NCBI GenBank assembly: GCA_017893485.1
Contig: CM030367.1
Location: 140,323,089 to 140,387,088, forward strand
Origin: Hemerocallis citrina
Taxonomy: Eukaryota; Streptophyta; Magnoliopsida; Asparagales; Asphodelaceae
Direction of reading: 5' to 3'
DNA length: 64,000 nt
Shown here: piece by piece, positions 1-64,000 of the stretch
Numbering within the stretch: position 1 is the first letter of the stretch
How the letters are laid out: every line of letters begins with the position of its first letter
Translations under genes and position numbers: made by a program
Notes under the pieces: model-generated
The model's database searches: none
Told to the model about the DNA's origin: nothing
The model's input: the letters and a program-made list of their open reading frames with translations, nothing else

Positions 1-272
1 ACTTGTAGTGTAGACTTGACCAAGTATAATTAATTTAACAATTTAATGTACAAATTTTATTGTAGTGTGCATAGTGTGGCACGTGCATTGCACATGCACA
101 TGCATTGTGCATGGAGAGTGGCCGGATTGTAGCATGGAGGAGATGGGGTGTGTGAGAGAGTGGACAGGTAGTTTTCACTAGTTGGTAGTTCTTCTAACTC
201 CCTAATGCATCCTAGCCCCTAATCTACTTTCATCTAAGCTAATTTCCACCCTTCATTTTGCTTTGAGAAGTG

Positions 273-280
273 TATAAATA
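273..280 (+). promoter_or_regulatory. TATA box of LTR A
   Basis: TATAAATA follows a GC-poor U3. The C-run just downstream and the purine-rich leader that follows fit a plant LTR promoter. The start site would be about 30 bp downstream. Confidence 0.6.
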
Positions 281-1216
281 ACCCCCCTTAGCCATTCATT
301 TCTTTGCACCATTAGAATTTGTAAAGTGTGAGAAGAAAAGAAAGATTTGTGTGAGGGAAAAGATTGAGAGAGTTGTGAGTTGTGTGCTCTTGCATTGGAG
401 GCCAGCCTAGCATCTTAAGGGGGGAGTTGGGGTTCATCTAGTACAAGGAGGAGGAGAGCTTTGGTGTGCACAAGCAAGGAGGAGAAGGTTTACAACTAGG
501 AGAGGATCGTGTGTTCAAGGAGTTTCCCTAGGAGTTTTCTTTGTTTCTTCAACTAAGGTGGATGATTTCTCTACTTCTAATGTAGATACCATGCTAGGGA
601 TTGAATTGATGAATATGCTAAGAGAAACTAGTTAAATTAGCCATATGTTTGTTTAAAAAAGAGACTAATTAGAAATAAGATGAATGCTTGATGAATTGAT
701 TGATAATTGATATAATTGTGATTATTAACTTAGAAATTGTCATGTTACTATGGAATATATGTATTTTTGAACCATGCTAGATTAAGAAAATTGGCTTGTG
801 AATGACTACTTTGCTATTTAAACTATTGATATGTGTTATCTAAGTAGCGCAATATTCATGTAAAAGAAATAAAATAAGAAGAAACATGTTCTAAAATTCT
901 TATAGAAATAAAAGAAAGTAAGAAAACATCTTTTTGTGATAATTATATTGCCAAATTGTGAAGAAATTATTGTTACATTTACAAAGTCGAAAATGTAGAC
1001 TTAAAATATAAATTAGAAGGAAAATTCACTTTTAATGATCAAATAATGATTTTTTAAATTACTGTTATGCTACAAAATTCTAAGACTAGTAATCTGGAAA
1101 AAAAATTATGATACAAAAATAGAGGAGAAGAAAATTTAAAAGATCTTGAATTGTGAAAGTTTATTAAGAAATAGCGAGCTGAGTTATAAATAACTCAACT
1201 CAATTCACAACAATTA

Positions 1217-1310
1217 GCCACCTTGGCTCTACTGGTTCTTGGGTGTGACCTACGACGGTTACTGTAGCAGAGCGCAGCTCTTACTCCTGGGTTCGAGTCT
1301 CTCCAGAGAC
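1217..1310 (+). repeat. tRNA-like module, copy 1, in LTR A
   Basis: An A-box-like TGGCTCTACTGG lies at 1224-1235 and a B-box-like GGTTCGAGTCT at 1290-1300. The module shares its frame of words (GCCACCTTGGC, TACTGTAGC) with copy 2. No cloverleaf could be drawn by eye, so this is not called a tRNA gene. It may be a SINE head or a decayed tRNA. Confidence 0.5.
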
Positions 1311-1390
1311 TTTATTTTCTGAAAATTGATTTTTACCCAAATCCAAAACCCAAAACTTAAGTATAATTTAAGTTCTGTATAAAACAGTTT

Positions 1391-1486
1391 GCCACCTTGG
1401 CCTTACTGGTTATTGGGTGCGACCTAGGACGGATACTGTAGCACGGCGGGGGATGTGTGCGTGGGTTCAAATCCGACCTTGGCCAT
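1391..1486 (+). repeat. tRNA-like module, copy 2, in LTR A
   Basis: An A-box-like TGGCCTTACTGG lies at 1398-1409 and a B-box-like GGTTCAAATCC at 1464-1474. It is about 175 bp after copy 1 and in the same orientation. The pair looks like a local duplication. Confidence 0.5.
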
Positions 1487-2995
1487 TTCTTTTGAAAAAT
1501 TGATATTTTTCATATTTTATTATTTTAAATAGTTTTTAAGTGTTTTAAAAATCAAGAAAAAAAATATTAGAATTATTCTAAAAATGCCTAGACTTCATGA
1601 AAATTATTTCCATAGCTTTTTGGCTTATTATAATGAGAATTAGAGGCTATTTTGAGAAAAAGAACTTGATACCAATTTCTTAGAATATGATCTATTGATC
1701 TTGATTAATTAAAGAAAATAAATATTTTCTTTTGAAAGAAATTTTGAGTAGAGATTTTTAAAATGAGATTTATGACATGGATAATTTAAGTAAGATTGAT
1801 GTGGTTTCTTCGCTTAATAGATTAAGAATGACCTTGTGAATGCAAAGATATTTCGTGGAGTTAAATTATGAATGTGGTAAGTTTATTATACATGAAATTA
1901 GTATATGGAAATGATATGAAAGATCATGATGAATTATGAGAAAATTTTATGGGTATGAATACTCAATTTTTATGGACATGAAATTAGATTAAAGACTATA
2001 GTGTAGCTAAGTCCTTATACTGGCATGAATTAATTCTTTTGAGATAAAATGTTGAAATAAAAGACAAAGTTTGGGTCATTATTTGTTGATTGATGGTTAA
2101 GACGGTATGGAGGAAGTGCTAACTCTAGGGTGTTGATTTTATTCATGATTCTATTATCTAAGGATTAGACACATAGTGGAGATGTGATGAAAGTAAGAGA
2201 AAAACACGAGTATGAGGACCTTGGATCTACGGTGTGTGAGTATTCATAGGTTGTCTGCTTGATGCGTCATGTCATGGCGTGGATACATCTCCAAACATAT
2301 CGGGGCCGTGGCAACGCTTGTGCGGTGTTTGGTGACTACGTAGTGCCATCGTTCCATGACGGAGGCGAATTGTCCGTAGACTCTGCATGATGCATCATAT
2401 CACGACGTGGGATTTCCCTCCAGGCTGTCTGGGCATAGGCTCGTAACTCATAGGACATTTAGGATACTTATCGTTGATACCGTAGTAGTTTAAGTCATAG
2501 CGAGGGATCTAACCCTACAAGATGAAGAACGATTAAGGGCTTGCCCTCGGACCTATGTAGTATGGGATTTTATAGAATCCGAACAAGTGCGCATTAGTGT
2601 CATGTAATATAAATAACTGCATTAAGGACTAAGTACATATTCACACACGACATCAATAGGATAGTCCCCCTTAGCTTTGCTTGTGACAAGTGTGTGTTTT
2701 CTAAGTAAGAGAAATTGATGTATTATATCCTAGCGTGAGTTGTATGCAACTACATACCCAAAGTTTCTATGCAAGACAAAGTGAATGACAAGACTAAAGA
2801 GTGAATGCTGCTTACAGAAATGTTCAAGTTGTTATTCAATTCATGTATCATGTTGTAATTTTTAATTCTGCTGCGTTGATGTAATCATTGTTGTAAATAA
2901 AGTTTTAATTTCCTTGTAAAATTGTACAAAGTGAAGTATAAATATCCTGTGGAACTTCAAATTTAATCTTATTTGGAATTCTGAGTGTTACAGAG

Positions 2996-3009
2996 TGATA
3001 TTAGAGCCA
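2996..3009 (+). other. Primer binding site of element A
   Basis: TGATATTAGAGCCA lies three bases after the LTR end. It matches the usual initiator Met-tRNA site TGGTATCAGAGCCA at 12 of 14 positions. The two mismatches are transitions, as expected from decay. Confidence 0.75.
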
Positions 3010-3150
3010 CGCTTCCAAGTAGTACAAATTTATAAGGAACGACACCCTAGAGTGGACATTAGAGTGTGAGTTGTGTATAGAGATTTACATGTAAGCTACT
3101 TACATTTGTGTTGCTCTATGATTGATACTTCTTCTTCTCCCTTTCCCAAG

Positions 3151-3558
3151 ATGGAGAACCACCACAACCCAGCAAGCAATGATGATTGGCACATAATCGA
3201 AGAGGACTACTACCCTAGAAAAGGAGATTCCGACGAAGAAGATCCCGAGGAATATGAAAGAGAATGGCTCGAGTCCCGAGATATCACTTCGCCTTCGGAC
3301 TCATCAGACATTTCATCTGACGAGGAAGAGCCAGATCAAGGAGATCTCATCAAGTCTCTTCAGAGTCAAGTGGAGACTCAAAGGGAAAGAGCAGAGCTAT
3401 TGCATACGCAGTATGCAAAGTGCAAGAAGAACATTGCAACCCTCAGTCATCATTTTTGGGAACTCGAGAAGAGAAAGAACTTGTATGATGTACTGAAGGA
3501 AGAAGTAGCAGAAATATGGGAAGAGCTTAAACAAGCTAAGAGGAAACGTAGGGATTAG
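3151..3558 (+). CDS. Extra acidic coiled-coil ORF between PBS and gag of element A
   Basis: A 135-residue open frame from ATG 3151; an in-frame ATG at 3073 would add 26 residues, but the later start sits right after a pyrimidine-rich leader. The first half is strongly acidic (Asp/Glu clusters and Ser-Asp runs). The second half has heptad-like Leu, Ile and charged residues and ends in a Lys/Arg tail, so a coiled coil with a basic end is likely. It has no stop codon although the neighbouring gag-pol is riddled with them. I do not recognise a family. It could be a gag-accessory protein or simply a surviving open leader. It ends about 100 bp before gag in the same orientation. Confidence 0.5.
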   Translation: MENHHNPASNDDWHIIEEDYYPRKGDSDEEDPEEYEREWLESRDITSPSDSSDISSDEEEPDQGDLIKSLQSQVETQRERAELLHTQYAKCKKNIATLSHHFWELEKRKNLYDVLKEEVAEIWEELKQAKRKRRD

Positions 3559-3661
3559 AAAGTTGTATCTTCTCAATGCTTTTGTTTGATGTCAAACGAT
3601 GTTTTAAATTTGAATGTACAAAGTTTGAATTCAATAAAATGAAAGAAGTTGATTTAAATTC

Positions 3662-4703
3662 ATGTTTTCTACTTCTAATTTAACGGATCTTTTGAATCAG
3701 AGTATGGCTGGAAGAAGATCGAGGAATAGAGAAGGACCCAGCTGTGGACTCGACTTGGAAAAGGAGTTGGCAAGAGTCGATCAGACCCTCAACGTCGTAG
3801 CCATGAATCAAAACCATAGGGGGATGCCTGCGAATCTCGTTCCTGAGGTGATCAAACTCATGGAGCCATTCAAGAGAATGAAGCCACCAGTGTTTGAAGG
3901 GAAGTCAGACCCAGATGCAGCTGAAAATTGGATTCAGCAAGTCGATACTATATTTGAAGTCTTGGAAACTCCATAAGGTAGCAAGGTGAAGCTGGCTACT
4001 TTGCAACTTGAGAAGGATGCGGCTGTGTGGTGGCAGTCGATGAAGCGGACGATGGGAAATGGTGTTATTGGCTGGGAGGAATTCTTGGAAGAGTTTCACG
4101 GTCACTATTTTCCATCTGATGTCCAAGAGAAAAAAGCGATGGAGTTCCTGGTGCTGCAGCAGGGAGGCATGTCTATCAAGAAGTATGAGACAAGGTTTAC
4201 TCAATTTTCGAGATATGCACCCGATTTGGTGATGGACGAGGCGAAGAAAGCTCGAAAGTTCGAGCACAGATTGAGGCCGAGTCTGAGATCAATGATGATA
4301 CCCCTTGGTATCTGGAGGTTTGACAAGTTAGTCAAGCGAGCTGCAACTACTGAGACGGATATGGAGCAGTTCCATGTTGTTCAGAACTGGAACAACTGAA
4401 ATGTTGGGAAGAGATCCACAGTTTCTGAGAATGTCAGAGGGCAGCCGCCAGCTCAAAGGTTCAAACCTACGGGGGCGAACGCTGTCAATGTGGCTGGGAG
4501 ACCAAGAAATTGTTGGGTGAAGCCTCCTGTGGTGACTTGTTTCAACTGTGGGGAGACAGGCCATTACAGATCTCATTGCCCTAAGCTGTGAGATGTCTTC
4601 CGTAATGGACCAACGCAGCAGGTTGTGAAGAAGCCATACCAGCAGGGGCGAGTATTCGCTTTGACTGAGGCTGATGCTGATGAAGTGGATCACGTCATCA
4701 CTG
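3662..4703 (+). pseudogene. gag of element A (retrotransposon gag domain plus zinc knuckle)
   Basis: The frame opens at ATG 3662. The gag core follows, with the family hallmarks PPVFEGKSDPDAAENWI, AAVWWQSM and the QGGMSIKKYETRFTQFSRYAP stretch over roughly 3880-4330. A CCHC zinc knuckle CFNCGETGHYRSHC lies at about 4538-4580. In-frame stops are TAA at 3974-3976, TGA at 4397-4399 and TGA near 4588, where a CGA Arg codon is expected. Gag packages the element's RNA into virus-like particles. The frame runs to VITG at 4703, where an intron-like insert begins. The reading frame of the protease only joins if that insert is removed. Confidence 0.85.
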
Positions 4704-4795
4704 GTACGAGGGTGGATGTTTAGAAGTTTTCTATTGTTCTTTTTCCCTGTTTATTTAGTAGAACTGTTATGTAACGAGAGTGTGTTATGTAACAG
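4704..4795 (+). other. Intron-like 92-bp insert between gag and protease of element A
   Basis: The segment starts GTACGAGG and ends TATGTAACAG, is T-rich, contains a polypyrimidine run and carries stops. Removing it joins VITG to ELYLNGK, the normal gypsy linker before the protease, and shifts the frame by the amount needed (92 is not a multiple of 3). A spliceable intron is the simplest reading. An indel that happens to look like an intron is the alternative. Confidence 0.5.
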
Positions 4796-5492
4796 GAGAA
4801 CTTTATTTGAATGGAAAGAAAGTTATTGTTTTATTCGATACTGGATCTTCTCATACTTTTGTATCTCCTAAATTTGCTAAAATCTTTGGAGTCAAACCAA
4901 AGATTGTTCCAGACAAGGTCTTAGCAGTAGCTACTCCATCAGGGAAGACTTTAACCACTGATCAATACTATGCAGACTGTGAGATCGAGATTGGAGACAA
5001 GATTTTCGGGATTGATCTGATCGAGCTGAATATCCTAGGGGTCGATGTTATCATTGGTATTGATTGGATGTCGGTGTACAGTGCGAACATCGAGTGCAAG
5101 ACCAAGGAAGTAACAGTGAAGGCTCTAGGAAGTCCTGAAGTCACTTTCCAAGGGAAGAAGAGATGTTCAGATATGGTGGCAGCTATCAGCAAGAAGAAGG
5201 TTCCTGTGGAGGTGCAGTAGATTCCATTGGTTCGGGATTACCCAACTGTGTTCGTGGAAGATCTGCCCAGGTTACCCCCACAACGTGATGTAAAGTTCAG
5301 CATCACTATTCAGCCAGGAAGTGCACCCATTTCTAAGGCACTGTATAGGATGGCGCCTGTGGAGCAGGATGAAATCAAATGGCAGACTGAGGAACTTTTG
5401 GGGAAGGGCTTTATTCAGCCAAGTGCGTCGCCTTAGGGAGTATCGGTACTATTGGCGAAGAAGAAGGATAGGTCGATGAGGATGTGCATCGA
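4796..5492 (+). pseudogene. Protease and start of reverse transcriptase, element A
   Basis: The aspartic protease has the active-site motif LFDTGSSHTFVS near 4835-4870, and the later ILGVDVIIGIDW motif. A TAG at 5218-5220 separates it from the reverse transcriptase N-terminus, which has the conserved [14 protein letters not shown] and a further TAG at 5434-5436 where Trp is expected. The frame then reads MRMCID and is cut by solo LTR B within the CIDYxELN motif. It continues at 8829. Confidence 0.85.
5488..5492. repeat. Target-site duplication of solo LTR B, left copy (ATCGA)
   Basis: ATCGA directly precedes the TG end of B and recurs at 8829-8833 directly after its CA end. The duplicated bases belong to the Ile-Asp codons of the reverse transcriptase. 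Confidence 0.9.
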
Positions 5493-8400
5493 TGTCACGC
5501 CCCGCTTCCCAAAAAGAATATAGAATACGGATACGTAACAAAAGCCCAGCGAATGATTTTCATCATCCATAAGCTGTTCAAGAAATCTTTACAATATCTC
5601 ACACAATTAATCAGAGTCGGAAGTAAAAGTGTCAACCAACATGAAAAATTGAAACAAAACACCAAAAGAAATTTACTTGGAACCAAATACAATATTCTCA
5701 AATAAATTAGAGTCGGGAGAAAATTAAATATCCTGGGACACATCGCCCAAATACAAATAATATCCAATAAACCAAATACACTTTATTCAATGTTCAAGCA
5801 ACAATAATAATAATAATAAAGCAGAACTCCAGCACTAATACATCATCTCACCAATACCATCTGGCAGTCGTCCATTCTGATCTGTAATTAATAAATTTGC
5901 AGGAGAAGGAGAAAACATGAAAACAAGTACCCGTCAATTGCAAGTCGCGGGTCACAAATAATGTAGGATACAAGCACAAGGGAAAACTAATTAATAGCAT
6001 GGCAGTCAACTAGCATGGTACCCTAACAGTACAGTTGTTATGTCAAATGTAGTGTCATATGGCAACTAACAGTCTCTAGTAACAGTAAACTTAGTATATC
6101 AGTGATTCAGGATAATAGTAAAATAGTATTAGTCCAACAGTAATAGTCTAACAGTATCAGTTTTATGTTCTTACAATCTTGTGTGCATTACTAGCTAGGT
6201 AGCACTTCATGCGCCCCAAAATCATATCACATGGTTGCTACGATAAACAGTTTCGCTTTTAGATTTCATAGTGGACCATGACGTGACAGTGTACTTAGGT
6301 ATCAGTAACAGTAGCAGTAATAGTAATAGTAACAGTCAGAACTTAGTGGTTCTCTTCTACTCTACACCTTCCTATGGAAAGTAATGTAGACGGGGTCTGA
6401 AAACAGTAACAGTAACAGTATGGAACACTAGTTTCCTTCCAAGTACACGTTTCCCTATTTTCCACTACTAGATCTTCCCTTAAGAAACCCCGGCTTGATT
6501 ATTTTTATTATGGTCATAAAACAGGCATGATGTGTATGAAAAAGTGTCAAACTAACATGGTATAATCAGTATTAGGTTCAGGGAAACAAATCAACAATCA
6601 TAGATATTATACAGTCACATAAACAAGCAAAACAGTGTATGTTCATATTCAGAACAGCATGACAGTACAGTACTAAAATAGTGATTCTTGTCGCTACAGA
6701 AATGCAAAACTAGATCCGTCAAAGGATATGGAAAATAGACATCCACAAAAATCCAAAGAGTATAATTAAGTCATATGGTACTTCACAACATCTTAACTCA
6801 AAACAGGTTCGAAAACAGAAAACATGTTCAGTCAGAAATCAGGAAAACGAATTCTCAGTCCGAAAAACAGCATTAAAACTCATCAAATAAATCCACGAAA
6901 AACCTGGGGTATTCCCCTATATAACTAGAATCAAAATATAAAATTTCATAATATTCCAGTAAGAATAGATCAGTCATCAAAAATACCAAAGCATCAAGAA
7001 AACATAGTTTAGCGAATCTGGAAATCTCAATACTGTTGTACGAAAACTAAGATATCTCGCAACCAGTGAATCGAAATCCAATTCCGACAAAGGGATATGA
7101 AAATAGATAAAATTTACTAACTTTCATATTTCACAAATATTTTTCATACAGTATAAGAAATCATAGTAAAAATAGGGTTCTTTATAGAACAGCGAGCAAA
7201 ATACAGCACAAGTAGGTTTTAGAAACGAGCATGAAACATCACATAAAACTTATCAATAAAATTCATCAAAATTCTGGATAATTTCTAGATACTTATAGAA
7301 AGAATGACCAAAGTTCAAATCAAAATAATATGTATAGCATAGTTCTTGAAAATAGTTTGTTATCAAAATTATCCAAAAACAAAATCTGGAGTAGATCGAC
7401 ACCTTTGTACTAAAACAGCCATAACTCAGTCATACAAAATCCAAATCAAGCAAAGTCAGTGGGGTTTGAAAATAGACAAAATTATCTAAAACTCATATTT
7501 TATACCGAAATTCAAATACTGATTGTAGCATAGACGAAAACAGCAATCAAAACAGAACATCCAGCAAATACAGATTTCACCCTTAAGGACAAAACATCAT
7601 AGATTCAAGATTATTGATCCAAAACACTTCCAAACTTGAAATACAACCTACCAAGCATTTAAACATCATGATTTATGGTTATTAACACATCCATACCAAT
7701 TTTATCATATGGGTCTCAATCCAAACACAATTTCACACCAAATTTCACATACATAATTAAAAATCAAGAATTGGGCAATTCCTAAGTTATTTCACATCAA
7801 GATTTGTGTCATGGGTCATCTATGGCCAAATTATCAAAATAGAGACAAAACCCATCAAGCAAAACATAATTTATGGTTGTTTCTAGACTCAACTACACTA
7901 TTTTTGACTTGTATCAAATAAATGAATTGGAGTACAAGTTACTTGCCTTAATTTGGGGATGAAGAACGATGCAAATGCGAAGAGAAGCAAAATCCATGAA
8001 CAAAATCCGCTACAAGCAAAGAATCTAAGTACAACGAACAAAACCTTCACTCGAACAATCTCCTTGAAGCAACGACGATCAAAGTGGCAAGCACCCACTT
8101 TGAGAACACCACAAAGAGAGAAAGGATGATGCAAGAGGTGATGTTGATGGTGGTGGTTGTCGGCTAGGGAACAAGGTGATGGAGTGGTCGGATTGTATGG
8201 TGATGGGTGTCGGAGATGTGGGGAGATGGTCGGAGTAGGAGGTAGTGGTGGTCGGGCTGATGGTGACGGAGGGGGCTATCGGCCTGGGGAAGGCCGGGAT
8301 TGGGTGTGATCGGGTGTAGCAGCCGGGAGCACAAAGAAGATGGGGGAGGCCGGGATTAGGAGAGGGAGAGAGAGCTTTAGGGTTAGGGTTTAGGGTTTAA

Positions 8401-8828
8401 GGATTAAGGGTTTATATGTAGGAGTTTAAATGTGGGTTAATGGGTTGTGGGTATTAGTATCTAGTAATAGGTATACAATTGGGTTTTGGATTTTGGGTCA
8501 AATAACAATAGGAATGCAAATAGGATTGAGATTTTTTTTGGCTTTGGAAATCTTATTAGGAGATAAAATAATGGAAAAAGGAAAATACCACCAAAACACC
8601 AAGAAAAAGATAAAATAAAGATAACGAGACCAAAAATAAGGAAAAGATCAAAATGATGAAAAGTGAGATAAAAGAGACAATTAATCAACACAAGGAGCTC
8701 AAAATGACATAAAATGGATATATATTGAAAACAAATCCAATATACGGTTCAGAAAAATACAAGAGAGATAAAGTACACAAAAATAAAAATATACTCCAAA
8801 ATACATAAAATAAAAAATAGGGGTTACA
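5493..8828 (-). mobile_element. Solo LTR B (Tekay/Del-like), 3.3 kb
   Basis: Read on the - strand it begins TGTAACCCC and ends GGGGCGTGACA, the usual Tekay-type LTR termini. It has perfect 5-bp target duplications. There is only one copy of these termini inside, and no gag, pol, PBS or PPT, so it is a solo LTR left by LTR-LTR recombination. A - strand TATA at 8411-8418 and a CCCTAAA-rich leader support the orientation. A stretch rich in TAACAG/TAATAG words fills about 5995-6430. The ORFs inside (for example 7898-8134) show no family features. The last kilobase (7775-8828) is homologous to fragment E. Confidence 0.88.
8411..8418 (-). promoter_or_regulatory. TATA box of solo LTR B
   Basis: CATATAAACCC on the - strand, followed by a leader of CCTTAAACCCTAAACCCTAA and CT-rich sequence. 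A similar arrangement occurs in fragments E and D. Confidence 0.5.
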
Positions 8829-10120
8829 ATCGATTACCAAGAGTTGAATAAAGTCACTGTTCAGAATAAATATCCAATTCCACGAATTGATGACCTGTTC
8901 TATCGTCTATAAGGAGCAGCTGTCTTCTCCAAAATAGATCTTCGATCGAGATGCCATCAGGTTCGAGTGAAAGTTGAAGATGTGCATAAAACTACATTCA
9001 GAACTCGATATGGGCATTACGAATTCTTAGTTATGTCATTTGGAGTGACGAATGCACCTGCAATCTTCATGGACATGATGAACAGAGTTCTGAGGCCGTT
9101 TATTGATTCTTTCGTCGTGGTACTTATCGACGATATTCTGGTGTACTCCAAGTCAGAGGAGGAGCACACTGAGCATCTAGCTGAAGTTCTGAAGAAGCTT
9201 CAAGAGCAAGAGTTGTATGCCAAGTTATCCAAGTGTGATTTCTGAAAATTTGAAGTAGCATTCCTGGGTCACATCCTTTCTAAGGAGGGAGTGGCAACTG
9301 ATCCTCAGAAGATAGAGGCGATGAAAGATTGGGCAAGACCTACTACAGTGAAGGAAATCCAAAGTTATCTTGGGTTAACTGGATACTACAAGAGGTTTAT
9401 CCAAGGCTATGCTCAGATAGTTGTGCTGCTCACTGGTCTAACCAAGAAGAATGTAAATTTCAAGTGGACTGAGCAGTGTGAGGCAAGCTTTCAGGAGTTG
9501 AAAGAGAAGCTAACTACTGCTCCCATTTTGGCTTTGCCTAGAACAGGTGTTGAGTATGATGTTTACAGTGATGCTTCACATCATAGGCTTGGTTGTGTCT
9601 TGATGCAATAAGGAAAAGTAATCGCTTATGGGTCTAGGCAACTAAGACCGCATGAGAAGAATTATCTGACTCATGATCTGGAGTTGGCTGCGATTATCTT
9701 CTCCTTGAAGCAATGGAGACATTACTTGTACGGTGAGAAATTAAACATGTACATGGACTATAAAAGCTTGAAGTACATCTATCAGCAGAAGGATCTGAAT
9801 CTGAGGCAACGGAGATGGCTGGAAGTACTTGAGGACATTCGTCCAGAGAATAAGTACCATCCGGGGAAGGCTAATGTTGTTGCTGATGCACTTAGCCATA
9901 AAAGCAGTCTGGCCTGTTTGATCACGACCCAGAGGCATCTTGCAGAGGAGTTGGATTGGGCTGGTATTGAGGTTTTCATGCAAGGCTTGGGAGCATCTTT
10001 AGCTCAACTGAGGCTTCAGACCACGCTGAATGAAAGGATTATAGCAAGTCAGAAGGAAGATGCAGTGATTCAGAAGATGAAGGAGTAGGTTGGTGCTGGC
10101 AGATTGTCAGAGTTTCAGAT
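8829..10120 (+). pseudogene. Reverse transcriptase and RNase H of element A (rest)
   Basis: The frame resumes with the YQELNKVTV motif, so B interrupts a single codon run. The polymerase site LIDDILVYS is intact near 9128-9155. Connection and RNase H motifs follow: FLGHILSKEGV, SYLGLTGYYKRFI, VYSDASHHRLG, RHYLYG, and the end of RNase H with [12 protein letters not shown]. Stops: TAA after FYRL near 8912, TGA at 9243-9245, TAA at 9609-9611, TAG at 10086-10088. Homology stops abruptly near 10120, before the integrase zinc finger, and LTR sequence follows. Integrase and any chromodomain are therefore deleted. Confidence 0.85.
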
Positions 10121-10176
10121 AAAAATTCAAATAAACGAAATTCGGATCAAAACCATTAAAACCTAAACCAGATCAG

Positions 10177-10276
10177 GTTAGTCACTTGGACTATTTGGCT
10201 AGTAGGTGTTGTTGGGTGTGCTTACTGTAGCGTGGGTCTGGTCTTGGGTCTCGGGTTCGAAATCTGGCCTTGGCTT
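10177..10276 (+). repeat. tRNA-like module, copy 3, in 3' LTR A
   Basis: An A-box-like TGGCTAGTAGG lies at 10196-10206 and a B-box-like GGTTCGAAATC at 10254-10264. It shares TACTGTAGC and TGGCCTTGGC with copies 1 and 2, so it is their LTR counterpart. Confidence 0.5.
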
Positions 10277-10364
10277 TTGTTTTTGATTTTTTTGGGTAAA
10301 AACCGAGTGCGGGAATGAGTTCATTTGGATTCGAGCTTTCTCTGTGACGCATTTGCGCCCTGTT

Positions 10365-10450
10365 CTTTCTGGTTAGCTCATGCACCACAATGTGTTGCAC
10401 TATAGCACTGGCTTTGCTTTGGTTGCTGGTTCGATTCTTGAGCTCGGCAT
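10365..10450 (+). repeat. tRNA-like module, copy 4, in 3' LTR A
   Basis: CTGGTTAGCTCA at about 10369 is A-box-like and GGTTCGATTCT at 10428-10438 is B-box-like. It is about 175 bp after copy 3, the same spacing as copies 1 and 2. It is more diverged from them. Confidence 0.4.
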
Positions 10451-11957
10451 GATTAAACCCCTTTTTCGACTTTTAGTGTTTTTTTTGGTGATTTGACTTT
10501 AAAAATTCAGAAAAAATCTGATAATTGTTATAAAAATATATAGATTTTATGAAAAATATTTGTACACTATTTCGACTTAAATTAAATAGTGTGAGAAGAA
10601 AAATTGAGTAGAACTCTGTAAAATCGATACTTATGCAACAAAAGTGATTTTTGAGTTATACTAAACTTATAAAGGAGAACTTTGTATAAAAAGAACTTGT
10701 AGCGCGTTCAATTTTGGATTTTCATTTTTGGGAGAAAAAGGAATTACATGAAATTAGTGAGACTTATTTTACTTGAATGAGAATGTTATGAATTGAAACT
10801 GAACTTATGTATGGAATTGAATTATAGAAAAGAGATGGAAATTTATTTGAACTATGAAAAGACTATATGAGTATGAAAACTCAAATTTTTGGAATTATAA
10901 AGTGAAATTGAGAACTAGAGTGTAGCTAAGCCTCATACCGGCATCGAAAAGAAATATGTTGAAATAAAATTTGAAATGAAAAGACCAAGATTGGGTCATG
11001 TTGTATAAATGGTTAAGACCGGTATAGTGGAAAGGCTAACTCTAGAGAATTGATTTTTGTTCATGATTCAAATAACTAAGGACTGGATACATAGTGAAGA
11101 TGTGATGAAAATAAGAGAAAAACATGAGTATGAGGGCCTCGGAGCTACCGTGTGAGAATATTCACAGGCTGTCTTCACGATGCATCGTGACATGACGTGG
11201 GTATGTCTTCAGGAGTCCGTATTGCAGGTGACGCTCGTAGGGTGTTTGGTGACTGCGGGTGGTGTCTTGTCCCATGACGGAGGCTGGATTTTCCATAGGT
11301 TCTTCACGATGCGTCGTGACATGACGTGAGATTCCCCTCCAGGCTGTCTGGATATGTGCTCGTAACTCATAGAACATCTAGGATACTTATCGTAGTTACA
11401 GTAGTAGCTTAAGTCATGATGAGGGATTGAACCCTACAAGATGAAGAACGGTTAAGGGCTTGCCTTCAGACTTATGTAGTATGGGATGCATAGAATCTGA
11501 ACAAGTGCACATTAGTGTCATGTAACATACATAACTGCATTAAAGACTAAGTGCACTGCATAACACGACATCAATAGGATAGTCCCCTGTAGTTCTGTTT
11601 GTGATCAAGTTTGTGGTTTGTTTAAGTATTTGAGAATCGTTATACTGTTTCAGTATAGAGAGGATAGCCGTGTATAATATTTCATCGTTTGTAAGCAATT
11701 GATGTGCCCACAGTTTCTATGCAGGGTAAAGTGATTAACAAGACTAAAGAATGCATGCTGATTAAAGAATGATTCAAATGTTGTACATTTCAATTCATGT
11801 AAGTTCTTGTAAATTTGTTTCTGTTGTATAAGTATTAATGTAAATGTAACTCTGATGTAAAGTAAAGTTTTAATTTCCTTGTAAAATTGTACGAAGAGAA
11901 GTATGAAGATCCTGTAGAACTTCGAATTCAGTCTGTTTGGGAATTCGGGGTGTTATA

Positions 11958-12964
11958 GATTTCCTCCCCACTCTCTCATTACTCCATAACTCCAACTCTT
12001 CATCTATTCCTAACTCCCGGCCCATACAATTCCATAACCGATCAAGCCTAGTGAAGAGCCCAACTCTTCACTTCCCAAAATCGATCAACCCCTCTCTATT
12101 CAATAACCGGTCTTCCCCTCTCTCTGTGATACACACAGAGTCTTCGTGGCCCCCCATAAAGGCCACGTCACGCATTTGTTGACGAAGTCAACAGGAAAAT
12201 TAAACACAGCACATAGCTAGTTGTTTAATTCATGTGTGGGCCCCCAAGGGGATGCTGATGTCATCAGCATTCCAAACAACTTGCTATGCATCGTGGGACC
12301 CCCCACAACAAATCACATTTGCACATCAAATCACATTCATTTACCATACACATTTACCATCGGTTTATATTATTTTTACCAAACTATCATATTGTTACTT
12401 CAAATGACGGAGTATTACACACACTCCGAAACTTTTTTTTTTTGAAAACGAACATGCCCAAAATATGTGCACCGAAAACACATGCGCCGCACGTGAAATA
12501 TTAAAATGCGAAATCGAATTTATCAACGGAAAATTATTAAAATATATTCGAAAACAACATAAGAAAAATATATTTATTAATTTTATATATTCCACGACGT
12601 AATTGTTACGTATGTAGAAAACATGTGCATTACACGTACAAAAATCATTTTAATCAAAATAGGGAGAAATGAATTTCCATTTATAAAACGAATTCGAATG
12701 CATAAAATAAATAATTGAGACACAGAATTATCACACGTAGTAATGGAAGAATATGAAATCGATACGTGCATCGAAGACACATAAAAAGCACGTAAAATAC
12801 AAAGATTGCAATATTATATTTTTGTTGACTCAAAATAGGATAAAATCAATACGGAAAATGCATAAATAGTTAGTAATCAAAATACGTAGTGAAAATACGT
12901 TACAAAATACACATGCGTAACACACGAGGGCAAATTGTCATTTTCAATTTTGCGGGGTGTTACA
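11958..12964 (-). mobile_element. LTR fragment C (Tekay-like), interrupted by element A
   Basis: On the - strand it starts TGTAACACCCCGC, a standard LTR start, at 12964. Its other end is missing and it abuts the end of element A. The simplest reading is that A inserted into C and the rest of C lies left of the window. It holds no supported gene; ORFs 11937-12182 and 12221-12504 have no family features. Confidence 0.6.
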
Positions 12965-14078
12965 ATCCCTAGATTATTTCATATCATGTTTGTAATGAGG
13001 CAACTACGGGCGGGTCAAACACAATAGAGACAAGATCAACAAGGGATTTCACACACAAATTATTTTTAGAACACAACTACACTACAGGCGGTATTTAGTA
13101 TTTGTATTACACAAAAGAAAGATACAAGTTACTTGCCTTAGAAACGACGACGGACATGGTGCAAAGCAAGAATAACGGGAAAGGATTCCCGGAGCACGAA
13201 CACGGTACTACGAACGGGACACGAACGAACCCATGAACAAAACTCGAGACCACACACACCCCACAACCAAGAGAGAGTGAAAGGGAGAGTAGAGGCAGTG
13301 CTCGCTGCTGCTGCGCTAGCTGTGTGCCGCTGCGGTCGGATGGGGAGCAGCACACAGGAAGAGCGCCGAGGGATGACAGCTTCACTGTAGAGGTGCTGCA
13401 GGGTGGACGGACTGGTGGTCGCTGCAGCAGGGGGACGGGATGAAGACGAGGTGGAGGAGAAGGTGGAGGAGCACAGGGTGTAGGGGTGTCAGGATGAGTA
13501 GGAGAATGGGAGGTCAGGGAGGGCAGCGGCTGATGGGATCGAAACCTGAGGAGGGGACCAGGGCGCACAGGGAAAAGCAGTAGAGGAGAGGTTGAATATG
13601 GGTAGGAGGCTAGGGTTTCGGAAGTGAATAGGCAGTAGCTAGGATTTGAGTATAGGGGGAGATGAACATGTATTATATTTATAAGATGGAATAGGGTTAT
13701 GTGGGTGCGGGTGTAGTTGATAACGGGTCGAGTATATAGGGTTAAGGTTAAATGGGTTTAAGGGAATAATAGGTAATGGGTTCGGGTAGTTAGTGTATTT
13801 AAACAGGGTATAGGCTTTATAAATGGGTTTTGGGGTGAATTGGGTTCAAAATGGACTAATATAAGAATCAAAAAAATAATGGCACGATCAAACAGAAACG
13901 AACCAATGGCAGACAATTGAATCAAGAACCCAAATAAGAGACGACAAAAACAAAGAGATGAATATATTGAAAAAGAAATCCAATATACGGTCCAAATGAA
14001 AGAGATACAAAGAAATAATACAAAAAAAGAAAAGAAATACACCCAAAAAAAAACATAAAATGGAAAACAAGGGTTACA
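12965..14078 (-). mobile_element. LTR fragment E (same family as solo LTR B)
   Basis: On the - strand it starts TGTAACCC at 14078. It is homologous to 7775-8828 of B: both have GATACAAGTTACTTGCCTTA and AATCCAATATACGGT. It is cut at 12965 inside the region matching B 7775, exactly where fragment C begins, so C inserted into E. A - strand TATAAATATA lies near 13675. The Pro-rich ORF 13107-13568 is in the LTR leader and is not supported as a gene. Confidence 0.7.
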
Positions 14079-15598
14079 AAATTACAACAACAACATGGTC
14101 AAAAATCTGATACAAAAAGGAACAACCAGCAGTCTAGAATTTATTTTGGTATGAATATTCAACAACTTAATCATACAACCATATAATTCATGCTACTTAA
14201 TAATCAAAGTGATGTTAGATGTTTAACGTGCATAATTTCAGTTTTAAGATGCAATTTCACAGGCATGATAATCAATTCACTAAATCAAATTCAATCTAAC
14301 ATATTTAATTCATCAAGCAATTTTATAACATGGATCTAGTTGTGCATATGCAATGTGCAAGAGGGGCTAGGTTTTAGATCAAAGATGTAGGCACGATGTT
14401 AAGCATATATTGGGTTAGCTCGTGTAAACGCTCAATATACTTAACAGAATTCAAATAGGAGTACAATAAAAGGATTTGGATCTACTTGCAGAGATCAAAG
14501 AATCTTGAACAAAATAATAAACTAGTTCAAGAAGAGACTTGCCTTTTATATAAGAGATTCAAATATTTAGAATAACGGGATGAGAATCCCAGGTGACAAA
14601 TCACAAACTCACGCACGCAAGCACGTGCAAACAGCGGATCCTCTACACAAAACACCAAGCATCGGGATCCAATCCCTCCTCTTCCAAAAAGCAAACACCA
14701 ACTCTCCCTTCTTCACTTCACGAACAGCAACGACAGAGGAGGAGATCGCAGCGGGGATCAATGGTGGTTGTGCATGGCGACTGGCGACACCCAAGACGAG
14801 GCAGCTGATGGTAGGGAGGTGACTGGCGGCGGCACTGCGGTCGAGGAGTGATGCAGCGATGGGGCTCAACGTGCCCTGTTTCTCGAAGAAACAAAGGAGT
14901 GTTCGGGGCTCGGGACGATGGCGACAAGGCGAAGAGAGGTCTACGGTGGTTGCGGGGAAGATCACGGTGGTCGACGCGGTGGTGGGTTGACGAGTGGATG
15001 GGTTCAGGGAAGTGGGATTCGGTTGGCGATGGGTTTGGATGATGGCGAGGGGGAATGGCGAATTCCAGGATGGGGGTGATGATTGGGTGATGATGAGGCG
15101 GCGGCGTTGGTCGAGGTGGTGGTCGGAGGATGGGAAATGAGAACGGGGTGTGTTGGTTTAGGTTTTGAAAAAAAACAGAGAGATAGGGAAGAGGGTGAGC
15201 GGCGGGATGTAGAGGAGAGAGAGAGATAATAGTGTTATATTAAATTAAGGTTTAATAATAGGGGTATTTATAGGGGATTAAGAAGTTGGGGTTTTGGGTT
15301 GTGGGTTAATAGGTTTAGGGTACAGGTTTGGGCTTCAAAATAAGAAGAACACATAGAAATCATTGGGAAGAACATATAGCAGAACAATTCAAACTCAAAA
15401 CACGAAGAGCAAAATTTGCAATGAGCCAAAAATAGCCGAATTCATGCCAAAAGAGTACGGAATGATCAAAAGAGAATAAAAGAACCCAATAAGGCAAAAA
15501 ATTATTATTAAAAAGGGATCAGATACAATAATCAAGAAAAGGAAATAAAAATATAATAAAATTCCAAAATAGAAAAATAGGGGTTACAATTTTAGATT
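14079..15598 (-). mobile_element. LTR fragment D (same superfamily as B and E)
   Basis: It starts TGTAACCCC on the - strand at 15598, has a CTATAAATACC TATA box near 15262 (- strand) and an AT-rich 5' part like B. The left part (14079-14580) has no clear match to B, and E begins at 14078, so E may have inserted into D. No coding capacity is supported. ORFs at 14580-15042 lie in its GC-rich leader. Confidence 0.6.
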
Positions 15599-15647
15599 GA
15601 TTAACCCCTATTACCGAATTAGATTAAATTCAGTTTTAATTGATTGG
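15599..15647. other. Short spacer between LTR D and the MITE
   Basis: Forty-nine bases with no recognisable feature; they are the flank into which the MITE inserted. Confidence 0.5.
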
Positions 15648-15650
15648 TTA

Positions 15651-16400
15651 GAGCATTTGTAGTCGTTTGCTAAATATCGATAAAATGGATATTTGGCTAA
15701 AAAACGTGTTGCACTCGTTTGCCAAATATCCATTTTATCCATATTTCGCTACAGTCGTTCTCTATAAATGAGAATGGGTTTGAGATTTATCCATATTTGA
15801 GCGACGGCACTCGAAGTGCCGTCCCACAAAAAAAGAAATATTTTTTTTCGTCGGACGGCACTTCAAGTGCCGTCCCTTGATTTTATTTTTTTTTCAATTA
15901 AAGATCCCCAAATCCCTTGGACGGCACATGAAGTGCCGTCCCTTGAATTATTTTTTTTCCAATTAAAAAACCCCAAATCGCAGGCCCAAATTCCTCGGAC
16001 GGCACTTCATGTGCCGTCCGGAGGTTTTTGTAATTTTCAATTTTTTGCAATTTTTGGAAATGTTTTTTGCAATTTTTAATTTTTTTTTGCAATTTCTGAA
16101 ATGTTTTTGTAATTTTTTCGTAATTTATGAAATGTTTTTGTAATTGTTTTTTTTTTTGTAATTCTTTATTTGCACCCCGAGTACGAATTTTTATTCCTCC
16201 GACGGCACTTCGAGTACCGTCGCTCCATTTTTTTATTTTTTTAAAATTGTTTTCTTCTCCGACGGCACATGAAGTGTCGTCGCTTATTATTTTATTATAA
16301 AAAGCTAAAAAATAGCTTTTGACGACTGCAGCAAAACTTCGATTCCTATTTCCATTTATCCATATATCGATATTTTTCCCTTCAATGACTACAGATGCTC
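15651..16400. mobile_element. Tourist-like (PIF/Harbinger) MITE with internal hairpins
   Basis: Terminal inverted repeats read GAGCATTTGTAGTC at the left and GAGCATCTGTAGTC (inverted) at the right, flanked by TTA target duplications at 15648-15650 and 16401-16403. The inverted homology extends inward through ATATCGATA. TTA target sites and GAGCAT-type ends are typical of PIF/Harbinger MITEs. It encodes no transposase. The 209-residue ORF on the - strand (15898-16527) crosses the element end and is repeat-derived. Confidence 0.85.
15803..16281. repeat. Six short palindromes of the GACGGCAC-GTGCCGTC type
   Basis: Copies lie at 15803-15823, 15854-15874, 15920-15940, 15996-16020, 16201-16221 and 16261-16281. 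Each can form an 8-10 bp stem with a 3-5 base loop. Copies 5 and 6 have one mismatch in the right arm. They are separated by T-rich spacers of 30 to 180 bp. Confidence 0.9.
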
Positions 16401-16403
16401 TTA

Positions 16404-16983
16404 CAGATTTCTTGAATTTATTATGTTTCAAGATGAAAAATTCCATATTTGAGTATATAAATATTTTAGTTATGGTATGATGTGATTTCAGATTTATAAT
16501 TTCAGGATTGGTACAATATAATTCCATATTTTTTGAATCATATAAATATATAGTTTGAAAAGGTGAAAATTTAGATTTTGAGTGAATATAATTTTTTATT
16601 TGAAAGTATATAATTTTAGTTTTAAGGAGTACAAATTTCAGATTTTGAGTTGGTTTGCTTCAAATTTAAATGTTAATAAATGTTTATAGATTCACTTAAG
16701 TGATATTTGTTCTTGAATTATTCCAAAATTCTAAGTTTTAATTTAACTAAAAATTAAGTTTTATATATTTTCTTCCTTTACGACATTTTGTTGTATACTA
16801 TTCTACTTCATATTTTCAGATAACTTGAACTAGTTTACTTGGTTTTACATTATTTATGTTTTTTTGCAATATTAGATTTGTTACGCGGAATTTGATTCCA
16901 AGTTTTCTCATTTTCGTTTGTTTCCACGTTCTATTTAATGATTTGACTATTTTGTAATATTTAATGAACTCCTTTTAAGTCTT

Positions 16984-17054
<71 letters not shown>
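16404..17054. other. AT-rich stretch ending in an (AT)n microsatellite
   Basis: No gene or element was recognised up to about 16985. From there to 17054 it is a near-perfect AT dinucleotide repeat that abuts the foldback element. Confidence 0.6.
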
Positions 17055-17062
<8 letters not shown>

Positions 17063-17115
17063 TATTATAAGCAACACCTTAAAAGTACATTAAAAGAATC
17101 AAGCGAAATAGACAT

Positions 17116-17142
17116 AATATATATATATATATATATATATAG
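17116..17142. repeat. (AT)n inside the left foldback arm
   Basis: A short AT dinucleotide run, with its counterpart at about 22534-22582 in the right arm. The different lengths account for the unequal arm lengths. Confidence 0.8.
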
Positions 17143-18189
17143 TAAGTCTATTAAGAGATGGAAAGCTGAATGCCTTATCTGAGCTGGAAGTGATCAGCCG
17201 TCTGATCGAACTTGATCAAGATCGGACGGCTGATCTTCCCTCCGCTTTCTCTTCAGATTTTAAGAGGGGTAAAAGGGGTATACCCCTTATCTCAAAGCCA
17301 GATCGCGTATACCCCTTCGATTCCTTATCGACTAAGCCTACGAACTCTTCTTTCTTCTCTCCCGCTCTCTCTCTCGTTCCAAACCCTAATCCCCCACTCT
17401 CCCGCTCTCGAATCCCGCTCTCGATCTGTGTTTTCTCTCTTTGGATTCCTCTCTTCTCTTCTCACCCTATCTGAAAAGATCGGCACCTTCGAAACCCTAA
17501 TCGAAGGTCTCTTCGAAACCCTAATCGGCACCTTCGCTCCTCTCCCGCTATCTTTCTTCCTCACCTGTGACAAACCCTACCCCTACCATGAATCGAGTAT
17601 ACCCCTTCGATTCCTTATCGACTAAGCCTACTTCTCTTCTCTCTTCTCTCCCGCTCTCTCTTGTTCCAAACCCTAATCCCCCTCTCCCCGGCTGAGCTCC
17701 CCTCCGCCTTTCTCTTCAGATTTTAAGAGGGTTAAAAGGGGTATACCCCTTATCTCACAGCAGATCGCGTAAACCACTTCGATTCCTTATCGATTAAAGC
17801 ATCGATTGGAGTAGAGCTTTGCTTTGAATGTCTCATCGATCGGAGCTGGAAGTGATCAGCCGTCTGATCTCTCATATTCCAGAGGGAAGTATTTGACTCT
17901 CATAAATGCTTTAATGATATCTGTTTAATTTCTTGCATATTCTTTCGGTTTTGTTCGTAGGCAATGATGAGATTGATTTGGATATTAGTTGGTTAAAAAT
18001 TTTGGACCATTGAAATTATGGTTTCGAAGAGATTTTTGATTGTGTACCATAATATTTATTCAAAGTTGAGTACACACCTGGGGTTTGAGCGGGAGAGAAG
18101 AGATGAAGGCTTGAAAGTATCAATTTTTGAGTTTTAACAATAGCTCAATTCACATAAATTTTGGGCACCGATGACTCACAATGGTTTAG

Positions 18190-18995
18190 GCAGTGATGCA
18201 GAACACTTTATGATCTGAATAATTATTTCAATCCTGTTTTAAGTATTCTTGATTATATATCTATCATATTCTAGTTGGCGTGGCAGTCCAATGCAGCCCT
18301 ACTTATGATTACTGTTTTCTGAGCCTATAATAAAACCCCCCTGCTCCCGATAAGGCATTCAGTTCCCCAGCTCTTAATAGACTTACTCTATATATGATCT
18401 GCACAGTTGATGATAAGCTCCAACCAACATAGACAGAACATGAAGTATCAATTTTTTTCAGCCCAGAACAAACACAAACAGATCATGAAGTATACAAAAA
18501 CAAACTGTATATTAGGCAGTGATGCTAAACACTTTATGATCTGAATACTTATTTCAATTTGTTGTATATATTCTTGATTATATTTCTATCATATCCTAGT
18601 TGGCGCGGCACCCCAATGCAGCCCTAGTTATGGATAGTCTGTTCTGAGCCTATTGTTTTTTTATTTGTTTCCTAAAGACAGTTGATAATAAGTTCAAAAC
18701 TGCAGAAACAGAGCATGAAGTATGCAAAATTTGTAATGCTCAAAACAACAGAAAACTAGATTTTATAGTAACTGACGTTGGATGTGTATGCGTTGGGTAC
18801 TCATCTAAGCCTATTGGTTTTTGAGTCTCTCAAATGCTTTGTTGGTGTAGGCCGTGATGCAAAACAGTTTATGATCTGAATATTTACTTCGAGATTGTTG
18901 TATTTATTCTTGATTGTATATCTATCATATCATAGTTGGCGTGGCACCCTAATGCAGCCCTAGGTATGAATAGTCTGTTCTGAGCCTACTAGTAT
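18190..18995 (+). repeat. Three tandem units of about 330 bp inside the foldback element
   Basis: Units begin with GTGATGC at about 18193, 18515 and 18853 and contain ATCTATCATAT and GTTGGCG..GGCA..CCAATGCAGCCCTA. The spacing is 322 and 338 bp. No coding frame runs through them. Confidence 0.75.
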
Positions 18996-19079
18996 TATTT
19001 CAACCAAAACTTAAGTTTCTGTTGTTCAGTATCTGTTGTTCTGAGTGAACAAAATTTGCATACTTCATCAATATGTTTC

Positions 19080-19540
19080 TGTTTGTTCTGGGCTTACTTA
19101 AATTTGACTTAATGCTCTGATTGTATTAGCTCTGGGGAAAAATGATACTTCATGTTATGTCTGTGTTGGTTATGAGCATACCAACTTACAAATTTTGCTT
19201 GCTTCATGATCTGTCTGTGTCTGTACTGGGCTGATAAAATTTTTATACAACATGCTCTATACATCATGTTATGTCTGTGTTGTTTATGAGCATTAAAAAT
19301 TTTGCCAGTTCATGCTCTGCCTGTGCTTGTTCTTGGCAGCCAAAATTTTTTTACTTCATGCTCAATTTGTGTTTCCTCTGGTCTGCCAAAAAAATGAGAC
19401 TTCATGTTCTGTTAGTGTTGTTTATGAGCATTACAAATTTTGCCACTTCATGGTCTGCCTGTGCATGCTCTTTGCTGCAAAAATTTTTATACTTCATGCT
19501 CAGTTTGTGTTTGCTCTGGTCTGGCAAAAATTTGAAGTTC
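19080..19540 (+). repeat. Minisatellite arm, plus orientation
   Basis: Repeated words CTTCATG, TGTCTGTGTTG, TATGAGCAT and AAAATTTT in units of roughly 120-140 bp. It is the inverted partner of 19960-20950. The overlapping ORFs (19271-19582, 19312-19563) translate the repeat into repeating peptides and are not supported as genes. Confidence 0.75.
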
Positions 19541-19672
19541 AGCTTCAACCTCTGTTTTCCTGAGCCTACATTATTCATTTGAAATTTTGTTCTCTTTGTA
19601 ATCGACTATCTGTTTTTATTGTCTCTGTCTTCTTCATGTTCAATAATTTAAATGTACTTTTGATTTCAGGTA

Positions 19673-19782
19673 GATTTCAGCATGAAGTGCATTTTGGAGT
19701 GATTGAAGACTGCAGTACGGGAAAATTTGACATTCGGAGCAAATTATGTAAAAATTGTCATGTACTTGAAATTTATTAAACA
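19673..19782 (+). other. Exon-like segment in the loop between the minisatellite arms
   Basis: After TTTTGATTTCAG (a good 3' splice site) the frame GRFQHEVHFGVIEDC... runs 36 residues to a TAA. It is the only non-repetitive, codon-like piece inside the foldback. No family recognised. It could be a captured terminal exon or chance. Confidence 0.25.
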
Positions 19783-19959
19783 ATGTACTAGGCTGTAAAT
19801 TAATATTTCTTATGCTGTACAAAATTTGTGAACTATTACTTTGCAATTCTATGAAGATCCAATTTTTTCCAAATAATCAGTTCATTATTGTCTTAATGTA
19901 ATTATTGAAATTCTGTGCAGTTTATTTTCTTCGTATACAGTATTGTCTTAATGTAATGA

Positions 19960-20950
19960 TGCAAAATTTGTAGTGCTCATAAACAACAGAGGCAGAACAT
20001 GAAGTCTCATTTTTTTGGGAGACCAGAGCAAACACAAACTGAGCATGAGCATTAAAAAAATTTTGGGAGCAAAGAAGAAGCCCAGGCAGACCATGAAGTG
20101 GCAACTTTTGTAATGCTCATAAACAACACTAACAGAACATGAAGTCTCATTTATTTGGCAGACCAGAGCAAACACAAACTGAGCATGAAGTAAAAAATTT
20201 TGGCACCAAAGAAGAAGCCCAGGCAGAGCATGAAGTGGCAATTTTTGTAATGCTCATAAACAACAACACTAACAAAACATGAAGTCTCATTTATTTGGCA
20301 GACCAGAGCAAACACAAACTGAGCATGAAGTAAAAAATTTTGGCACCAAAGAAGAAGCCCAGGCAGAGCATGAAGTGGCAATTTTTGTAATGCTCATAAA
20401 CAACACTAACAGAACATGAAGTCTCATTTATTTGGCAGACCAGAGCAAACACAAACTGAGCATGAAGTAAAAAAATTTGGCACCAAAGAAGAAGCCCAGG
20501 CAGACCATGAAGTGGCAATTTTTGTAATGCTCATAAACAACACTAACATAACATGAAGTGGCAAAATTTGTAAAGCTAATAAACAACACAGACACAACAT
20601 GAAGTCTCAAATTTTTGCCACACCAGAGCAAACACAAATATAGCATGAAGTTTAAAAATTTTAAACAGCCAAGAACATACACCAACATATACTTTTGTAT
20701 AGAGCATGAAGTATAAAAATTTTATCAGCCCAGTACAGACACAGACAGATCATGAAGTGCAAAATTTTATCAACCCAGTACAGAGACAGACAGAGCATGA
20801 AGTAAAAATTTTATTAGCCCAGTACAAACACAGATAGACACAGACAGAGCATGTAGCATGCAATCTTTGTAATGCTCATAACCAACACAGACATGACATG
20901 AAGTTTCATTTTTTCCCCAACCCTGCACAGAAACATAGCTTCAAGTATAA
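19960..20950 (-). repeat. Minisatellite arm, minus orientation, unit about 137-145 bp
   Basis: Near-identical units with ACATGAAGTCTCATTTATTTG begin near 20130, 20275, 20412 and, diverged, 20549. They are inverted relative to 19080-19540. A transcript through both arms would fold into a long hairpin. The overlapping - strand ORFs with repeated LLLWCQ..FALVCQ peptides are read-through of the repeat. Confidence 0.8.
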
Positions 20951-21267
20951 TGTGTTCGGCGCTAACGAACATCTCGTTCTTTCTCTTCGATTCCTGCACC
21001 AAAAGATACATCAAATAGAAGAAAATTCAAGTACGTATGTTGCATGTTCCTGGAGAGTGTTTGTTGAACATGGTTAAAACTTGTAGGCTCAGAATAAATG
21101 CAACAGAAAACATTATCTCATTCACTCGGAATTAAAAATTCAAGGGTATTTTGCTGATGAAGAGGAATCGGCCGAATAATGAGCGCGTCGTGCTGTAACT
21201 ACGGTAACAAGAAGATCTGATGACTCATGAACTATTCTGTTCATGACTACTAATAATCACTTATCTC

Positions 21268-21320
<53 letters not shown>

Positions 21321-22085
21321 AAACAAAAGAAACAGTAAAAGAAAAATAAAAATGTCCAGTATGTAAGCATATATTTTCCAGAGTGAACCAATTGTTGTAC
21401 ATAGCCGGAGGATTTTGGCATAGAGCTATAGCATCCTCAGTTCACAGTGAACCCATTTTGGTCAAACATGCCAAGATGACAATCAGATGCATGAAAATAA
21501 GCTTCACTAACAACAAAAAAAGAAAATGGGGATGCTAGCAGCATACTTAGATTGGAAGTTAACCCATTTTGGTATAAAAAACCATGTCAAAGATTGACAA
21601 TCAGGTTACTTTAACATTTCAAAGGAAAACAACCGACAGCTTCTTACATGGTAACTACGTGGAATTAGGATGCTTATATGCATGTGTCATGTCCTATTAG
21701 CAGTGATTGAAGCAAGTCTCGAAATAAACAAAAACTAGACTGCATATTACATGGATTTTGTGTGCTTATATGCATGTTTCATGTCCACATCTAAAAATTC
21801 CATATACCAGTACGAATATTATTTGTTAATCTAAATGTACTAGTCCGAATACTAGTGCGAATATTAACAGAGCATAATTTAAGCGCTAAGAATATAACAA
21901 CAACCTAGAAGCATTTATAAAGGAAATAAAATTTGAATTCAAGGTGAGAAATTGAAACCCTTGTCGCAGTATGGGTTCTCCGTCAGGAAGAAGAGAACGA
22001 ACTCTCAAGTGCACTGTTAAGGTGCAGCTCACGACAGCCCAACAAATCGATCTGAAGATGAGCGAAGCACAGGTACTTCGATCGG
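20951..22085. other. Right internal part of the foldback element
   Basis: An (AAT)n microsatellite at about 21269-21318, otherwise AT-rich sequence with no recognised gene. A - strand ORF (21886-22107) next to the arm has no family features; it could be captured sequence. Confidence 0.4.
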
Positions 22086-22527
22086 TGGTAGGGGTAGGGT
22101 TTGTCACAGGTGAGGAAGAAAGATAGCGGGAGAGGAGCGAAGATGCCGATTAGGGTTTCGAAGAGACCTTCGATTAGGGTTTCGAAGGTGCCGATTCAGA
22201 TAGGGTGAGAAGAGAAGAGAGGAATCCAAAGAGAGCAAACACAGATCGAGAGCGGGATTCGAGAGCGGGAGAGAGGGGGATTAGGGTTTGGAACGAGAGA
22301 GAGAGCGGGAGAGAAGAGAGAAGAGTTCGTAGGCTTAGTCGATAAGGAATCGAAGGGGTATACGCGATCTGGCTTTGAGATAAGGGGTATACCCCTTTTA
22401 CCCCTCTTAAAATCTGAAGAGAAAGCGGAGGGAAGATCAGCCGTCCGATCTTGATCAAGTTCGATCAGACGGCTGATCACTTCCAGCTCAAATAAGGCAT
22501 TCAGCTTTCCATCTCTTAATAGACTTA

Positions 22528-22584
<57 letters not shown>

Positions 22585-22643
22585 GTCTATTTCGCTTGAT
22601 TCTTTTAATGTACTTTTAAGGTGTTGCTTATAATATTAATATT

Positions 22644-23532
22644 TATTTAATATACTGACTGCTCTTTTGTTTTCCTTTGTATACATTTATTATTGCTATT
22701 TTTTCTTAGCTAAATTTGTTTATGTTTTGACGTGTCTTTGATTGACTATCTTCCGAGATCTTTTTTTTATCACCTTTAAGTTTGTATTCTTTGTGTTACT
22801 TTTATTATTATTTTCTTTTGCCATTATTTATGTTCTTAACTTTTCTCTTTTCGCTTCTTATTTTGTATGGTTGACATTATTATCTTTCTTACTATAATGA
22901 TCTTTTACGATGTTATTTGATCGGTAATCTTTTTTTTTTATCTATTCATATATCTATTTTGCATTTTATGGTTTTATACAAATGTTTTAAAGATCTTTGG
23001 AGTGCTTAATATTTTGTTTTACTAACTAAACTTATTGTTATTTGTTACTTTAGACAGTTATCTTTTACTTGTATTTTTGTCTAAGTTTTGTGTTACGTAC
23101 GTTTGTCTGTTTTCATCAATTCTTAAATTCAAAGTGCATTGTGTTTATAGTGTATTCAAGTTTTAAGAAAGTTTTTTATTCCTTTGTGTGCTTTAAAGTA
23201 TTATAGACTAATTTATATTAGTTATGATAATTACGCTGTAGAAATAATTGATTATCTAGTTTCTTTCAACAAGTTACTGCATAGTTTATATATTTTTAAT
23301 ACATATTATATATCTTCTTGGGATTAGTTTTATGCTTTATGATTTCTTGCTTATACTTGTTGCTCTGTTTGTTTTCATATTTACTTTACTGTCCTTATTA
23401 TACGTTATTTTCTTTAGTTATCAACTAATGTAATTAGACAATAATGATAAAATAATTTTCTGAAATTGTTGTGTAAATTTTGTATTTTTGTTTTCCTCTT
23501 ACTAAGGATGGTTCTAAGGACAGAACTATTCT
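22644..23532. other. AT-rich stretch upstream of LTR F
   Basis: No ORF, repeat or RNA gene recognised. By position it may be degenerate internal sequence of the element whose 3' LTR is F. Confidence 0.4.
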
Positions 23533-23545
23533 AAGTAGGGAGGGA
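23533..23545 (+). other. Candidate polypurine tract before LTR F
   Basis: AAGTAGGGAGGGA directly before TGTAATGCCCCG. With the preceding AAGGACAGAACTATTCT it resembles the end of Tekay internal regions. If real, F is a 3' LTR on the + strand. Confidence 0.5.
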
Positions 23546-26500
23546 TGTAATGCCCCGTCAAATAAAATGGATTTTTGGAATTATTAAATAATATTGAATT
23601 AGTGAAATTGACTATTTTGATCGTTTTCTTGAAATTGTTGTTGCACGTGCAAAGCACATTAAAAGTTAGACAATTTTGGATTTCTCAAAATTTGGTTTTC
23701 AATAATTGATGTCCCTCATTACAGTATGATATATTTTATTTTTCTGATTACTTGATTAAAGAAACTCATTTTTTGGACTCTATGTTGATATAATTGATTT
23801 TTGATGAAAGAATTGCATTCTGACCGTAAAATAGATAAAAATTAAATTAAAAGTATTTTCTATTAATGATATATCATTTTGAATTAATAAATGATTTTAA
23901 TAATACTTTTGATTAATTTGGCTATTTTATGAAATTGTCGTTACACGTGCAAAACACGTGCCAATATTTTTCACTTTTGTATTGCTGAATAAATTCCCCT
24001 ATTTATAGTTGATTATATCCTAAATTTTGGGATTTTTCTAAATAGAGAATCTATTTTTGTAAATAATTTGAAAGAAAAAGGTTTTTTGTGCAAAATGTCG
24101 ATTGGAGGTAAAATTCGAATTGAAACTTTTGTTGCGCTATTTTGGTAGGCTGAACTGACAGTGGAGATATTGGGGGGGGGGGGGGGGGGATTTATTCCTC
24201 TAATTGAGTAAATTTACAATTATGCAAATTTTGGATTGTTCGGGGACTAAATTGCAAAACTGATATTGAAACCCAAATTTCCCAGAACCTGGTTAAATTT
24301 AACAGAGAGCATGAACAAAGGATATATGTCTACCTACATATTTTCTATAATTTTTTGATTTATTAAGCATTTTTCTGAAATTTCACTTTTGCACGTGCAA
24401 ATATTTTTCTTCGGAAATAAAAAGTCAGAAAATTCATTTGGAAAATATCATCTTTATTAGTATATAATGATTCTAAATTTTCAGGATTTTCATGAATAAT
24501 ATATGTCAAGTTTACAAATATTTCAGAGTGAATGACTTTTGTGTAAAATTGCCACATGGAGGCAAAATTAAATTTTTAAAACCCCTTTGGCTGCATGTGG
24601 GCTGGAAAAATCAGGGTGATTATGGGGAGATAAAATCTTACCTTATTTTATTTGATTAACTACTTAAATTTGGGGGTTTGCATATTTGTAAAAAAATTGA
24701 TTTCTTAGGGGGGGGGGGGGGGGGGGGGGGTTGTAAAATCTCCGTAAAACCCTTGATAATGCAATTCCGACCTATAATAGCAGCGGTAGCCATTGCCTTT
24801 CTTTTGTTCGCAAAATTTTATATTTTTTGATATTCTCTTGGAGTTTTGGAGGCTTGGATCTTGAATTTTCGCAAAGAGGAGGAGGAGCGTTCTTTTTTAT
24901 TATTATATTCTTCAATTGATCTTCTTTGAGGTGGGTGATACTTCTTGTCTCTTGATGTGTTTTTATTATATTATGATGAATCTAGTAGAGATCATACTAG
25001 GGCTTGTTGTAAATTTGTATATCTATGTTTTGATAGTTTGGTCATGATTTAAAAAAAGAGTTGATGGTTGCTATGCATGATAAATGAACTTTTAGATGTT
25101 TATATGAAATAAAGATGCAATTTTTATGAGAGATGATCATGTTTTATTAATCTTGAATGTTAGATATTAATGATGTATGATGCATCTAATTTTTATCTAT
25201 GGAATTGATTGGTTGTTCATAGGTTTAATGGGGGATGATTATAATCTATTGTATGTTGTATGAGACTTGTATCAGTCGTTATCTAAATTGGAAAAGTTCT
25301 AATTTGGGATTTATAAGATTGATTGGATGACCATAGATTTAATTGTAGATGGTGGAGATTTGTAGAGATAATTAGAACTTGTTGTATGCTCTTAAATTCA
25401 TACTTGATTGATTTAAATGTTGAGATTTTTTCATGTTTATTCGTTGTTTTAATTATTAAAAATTCAAGCTTAATATTAGGGTTTGAATAATTGTTGTATG
25501 AATCAAAATTAATTTGTCTTGAGCAAAGAAGTTGTTTATGCATGAAAGATTAATATTTTGTTTAAAGAAATAAATTTAATGAGAACATATGTTGGATCTT
25601 GGTGTTTAATTCAATAGGAATGTTTTAAAGGATTAAGAGATGAGATTTTTAATGTTTATTTCGATATTTTAATACAAATAAAATTCTTGATGAAAAACCC
25701 TAATTATTGTGCATGCAAAGTGTTTAATGTTTATTTCGATGTTTTAATACAAATAAAATTCTTGATGAAAAACCCTAATTATTGTGCATGCAAAGTGTTT
25801 AAGGAAAGTAATTTATATTAAAAAAATATCAAAATTCATTGGGGCCTACGGTTTTGAAATTAAAATAAAACTAGGGTTAGAGTTTGGGTGAACAGTAACC
25901 CGAGGTTACTGTTCAAACCCGAACAGTGGTGGGTCTCCGGTCTGTTCAAACCCGAACAGTAACCACAGTGCAGCTTGCTGTTATTTTGGGTTTCGGTTGG
26001 ATTTTTTGTGTGTTTTGAGTGGGTTTTTGTGTGTGGCTTTGTTGCTAAGGTTGGGGGACCCTAGTACACATATAGATGAGTATATATATATGTGTTTAAA
26101 CTAATATTTGTGTGAATTTTAATGGAGTTTGATTGGGTTTTGAAGTTGTTAAATTTCAGGTTTTGTCGAAATCTAGTTGCAAGTTGCTAATATATTCAAG
26201 TAAAGTTTTGAGGAAGTAAATCTATGTTTTTAGAGATTAAATTCTTAGTTTTGAGGGATTATATATTCAGTTTTTTATGATGAAAACTTTGAATTTTAAA
26301 TGGGGTATTTTCAATTTCTAGAAGTGATAAATTTCAGATTTTTGGAATAAAAGAATTTCAGATTTTTTGGGACAAGATCTCATATAATTAAGAGGCTTGT
26401 TTCAGTTTGAATTGATTAAATCTCTAGTTGAATAAATTGAACTTATGGATGACTGGGAAGTGAGATTTGAAGGTTGATTTTTTTAAAAGAATTTTCGTAA

Positions 26501-27785
26501 GTTGGATATGTTTCCATATATGAACGAGAGAGTTTTGGTAGTATTAGTTGATTTAAAGGAATGTGGTTAATGAAGAGTATTTTGTATAATTGAACCAAGT
26601 TGAGTTTTGATTTGAGGCTTAGGGTTATGATGTGGACCCTAGAAAGATTGCTGATGATATTTTGAGTTATGAGACTCTAGAGGTTGAGTGAGACCCTAGC
26701 ATGCCCGCAAATGAATTTTGTTGGAATTTGGTCAGTGGGGTTTTGTTTTGGTTCAGTAAAGTTAAGTCCGGTAGAGTACACCAACTCTATGGAGACTGTG
26801 ATTCTAATTGAACATAATAAACATAAGAACAGACACTAGTTGGAGTTGTGATGAAATAAGAACAAACATGGGTAGAGGGCCTCATATGATCAGATGGTGG
26901 AAGATAATCCCAAGAATTACCGGGGTGTAATCACGGATGGTGTGGAATGTATCATCAGAATTACCAGGATCGGGGCGATGCTCATGAGATATTCGTGTGA
27001 TGAGGAACCATTTGGCTTGCGGTGTGAGTTTCAGTTTCCAGAATTATCGAGATGTGAGGGTGTGTACCCAAAATCACGGACGATGGGAAGTTGATTCTCA
27101 AGAATTATCGGGGCATGACACTAGATACTCACAGAATAATCTAAATATTTAAGTAATCACCGTAGTAGGTTAGTTGCATAACGGGGGATTGAACTCTATG
27201 AAGTGAAGAACGATAAGGGCTTGCACCGGACCTATGTAGTATGGGATGCATAGAATCTGACAAGTATGCATTAGAAATCATCATATGCATTTGTGGTTCT
27301 TGACTTGTTTTATGTATGCTTGCTTTCTGTTTTCATCTTATACACTTGACACTTAGCCTAACTTCACTTGTTGTTCTATGTTCTATTTATTATTGTTTAT
27401 GCATTATTTACTATTTTTGTATTAATATGCATCAAGTTTGTGATTATGAGATTTAGAAGTATCAATATTAATATAGTTGACGTCAGTTGCATTTAACTGA
27501 CGTGCCCACTTTTCAATAGACTTTTGCAGGTTTTCAGTTATGGATAGCATTGGTTCAAGTAAAAGCTTGGAGAATAAATGAAAGTTGGAAAATTCACCGT
27601 GTTGTAAAATGATTGTAATTAATATGTTTAATTCCGCTGTGTTTTTTTGTAAAACGAGATGATGTAAATAAAAAAGTTTTAATTTCCTTGTACTCGATAT
27701 TGTGTTTATGATTACATTGAAGTTGATTCTGGAATTTGTGCCACTTATTCCTAATTTTATTTATTTGGAAATTCAGGGCGCTTCA
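23546..27785 (+). mobile_element. LTR F (Tekay/Del-like), 4.2 kb
   Basis: It starts TGTAATGCCCCGTC and ends GGGCGCTTCA. Its 3' third shares GAAGAACGATAAGGGCTTGC and CCTATGTAGTATGGGATGCA with LTR A, and its end matches LTR G (GAAGTTGATTCTGG, TTGTGCCAC). Flanking pentamers differ (AGGGA, GTACT), so it is not a simple solo LTR. Its U3 start has several GCACGTGCA-type palindromes. The interior has G-runs at 24172-24189 and 24708-24730. No gene is supported (24363-24557, 25283-25543 and 26894-27094 are short chance frames). Confidence 0.75.
25651..25800 (+). repeat. 75-bp perfect-register tandem duplication in LTR F
   Basis: Copies 25651-25725 and 25726-25800 share AATGTTTATTTCGAT through GCATGCAAAGTGTTT, with one visible mismatch (ATATT/ATGTT). 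Confidence 0.85.
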
Positions 27786-28203
27786 GTACTTGAAGGATGC
27801 AATGTTGTGAATTGGATATCTAGTGATAATTCAAAATCCACCAGTGGATAGGTATTTACTCTGGATAGTGCAGCAGTTTCGTGGAAATCCTCGAAACAAA
27901 CAGTGATCGCTAAATCCACGATGGGATCTGAATTTATCATACTGGACAAATGTGGGGGAGAGGTTGAATGGTTACGCCACTTCCTTGAGGATATTCCAAG
28001 GTGGATAAAGTCTGTGTCTCCAATCTGCAAATATTCAGATAGTCAATCTGCAATTTGTATAGCACAGAGCAATATGTATAATGGTAAATCTAAACATATT
28101 CTTCGAAGACATAATACCATTAAACAACTACTCTCTGCTAGGGTTATCTCTGTAGACTATGTAAAGTCAAAGGATAACATTGCGGATCCATTAACCAAAT
28201 AGT
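27786..28203 (+). pseudogene. RNase H end of a Ty1/copia pol
   Basis: The translation gives the copia RNase H and tail: SKSTSG, AVSWKSSKQT, KSTMGSEF, EVEWLRHFL, SDSQSAICIA, RRHNTIKQLL, VISVDYVKSKDNIADPLTK and a stop. A TAG replaces Tyr after STSG, at about 27849. The usual catalytic Asp in the xDANW motif reads Val (CNVVNW). It is cut at 27786 by LTR F, so the upstream pol is not in the window. RNase H would degrade the RNA strand of the RNA-DNA hybrid during reverse transcription. Confidence 0.85.
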
Positions 28204-28540
28204 TAAACGGAGAGTTAGTTGATAAATCATCAATGAGAATTAGACTAAAGCCCATGAAAGAATAAGTCGATACAATAGACACCCAACCTAGTTGACTGGA
28301 GATCTCAAGATCTAGGTTCAAAGGGACTACTAAATTGTAAAGACCATGTTGGATCACTGTGGGAATTTTTCCATGTCCATTCCTATGATGAAACAGTGAT
28401 ACCTATTCATAAGGCTAGAGGCTAAGCTAGGCTTTTAATTATTATTATGAGTTGGAAACCTGAGCAGAGTAATGTGGGATACTCTTAACTAAGAAATCAC
28501 CTATGTGAGGGAAGAAGGGCCGCTTCTAAGAAAATAGTGT
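28204..28540 (+). other. Post-pol leader of the copia element
   Basis: Non-coding sequence downstream of the pol stop, continued after the LINE insertion at 29439. It is typical of the copia 3' internal region. Confidence 0.6.
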
Positions 28541-28546
28541 AGGACA

Positions 28547-29432
28547 ATATATTTTTTTGAGGTTAAAGGTGGAATAACGCCACCCTGTTTCATTAACAAG
28601 AAATTAATAAAATAACCCCGGTGTACCGGGTGAAATACAAAAGTACAGTGCAGAAAATAAAACATAATCCCCTAACAAACTCTGGGGGGTGGGTCTAATC
28701 ATCCATACCACATACAACCAAAAGTACAGTAGAGCGAAACAAAATACAAAGTAGAGAAGATTGCGGCTAATGGAAATCCGATGTAGCATGTTCCATCTAA
28801 GTATGGAGGGCGCTTACCCTTCAGTCCAGTGTCGGCCCAAATTCTATCTCCTCATAATCAAATTCCTCCTCCTGGAAGACTCTGGCAATCCTCCCTCTCG
28901 TTCTTGTGGCAGCAGCTGTGGCCAAAAAGAAATAAGATGCATGATATGAGTAAGGTTACCAAAAATACTATTACATGAAACACGAAAATAGAAATTATTT
29001 TTGTCTAGCCATAACACCCAAGTAGTTGCCGCAATGGCTATGTACCATGCATTCTTCGTTTCGTGTCGTATCGAGGCAAATTTGGGGCCAATCCACAAAT
29101 CTTCATATTCACTGGGGTAGTCACATGTTCCTTAGGCTCGTAGTACCTCTACCATAGTTGCCTTACTCCTGGGCAGTGAATAAAATGGTGATTCAAATTC
29201 TCTGCATGCATGTTGCAGAATCCGCAGTTGGTCGCTATCTAGGGTTGTCTTTTGGCAAGGTTCTCTCTGGTGCGGATTGCATTATTGAGCACTAGACAGA
29301 GGAACCTACTAAACTCCTGCAGACCAGACGTATGTTCATGGCCAAAACGAACATAACAATGCGAACTGAAATGCGTTAGGAAGATTCCTGTGTGAGATAT
29401 GCCATTATTTACACAAATGACAAAACAGTTCA
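28547..29432 (-). mobile_element. 5'-truncated L1-type LINE fragment
   Basis: It lies on the - strand with an A-rich end at about 28547-28560 and 6-bp duplications AGGACA at 28541-28546 and 29433-29438. It sits in the copia 3' internal region, which reads on smoothly at both sides. Confidence 0.7.
28844..29330 (-). pseudogene. zf-RVT C-terminal region of LINE reverse transcriptase
   Basis: Reading leftward from 29330: NNAIRTRENLAKRQP, then a CGFC..H.ENLNHHFIHC zinc-binding motif and W..... followed by ATTWVLWLDKNN. This is the zf-RVT module found after the reverse transcriptase of plant LINEs. Stops and a frame change near 29100-29240 break it. The catalytic part is missing through 5' truncation, as is normal for LINE copies. 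Confidence 0.7.
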
Positions 29433-29438
29433 AGGACA

Positions 29439-29573
29439 TAGCGTCTACTGTTTAGTTAGTAAAGTAAACATATTCTCATCAGGGAAGGTTCAAAGTGTAA
29501 CACCTACCTATCCTATACAGGTTGTCGTGTCAGTTGTCGTGTCTGTGGTCGTTAATTTCATTCATGTGGGGAA
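29439..29573 (+). other. Copia 3' internal end with polypurine tract
   Basis: Continues the copia sequence after the LINE. CATGTGGGGAA at 29563-29573 directly precedes the LTR start and is the polypurine tract. Confidence 0.65.
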
Positions 29574-30570
29574 TGTTAGAAAATGAGTATTTTAAACACC
29601 ATTTACGAACCAATTTTGAGCAATTTTTTTAGTAAGATCCTCTATGTATTAGTCAGAGATCTTGATGGATTTGTGTTCTCCTTCGTGAGTATATCAAAAT
29701 CATATATTTACAAAACGGTTATCGGGTGAATAAGAAATTATCTCCCTAAGTGAGGTAGTTGATTTCTAAAAAATGAGTTGAGAGATTTTAGTCCCACATC
29801 GAAAAAATCAAAGGAATTAGAAGAGGATATATAATAACATCTTTCTTGGTATTGTGAGATAGCAAGCAAGGAGGCTCTCTCTCTCGCGCGCGCAGGGAGG
29901 GGTGGTGCAAATCTCGGACCAGTTTACATGCGGCATGTGTGCGCCCACACGTTCTGCAGACACGAATGCCGAACCTACAAGAACCCACCTCGTGCAGAGC
30001 CATTTTTTTGCTACAATTTTGTTTTTCCGATCTATAAAGGTCGAAATGAATGCAAAAATGGTTATGTCATTCACGTTTTGAACTGCATAAACAGTTTTGT
30101 TGGCCGTTACAATGGTGCATTCAAGTTTTTGTCTGCTGGTACAGTAAGTGCATTCAAGCTTTTATCTGTCGTTACAGTCAGTACATTCAAGGAGATGTCT
30201 ATTGTTACATTCTTCACCTTGGCCTTATAAATAGAGGCATCTTCTCCCATCTTTGGACACACCAGAAACTATACCCCCCCCCCCCCTTCTGTTATGCTCT
30301 ATTCATCTAGTTCGGTTGCTCGGTGATAGAACTCAAACACTGCTCAGTTTGAGAGCGTAGCGTGGTGCCTACGTCAACACTCTACTGTCGTTGTATCCTG
30401 GGGAGACGGACGCTTCTACAAATTCCATTGCCCGGACGAGGTGAATCTGATACACAAGCCTCAACACAAATTGGTTTGGTTTTATAATTTTGTAATTTTC
30501 ATTTTTCTTTTAAATTTGTTCGTTTTCTTCTTCTCCTCCTTCTCTGATTTTATGCCTCTAAGATCAAACT
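29574..30570 (+). mobile_element. 3' LTR of the copia element (right end approximate)
   Basis: It starts TGTTAGAAAATGAGTATTTT, a usual copia LTR start, right after the PPT. A TATAAATA is at 30226-30233. A run of 13 C lies at 30274-30286. The right terminus could not be fixed because the 5' LTR is outside the window; it lies somewhere near 30480-30600. ORFs within (29788-30310) are not supported. Confidence 0.65.
30226..30233 (+). promoter_or_regulatory. TATA box of the copia LTR
   Basis: TATAAATA followed by GAGGCATCTTCTCCCATC, a normal LTR promoter to leader transition. Confidence 0.6.
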
Positions 30571-32397
30571 TGGTTTTGTAAATATTTTGTAATCAAAGTT
30601 GTAATAAGAATAATAAATTTCTCGAAGTTGGTTTTATTTTAAACAAAATTTGTAACAGTACTATACTATGAGCATGCACTCTATCATGGTCTTGTCTAAA
30701 TTCAAATGATATAGAAGCATTCACTTAAAAATTTTCTGTAAAAATTGTGCTGTCTGTAAATCATTATTTTTTCCTCCTCTGCGGTTATTTCAGAGACAAG
30801 AGACTCATCTATATGACATTATTGATCCAAATGTGAATATGGGGAGTTGGCAACTCTATGGAGAGTTGTCTAAAATTAAAATAACTTGATATTTAGAGGC
30901 ATTTATTGATTTACATTGTGTCGCAAATTCACAGTTATGATAAAGATATATATTTTTTTTTATGATATAACAACTTAAGTTCAAACACAAGCAACTTAAT
31001 ATTCTAAGACAGCCAATAGTTTCTTTTGCTACAAGCAAGCCTCCTAAATTAACTTATAGAAGAATCAAAACATGAGCCTCCAAAATTAACTTATAGAAGA
31101 ATCAAAACATGCGACCTAATTGACTCTCTTCCGCTATAAAAGATCGATGGATAAAGAAATAATGAGCCAAAAAGGATAAATGAAAATTTAAAAAAAGATA
31201 AAGAGGTGGATGGTTAGGTGGATGTAAGGACCACCATTCTTCTTCAGAATAGCAACATAAAGCATGAATTTAAAATAACCCAAACAAAGTATGTTTCATG
31301 CTGGCCCACATTTATATTTATTTATCCCACAGCCAATTGAGTAATTAGGTTGATCTTTTTTAAACAACTTATTCACCTGTCTTACATCTGCTTGTTAGGG
31401 GTGATCATAATTATCATAACCAATTATAAATTATTCAATGAATTATTTGATTAGTAGTGTCCCCAAAACAAGTTTTTAATCAGTATAACCACAAAAGTTG
31501 CTTCGGATTCTTGATTAAGCACTTTATGCTTTCATGTTGTCACTGATTGTATCGCTTTAAAGGAAAAAAAACATCAATATGATGGTAAGAAAAGAATATA
31601 TGAGAAATTATCGGCATTACAAGAACACTAATAATCTGCGTGTGCGATATAAGTCTTAATAAAAATTAAAAAAAATTATTTATGTAAATACTAAGAAGTA
31701 ATCTGGCATCAGAACTTGAAACATTTCTTTACTCATCACACACTCTTTACAAATTATCCCTAGTGCCACCAACTTTTATTTTATATAAGTGACACTTTGT
31801 AAATAATTACGTCATAAATAAATTTAAACTTTAAGGATATTATGATAACTAACAACAGTTGAGTAAATGAAAGGTTAATATAACTCTAACTTAAAAATGA
31901 ATAGTTGAGATTAGATGGTTGGCTGTCTTCAAATTACAGGTTTGTCTACAAATGACAATCTCAACTCTCTCATTATAATATTAGAGATACTCAGTATAGT
32001 GCTTGATTGATTGATTGATTGATTTTTTAATTCTTCTATCAGTGCGTGAAATTGCTACTCATTGTCATTGGGGATATGAAAAATTAATTAAGGAATTGAA
32101 AACCTTCACTGATTCTGGAAGAATTCGTGGGTCTGTGTTCCACATTAATACAACAATTTACATCGCAATTACAAATATCTAGTGATGGCAACCGTGCCGG
32201 GTTGACCCGCGACCCACCCAATCGAATCCGGCTGGCAATTAGGCAGTTCGGAGGCCGAGTCGAACCCGCCGATCGATCCGGCTCGCCAATTTCGTAATCC
32301 CAACTCGTTCAGCACTACCCACGAGTTTGGACCCGAACGTTCGACCCACATGGGTCAACGGTATGAAAGTCAGAAAATGGAGTCGTTGGCTCTGGGT

Positions 32398-32407
<10 letters not shown>
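30571..32407. other. AT-rich intergenic stretch
   Basis: No gene or complete element recognised. It contains a 37-bp tandem duplication (31039-31075, 31076-31112, AATTAACTTATAGAAGAATC) and a (TTGA)n run near 32005-32024. The part 32184-32350 is GC-rich with repeated GACCCGCGACCC-like words and may be a small unclassified repeat. Confidence 0.4.
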
Positions 32408-32444
<37 letters not shown>

Positions 32445-32552
32445 GGAGTTAACTTTTTTCTCTATTAATACTCTCTTAATTCAATCTAAAAAAATTCCGC
32501 ACCTTGTAAATCACCCTTGGGGGGGGGGGGGGGGGGGAGGGGGGGAGGGGGG
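32408..32552 (+). repeat. Two long G-tracts flanked by an inverted ATTCCGCA-TCACCC word
   Basis: Thirty-six G at 32408-32443 and 19 G followed by A-interrupted G-runs at 32519-32552. ATTCCGCACCTTGTAAATCACCC-like sequence before the second tract recurs inverted after it (GGGTGATCGTGCGGAAT). It looks like the U5 end of LTR L, in which C-runs on the - strand have expanded. Confidence 0.7.
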
Positions 32553-32884
32553 TGAATAGGGTGATCGTGCGGAATTAAAAAAATTAAAAGAATAAAGTAA
32601 AATAAATCAAAGTAATGCAAGAGAGGCAAGAAAAGCAAACTCAGATGACGCAGCAATATAACGTGGTTCGACCCCCAGGTCTACGTCCACACCACCTACT
32701 TGTAGCAATTCTCCTATACAAGCGTTCCACTATACTCAAAAACCCTTAGTACAGTGATTCTCGGATTCAGGCCAAGAGACCTATTACACCCACAGGACTT
32801 CTAATTCAAGTCCCGTCAATCTCACCAAAGTAGAAAAGAAAAGAAAAGAAAACTCAAGATCATTTGAGATCTTGACTAAAGGAT
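32450..32884 (-). mobile_element. 3' LTR of Sirevirus-like element L, left piece (boundary approximate)
   Basis: Continuous with 45141-45818 when element H and one TSD copy are removed. On the - strand it ends with CACCCTATTCACCCCCCT, a word typical of this LTR class. The exact terminus lies in the G-tracts and could not be placed. Confidence 0.5.
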
Positions 32885-32889
32885 ACAAC
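32885..32889. repeat. TSD of element H, left copy (ACAAC)
   Basis: ACAAC directly before the TG of the 5' LTR, repeated at 45136-45140 directly after the 3' LTR. Confidence 0.95.
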
Positions 32890-33639
32890 TGAGGTGGGAT
32901 GAAAATAACCCAAGGCCCAGCCAGGGCCCAGGATTGCATCCACTCAAATAGCACGCCAACTCGGCACCGGACCGTCACAGGCTCGGAGCCGAGCCTATGA
33001 ACTCGCCCCCACGAAACCGGTCGCCTCGTTCCAACGATCTGCTGCGACCTTCGGCCTCCGATCCTTGGCAGTCCCGTGGTCCCCCCATCAGCCTAGTGAG
33101 GGATAAGGATGACCTGGCGCTACCCAGGCCATCCGATCCTCCCAGAGGCACAGGGGCCACACGATCCGCCACGTCAGCTTCAAAACCACTTGGAGCCTTG
33201 CCACGTCAGCCCTAAACCGCCCCTGGTACTACCACGTCTGCCCTAAACCCCCTGGGCCTCCTGCCACGTCAGGCCCATGGGCTTTCGGGTCCAGACCCGG
33301 TCCCCGAACGGATCCAAACCCGGTTGGGATTATCTATAAATACCAGGCCCTCTCCCACCTTTACAGGTAATCAATCTTTTACCACCTAAAAACCCTAGTT
33401 ATTGCTACTCTCTCTCAGAGACTAACTAGATCGTCGGAAGGTCTGCCACCGGGATCAACCCCGGTGTTTCAAGACCGTCTGCAGGTACGCGAGGCGAGGC
33501 ATCCCGATCCGAGCCGATCCTCAAGTGCCGAAGCGAGCCTCCCGCTCACCGTCCGGCACCGCATCCTTCCACCATTACAAATAGAGTCTGAACTCACACA
33601 TGGTGCACCCACACTCATCCCCAAAAACAAACAGCATCA
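32890..33639 (+). mobile_element. 5' LTR of H
   Basis: Begins TGAGGTGGGATG and ends CAGCATCA, 750 bp, same length as the 3' LTR. TATAAATA at 33335-33342. Confidence 0.95.
33335..33342 (+). promoter_or_regulatory. TATA box of H 5' LTR
   Basis: TATAAATA at offset 445 in the LTR; the 3' LTR has it at the same offset (44831-44838). Confidence 0.7.
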
Positions 33640-33641
33640 GG

Positions 33642-33660
33642 TTAGCGCCGTCTGTGGGAA
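33642..33660 (+). other. Primer binding site of H
   Basis: TAGCGCCGTCTGTGGGAA two bases after the LTR. J (60137-60156, - strand) and M (61632-61652) have near-identical sites (GGTGCCGTCTGTGGGAA and GGCGTCGTCTGTGGGAA). An Arg tRNA primer is reported for Ogre/Tat elements; I could not verify the tRNA match here. Confidence 0.7.
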
Positions 33661-33737
33661 GGATAGCTGATTAACTGTTCGGTGCGGACAATAGCCCGAG
33701 CCTCGCCACCAACGGTCTCCCGTTGATCCGCTCTCCC

Positions 33738-34291
33738 ATGGCTCGCAGGGCCCGGAGAGACGGGCCTCCTCTTCAGGACTACCTCGACGGGAATCACGGA
33801 TCAAATAATCCGGGGGCAAACCCCGGACCCCAGCGGAGCGCACCTTACGTCGCCGAACCCGACCTTCGCCGGGTCATCCAGAACCGAAGGGCCAGCCAGG
33901 CCAGGGGAGGGACCGCTTCCAACTCGGCCCCAAACCATTCCAGACTGGCACCCGGGGAAAGACCATCGGTACTCAGCCGCATCGGCCGAATTCCGACGCC
34001 ACAAACCGACCCTACTGACCATGGCGCGGTCACCAGGGCCAAGTTCAGGAGCTTCTGGGACGAAGTCATGGAGGCCCTTCACGGGGTGCCAAGGGCCGCG
34101 ACGCTCGACTGACCCCGTCAAATAAGCGAGGGAAGGAGCTACACTCGTGACGCAACTCCTCCTCCTGAGCACACCGACGAGGTGCTCCGACGCCTCCTAG
34201 AGATGGAGAACCGCCTTGAACACATCGGCGACGAAATCCAAACCCCGTCCTAGGCCGAAGGCCTTCCCGGCCGCCATTCTCTGTCAACATC
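33738..34291 (+). pseudogene. gag N-terminal leader of H
   Basis: ATG 33738 opens a basic, Arg- and Pro-rich frame of 124 residues that ends at TGA 34110-34112. Downstream words such as EMENRLEHIGDEI lie in the same frame, up to another stop near 34250; a frame change near 34280 then leads to the gag core. The region corresponds to the Arg-rich N-terminal part of the M gag. Confidence 0.6.
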
Positions 34292-36372
34292 TTGGAAGCG
34301 GAGATCCCCCGGAACTTCCGGCCTCCGCAGTTCGAAACCTACAACGGTGAGGGTGATCCAGCTGATCACGTGGAGGGCTTCAAGACCCTCATGATGATTC
34401 ATAGCGCTTCGGATCCCCTGTTGTGCCGAGCGTTCCCGGCCACCCTCCGGGGTCCGGCCAGGGAGTGGTTCTCCAAAATCTCCCCCGGCTCAATCTTCTC
34501 GTTCGATCAGCTGGAAGCCAACTTCTTGGCCCACTTCGTCACCAGTAGGAAGGCCGAGAAGACGAGCGCGTCCCTGCTCGACCTCCGGCAGAGGGAGGGG
34601 GAGTCGCTCCGTGACTTCGTCAAGAGGTTCACGGCCGAGGCAAGATCCGTCTCTGCCCTCGACGCTGGGGTCGCCTCGGCCGCCTTCCGACACAATGTTC
34701 GGCACAACCAGCTGAAGGTCTCCTTGGCAAAGAAGCCACCCCTGGACTTTCCCGTCCTTCTTAGCCGAGTCGAGAAGTACATACGAGCTGAAGAAGCTCT
34801 GAACCCAGAGGGCAGCAGAGAAGTCGCAGGGAAGGGCAAATGCAAGGTCGACGAGGTCGAGTCTGCCAGAAAAACGGCAAAGGAGGGAGTCGGCATGAAG
34901 AGGGCACCCCCGGTTCCTCGCTTCGAAAGGTACACTCCCTTGATGCAGAACGTGTCCGCTATCCTCTTAGAAATCGAGGACAAGGGCCTTGTCCGACTAC
35001 CTCCCCGACCAAGCAACAACAAGAAGCGAGACCAACGCTTCTACTGCCGCTTCCATAGGGATCATGGGCACAAAACCGACCAGTGTCGGGCCCTGAAAGA
35101 CGAGATCGAAGCCCTCATCTCCCGAGGGTACCTCCGCGAGTTCACCAGAGAAAGCCAACGAGATCGGAGGGATATGAGAAGCCGGAGGCCTTCGTCTCCG
35201 ACCCCTGTTCCGAACCTCCGCCAGGAGCGGAATGCTGATCCCAAGGAAGTAGAAGGACATGCCATTTTACATTGCGTCCACGGAGGACCAATGGGGGGAG
35301 AGTCGAATACTTCGCGGAAAGCATTCATCCGAGAGTTGAACGCTGTCCAAGACCTCCCCTCGCCCCGCGTACAACCGCTACCTGTCTCCTTCTCCGGCGA
35401 GGACCTCGAAGGCGTCCGCCTTCCTCATTGCGATGCCCTCGTCATTTGCCTCCACATGGAAAATTTTGAAGTTTGCCGGATTCTCGTCGACAACGGCAGC
35501 TCGGTCAACATCCTTTTTCTCGAATCCTTCGAGAATCTCAAGCTGCCCAAAGACAAACTCAAGCCGGCCGGATACACCTTGCACGGGTTCTCTGGCGTCC
35601 CTGTCGTCATAGAAGGAATTGTGACCCTTGACGTCACCGCTGGCTCGGCTCCGATCAGGCGAACCGAATCCATGGACTTCATGGTGGTGAACGTCAAGGC
35701 AACGTACAATGCCATACTCGGCCGGCCCGGGCTGTGCTCCCTTCAAGCGGTACCATCGGCTTACCACTTGAAATTAAAATTCCCCACCGAGCGAGGGGTC
35801 GGCGTTGTCCGTGGCAACCAAGAGGCGGCGCGGTCTTGTTACATGACCGCCGTCGGAGGGGGCATCTTCCCCCTCGACGCCGTCGAGCTCGGGTCCGAGA
35901 AGGGAGGTTCCAATCCTGAGCCAGCCGACGTGCTGAAGGAGGTCCCGTTCGGGACTGCAGACAAGTCGAAATGGTTCCGGGTGAGCTGCTCCCTCTCCGG
36001 AGATTTGAAGTCAGGAATAATCGACTGCATCCGCCGCAACGTCGATCTATTCGCCTGGAAACCCTCCGACATGCCCGGAATATCCGAAGACCTGATCATG
36101 CATCGGCTGAGCGTCATCCCGGGCTCCAAGCCGGTCGCCCAGAAGAGGCGCAAGTTCGCCCCGGAGAGGCAGCAAGCTGTGAAAGAGGAAGTGGACAAAC
36201 TCCTGTCCGCTCGGTTTATTCAGGAGGTCAGCTACCCCGAGTGGTTGGCGAACGTCGTCATGGTTAGGAAGGCGACCGGGGGATGGCGGATCTGTATAGA
36301 CTTCACTGACCTGAACAAGGCATGCCCAAAAGATCCCTTCCCCCTCCTCGGCATCGATGCCTTGATTGACCG
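34292..36372 (+). pseudogene. gag core, protease and start of reverse transcriptase of H
   Basis: One long open frame to the frameshift. Order with residue numbers from 34292: gag core with PPQFETYNGEGDPADHVEGF and FPATLRGPAREWF (about 10-60); zinc-knuckle variant CRFHRDHGHKTDQC, C-x2-H-x4-H-x4-C (about 252-265); aspartic protease with LVDNGSSVNILF, catalytic Asp about 400; reverse transcriptase start with VVMVRKATGGWRICIDFTDL (about 655-675). The DNGSS protease and the HHC-type knuckle are usual for Tat elements. A single-base loss near 36370 moves the rest of reverse transcriptase to another frame; the wrong frame runs on to 36514. Confidence 0.9.
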
Positions 36373-38012
36373 ACCTCGGGACACGAGCTACTATCCTTCA
36401 TGGATGCCTTCTCGGGGTACAATCAGATCCGGATGTTCCCGCCAGACATCGCGAAGACCTCATTCGTCACCGACCAGGGCCTTTTCTGTTACCGCATTAT
36501 GCCCTTCGGGCTGAAAAACGCTGGAGCCACTTACCAACGGCTCGCGAACCGGATTTTTAAAGACCTGGTCGGCCGCAACATGGAGGTCTATGTCGACGAC
36601 ATGCTCGTCAAGAGCTGGGAAGGGCCAGACCACGTCGCCGACCTCGAGGAAGCCTTCGGAGTCCTTCGACGGCACAACATGAGGCTCAACCCGGCCAAGT
36701 GCGCCTTCGGCATCTCCTCAGGAAAATTTCTGGGGTTCATCGTCAGCCAGCGCGGCATCGAAGCGAACCCAGAGAAGATCCAGGCTATAATAGACATGGC
36801 CCCGCCCCGAAATATCAAGGAAGTTCAGAGGCTCACGGGCAGGTTGGCGGCCCTCGGTCGTTTCCTCTCCAAGTCGGAGGAGTTTCCTCTCCAAGTCGGA
36901 GGAGAAGTCTCTCCCCTTCTTCAAAGCCCTGCGAGGGAAAGGAGGCTTCGAATGGGGTGCCCCTCAATAAGAGGCCTTCGAACAGCTGAAGCAGTACCTC
37001 GCCAACCCTCCTCTCCTCAGCAAGCCCGAGCCGGGCGAACCACTGTGGATCTACTTGTCCGCCTCGGATTGTGCCCTCACTGCCGTTCTCGTCCGGGAAG
37101 AGGACGGAGTTCAGAGGCCATTATACTATGTAAGCAAGGTCCTGCTCCCCGCCGAGACAAGGTACGCAAAAATAGAAAAGGTGGCCTACGCTTTTGTCAT
37201 GGCGGCCCGGAAGCTCCACCCCTACTTTCAAGCTCACTTTATCCAAGTACTGACCAACCAGCCCCTAAAAACCGTCCTCCACAAGCCCGAGACCTCCGGC
37301 CGCTTGGTCAAATGGTCGATTAAGCTAAGTCAGTACGACATCGGCTACCAGCTGAGGACGGCAATCAAGGGTCAGGCCCTCGCTGAGTTCATCACCGAAT
37401 GCACCATTTCCGAGCCGCCCAATGTCGAAGGTCCGGATCCGACCTGGGAAGTCTATGTCGACAGATCCTCCTGTGAAACCGGGAGTGGTGCTGGAATCAT
37501 CCTCCAAGGCCCCGACCAATTCCTCCTTCAATACTCCCTCTGCCTCAACTTTCCGGCCTCCAACAACGAGGCGGAATACGAGGCCATGATCGCCGGACTG
37601 ACCCTAGCCCACCGAGCCGGAGCCAAGCAAATTCGGGCCTTCAGCGATTCTCAGCTCGTGTTCAACTAGATCAACGGAGAATACGAGGCCCACGACGACC
37701 GGATGGCGAAGTATTTGGCAGTGGTCCGACGACTCCTAGCCTCCTTCCGCTGCTCCACGGTCGTTAGGGTCCCCAGGGAGCAGAACGCCCAAGTAGATGC
37801 ATTATCAAAACTCGCCTCTTCCTCCTTCGAAGGTCTCGACCAAACGGTACTCATCGAAATCCTCTTAAGGCCCAGCATCAGTGACCAAGACCAAGAGGCG
37901 ATGTGTGTACAAGGCGGCGCCAGCTCGGACAACTGGACCACCCCCATTCGGAAATTCTTGATCAACAATGAGCTTCCTGAAGACCTGGCTGAGGCAAGAA
38001 GGGTCAGGATCT
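36373..38012 (+). pseudogene. Reverse transcriptase body and RNase H of H
   Basis: The correct frame resumes as GHELLSFMDAFSGYNQI. The polymerase site YVDD is at 36589-36600. A 22-bp perfect tandem duplication (36861-36882, 36883-36904) breaks the frame in the connection region, after which FFKALRGKGGFEW continues. RNase H motifs include SASDCALTAVL, and the second RNase H has EVYVDRSS, NNEAEYEAMIAGL and FSDSQLV, so acidic residues are kept. Stops: TAA near 36968, TAG 37667-37669 (CAG expected), TGA 38012-38014 (CGA expected). Confidence 0.9.
36861..36904 (+). repeat. 22-bp perfect tandem duplication inside pol of H
   Basis: TTTCCTCTCCAAGTCGGAGG plus AG occurs twice back to back. Removing one copy restores the frame to SKSEEKSLPFFKAL. 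Confidence 0.95.
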
Positions 38013-39189
38013 GAGCTGAAAGGTTCGTCATGATCGACGACATCCTCTTCAAATGCTCGTACACACTGGCAGACGGGAAGCCATACCTCCGTTGCCTCGC
38101 CAGTGACGAAGCTAGTTACGCCCTGAGAGAGCTTCATGAGGGATCGGCGGATGCCATATGGGGAGCAGATCACTCGCTCGAAAGGCCCTGAATCAGGGGT
38201 ACTATTGGCCCACCATGCTGCAAGACTCCCAAGAGCTAGTCAAGAGGTGCGGCCCGTGCCAGAGGTTCTCCCCTATCAAGAGACTCCCTCAAGCCAACCT
38301 CTGATCCCTGGCTAGTCCCACGCCATTCGCCATGTGGGGCATGGATCTGGTGGGCCCCTTTCCCGTAGCCACCAGACAGAGGAAGTTTCTGAAAGTCGCC
38401 ATCGACTATTTCACCAAATGGCTCGAGGCCGAGCCACTGTCCAGCATCACCGAGAGCCAAACCCAGCAATTTTTCTAGAAAAATATTATTTGCCGGTTCG
38501 GAATCCCACAGGTTCTCATCACGGACAATGAGACCCAATTCGCAGGTCAAAACTTCCGAAAATTCTGCGAGGACATCGGCGTCCAGCAACGCTTCTCCGC
38601 TATATGCCACCCTCAATCCAACGGCCAAGCGGAGAACGCGAATAGGTAAATCCTCGACGGGATTAAGAAATGCCTCGACAGTTCCCCCAAGGGACAATGG
38701 GTTGAAGAGCTGCCCAGCGTGCTGTGGGAACACTGCACCACCAAGAGGATCCCTACGGGAGAGACGCCATTTAGCTTGACCTACGGGACAGAGGCGGTGA
38801 TCCCCGTCGAGGTCGGCCTACCTTCTCCCCGGATCATGGCCTTCGACGAAGTGGACAACTCATCAGGCCTAAGGGCCAACCTGGACCTCGTTTCCGAGGT
38901 CAGGGAAAAGTCTTCCGTCCGAAGGAGCATCTACCAACAATAGATTGAGAGATTTTACAACAAGAAGGTCCGCCTAACGGACATCAAGCCCGGGGACCTC
39001 GTGCTACGCAAGTTGTCCGTCTCCGACCCGACCAAGAAGAGGAAGCTGGCCCCCAACTGGGAAGGCCCATACAGGATAGCCGAGGCTATACGCTCCGGCA
39101 CGTACCGACTGGTGGATTTGGAGGGTCGAGCGATCAAGCGACCCTGGAACGCCGAGCACCTAATGAAGTTCCTAGAAGAGCGGATATAG
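38013..39189 (+). pseudogene. Integrase of H
   Basis: The HHCC zinc finger region has NQGYYWPTMLQDS and CGPCQRFS. The catalytic triad is intact: Asp 38344-38346 (MWGMDLVGPF), Asp 38524-38526 (ITDNETQF) and Glu 38632-38634 (HPQSNGQAENA). The C-terminal region ends with LAPNWEGPYRIAEAI and AEHLMKFLEERI. There is a frame change near 38140 and stops near 38303, 38476, 38647 and 38941. No chromodomain is seen, as expected for Tat. Confidence 0.9.
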
Positions 39190-39659
39190 ATTTCTTGCTT
39201 GGCTAATGTAAATAATGATCTTCTGTAAGCTTTCTTATGTAAAAGGCCATTAGCGCCCCTCTCTATATGTATGAAAGAGATCCCTTTTTGTTAAACTCCA
39301 AATGCCTCGGTAGGTCCGACCCAACGCCGGACAAAGGAATCGCTTCCTCAAAACGGCGGCACCCGAGTCATCACTCCGGTGCCGGCCACCGAGGTCTAGG
39401 TAGGTCAGAACCGGCCCCAAGCCAAGGAGTCGCCTTAACGCCCCACGGCGCCCAAGAGGCCAAACCCGGTACCGATCCCCCACGGATCAACGGGTCCGAC
39501 CCTCAACGTCACAGACAATCAATTAACAAATTCATCAGAGCAAAGAGTGGGAGAAAACCCCTTATTTATATCCCCTTATTACTTCTGAAAATGCACAAAG
39601 ACCGTTACAGGACCACTCCACTCATCTAAACAGAAAGAAGTTACTGGCTGAAGGACATC
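39190..39659. other. Non-coding spacer after integrase of H
   Basis: Contains diverged repeats of a GGTAGGTCxGACCC..GCCGG..AAGGAxTCGC word at about 39310-39350 and 39395-39435. Otherwise nothing recognised. It would be the 3' UTR of both the sense pol and the antisense gene. Confidence 0.5.
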
Positions 39660-40210
39660 TTAGGGCCCCTCGGGTCCAACAGAGGGTAATCTCACTCCGA
39701 TCGAACGGCTAGGAGCCCTCTCCTCGTCATAGTGATCCTTGGACTCTGCCAGTGTCGACACGCCGACCACGGAGCTCTGGGCGTCAGCCGGTCGAACACG
39801 CTCTAGCAACAGCAACGCCGAGGGAACCCCCTCCGTTTGCCGAGCTCCCGAGGAGGATCCCGTCCTCGTCCCAGACATACCCAGCATCGTCTTATAACGA
39901 TGTATCTCCATCTCCTTCTCCACTATGATGTCACGAAGGAGCCTCTCAGACGAGGGTCGCTGCACCGATGCGCTCGACATGGTGTACCCAAGGCCGACGC
40001 TTCCGAGGTCCCGATCCACCATCGCCCTCTTCAGCCAGGTCGCCTCCGCGCTCAATGCCTCGGACTTATGCCGATAGTAGTTGAAGGCGGCATCTTGATC
40101 ACGGGCCCCCTCGCGGTAGCGGACCAATGTGGCCTCCAGGACCTTGATTTTACTCCGGAGCCATGCCACATCGGAGCGACGGGGATCCGCCTCGAGAAGG
40201 ATAGCCGTTA
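39660..40210 (-). pseudogene. Antisense coiled-coil gene (second) of H, last exon
   Basis: On the - strand, TTTTAG at about 40211-40216 acts as a 3' splice site for a frame that starts VTAILLEADPRRSDVAWLRSK and runs to a stop at 39660. Heptad-like charged and hydrophobic residues predict a coiled coil. J has a comparable unit at 54569-55414 with its own TTTTTTCAG acceptor. No internal stop is present in H. I do not recognise a family beyond general coiled coil. It may be a downstream exon of the Transposase_28 gene or a separate gene. Confidence 0.5.
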
Positions 40211-40337
40211 CCTAAAAGGAAACCAATCACCACTCAAAACACATCGGCAAAAGGGTCCGAAAATATCCGAGGTCAAACTACTTGGCCAATTAAAAAGTCC
40301 TTTTTATATATAAAAATAAAATTCCGTACAAAAATGT

Positions 40338-40351
40338 GGTGGCCAGTCCGC
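40338..40351 (-). other. Conserved 14-nt block in the antisense 3' region
   Basis: GCGGACTGGCCACC on the - strand, downstream of exon 3. The same 14 nt is at 54363-54376 on the + strand in J, also just downstream of the corresponding exon. The two elements differ strongly around it. Confidence 0.6.
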
Positions 40352-40435
40352 GGTCGGCAAATACAACGAAGAAAAGAAAAAAGACAAAAACAGGGAGACA
40401 AGCAGCCTAGTTCCCCACCTCTGCGTCGGCTGGGT

Positions 40436-40861
40436 TCACAGGAGGGTCGACAGCCGATCCGACACCGTTTGAAGGCCCACGTCCCCTTCGGGGGTCTTCG
40501 ACTTCGGCTCGACTTCCAAGTCATAATCGAGGCCGGTCAGATCGATGGTCGGATAGAAGTGCCTCACATGGCTGAGGGCCTTCTCATAGACCTCGTTCTG
40601 GGCCGCAATCACCATGTCCTGGCCCGTCGTCGTCAACACCTCCTTCTCCTTCGCAAACTTCTTCTTCAGGAGGCCCACCTTCTTAGCCCACTCGGCCTCC
40701 TTGGCCTCGAGCTCGACCTTCAGCTACTGCTCCCTCTTGTGCGAGCCCTCAAGCTCGATCTTCATCTCCTTCATCTCCTGCTGATATTTATCCGCCCGTC
40801 CTCGCTCTTGCTCCACGGCCGCCTCGTAATGGCTCTTCACCTTAGCCGCCTGCAGACAAAC
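40436..40861 (-). pseudogene. Antisense Transposase_28-type gene of H, exon 3
   Basis: Starts after a CCGCAG acceptor with VCLQAAKVKSHYEAAVEQE and runs 141 codons to TGA at 40436-40438, with one in-frame TAG at 40724-40726 (Gln expected). The exon is a long coiled coil followed by a conserved tail with HVRHFYPTIDLTGLDYDLE. J exon 3 has HVKARFLEFDRSGYGL at the same place. Confidence 0.7.
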
Positions 40862-40937
40862 CTGCGGCAACCGAGAACGGCTCAGGGAAAACTCGCTTCA
40901 CGAAAAATTACAAGGGAAGGGGGGTCGGCAGACTTAC
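40862..40937 (-). other. Intron 2 of the antisense gene of H (76 bp, phase 0)
   Basis: Donor GTAAGT and acceptor TTGCCGCAG on the - strand. Splicing joins QASVL to VCLQAAK without a frame change. The J intron 2 is in the same place with donor GTAAGT. Confidence 0.75.
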
Positions 40938-41371
40938 TAGCACGCTCGCCTGCGACAGACGCGTGAACGCCTCCTCCACGGTCTCGCCACTCATGTTCTC
41001 CCGGTCCCGGGGAGTCGCCAACTTCTCCACCACCTCGATGGCGTTGGGCACGCGAGTCAGGCTGTCCCCCTCCCGAATTGACTAGGTCGACGCCCACGAC
41101 CGCTGCACCTCCTCCACCACTACGTCCACTCCCTCGGCTCCGACCATAGGGGCCTTCCCCTTGCTGCGATCGACCGCCTTGGCCGGGACCGGGCTCATCG
41201 GAGCGACCACCTCCTTGCCCGTCTCCGAGCACGTCCTCTTCGTCCGTTGGTCGCCCGGGGCCTCGGAGCCGACCTGGGACGACTCCCTCGTCCTCTTCGC
41301 TTGGCCCCCCTCCTCGGCCTTCTGCTTCTTCAGGGCGAGCCTCCTGTCCTTAATCGATTCTGGGTCCATAC
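40938..41371 (-). pseudogene. Antisense Transposase_28-type gene of H, exon 2
   Basis: Begins within a split Ser codon before MDPESIKDRRLALKKQ; Lys-rich, low-complexity first half, then TRVPNAIEVVEKLATP and EEAFTRLSQASVL. One TAG at 41082-41084 where Gln is likely. 434 nt. Confidence 0.7.
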
Positions 41372-41443
41372 CTGCAAGAAGACCCATTAAGGACAATGAG
41401 CTCGAAAGAATGACAAAACAAGGAAAAAGAAACGACTACATAC
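41372..41443 (-). other. Intron 1 of the antisense gene of H (72 bp, phase 1)
   Basis: Donor GTATGTAG and acceptor TTCTTGCAG on the - strand. Splicing joins GLSPAES to SMDPESIK in frame. J has an intron of 91 bp in the same phase after GLSPIDP. Confidence 0.75.
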
Positions 41444-42659
41444 TAGACTCAGCCGGGCTCAGTCCGGTGCCGACCAGATGACCCTCCGTCACCCTCGGCC
41501 AGCTGATGCTGTGCCCCAGCCGCAGGCGCTCGACATATCTCCACTCCTCGGCAGACAGATCCTTCTGCCTTGGCGCTTTGAAGTTTGGCTTGAAAAAATT
41601 CCACCGGGTGGGGATGTCCCAAGGCTCGGAGCTCCGGATCACAAAGTATTTCCGCTTCCACTCCTTAATGGAGTCCGGATGACCATGGACTATCTTCCCC
41701 CGGCTCCGAGGGGAGATATAAAAAAACCCCTCGGACTCCCCCGACGAGCTGATCCCCAATATCGCGCGGAACACCTCCAACCAGAGCGGCACCTTCCTCT
41801 CCTCGCAGAGCAACACGAAGCATACCATCTGCTTCCAGGAGTTCGGTCCATACTGCATTGGGGCCAGAGACGCCCAATTGAGCACCTTCCAGATGAACGG
41901 GTGAATCGGCAGCCTCAGCCCGGAACCGAATGCGTCTATGGGGAAGATGCAGTACCATTCTGGTAGCAGGTTGATGGGACAGAGATCGGGGCTCGGCAAC
42001 ATCAGCTTGTAACCGGACCCAATGTGGAAGGCCGACTGAACCACCTCCAGATCACCTGCCTCCAGGATGGTCGGCAGCGCATCCATCCTCACCTTCTTCC
42101 GACTCGGCGAGGAAGGCTGCACCCCGTACAGCTCCTTGTCGGAGAGGTCGTCCGGATACCGTCTAATCGGCTTCGGCCGCAGTGGTGACCCTGTCACTAT
42201 GTTCCGAACAGGGGACGTCTCCCTCGGACGGCTGACCTTCGCCCCCTTCTGCCTTGGCATCTTCTTCTTCTTGGCCCTCTCCGACGAAGGGGTGGCCAGG
42301 GGTTCGAGGACGGCCACCGTTGAGGAGGAGCCTGCACCCCGATTCTGCCTCTGAGCAACGAATCTCCTCCCAGCACCCTTCCTCCGATCCTCAGCCGCTT
42401 CGGTCTCCCCGTTGCCCTCGCTGTCACTACTGCCCTCATCCGACACCGAATCCAATATCTGCACCTCATCCAAGCCATCACTACTGACCTCCTTCTCAGA
42501 GTCGCTGCTCTGCACCACGTACGGCTTCCGGACACGAAAGGGCTTCACATCATACACCCTTGTGTCCTTTGACCACGACGTCGAATCTGAGAGCCCTGCG
42601 CCAGGGTTGTCTTCCCCCCTCGAGGTCGAAGCTGACGAGCCAGACTGAGCCCTAGACAT
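41444..42659 (-). CDS. Antisense Transposase_28-type gene of H, exon 1 (open)
   Basis: ATG at 42659 opens 405 codons without a stop. The first 190 residues are Ser-, acid- and basic-rich and disordered. The second half matches the 'putative gypsy type transposon' family (Pfam Transposase_28 as I recall it): LRLPIHPFIWKVLNWASLAP, QYGPNSWKQMVCFVLLCEE, EWKRKYFVIRSSEPWDIPTRW. Function is unknown; such accessory ORFs accompany Tat-lineage elements, and maize Grande has an antisense one. A TATA box lies 160 bp upstream. The frame has survived better than pol in the same element. Confidence 0.8.
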
Positions 42660-42811
42660 GCTAACGGAATAAATCTAAAACTAACCTGTGTTGCCTCGGA
42701 AAAACGAGCCGGTGCTGCTAATTGAGAGGACGAGTGCCGAGGTACTTTTGTTTTTCTTTTAAGGAAGGCAGCGAGAGAGAGAGAGATGGAGGAAAACAGG
42801 AGGGGAGTGGG

Positions 42812-42819
42812 GGTATTTA
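42812..42819 (-). promoter_or_regulatory. Antisense TATA box of H
   Basis: TATAAATA on the - strand, 153-160 bp before the ATG at 42659. A second TATAAATA is at 43550-43557 on the same strand. J has TATAAAA at 51857-51863, about 166 bp before its ATG. Confidence 0.65.
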
Positions 42820-43742
42820 TAGAGGAAATGTTGACTCCTCGATTCTCGCGTTACTGTTCCTTGATTTGCGTGAGACAATTCCTTGGGGATCATGCCACTC
42901 CTCGATTTTCGCGTTACTATCCCGTGACGTCACCCGTTTGGGCGGTTGGCAACCCCTCGGTTCCCCGCTCAAATGCCGCCGGACTCAGGAGTCAGCCCGG
43001 ACAGAAGGCCTCGGCACCCTAGCACCACCACTTAAAGTTTTGTTTAAAGTTTTAAGGCACTTGCCTTGGACGAGCGCCCCGGGCTCCAGAACTTGGTCGG
43101 ATCCCCTCTCACCCGCGAGCAAATCGGGGCTTACGGCCTCAGAAGCTGAAACCCCGAATTGTTCGAGGGTGGGAGAGAATCCACCATCTCCTGGGACCCT
43201 ATCGGAAAATGGATCGACCCGCCTCCCATCACTGCCTCCTCCGGGCAGACAGCCCTCAGAAACCGTCGGCCCAGAAGGAAGACAGTGATGACAGAGGAGC
43301 CATCCATCCGAGGCTCCTTATCCCCCGGGCCCAGACCTCAGTCGATACCCCTCCCGTCCCGACCTCTCTTGGGCAAACAACCCCGTCAGGGCCGTCGACC
43401 CAAGAGAAGATCCGGACGGCAGAGTAACCACCAATCCGGGGCTCCCAGAGTTGAAGCTTTTTAAGTATCAGGCGTCCACCGAAGGCAGACACCTCTGAGG
43501 GTCGGTGGACCACTCCCGATGTGATCAAAATAGCAGTGGGGGCGTGGGGTATTTATAGCCTCCCCCAAGACCTACCATTATGGCCCCTGGGAAGCCAAGC
43601 AGCGGGAGCCCCAACCATCACGCCTGGGGAATTGAAGCGCTGCATTTATTAGGGGACATCATCAATGCCCCTGGGGAGTAGGAACGCCACACACACCCCG
43701 GAGCACCATTAGCAGTCTGCGAAATAGTGATCAGCTCAGGGC
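42820..43742. other. Spacer with likely antisense promoter of H
   Basis: No ORF supported. Contains GATTCTCGCGTTACT repeated at about 42840 and 42906, and the second - strand TATA. Upstream regulatory region by position. Confidence 0.5.
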
Positions 43743-44270
43743 AGCCTTCCCACAAAGGCACAACGGCTTGCCATCGTCCTTGCCGACCCGTAAACCCTCG
43801 TCAACCCGAGGTCAGGTCGAGCACCAGGGTAGCCTTCCCACGAAGGCACAACGGCTCGCCATCGTTCTTGCCGACCCGTAAACCCTCGTCAACCCGAGGT
43901 CAGGTCGAAAACCAGCTCAGCCTTCCCACGAAGGCACAACGGCCCGCCATCGTCCTTTCTGACCCGTAAACCCTCGTCAACCCGAGATCAGGTCGAGCAC
44001 CAGGGCAGCCTTCCCACAAAGGCACAATGGCTCGCCACCGTCCTTGCCGACCCGTAAACCATCGTCAACCTGAGGTCAGGTTAAGCACCAGGACAGCCTC
44101 CCCACGAAGGCACGACTTCTCGCTGTCGTCCTTGCCGACCCGTAAACCCTCGTCAACCCGAGGTCAGGCCGAGCACCAGGGCAGCCTTCCCACCAAGGTG
44201 CGATGGCTCGCCATCATCATTACCGACCCGTAAACCCTCGCCAGTCCGAGGTCAGGCCGAGCACCCCGGA
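43743..44270 (+). repeat. Tandem array of six 88-bp units near the 3' end of H
   Basis: AGCCTTCCCACxAAGGCAC starts at 43743, 43831, 43919, 44007, 44095 and 44183, exactly 88 bp apart (the fifth reads AGCCTCCC). Each unit contains GACCCGTAAACC and CGAGGTCAGG. Arrays at this place are known in Tat/Ogre elements and can seed satellites. Confidence 0.95.
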
Positions 44271-44369
44271 CTCGCCGTCCGCGCCGGCCCCAGGGGCCCC
44301 CGGGAAAACCCTCTCCCGTTTCTTCTCCATGACTAAACATACTCCTCCACGGCTAACTCGCACCCCCGC

Positions 44370-44385
44370 AGGAGTGGGGGGCTTG
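44370..44385 (+). other. Polypurine tract of H
   Basis: AGGAGTGGGGGGCTTG directly before the 3' LTR. J has GGGAGTGGGGGGCTCG on the - strand. Confidence 0.85.
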
Positions 44386-45135
44386 TGAGGTGGGATGAAA
44401 ATAACCCAAGGCCCAGCCAGGGCCCAGGATTGCGTCCACTCAAATAGCACGCCAACTCGGCACCGGACCGTCACAGGCTCGGAGCCGAGCTTATGAACTT
44501 GCCCCCACGAAACCAGTCGCCTCGTTCCAACGATCTGCCGCGACCTTCGGCCTCCGATCCTCGGCAGTCCCGTGGTCCCCCCATCAGCCTAGTGAGGGAT
44601 AAGGATGACCTGGCGCTACCCAGGCCATCCGATCCTCCCAGAGGCACAGGGGCCACACGATCCGCCACGTCAGCTTCAAAACCACTTGGAGCCTTGCCAC
44701 GTCAGCCCTAAACTGCCCCTGGTACTGCCACGTCTGCCTTAAACTCCCTGGGCCTCCTGCCACGTCAGGCCCATTGGCTTTCGGTTCCAGACCCGGTCCC
44801 CGAACGGATCCAAACCCGGTTGGGATTATCTATAAATACCAGGCCCTCTCCCACCTTTACAGGTAATCAATCTTTTACCACCTAAAAACCCTAGTTATTG
44901 CTACTCTCTCTCAGAGACTAACTAGATCGTCGGAGGGTCTGCCACCGGGATCAACCCCGGTGTTTCAAGACCGTCTGCAGGTATGCGAGGCGAGGCATCC
45001 CGATCCGAGCCGATCCTCAAGTGCCGAAGCGAGCCTCCCGCTCACCGTCCGGTACCGCATCCTTCCACCATTACAAATAGAGTCCGAACTCACACCTGGT
45101 GCACCCACACTCATCCCCAAAAACAAACAGCATCA
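44386..45135 (+). mobile_element. 3' LTR of H
   Basis: 750 bp, TGAGG to CATCA, about 97.7% identical to the 5' LTR by eye count. TATA at 44831-44838. Confidence 0.95.
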
Positions 45136-45140
45136 ACAAC
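45136..45140. repeat. TSD of element H, right copy (ACAAC)
   Basis: Matches 32885-32889. Confidence 0.95.
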
Positions 45141-45818
45141 CAATTTAACGCTCACACTCGGATTGATTATTAAGAGATTAGTTCAAAGTAATTTTCTCAG
45201 AACGAATAAGTGAAGAATACATAGTGGATTCGTTCGATTAAATAGAAGAGGAAGTTATCAATCAAAAGAAGAAACGATACATTCCAAAAAAGATATACAG
45301 CCAAGCTGCGGTCGACCGGTCAAAGTGTGCGGTCGACCGTTCAGCTCTCTGGCGTAGCTAGAGAGTTGAAAGGTCGACTGCTATCTTAATTCATATAGGT
45401 TGCAGTCGACTATGACGGTCGAGTGACATAAGGTACGGTCGACCGGTCGTTGGCTGTATAAATCGAATCCACTTTGTTTTCTAACCATAAACTCATCTCT
45501 CTTTAATCAATCAATTACAATAAATATCTCACGAAAATATTGCTAAAAATTCAGACTTGATAGATTGCTTGGAGGCCAATTAATTGAGAGCTCTTTCCTC
45601 TTTAGCATGTAGATGCAATCTCCCTTTATTTAATTGAGAGCGCTTTCCTTTTTAGCTTGTAGATGCAATCTTCCTTTATTACTTTCCTTGTTTGTATATT
45701 TGTGAATCTCTCTTGGATCTCTTTTTGATATTAATTAATCCTGAAAAACTGATACACTAAATTCAAACTTATTAGTACAGGTGAGCACATTTTGTGCACA
45801 CCAAACCAAGAGTCAACA
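45141..45818 (-). mobile_element. 3' LTR of Sirevirus-like element L, right piece
   Basis: On the - strand it starts TGTTGACTCTTGG at 45818, directly after a polypurine tract of AAAAAAGGGGGAGAT. It is interrupted by H at 45140. It contains five GTCGAC-type motifs at 45311-45443. A 60-bp word with AATTGAGAGC and GTAGATGCAATCT is repeated at about 45581 and 45643. Confidence 0.75.
45311..45446. repeat. GTCGACYG motif cluster 1 (LTR of L)
   Basis: GTCGACCG at 45311, 45332 and 45438, GTCGACTG at 45373, GTCGAC at 45405. The first two are 21 bp apart. Confidence 0.85.
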
Positions 45819-45833
45819 ATCTCCCCCTTTTTT
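45819..45833 (-). other. Polypurine tract of element L
   Basis: On the - strand AAAAAAGGGGGAGAT, directly followed by TGTTG. It is the form usual for Sirevirus (SIRE/Maximus) copia elements. Confidence 0.8.
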
Positions 45834-47022
45834 GTGTGAATAAAATATGCCAGGATGTTTGAAAGTTAAAACAAAGTATGTAAATATTCCCCCTAAATTT
45901 AGTGCATCCTGTAAAACAGATTTTCACATAGATAAAATTTTAAAGAGAGTGAATACTCCCCCTTAATATAATATTACCTGTAATACAGAGTTTAATGAAC
46001 AAATATAAGATAGGAATACCGAGTTAGAGAATTGATTCATGAAATGATTTGAAATTTGAAAATCGTTTGAAAACATTCGAAAACAATATTCTCCCCCTTT
46101 TTGGAACACACCATGAGGGGACAGATAGAGTAAAATAAAGCTTGGAAAGTTCGAAAAAACAACTATCAATTTAAAACAAAGAGGATGAACAATCTAAGAT
46201 ATAACACCAAATACAAAAAGGATCATGGATGAGAATCTTCTTACATGATACCATTGATAGCGAAACTCTTTGATATTCAGTGAGAGTTCTACATAATATC
46301 ATAGGTTTGAGATTCTCCCCAATACATATGAAAGTAACAAGAAAATCAAGAAATTAAGAGAAGAAGCATTGATTTTATGAAAAGTTTAAAGAACAAGACC
46401 AGAGAGAGTTGATCGACCTGATGGTCGACCGCAAAATATGATGTTGCAAAACAATATCCAGAGAGAATACCGGTCAACCACTGCTTGAGAGATATAAAAC
46501 TGAGTTGAAGGTAGAAGATTTCGATCTGCACAGGATAATTTGAGAGTTAAGAGTTAAATTTATAGTCATAAGGGAAGTTAGAAATGTGTAGATACACACC
46601 TGAAAAGAAAACTTAGAAACATGAGGAATTTGACATTTTTTAAAAAAAAATGGAAAGATAAGCTCAGAGGAGGAGCCAGTCGACTGCAACATCAAATTCA
46701 AGATTAGACCAGAGAGCAGAACGGTCGATTGCCAGGTCGACCGCAAAACTGAAACAGAACAGATACACTTGAGTGAAATCAATTTTATAAAGAAGTCAGA
46801 GTGTATGTTGGTCGACTGCTTGGTTGACCACAATACTAATACCAACAGATATATAAAAGTAACATTGATAATGCAATTTTGTTTGCCAATATGCATGAGG
46901 ATAAGAGCTTGAATTAAGATCAATGCAAGAGTTGAACTGCATTTCAAGATACGAGCTAAATTAAGTACCTTACAAGGAATTCAAATAGCATTCATAAGAA
47001 TATTTCATTAACAAATTACAAA
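45834..47022 (-). other. 3' internal non-coding region of L with extra polypurine tracts
   Basis: Further GGGGGA-type tracts on the - strand lie near 45887, 45957, 46091 and 46315. GTCGAC-type motifs occur at 46424, 46679, 46722, 46736 and 46811. No ORF is supported (45963-46169 and 46346-46947 have no family features). Confidence 0.6.
46424..46818. repeat. GTCGACYG motif cluster 2 (internal L)
   Basis: GTCGACCG at 46424 and 46736, GTCGACTG at 46679 and 46811, GTCGATTG at 46722, plus degenerate GGTCAACC near 46472 and GGTTGACC near 46823. Confidence 0.8.
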
Positions 47023-48138
47023 TTATTCATCATCATCTTCTTCTTCTTCTTCCTCATCCTCTTCTGCTATATTAGGAGGTGGGAGCCTTTCCCAATCCTC
47101 TTAGTCTTGCAAGTAATCAAGAGTCTTTGTGTAGTAATTGTACATTTGCATTTGAAGAGCGACAAATTGCTCATATGTCATGAATGAAGATGAGGAGGAG
47201 GAAGCCTGTGAGAGAGGGACTTGTGGTGCTTGTGGTGGTGCTTGGGGCTCTTGTTGTTCTTGTTCCTCTTGCCTTGCTTGCTATTGGGCTTGACGGCATC
47301 GAGCCCGTTGTCCGAAGGAAACATCAATGCCCATTTGTTGAGGGAGGATGGGCATAGGACTTTTGCTAAGTAGGTAATTCCCAACTTCAGCGCGGGAATA
47401 AATAGCGAGCTTGTATATGAGTGAGCTAAATGGGAGGCTGGCACAATATGAAGAGGTAGCATAATTCATCGTATAAATGATGAATGAGGCAAGATCGAAT
47501 TTTTATTCTCCAAGAACCAGAAAGATGATGAAGGATTGATCGACCCTAATTTCGGTTTTGTCATTCTTTTTGGGCCAAATATTTGCATTTACGATTTTAT
47601 TGAGCACACGGGCAGTGTCGGTAAACTGTGTAGGAGATGGGTGAGGAAGGTGAAAAAATTCATGTTGCACAATCATGGATTTTACAGTGTGTTGATTGTG
47701 ACCGGGCTTGTATTTAAAGGTTTTGAAGTCGAGGTGATAAGCGTCAAAATCCGCTTGGGGAAACTCGCATCGACCACGAAGATACTCGGGGGTGATTTTT
47801 ACTCTTCTCCCAAGTACGAGAGAAGAGAGAGTAAGATCACCATTTTGCAAGCCCTCAAGATTGGCATAGAATTGACGAGTTATTGATTTAGAGTGAGTAC
47901 TAGGGGTGCTATGATAGTTGTCCCAACCGAAACCCCTAAGAATTCTAACCATTACAGAGAATTGCCCCCCCCCCCCAAAGGCAGACAAGTCAATTGCCTT
48001 ATTGGCAACGACAGGAGCACTAGCAAGAGAAGAGAAATATTTATCAGCACATTGAGAATTTTGGAATACTATACCTTCTCTAGTGGTGAATTTTGATACA
48101 GTCCTCTTGCCCTTTGGTTGTTGAGAGGAGGAAGCCAT
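47023..48138 (-). pseudogene. Putative plant transposon protein gene of element L
   Basis: ATG at 48138 opens 371 codons to TAA at 47023-47025, with three in-frame stops: TAA 47503-47505, one in QAQ*QARQ near 47281, and one in LQD*EDW near 47103. It begins MASSSQQPKGKRTV and has RQFYANLEG, GRRVKITPEYL, ADFDAYHLDF, ARVLNKIVNANIWP, IIYTMNYATSSYCASLPF and a Gln-rich then Asp/Glu-rich tail. This order resembles the 'putative plant transposon protein' family (Pfam Transposase_32 as I recall it) that often accompanies copia elements. Its function is unknown. A run of 12 C at 47965-47976 encodes Gly residues. A TATA box lies 130 bp upstream. Confidence 0.65.
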
Positions 48139-48263
48139 GAGCCAAAGAGAGAATGTGTGAGAGATTTAAGGAAGGATTTGAACGAAAAAGAAAATTTTTA
48201 CTGATGGGTTTGGGGAGAGAAGGCTAGGGTTTAAGATGAAACAAGAGGTTGGGGGTAAAGAGC

Positions 48264-48271
48264 CTTTTATA
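48264..48271 (-). promoter_or_regulatory. TATA box before the plant transposon protein gene
   Basis: TATAAAAG on the - strand, 126-133 bp before ATG 48138, followed by a CT-rich leader with AAACCCTAG. It suggests a promoter inside the element separate from the LTR. Confidence 0.6.
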
Positions 48272-48311
48272 ATAGAGAGAGAGAGAGAGGCAGACTTATT
48301 CGTCTAAGTCG

Positions 48312-48475
48312 GTCGACCGATTTAATAAACGTTCGACCGCACCATACATTAAAAACACAGTAGGCAGGGTCAGAGGGTGGGACGGTCGACCGCACAGTCG
48401 ACCGGTTAATTCTCGCAAGCAGTTGATTATAAATACATACGGTCGACCGGTCAGTCGATCGGTCGGTCGACCGGT
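48312..48475. repeat. GTCGACCG motif cluster 3 (upstream of the TATA box in L)
   Basis: GTCGACCG at 48312, 48384, 48397, 48442 and 48466, GTTCGACCG at 48331, GTCGATCGG at 48453. Spacings of 11-13 and about 20 bp dominate. Confidence 0.85.
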
Positions 48476-48654
48476 TATTCAATTTTTGCAGTTATGATTT
48501 CATGAAACCATATTTAATGTAAATTCAAGCAGGTATAGATCCTACAGTGCATAATTGAAGAACAACGTCCTTCACCTATTTCCTTGATAGAGATGCAGAT
48601 TATTGCTGTGCCAGTTGAGATTTGTGCATCTTCTATCAAGGTTTCTGCATGTCT
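48476..48654. other. Short degenerate stretch between gag remnant and cluster 3
   Basis: No motif recognised. The absence of protease, integrase and reverse transcriptase between gag and the 3' gene shows that pol of L is missing here. Confidence 0.5.
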
Positions 48655-49127
48655 TTACGTTGAATACTTCGAACTCCCTACCTGTATGTTTGTAGGAGTC
48701 CATGTGAGCTTTGAGCCTGCATCAACATTCTTTCTTACCCACACAAGATTAGTCTTCCTTTTTAGTGAGCAGTTATAAGAGATATGTCCTAGTCTACAAC
48801 AAAAATTGCATGTGATTCGATTGTGTCTTGGGTCATGCGCACTTGCATAATTTATATTTGGTTTGTGATTGTGTTGATTTTTATGCACGTGCATATGACA
48901 GAATAATTTTTGGTGATGTATTGGTTCTTCGTAACTAAGCCCTCTATTATCATGAAATGATCTTAAATTTTTTGTAATAATGTAACTGGACCCTTCATGC
49001 TTTTCAATAATTTTTTCAAGCTCAGTTACCTTTTTACAAAGCCTCTTTCTAGTTATCTCATCATCTTTTGTATTCCAACGAACAGTATCTGGTGTGGCAT
49101 CAAGAATCCTATTTTGTTTAAGGGCTT
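48655..49127 (-). pseudogene. gag C-terminal part of copia element L
   Basis: On the - strand, after the J insertion, the frame reads LKQNRILDATPDTVRWN, KKVTELEKIIEKHEG and a CCHC knuckle CNFCCRLGHISYNC near 48770-48811. It joins the fragment at 60725-61011 through the GGCTT target duplication. No stop is present until 48655. This is a Sirevirus-type gag with coiled coils before the knuckle. Confidence 0.75.
49123..49127. repeat. TSD of element J, left copy (GGCTT)
   Basis: GGCTT directly before 49128 and again at 60720-60724. Confidence 0.92.
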
Positions 49128-49691
49128 TGTTACCGCTAAATCTGGTGTGGGGACAAACAGATAGAATTTGTGGATTCATTGAGATGTCGAATAGTCAAAC
49201 CTGAAAACCTTTCCGCCGGAGTTTGACCGTTATCTCCCTCCGTTGACCTGCAAAAAGTGCGAAACAACGTGGTTGATCCCAGCGACGCACCCTCCGACGC
49301 TCAAGTCAGTAATCAGAAAGATTATGAATGAGCTTTGATTGGCAAAAGATTGATTACCTGTTAACAGTGGGGGATGGGGGGTATTTATAGCCGCCTTAGG
49401 GACCATTTTCGGGATAAATCCCTACTTCCTAGTGGATGGATCTAAGGAATTAGGGTCGTTGATTAAGTATAATCATAAACCCTAATTCTATCCAGCTGGA
49501 CTGGGTTCTTTTCGGGTTCGAACCCGCACCCAGTTAAGGTGGATCCGTTCGTGGGCTATTGGGTCTTTGGAGAAAAGACCCAGTATCCATTTCAAACCCG
49601 TCTGTAGGTGAAATTACCATTTTACCCCCGAGCTTTAAGATTCGTGCCCAATTTGGACGGTTCCTATTTAACCCTATTTTTAGCCATATCA
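49128..49691 (-). mobile_element. 3' LTR of J
   Basis: On the - strand it runs TGATATGGC to GCGGTAACA. Matches 60157-60719, and more distantly the M LTR at 61012-61631. Confidence 0.93.
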
Positions 49692-49707
49692 CGAGCCCCC
49701 CACTCCC
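49692..49707 (-). other. Polypurine tract of J
   Basis: GGGAGTGGGGGGCTCG on the - strand, directly before TGATATGGC. Almost identical to the H tract. Confidence 0.85.
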
Positions 49708-50166
49708 GAAGACTGAGTTTGATCAGCTTTTGAGGAGTAGTTTTATTGTTTTAATGGCTTGCGGAGTTGTATCGGAGTCCAAATGGGGGTGTCGAATCTT
49801 TGTATGAGGTATTATGGTGAATTTTGGAGCTAGTTGCGTGCTCAAGGTTGTTCCTGAGCTCTCCTGGACTTTTGGTGGTTTTTCTTAATTTTAATCTATT
49901 TTTCGGACCATTTATTTAATTTTGCGAAGCGGTGATTCATTGTTCGGGGGACTTAATTAATTATTCTAAGCAATAATTATTAACCCAGGGGTTCAAAAAA
50001 TTTTCCCCGAATTCGTAATTATTTTTTGGAATTTTTAATTAATTTTTCTGAATTTTTAATCATTTTTTCGCAAATTTTAAATGAATAATTCGAATTTAAT
50101 AAATAAAAAATTAATTTTTATTCTGATTTATGACGTGGCACGATTTGGGCCTTCCATCAGCCAGCG
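49708..50166. other. AT-rich non-coding part of the J 3' region
   Basis: No gene recognised. It lies between the PPT and the tandem array. Confidence 0.5.
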
Positions 50167-51690
50167 ATGCGAATTTCTAGAGGATCAGATGGCCGGAGTA
50201 GCTCGGCGGCGTTTTTCTCCGCTTGCGGAAGTCGGTGCCCCGGTAGCTCGGCCAGTCCTCCTCGGCAGCTCGGTAGCTCGGTGCGTTACGAGCTGCCGAG
50301 CTACGTGGTAAGCTCTGGAGGATCCATCATGGTGCGAATCACGAGGATGGGGGTTCAGATCACGAGAAAATGCTATCTTGTCGTTTTGTGGGCGTGGCGT
50401 GATCTGAACCGCTCATCATGTTCCAGCGTGATTTTTGAAACGTTCCAATGGTTGGGGTAGTTCGGCAGTCATTTTTCTTCAAATGTGAGGGTCAGTGCGT
50501 TGGCTATAGCTGCTCGGTTGCTCGGCAGCTCGGGCTTAACTCCTTGGTAGCCTGGTAGCTCGGCTACAGTTGCTCAGTATATCGGCAGCTCGGCCTTTCT
50601 TCCGTGATTGCTCGGTAGCTTGGCCTTAGCTGTTCGGTAGCTCGACAGAGTGCCCCGGTGGCTCGGCAGCTCGGGACGATCTGTTGAGCCACGTAGCAGG
50701 ATCCGGTGCGTTGATCACAGCGCAGATCACGAAGTTGGAGGTTCAGATCACGAGAAAATATTATCTTGTCATTTTGTGGGCGTGGCGTGATCTAAGCTGC
50801 TCATCATGTTTTGACACGAATTTTGAGACAATTTGACGGTAGGAGTGGCTCAGCGGCATTTTTCTCCAAATGTGGAGGTCGGTGCCTCGGTAGCTTGGCA
50901 GAGTGTCTCGGTGGCTCGGCTCGGTATGGCCCGTTGAGCCACGTGGCTGGATCCGGAGCATTCATCACGGTGCGGATAACGAGGTTGGAGGTTCAGATCA
51001 CGAGAAAACGTTATCTTGTCGTTTTGTGGGCGCAGCGTGATCTGAGCCGCTCATCATGTTTTGACACGAATTTTGAGACAATCTGACGGTAGGAGTGGCT
51101 CGGCGGCATTTTTCTCCAAATGTGGAGGTCGGTGCCCCGATAGCTCGGCAGAGTGGCTCGGTGGCTCGGCTCGGTATGGCCCGCTGAGCCACGTGGCTGG
51201 ATCCGGAGCGTTCATCTTGGTACGGATCACGAGGTTGGAGGTTTAGATCATGAGAAAACATTATCTTATCGTTTTGTGTTGGCGTGATCTGAGCCGCTCA
51301 TCATGTTTCGACACGAATTTTTAGACAATCTGACGGTAGGAGTGGCTCGGCGACATTTTTCTCCAAATGTGGAGGTCGGTGCCCTAGTAGCTCGGCAGAG
51401 TGTCTCGGTGGCTCGGCTCGGTATGGCCCGTTGAGCCACGTGGCTGGATCTGGAGCATTCATCATGGCGCAGATCACGAGGTTGGAGGTTCAGATCACGA
51501 GAAAACATTATCTTGTCATTTTGTGGGCGTGGCGTGATCTGAGCCGCTCATCATGTTTCGACACAAATTTTGAGACAATCTGACGGTAGGAGTGGCTCGG
51601 CGGCATTTTTCTCCAAATGTGGAGGTCGGTGCCCCGGTAGCTCGGCAGAGTGTCTCGGTGGCTCGGTGCTCTACGAGTTACCGAACTGCC
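50167..51690 (+). repeat. Tandem array of about six units of 247-250 bp in J
   Basis: GACACGAA-type unit markers lie at 50813, 51063, 51310 and 51560 (spacing 250, 247, 250). Two diverged units precede them, the second expanded by a GTAGCTCGGCAG subrepeat at about 50510-50680. Units contain CACGTGGCTGGATC and GATCACGAG. The several short ORFs on both strands are repeat translations. Confidence 0.9.
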
Positions 51691-51856
51691 ATGCAAAGTG
51701 AACCGTTGCAACTTTTCTCGAATCGTCACAGCTTCCTCTATTCTGTCATTTAGTCTTCCTTAATGGGCCCCCAAGCGTTATAGAAGCCCAACAGTCGCCT
51801 CTTTGTCTATAAGTTCCTACCCCCCTCGCCCCTTACCTCATTCTTTCACTTTTCAC

Positions 51857-51863
51857 TATAAAA
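51857..51863 (+). promoter_or_regulatory. Antisense-gene TATA box of J
   Basis: TATAAAA, 166 bp before the ATG at 52023, followed by a CT-rich leader. A weaker TATAAG is near 51806. Position and spacing match H. Confidence 0.65.
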
Positions 51864-52022
51864 TTTTACTTTCGCTCTCGAGTCGCTCTGCTAGCGGAGA
51901 TTTGAGCTCAAGGGCGGTTGTGCTAGCTGTTGCGAAGGCCAGGCGATTTCCGGCAAACTTTTTCTGACCGTGAACGTCACATCAAGGTCAGTTTACTTAA
52001 CCTCAGATATTTATTCTACGAG

Positions 52023-52980
52023 ATGTCACGGGTATCCTCGGGTAGTGAGGCATCCTCCTCAGGGGGTCGGAGCACCGAGGAAGGGAGAGAAGTGGTGAGC
52101 AGAAGGAAGGGGAAGAAGATAGTAGGGTCGTATGCGGCCGAGGAGAAGGGGAAGGAAGTGGTTTGGTCCTCGGTTGTTGAGACGATTGTAGAGGACGTGA
52201 GACAGGCGGGTGAGCTGGGTCGGATGCCGACCGTGTTGTCCGGCCATGGGGGGATAAGGCAGTACAGCGGCGAGCTGCTGACCAAAGCTGTCTACGGTCT
52301 TGCGGAAACCTACGAGGAGAACGATCCGAGGGAGGTTACCGAGGTGGACGATATCCCCTCGATTCTAACCGAGCGAGACTTACTCCCGACTCGGAAAGGC
52401 TTCGCCATTCCCTCGGAGTACACATTAATCCTCCCCGGCCCCGGGGTGCGAGCGAACACAGCTTTTTCGGCAGATACCTGCATCTTCGCCTACGACGCAT
52501 TGAATGCCGGCCTGCGCTTCCCCTTCCATCCTTTTGTGACTGTGGTTCTCCGGTGGTACGGGCTGTGTCCTATTCAGTTCATGCCAAACACGTGGCGCCA
52601 TGTGCTCGGGTTTCTGCTTTAGTGTCGAACGGCAAAGGTGGAGCTGCAGCTCGTCATCCTCTGGAGTTTGTACCGGATCAACAGAATGAGGTAAGCTCGA
52701 GCCGCGCTACTATCTTTAGCCTCGGAAAGGCGTCAAGCTGATAGAAAACCCCGACTCGATAAAGTCGTGGAAGGGGAAATTCAATCTGATCAAGGGCCCC
52801 TCGGCGTGGGACTTCCCAACTCGGTGGAAGGAGGACGTGCCGAAGTATGCAAAGTCCGAGCCGGTGTTGACCACGGCCGAGGCGGAGGTGGCCGCAAAGC
52901 TGATGGTCTTCCGATGTTGAGTTAGAGGGAAATGACCGAGGAGGTGCTGCACGGGTCAGGCCTCAGTCCGATCGACCCGA
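52023..52980 (+). pseudogene. Antisense Transposase_28-type gene of J, exon 1
   Basis: The ATG at 52023 opens MSRVSSGSEASSSGG. The conserved domain has LRFPFHPFVTVVLRWYGLCP, FMPNTWRHVLGFLL, then after a TAG at 52620-52622 CRTAKVELQLV. A frameshift near 52690 and a TAG near 52712 follow, then ENPDSIKSWKGKFNLIKGPS, AWDFPTRWKEDVPKYAKSEP, and a second frameshift near 52917 restores the frame to MTEEVLHGSGLSPIDP. Net frame is unchanged. The protein is the counterpart of the H gene on 41444-42659 and lies antisense to the J gag. The start was chosen by comparison with H. Confidence 0.8.
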
Positions 52981-53071
52981 GTACGCTCCAGACATCTCTC
53001 TTTTCTTTTCAGTTTACTATTCTTCAATGCCTTGTGTTTTTTTCTAACCTGATTTTGTTTTGCTCCGGCAG
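52981..53071 (+). other. Intron 1 of the antisense gene of J (91 bp, phase 1)
   Basis: Donor GTACGCTCC after GLSPIDP and acceptor GCTCCGGCAG. Splicing gives PKAPNMDFKAMM in frame. Same phase and place as in H. Confidence 0.75.
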
Positions 53072-53523
53072 AGGCTCCGAACATGGACTTCAAGGCGATG
53101 ATGGCCGAGCGAAACGAGGTCGCGGATGCCAAGAAGAGGAATAGGACAAGCGCAGGTCCCTCGTCTGGTCGACCCACCAAGGCTCCTTCTACCGTGGTCA
53201 GAACGGTCAACCTCACTTCTCCTCGACAATCGACCCCGGCTGCCGTTGTTCCTCAGCCGGCCCTGTCCGAGGGCTTCTTTGTCTCGGTGGCTCTGGCGCT
53301 TCAGGCCCCGCCTCTAACTTAGCAGGTCGAGGTCATACTGATCGAGGCCCACAAGAAGCTGTTTGTCCCCGATTGGCGAGTGAAGAACCATGACGGCTTC
53401 TTGGGGGACTCGGGGATGAGCATGCAGGCTGTTCGGCACCTTCCGAACCCGAAGGATCGAGCCGCGCTGAAGGCGGGGACGACGGGCAACAATGCTCTTG
53501 AAGTAGCTTGGTCGCTTATATCA
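53072..53523 (+). pseudogene. Antisense gene of J, exon 2
   Basis: Encodes APNMDFKAMMAERNEVADAKK, a Pro/Ser/Thr-rich stretch, a TAG at 53320-53322 (CAG expected), then KKLFVPDWRVKNHDGFLG and EVAWSLIS. The middle part has no equivalent in H exon 2, which is also low-complexity. Confidence 0.7.
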
Positions 53524-53616
53524 GTAAGTCTTCTTTGCCGTTTATCGAAATTTTCTTGAAAATTTTCTAAGTCTTTAGCTCGGCTTTTGTCGCGTTCTAA
53601 CTATTTCTTTGTGCAG
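53524..53616 (+). other. Intron 2 of the antisense gene of J (93 bp, phase 0)
   Basis: Donor GTAAGT after WSLIS and acceptor TTTGTGCAG. Same phase and place as H intron 2; both donors are GTAAGT. Confidence 0.75.
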
Positions 53617-54258
53617 GCCACTTGTCATTTCAGCCACCTTCTCGAGGAATATGCCAAGCAAGAGAGGGAGCTAGGGCCATGAAGTAGTTGGAGGCGGAGC
53701 AAGAGAGGGAGCTAGGGAGTTAGTGACAAAGACAGAGCAGAAAGGGCGAGAGCCGTGAAGTAGTTGGAGGCGGAGCAGCGCCGCTCGGACGCTTTGGCGG
53801 CCCAAGTTGCCGACCTTGAAGCGGCTCTGGAGCAAGCGAGGGAGAAGCTCGCTTCGAAGGTCACTAAGGCAGCCGAGGAGATGGCTGAAGCGGTGAGGGC
53901 TTTGGAGGCAGTGAAGCTGCAACAAGCCAAGGCCGTGGAGAAGGTGAGGGCGGAGATTGAGGCTGAGGCCAAGAAGCACATGGCGGCCAACATGGAGAAG
54001 TCTTACGCCACCGCGCTCGAGCACGTCAAGGCTCGATTCCTCGAATTCGACAGGTCGGGGTATGGGCTGTGGGGCCCGGTCGCCGAGCCTGATGCCGAGG
54101 AAGAAGCTGAAGGAGAGGAGGAAGAAGACGAAGGAGAAGCTGATAGAGAGGAGGGGGACGAGCAAGACGGTGGTGGTGCTCCTGCCGACCCCGAGACCAT
54201 GGTGGTGGAGGGAGACGGTGACCAGGTCGTGGCTGACCACCGAGCCGGAGCGGCGTAG
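53617..54258 (+). pseudogene. Antisense gene of J, exon 3 (coiled coil)
   Basis: ATCHFSHLLEEYAKQERELG starts the exon. A duplicated GAGAGGGAGCTAGGG segment at about 53660-53720 introduces stops, then QRRSDALAAQVADLEAALEQ runs as a long coiled coil to HVKARFLEFDRSG, followed by a Glu-rich tail and TAG at 54256-54258. Confidence 0.65.
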
Positions 54259-54568
54259 GACGAGGGGCTGTCTACCGAGGAGCCCGTTCCCGAGCTACCG
54301 TTCAAGATGGCCCCTTGATCCTCTTGCTCTTGTACACACTTTTTTTTATGTACTGCCTTGTAGCGGACTGGCCACCGCTTTTTCTTTTGATATAAATGAA
54401 ACTTGTTTTTGGCAATCCTTGCTAAGTGTTGGAGTGTTTCGATTTGAGATCTTTCTGGAATTTGACTAAGTGTCGAGTACTCCCTTTTGACGATTAGTCA
54501 AGTGTTAGCAAGTTTGGCTTTGAAGTTTAGGTGTGTTGCACGAGCTCAGTGTTGATGTATTTTTTCAG
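54259..54568 (+). other. Region between J antisense exon 3 and the second coiled-coil unit
   Basis: Holds the conserved GCGGACTGGCCACC at 54363-54376 and T-rich sequence ending in TTTTTTCAG, a splice acceptor. It is either an intron or a 3' UTR plus leader. Confidence 0.5.
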
Positions 54569-55414
54569 GGGGTGCCGCACCACGAAGCTACAGCCGAGGC
54601 TGCTCGTCTCCGAGCTGACTTGAAGACGACGAAGTTGGCCCTCGCCCGCAGCCGAAAGTGTTTTCTCAAAAGCGAGTTGGAGCTGGAGCATCTCAAAGCG
54701 ACGCTGGGAGAAGGCCTCTCCAAGTCGAAACAACCACGGGAACGAACTCGCGAGGTTCGTCTTAAAGGCGAGGTGGAATTGCTCCGAAAGGCGCTGTTCG
54801 ACGTCGAGAAAGAGAAAGGCGAACTACTGGTGTTGGTGCACCACCTAAAGATTGCAAAAGAAGAACTTTCGACGGAGGAAGATGAATTAACTACAGCAGT
54901 GGGCTAGTTGATGGTCGAGCGCGACCAGTTGACGGTGGAGATTGACACGTTAAAGAGGGTTACAGTCGACAAGAGTATCAAAGTCACCCATCTTCGTCGA
55001 ATTATCGCCGACAGTTCTGGTGACGCATGCCCTGCTTGGCTTCCTCGCTTCAAGATAGCCATGAAAGATGACTCTTTGATGGGTCGAATCGTCGAGCTCG
55101 ATGAGGAAGTTGCTCGAATCAAACCCCAACCCGTGCGGCCTAATGTCAGAAGTACATCGTGTACTCGTGAAGAGAGCAAGAGGGGAATCTCTTTTTATGA
55201 GCTTGCGACCCGCTCTCCTGCTGTTAGGCAGAGCCCGGTTGATGCTCATAGTGGTGTGGCCGCTTCGTCGATCGAAGCATCCGTTGGAGCCACCGTCAAA
55301 GGAAGTGCTAAAAAGGCATCTCAGTTTGCTGGTCTGGAGACGAGCTCCGAGGTCAGGCATTGCCGTCCCCGGGTGTCTCTAAACCGAAACGTCCCTATCC
55401 CGAAGAAGCGTTGA
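54569..55414 (+). pseudogene. Second antisense coiled-coil unit of J
   Basis: Frame GVPHHEATAEAARLRADLKT runs to TAG 54905-54907 and continues in the same frame from VERDQLTVEIDTLKRV to NRNVPIPKKR and a stop at 55412-55414. The heptads and charged residues make a coiled coil over the first 180 residues; the tail is basic and Ser-rich. It is the counterpart of 39660-40210 in H by position (after the conserved 14-nt block and an acceptor), but sequence similarity is weak. No family recognised. Confidence 0.5.
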
Positions 55415-55705
55415 ATGAGTTGTTGTAATTATGTCTCTTCGAGTTTTTGTAATTCCTCGTAGTAGGGTAGCTTGGTCTTGTAACTTAAGTTTTCTTGAAC
55501 TTTCTAACCTTTATAAAAGTGAAGGCCTGTGTTACTCTCTTGCACTTGTGGGCTTGCGTATTTTGTTAGTACTTGTCGTTTGTTTGGTACTACTTGTTAT
55601 TTGCTTAAGAGCAAGGAGTAGAAGCGAAGCCTTGAGTGAGTTTTAACGGTTGTGGGAGCAATTCCGAATGGCGAACCACTTCTAGCTCGCTTACGAGCGA
55701 GTTTG
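55415..55705 (+). other. 3' flank of the J antisense cluster
   Basis: T-rich, no ORF, likely 3' UTR. A small CTCGCTTACGAGCGAG palindrome lies at about 55686-55701, next to the end of LTR G. Confidence 0.5.
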
Positions 55706-56384
55706 TGAAGCGGAATCATACCAAATTTTGGAATCAGACCAAGCTCGCTTAAGAAATATGTGGCACAATTCCCAGCATCAACTTCAAATGTAATACTAAA
55801 CAAAGTCGAACACCAATAAAAATTTTCAACTTTCATTACATTAATCTTTACATAGCACAGCGGAATACAATACACCTTAAATTACAAATTTCTTTTACAA
55901 CAATACATAACCCATTATACCACTTTAACTCATGCATCCAAAATCTAAGCTACAAGTAATCACAAGTAAAATCACGAGGCTAGAGATAACCCTAACCCCC
56001 AAAACCAAAGGGGTCAGCCATAAAGGTGTGAGTGACATAAAACAAGAACAAGCAACATAAATAAACATGAAACATGAAATCATAAACTACATGTAATAAA
56101 GACAAGAATAAATGAATTAAAAAATAATAATGGAACATGAAAACATCAAGTGTAGCTAGACTAAGTGTCAAGTGTAGGAAAACAAGGACAACACATGCAT
56201 AAAACCAAGCCAAGAAAACACAATTCTATATGCTGACTCTCTAATGCGTACTTGTCGGAGTCTATGCATCCCACTCTACATAGGTCAGGTGCAAGCCCTT
56301 AACGTCTCCACATTATAGGGTTTAATCCCCCGCTATGCAACTAAGCCTACTACGACGACTACTACGAGATAAAGATAAACTGTG

Positions 56385-56640
56385 AGTATTAGCCCATGCC
56401 CCGATAATTCTGGAGGTCAATCTCTATCCACAGATAATTCCGGAGACTATTTCACTCACACCTGGGAATCTTCGAGAATACCCCACACCGCAAGCGATGG
56501 TACCTCATCACACGAGTACCACATGTGCGTCGCCTCGACCCCGATAATTCTAGAGATCAATCCCACACCACAGGTAATTCCGGAGACTATTTCACTTACA
56601 TCTGGATAATTTCGGGGATTATCTCACACCGCAAGCCATA
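56385..56640. repeat. Repeats of CCGATAATTC in LTR G
   Basis: Units with CCCCGATAATTCTGGAG or AGATAATTCCGGAGAC recur at about 56400, 56440, 56540 and 56575. A related, sense-oriented set lies in F at about 26915-27110. Confidence 0.65.
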
Positions 56641-57020
56641 CTGAGGTCCATAACCCATGTTCTCGTTCATCATATCACCACTAGTGCCTGTCCTTATCAT
56701 TTAGGTTATTTAATTACTTTACGAATCTCCTAAAGTTGGTGTACCCTACCAGACTTAACTCAACAACTGATCAACTAAAATTGCCTCAACAGGCCCAAAC
56801 ATAAATATCTCAACTGTCGGTATACTAGGGTCACACACACCCTCTAGAGATTCACACCCAATATCCAAACTAATCTTCCAATATAAATTGCTCAGTTAAA
56901 TCACTTGAAAACTTATGTTCGGTAGCAGATAAAGGAGAGAATAGTAGGTTATAGATTAAAAAATTTAGAGAATAAATCATTTAAAAGAACATTCAAAGAT
57001 ATAAAGATACATCAGTATTA

Positions 57021-57374
57021 GTCGACTATGGACAAGCATAGGTCGACTGTCCAGAGAGAAAAATCCATTAACTTTAAGAAAATAATTCTAAGTATTTTAA
57101 GTCGACTGTAAAAGGTCATCGGTCGACTGTCCAGAAAGAAAATCCAATATTCTTAAGAAAATAATTCTAAGTATAGTAGTCGACTGTAAAAAGTCATAGG
57201 TCGACTGCCCAGAAAGAAAATCCAATAATCTTTTAAGAAATAATTCTAAGTGGTGCCAGTCGACTGAAAAAATCACCAGTCGACTGTCCAGAACGACATT
57301 TCAAGAAAATCTAGAGAACACAGCAGGCAGGTCACGTCGGTCGATTGTGGAGTCACACCGGTCGACTGTCGACC
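57021..57374. repeat. GTCGACTG paired array, about 79-bp period, in LTR G
   Basis: Motifs start at 57021 and 57042, 57101 and 57122, 57179 and 57200, 57259 and 57279, 57339 and 57361, with one more at 57369. Within-pair spacing is 20-22 bp and pair-to-pair spacing is 78-80 bp. Linkers contain CCAGAAAGAAAATCCA and AATAATTCTAAGT. Confidence 0.95.
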
Positions 57375-58990
57375 TACAGACTGCAAACTTTTGGTTGTGC
57401 ACATTTCAACCGATACGTAGTTTTACTTTATGAAAATGATTTCTACAAAAAGTATATTTCTTATGTGATCAATTACAACCTGTAGGATATATAAGGATTC
57501 ATAAAAAACTAATCAAAAACCACTTGAATTGATAAAATAACTTTTTTGATGAACTTCTTCAAAATAAAAACAGGAACGTGTGCATATATCAAAATTAGAG
57601 TTTTTAAGAATAAATCATACATCAAAATAACTTTATTTTATATTCCAAACATATCAATACCAAAATAAGTTGAGATATAGTCAAATCCTTCGAAACACAT
57701 AAAACTCTATTTCTTCTAAAACAACAAAAATACTATATTCATGAAAACGTTCGTGCATGTTCGTGCACCAAAGAAAAATTCACCAATCCATAAACTAAAA
57801 TAACAAAATATTTAAATATCAAACTTAGTATTTAAGTAAATCCAAATTCAAATGAAATCTTTCACAAAATCACAAATCCCCAAATTTAATTAAAAAAAAT
57901 GTATCAATCCCAAATTTTAGTCATCACAACTCAAATCCTCGAGACATGGTCTTTTAATCCATTACTCATTCTCAAAATTCCTCGAACTCAAACTCGACTA
58001 TTCTCAATAGTTGATCCATAAGCAAATTTATCATTTACATGGCCAAGTTGCATTCATCCAACTCACTAATAGTCCAAAAATCTCTTCTTTAATCAATTAA
58101 TGCATAACATCCATCATACTCAATCAAATCAGCAATAAATTCAAAAGAAATAGCCTACTCAAAATTTATATTAGGTTCTCCTACAATCCAAAATCATCCA
58201 CTTGCAATTCTACTCACAACAACTAGGGTTCTTTTCAAAGATCCAATTTTATCATCCATCCAACATACATATTCAAACCAAACCCTAGCATGCTTTCTAA
58301 TAGATGAAACACCACATACCACATACATAAAACAAAACAACAAAATAATTTACATCACTCACCTCGATGGAGAGATCAAACGAATGTAACAAAGCAAGAT
58401 GAAGAATCCCTCCTTTGCAAAGAATCCAAGATCCCCTCTTTAAATCTCCAAGAAAATAAAAATAATAAACCATGTGTTGTGCAGTGAAAGACGGCTGCAC
58501 TCCACCTTTTAAATAGGCCGGAATTAGAAGAATTAGGGTTTTGAACTCATTTGCAAAATAATCCTTTTAAAATATATCTTTACATAAATAGATCCCTATA
58601 CTTAGAAACTTGATAAAACCAATTTAATTGAGATTTAAAACACAAAAATAACCATCCTAAGTCAGCCAGCACTGTTTGAAAAGTCCAGAAAACAGTTTTG
58701 CACTTTCACCCCTCAAAATGACAATTTTGCAAAAAGATCCTTCTTTTTGTAATATTTGCAAATAAGTTTAATAAATATCAGAAAAATCTAGAAAAATTAT
58801 AAATAATCTCAAATAATAAATAATGATTTTCCACAAAATGATTTTGCCTTTTTAACTTCCCAAGAAAATATTTGCACGTGTTTTGCACGTGTAAATATAA
58901 ATTTTCAGAAAATATTTACTAAATCCCCAAAAATTATTTTAATTCATTTATAAATCTTTAAAATAATATTTAAAAATATGGGGTACTACA

Positions 58991-60086
58991 ATTCTCGGGC
59001 CGGACCCTTGAGAGTAGCTGGGAAGATTTTGCACAGTAGAGCATCGGAAGCTTGGTGGATCAACATCTGGGTCTTGAAGCTCTCGATGTGGTCCACGGGG
59101 TCTGACTCCCCAGAGTAAGTCTCAAACTGCAGGGGCTTGAAGCCTATTGGAATGGGCGCCTCCATGATTGTTCGAGAGAAGGGAGGTCGGCTTGGACAGA
59201 GGGTCCTTCCTCTCAGCTCTTCTTCTCTATCCAGTTGGCCGAGGCGCCACTCTATCTCGTGGAGACGGCGGTAGACCGCATCGTCCCTTTGATGGTAGCC
59301 AAGCGAGTCTCTGGACTCTTCTTTGTAAGAAGGGGAGCGCGGAGTTCGGCGATGGTGGCTAGGAGAATGATGAGAACTGGTGATGTGATGGTGGTAGCTC
59401 GGAGCTTGTAGAGGAGTTAGGGACCGATGGCGAGGACTTTGGACCGGAGGAAGAGTGGGGACCCTTTGCGCATTGCTGTTGTTGTTTGGTCGGAGGTTGA
59501 GGGCTTGCAAGATTATGGCTTGGAATTGTTGGAATTCGGCTCGGGTGATAGGCCCGTTTTCGTCCCTCGGGGGCTACCGACCAGCGGGAGAGTGATGCCT
59601 TCTTCGATGGTTCTCAGGGGACTCTCTCCGCCTTCTGTGAGAAGGGGACCGCTTGTGGTCGTGGTGATGAGGAGATCGCTCATTTGGACGTTTTGAGCTG
59701 GTGGCCCCCTCACGGGCCCGCCTTTCATCCAAACGGCGGTGAAGGTCCTCTTCTTTCTACCGGTTGATGAGGATGTTGCGGAGATCTTCGGAATGCTGGG
59801 GGTTGTGAGATACCATTGAGTCGGTTGAAAGGTTATGTATGGAGATGTGGTCACGGTGAAGGGGTTGTTTCTGAGGATTAGGACGAGAGGTCCCTACACC
59901 GGCATTCTGGGGCCTGAGTGGAACCCACTGGGATTAAAGAGGAGGTTGCTCCTGCTGTAGGGCCTGATCAGGCTGAGGAGGGAGTTGCCCTTGCTGCTAG
60001 ACGGTTTGGAGGGGGACCTCCTATTGTGGCTGAGGAGGAGTGGGCCCACGGTTGGACCCTCTAGATCTTAGTTTTCTTGGAGGCAT
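58991..60086 (-). pseudogene. gag of J, 3'-truncated by LTR G
   Basis: ATG at 60084-60086 (- strand) starts PPRKLRSRGSNRG, as in M. An Arg/His/Ser-Pro-rich domain follows, then TRAEFQQFQ, FKPLQFETYSGESDPVDHIE and FPATLKGPARE, where the frame is cut. Stops occur near 60020, 59990, 59760 and 59570. The product is the N-terminal and first gag part only. Confidence 0.85.
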
Positions 60087-60136
60087 GGTTGGAGGTGATC
60101 TTAACCGATGGAAGAGAATGGGGTGCTATTCGTGGT

Positions 60137-60156
60137 TCCCACAGACGGCACCAATC
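60137..60156 (-). other. Primer binding site of J
   Basis: On the - strand GATTGGTGCCGTCTGTGGGA, right after the 5' LTR end GCAGTAACA. Shared with H and M. Confidence 0.75.
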
Positions 60157-60719
60157 TGTTACTGCTAAATCTGGTGTGGGGCAAACAGATAGAATTTGTG
60201 GATTCTTTGGGATGTCGAATAGTCAAACTTGAAAACCTTTCCACCGGAGTTTGACCGTTATCTCCCGCCATTGACCTGCAAAAAGTGCGAAACACTGAGG
60301 TTGATCCCGGCGACGCACCCTCCGACGCTCAAGTCAGTAATCAGAAAGATTATGAATGAGCTTTGATTGGAAACAGATTGATTACCTGTTAACAGTGGGG
60401 GATGGGGGGTATTTATAGCCGCCTTAGGGACCAGTTTCAGGATAAATCTCTACTTCCCAGTGGATGGATCTAAGGAATTAGGGCCATTGATTAAGTATAA
60501 TCATAAACCCTAACTCTATCCAACTGGATTGGGTTCTTTTCGGGTTCGAACCCGCACCCAGTTAAGGCAGATCCGTTCGTGGGCTATTGGGTCTTTGGAG
60601 AAAAGACCCAGTATCTATTTCAAACCCGTCTGTAGGTGAAATTACCATTATACCCCCGAGCTTTAAGATTCGTGCCCAATTTGGACGGTTCCGATTTAAC
60701 CCTATTTTTAACCATATCA
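60157..60719 (-). mobile_element. 5' LTR of J
   Basis: 563 bp, pairs with 49128-49691. TATAAATA on the - strand at 60410-60417. Confidence 0.93.
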
Positions 60720-60724
60720 GGCTT
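60720..60724. repeat. TSD of element J, right copy (GGCTT)
   Basis: Matches 49123-49127. Confidence 0.92.
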
Positions 60725-61011
60725 CGTTACAACCTTCCACTACTTCATCAAAATTTCTTTTACATTCATCTAAGTCTTTTGTGAGCTTGGCAATATAGAC
60801 TGACTTCTCTTGAATCTCTCTTAAGTAATCATCATGTTTTGCTAGAAATTCACAAATTTGTTGTTTCAAGGTTTCATTTTCATCTAGCAAAACATCATAA
60901 TCTTTTTGACATGAATCAAGTTTTTCCAAAATCAGAGCATTCTTATTTTTCAGTTTGTGATTCTTTGTTATGCACTCGTCATGTATTTCATTTGAATTCT
61001 ATTTATATTGC
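60725..61011 (-). pseudogene. gag middle part of copia element L
   Basis: On the - strand MEKLDSCQKDYDVLLDENE opens a clear coiled coil (YIAKLTKDLDECKRN). It is open to the J insertion and continues at 49127 with LKQNRIL. Upstream gag is cut off by M at 61012. Confidence 0.75.
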
Positions 61012-61631
61012 TGATATGGCTAAAAATGGGGGTTAATCGGAACCGTCCAAATCGGGCACGAATCTTGAAGCCCAGGGGTAAAACGGTAATTTCACCTACA
61101 AATAGGGTCTGAGATGGGTACTGGGTTTCTCCGTTAAAGACCCAATAACCCACAAACGGATCCGCTTCAATTGGGCGCGGGTTTCAACCAACAATAAGGC
61201 CCGATCAGAGGGATAGAATTAAGGCTCCTGATTAGATCCTAATCAACGGCCCTGATTCATGCCTATCCCTCCACTGGGAATTAGGGATTACTTTCCTAAT
61301 CTGTTTACGAGGAGAATATTCCTTATCAGATCACGGGGATTACATTCCTAATCTGTTTCCTAAGACGCCTATAAATACTCCCCATCCATCTCCATTAAGA
61401 GGTAATCAATCTTTCACCAGTTAAACGCTCTTTCATAATCTCTTCGATTACTGACTTGAGCGTCGGAGGGTGCGTCGCCGGGAACAACCTCGGTGTCTCG
61501 CACTTTTTGTAGGTGTACGGCGGGATCGACGACCGAAGCCCGAAGGAACAGGTATCCAGGTTTTACTATTCGGTTTCCCTAAGAATCCACAAATTCATCT
61601 GTTTGCCCCCACACCAAATTTAGCGGCAACA
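61012..61631 (+). mobile_element. 5' LTR of M
   Basis: TGATATGGC to GCGGCAACA, 620 bp, related to the J LTR. TATAAATA at 61370-61377. Confidence 0.9.
61370..61377 (+). promoter_or_regulatory. TATA box of M
   Basis: TATAAATA followed by CTCCCCATCC, at the same relative place as in the J LTR. Confidence 0.7.
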
Positions 61632-61652
61632 GATTGGCGTCGTCTGTGGGAA
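61632..61652 (+). other. Primer binding site of M
   Basis: GATTGGCGTCGTCTGTGGGA next to the LTR end, close to the H and J sites. Confidence 0.75.
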
Positions 61653-61703
61653 ACTAACGAATAGAGACCTCTCCTCTTCCCGACAGATAGGTCTTCTCCA
61701 GCC

Positions 61704-64000
61704 ATGCCGCCTCGCAAAGTTAGGTCAAGAGGGTCTAATCGAGTATCCAACCCTGACCAGCAAGAAGTCCTTCCTGATCCTGCTCAGCAACAAGGGCAAC
61801 TTCCCCCTACCATGGAAGAGCCGCTCCAACGGAACCTTCCACCTCCTGATCCAAAGGGTCCTAACCCTCAGAAAAAGCCTCTTCACCAAGAGAACCTCTC
61901 CATCCACAACGCCTCCAGTGCCTCTATGGCCTCCCATCATCCCCGAGCCTCTGGTCGCCACAATGCCCCTCCCAAACGCCCGGAAGATGATGACCTCCGT
62001 CGTCATCTGGATGAGAAGCGGGCTCGGGAGGAAGCCTCCCGCCAGCAAGAGCGATCCCCCCGTCGCCGAGAGTACAGGAGGTCCCCCATCCGAAGAGGGA
62101 GGAAGGACTCCCCCGATCATTACCGAAGGAGGCGCTCTCCCGCAGGTCGGCAACAGCCTAGGAACAATGAGGCACCAATCACCCGTGCCGAGTTCCAGCA
62201 GTTCCAAGCGACCGTCCTGCAGGCCCTCAACCTCCGTCAGAATCCTATTGAGCCGAAGCTCCCAACCCCTCCTCCGGTCCGAAGCCCTCGCCGATGGTCC
62301 CCTTCTCCTCGACCCGCACCTACCAACTCCAGGCGCACCCCAAGTCCTCGTCGTTCTCGAAGTTACCATCGCCGCAGCCCTCGCTCCCCCTCATACGAAG
62401 ACGAGTCCCGTGGCCCGGCAGATTACCGTCGGAGAGATGATACCGTGAACCGCCGTCTAAACGAGGTGGAAAAACTCTTGGGTCAGATAAACCGAGAAGA
62501 GGAGCTTAGGGGGAGAACCCTACGTCCTAGCCGACCCCCATTCTCCCGGACCATAGTAGATGCCCCTGTGCCGTTCGGTTTTAAACCTCCTCAGTTCGAG
62601 AATTACACCGGGGAGACCGATCCAGTTGATCACATCGAAAGCTTTAAGACTTTGATGCTCCTCCATCAAGCTTCCGATGCCCTCCTCTGCAAAACATTCC
62701 CCGCGACTCTCAAAGGCCCGGCTCGAGAATGGTACTCTCGCCTTGCCCCAGTGTCAATATTCTCCTTCGAGCAGTTCGAAACCCTCTTCATCACCCACTT
62801 TGTCAGCAGCCGAAGGGCCGAAAAGACCAGCATCTCACTATTGCACCTTCGCCAACAGAAGGAGGAGAAATTGAGGGACTACGTGAGGAGGTTCACCGCT
62901 GAAGCCAGAACTATCGCATCCCTCGACCAGTCGGTTGCTACCGCGGCGTTTCAATCCAATATCCTCAATTCCAACCTCCGCTCCTCCCTCGCCAAGAAGC
63001 CACCACAGGACTTTTCCGACCTCCTCCTTCGCACAGAAAAATACATTCGGGCCGAAGAGGCCGAGGAACGACCCAACTGGGAAGTGCCTGCCTCCGGGTT
63101 TAAGAGGAAGGGAACGGAAGAAGAAGGAGCCAAGAAGCTCCAGAAGGATAATGCCGGCCAGCGCCGACCTCCGCCTAAATTCGAGAAGTTCACTCCCCTC
63201 AATGCTAACATCTCGGCCATCTTCATGGAAGTCGAAAAAGACGGGGTCTTACCTCCGGCTCCCAAGATGAACACCCCCGCCAAGAGAAGAGATAGAGAGA
63301 AATGGTGCCGCTATCACCGGGACCATGGGCATGACACCAACGACTGCCGTGCTCTGGGGAACGAGATCGAAGCCCTTATCCAGAGGGGGCAACTAACGAA
63401 GTTTGTAAGAAAGGACCGAGCCGAGCTCCCTCCCCCGCCTCGGGGGGCTAACAAGCGTCCGGAAAGGGAAGAGACGCCAGACTTCGAGGAAGAATGGGTC
63501 CTCCACCTCATCCATGGGGGTCCAATGGGAGGCTCCTCGAACTCCTCTCGAAAAGCGTTTATCAGAGAGGTCAATTCAGTCCGAGCCACACCTCCTCCCA
63601 AAGGCCTCGGAGTGCCAGTCACCTTCTCCGACGAAGATCTCGAGGGAGTTCGTATCCCACATTATGACACCCTCGTCATTAGCCTCCACATGGCGAATTT
63701 CAAAGTGGAGAGGATCTTAGTAGACAACGGCAGCTCCGTCAACATCCTCTTCCTCTCCGCTTCTAAAGGCCTAAAGCTCTCCAGAGACAGACTCAAGCCC
63801 GCCGGTTACACTCTCCATGGGTTCACGGGGGTTCCGGTAACTATTGAAGGGGTGATCACCCTCGATGTAACTGCCGGCCAAACTCCTACCACCAGGACAG
63901 AGCCAATGGATTTCATGGTGGTGGATGTTCCCGCTGCCTACAACGTCATCTTGGGCCGGCCTGGCCTCGCGGCTCTGGAAGCAGTTCCCTCAGCATACCA
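61704..64000 (+). CDS. gag-protease of M, open to the window end
   Basis: I translated ATG 61704 through 64000 without meeting a stop: 765 codons. Order by residue: Pro/Gln-rich start; Arg/Ser/Pro-rich basic region (about 75-260) with SPRRSRSYHRRSPRSPS; gag core FKPPQFENYTGETDPVDHIE to THFVSSRRAEKTS (about 290-375); zinc-knuckle variant CRYHRDHGHDTNDC (about 535-548); aspartic protease with catalytic Asp at about 674 in LVDNGSSVNILFLSAS; then FMVVDVPAAYNVILGRPGL. The start is the first ATG after the PBS and matches J. Gag assembles particles; the protease cleaves the polyprotein. Absence of any stop, unlike H and J, suggests a recent copy. Reverse transcriptase lies beyond the window. Confidence 0.93.
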   Translation, partial: MPPRKVRSRGSNRVSNPDQQEVLPDPAQQQGQLPPTMEEPLQRNLPPPDPKGPNPQKKPLHQENLSIHNASSASMASHHPRASGRHNAPPKRPEDDDLRRHLDEKRAREEASRQQERSPRRREYRRSPIRRGRKDSPDHYRRRRSPAGRQQPRNNEAPITRAEFQQFQATVLQALNLRQNPIEPKLPTPPPVRSPRRWSPSPRPAPTNSRRTPSPRRSRSYHRRSPRSPSYEDESRGPADYRRRDDTVNRRLNEVEKLLGQINREEELRGRTLRPSRPPFSRTIVDAPVPFGFKPPQFENYTGETDPVDHIESFKTLMLLHQASDALLCKTFPATLKGPAREWYSRLAPVSIFSFEQFETLFITHFVSSRRAEKTSISLLHLRQQKEEKLRDYVRRFTAEARTIASLDQSVATAAFQSNILNSNLRSSLAKKPPQDFSDLLLRTEKYIRAEEAEERPNWEVPASGFKRKGTEEEGAKKLQKDNAGQRRPPPKFEKFTPLNANISAIFMEVEKDGVLPPAPKMNTPAKRRDREKWCRYHRDHGHDTNDCRALGNEIEALIQRGQLTKFVRKDRAELPPPPRGANKRPEREETPDFEEEWVLHLIHGGPMGGSSNSSRKAFIREVNSVRATPPPKGLGVPVTFSDEDLEGVRIPHYDTLVISLHMANFKVERILVDNGSSVNILFLSASKGLKLSRDRLKPAGYTLHGFTGVPVTIEGVITLDVTAGQTPTTRTEPMDFMVVDVPAAYNVILGRPGLAALEAVPSAY

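Follow-up and report, generated by a model that had tools for sequence, protein, structure and literature searches.

The closest described counterparts of the array analyzed here are the repeated-motif (RM) boxes of Sireviruses, CpG-rich palindromes of the CGG-CCG type that occur in many copies and sit in the LTR shortly before the TATA box as well as upstream of env (Bousios et al. 2010; PMC2829016). The Vitis Sirevirus box reads CGGTCGACCG, and the accessible part of the same paper calls RM boxes Sirevirus specific as opposed to classic Ty1/copia elements and leaves their regulatory role to experiment (PMC2829016). Other marks of these elements are multiple AGGGGGAG polypurine tracts (PPTs), an AT/TG junction, and an inverted repeat bordering the PPT (PMC2829016). 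Maize Sireviruses carry palindromes of the form CACCGGAC...GTCCGGTG in Opie and PREM-2 (PMC2829016), and the maize motif has also been reported in regions annotated as Helitrons (PMC10760457). On Sirevirus palindromes and gypsy LTR arrays, PMC2829016 was the only relevant paper among those listed by our literature search. A GTCGAC or GGTCGACC core in a Ty3/gypsy LTR was not found in the literature searched, a weak absence in that few subscription papers were covered.

GTCGAC boxes in the window and the paired array of LTR G

We analyzed a 64-kb window, meaning the whole stretch of DNA, in which the original prediction had placed clusters of a GTCGAC motif in a gypsy LTR (G) and in a copia element (L). 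GTCGACYG matched 36 times on both strands of the 64 kb; 100 dinucleotide shuffles gave a mean of 1.87 and at most 6 matches, and none reached 36. L (45136-49127) holds 23 of these matches, LTR G holds 12, and one lies elsewhere (54963), so that 35 of 36 are confined to two elements. LTR G contains 10 copies of the core GTCGAC and L contains 14, against first-order Markov means of 0.21 and 0.30 (largest 2 in both cases, 300 runs each). The remaining 56.8 kb has 11 copies, which is inside the null range (mean, 6.7; largest, 15; 60 runs), and is therefore background. The predicted clusters in G and L are thus real, and the anticipated excess over shuffled controls was borne out within the window. 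We scanned eight further LTR regions for boxes with up to two mismatches, namely C1, C2, B, the two LTRs of each of two Tat-type elements, and a single LTR region of a third, and found none; outside L and G, the rest of the window has 12 boxes of this kind, all imperfect.

The features of G and its relatives are as follows.

55759..58990 (approximate), minus strand: LTR G, a Ty3/gypsy-type long LTR, solo or truncated, placed by LTR similarity
57019..57376, minus strand: GTCGACTG-type boxes in five pairs, spaced 20-21 bp within a pair and recurring every 78-81 bp
56995..57003, minus strand: TATA-like sequence TATATCTTT, 15 bp past the final 10-bp box in G
about 23.8-27.8 kb: LTR B, related to G
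1886-2994 and 10805-11959: LTRs C1 and C2, flanking an element (C) with Ty3-type gag, protease, RT, and RNase H

LTR G is about 3.2 kb long, starts with TGTAGTACCCC at 58990, is nested in a Tat-type element (49128-60719) and, by reading, is about 40 bp shorter than its sister LTR at the low-coordinate end. It matches LTR B at 72% over 716 bp, C1 at 79% over 119 bp, and C2 at 78% over 93 bp. A pol is absent from G itself, whose link to a Ty3-type pol is the LTR similarity to C1 and C2; through this relatedness to the LTRs of a Ty3-type element, G is probably a Ty3/gypsy-type LTR. Among the best 120 of 7,999 matches, the RNase H of element C hit Ty3/gypsy proteins, the named ones mostly from plants, with the best at 63 to 67% over part of the query. 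A CACGTG box pair is common to LTR G (58875-58891, about 100 bp inside the start) and LTR B (23944-23960).

The pairs in G start at 57021, 57101, 57179, 57259, and 57340 (periods of 80, 78, 80, and 81 bp), with within-pair spacings of 21, 21, 21, 20, and 21 bp, which confirms the five regularly spaced pairs that had been described. The motif had been given as GTCGACTG throughout; of the 10 paired sites, 8 match it exactly, but 57021 reads GTCGACTA and 57340 reads GTCGATTG. An overlapping 11th core is found at 57368. Three of the 11 sites begin with CGG, none ends with CCG, and none reads CGGTCGACCG, and the array lacks the CGG-CCG palindromic box of Sirevirus RM. The boxes mostly end with CTG and begin with CGG, CAG, AGG, AAG, or TAG, and the central CpG is retained at all 11 sites. 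Tandem Repeats Finder (TRF) describes the array as 3.3 copies of a 79-bp unit. The pairs form one tandem array, so the repeated 21-bp spacing does not represent five independent events; tandem amplification alone accounts for most of the regularity, and the five pairs are one family.

The boxes are more conserved than the linkers between them. Box columns agree at 98.4% versus 78.5% elsewhere across four units and at 97.5% versus 70.6% across five, a difference reached by none of 20,000 column permutations, in a test that assumes independent columns on copies that are few and related. Among 52 shifts, the true box register came first, sharing that rank with the -1 shift for four units and holding it alone for five. 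Most of the linker similarity is gone from the fifth unit, which has kept both boxes (with one C-to-T change) and the 21-bp spacing. We take this apparent constraint on the boxes as evidence rather than proof. The CpG observed/expected ratio is 1.17 in the array versus 0.62 across the remainder of the LTR, an excess that is partly built in because each box contains a CpG; with the boxes removed, the array also stands at 0.62 (5 CpG in 292 bp). The TATATC in the TATA-like site is a weak TATA match, and the next TATA[AT][AT] past the array is 134 bp on.

We also scanned IMG/VR. The spaced-pair pattern gave 11 loci. In 9 of them, a 29-bp match (39 to 40% G+C) places its two cores 21 bp from each other, with no cluster around it. 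One of the 11, L001, reads like the beginning of a coding frame, and going by this locus we took the 11 as probable phage genes. Three perfect boxes in succession were found nowhere in IMG/VR, GGTCGACTGTCCAG was found at 84 loci (80 among the matches listed), and GGTCGACCGNNNGGTCGACYG was found at 6. The densest of 101 loci had at most 6 GTCGAC per 400 bp versus 10 in G; the L clusters, with 4 or 5 each, do not stand out from IMG/VR by 400-bp density. A gypsy RNase H search of IMG/VR returned no relative.

The Sirevirus-like architecture of element L

The features of L are as follows.

45141..45818, minus strand: first part of the Sirevirus-type 3' LTR, starting with TGTTGACTC
32500..32884 (low end approximate), minus strand: probable rest of the 3' LTR, with a C-rich run, placed by context
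45309..45445, minus strand: LTR cluster of six boxes, three of them perfect CGGTCGACCG
45289..45297, minus strand: TATA-like sequence TATATCTTT, 11 bp past the final 10-bp box in the LTR cluster
45817..46098, minus strand: three AGGGGGAG polypurine tracts (45821, 45956, 46091)
46410..46830, minus strand: cluster lying after the env-position ORF and before the polypurine tracts, eight degenerate boxes, none perfect
47503..48138, minus strand: env-position ORF, Pfam PF20167 at 44.5 bits, just under the curated cut-off of 45
48310..48473, minus strand: cluster upstream of the env-position ORF, seven boxes, four of them perfect CGGTCGACCG
48655..49127, minus strand: gag-like zinc-knuckle region, recognized by reading

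The clusters in L lie where they had been predicted. L had been described as a Ty1/copia element unrelated to G, and it is indeed of another class; however, L itself appears, from its layout, to be a Sirevirus-like element on the minus strand, and its box is the published RM box. The halves of its LTR, about 1.07 kb (~1,070 bp) as the sum of two pieces, are split by a Tat/Retand-type insertion with the target site duplication (TSD) ACAAC at 32885-32889 and 45136-45140. Beyond this insertion, a C-run at about 32519-32552, assigned to the LTR by context, resembles the C-rich integrase signal of Sireviruses. The LTR boxes lie 374 to 510 bp into the LTR and are followed by TATATC, at 522 of about 1,070 bp.

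The terminal PPT of L stands 10 bp before the 3' LTR and forms a AGGGGGAG-AT/TG junction (AGGGGGAGATTG at 45817-45828, minus strand), and three PPT copies precede the LTR, as in Sireviruses. It is also bordered, in the Sirevirus manner, by an inverted repeat in which 16 of 21 bases match and the second arm lies 12 bp inside the LTR; a repeat as good arose in 2 of 2,000 shuffles. The CGG-CCG boxes stand before the mid-LTR TATA (TATATC, a weak match) and before env, again as in Sireviruses. The Sirevirus primer-binding site TATCAGAGC had no match in the 64-kb window, where the 5' LTR of L was not located. No pol was recognized by eye among ORFs of at least 45 amino acids in L, so L may be a deletion or nonautonomous derivative. 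A protein search with the env-position ORF gave 195 candidates, none of which scored; the search with the gag piece gave 3 candidates and no homologue, and Pfam recognized no gag domain in that piece. A second gag-like piece at 60717-60998 is split off by a Tat-type element (TSD GGCTT).

Counting boxes with up to three mismatches, the neighbor spacings of 10 to 25 bp in L are 21, 13, 20, 12, 12, 12, 20, 12, 12, and 12 bp. These 10 spacings take only the values 12, 13, 20, or 21, with six at exactly 12, and a single commonest spacing was seen at least six times in 0.02% of 20,000 random placements. The 2-bp linkers of the 12-bp pairs differ, and these pairs may descend from one another by duplication. 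The CpG observed/expected ratio is 1.36 in the LTR cluster and 0.72 in the post-env cluster; the LTR stretch beside the LTR cluster, at 1.58, exceeds the cluster itself.

Several other repeats surround these elements. The element that splits the L LTR (32890-45135) was typed as Tat/Retand by its gag, RT, and antisense Transposase_28 ORF (41436-42674); it has 750-bp LTRs that are 98% identical, a perfect ACAAC TSD, and an 88-bp tandem array (43737-44265). The second Tat-type element (49128-60719), within the gag-like region of L, has 95% identical LTRs and the TSD GGCTT. Its antisense Transposase_28 ORF spans 51927-52622, its 250-bp tandem array spans 50635-51666, and an element related to it lies head to head from about 61011. 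An inverted repeat of about 580 bp (17042-17596 and 22078-22654; 93% identical) flanks about 4.5 kb and has TA runs.

Possible roles and origins of the G array

We consider it probable that the G array is a cis-regulatory cluster upstream of a promoter, which acts like the Sirevirus RM boxes through a dimeric host factor. The palindromic 8- to 10-bp sites would be bound in pairs by a putative dimeric host transcription factor, and the bound sites would activate a putative LTR core promoter just downstream, for which we infer that the TATA-like TATATCTTT is used. L bears the same core in the classic Sirevirus places and would be read in the same way. This reading is drawn from a single copy of G and a single copy of L. 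The array for a dimeric factor that had been proposed across retroelement classes holds in that two unrelated classes carry the boxes in promoter-like positions, with boxes conserved above linkers in G, although the L half was already known. The presumed reader of CGG-CCG half sites could be a LOB-domain factor, a candidate on which our literature search gave nothing relevant.

Could the array instead be an ordinary minisatellite, whose unit came to contain two GTCGACTG by chance and whose match to L is coincidental? The 79-bp TRF array is what tandem duplication would leave, the sister LTRs are without the box, and linker homology between G and L is not demonstrable. Only 64 palindromic hexamers exist, and we estimate the chance of sharing one among a handful of LTR families at a few percent. 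However, box columns far above the linkers in conservation, and a fifth unit diverged nearly everywhere save in its boxes and their spacing, argue against chance duplication, which we regard as rather unlikely. A further alternative is that the array acts through nucleic acid structure or silencing, either as hairpin RNA feeding small RNAs or as a CpG-dense chromatin signal, a role proposed for the maize Sirevirus palindromes in the accessible literature, where small RNAs are reported in excess over them. RNA folding of the arrays beats shuffles (z of -3.4 for G, -7.1 for the L LTR, and -3.7 for the L pre-env cluster); yet repeated palindromes fold by construction, so these z scores do not separate the readings. 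The G palindromes are short, and the host may have come to silence sites that are retained for some other purpose; we judge this role improbable.

The original prediction also allowed that G acquired its array from an element such as L, and the linkers of G and L were aligned with this in view. The same core and the 20- to 21-bp pairs occur in both; the ends CTG and CAG in G are what CGGTCGACCG, with its CGG-CCG signature, would become after the transitions expected of CpG decay; and a linker stretch beside the boxes (AACACAGCAGGCA-GGTCA versus AACACAGTAGGCAGGGTCA) gave a P value of 0.013 with the boxes masked. Against this, the other two masked comparisons gave 0.78 and 0.43, and with boxes fixed and linkers shuffled, no match exceeded chance in any of the three L clusters (0.43, 0.32, and 0.15). 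We regard gain by recombination with a Sirevirus as very improbable, and the proposed acquisition from L is not supported. Motif identity between G and L is by itself weak evidence, given that palindromic hexamers are few and several LTR families share the window. The shared 20- to 21-bp pairs and the position of TATATCTTT, which occurs only four times on both strands of the window and follows the last box of G or L in two of the four, add to it, although both coincidences were noticed after the fact. Most likely, G and L converged on the same factor, or exchange was too old for linker homology to survive. In the window, CCAGAGAG adjoins boxes at five of its six places (45345, 46399, 46458, 46709, and 57051), a sequence chosen after the fact.

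Returning to regulation by a host factor, a broader version is that a Sirevirus-type box is used across superfamilies, such that a gypsy LTR and a Sirevirus recruit the same dimeric factor and related gypsy LTRs use other palindromes; we offer this only tentatively. None of the G-related LTRs C1, C2, and B has the GTCGAC box, and two of the three bear other palindromes. LTR B carries GAACAGTAACC/GGTTACTGTTC (TGAACAGTAACC-CGA-GGTTACTGTTCA at 25889-25915, then partial copies as far as 25959), LTR C2 repeats CGATGCATCG (TCACGATGCRTCGTGA at 11175 and 11304; region 11175-11319), and C1 has no comparable palindrome pair. If the broader version is true, LTR control arrays would be renewed by exchanging one host factor for another, and two retroelement superfamilies would be coregulated.

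Comparison with described box systems

The presence of one core in a Sirevirus-like element and in a Ty3/gypsy-type LTR would make a putative binding factor easier to find, as it offers two independent baits. If the constraint on the boxes is real, a single host protein would be able to switch on retrotransposons that are unrelated to each other. Tnt1-type LTRs have activator boxes, which are short symmetric repeats with a proposed role in the control of LTR transcription. These resemble the G boxes in being symmetric repeats, but their sequence is different and they belong to a Ty1/copia family. Box I of Tnt1 is named in PMC2829016. The accessible text of that paper also matches much of L: the perfect L boxes are identical to the Vitis Sirevirus RM box, and the layout, with LTR boxes followed by a TATA-like sequence and further boxes before the env-position ORF, is the published one (PMC2829016). 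L differs in its eight degenerate boxes after the env-position ORF, whereas 77 of 79 linker boxes are reported before env, and in having three PPTs, with four as the Sirevirus average (PMC2829016). The occurrence of the maize motif in Helitron-annotated regions sets a precedent for such palindromes outside Copia elements (PMC10760457). The G-related LTRs with palindromes of their own recall Sireviruses, in which elements reportedly have their own boxes. Maize Sireviruses, like G and L, carry palindromic arrays in the LTR regulatory region, but the core differs. G departs from the Sirevirus RM system as a Ty3/gypsy-type LTR rather than a Sirevirus, with boxes in tandem pairs and an incomplete CGG-CCG signature (PMC2829016). 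The L half of our observation, a Sirevirus RM box, is therefore already known, and what is new, to a modest degree, is that a Ty3/gypsy-type LTR has this core as well.
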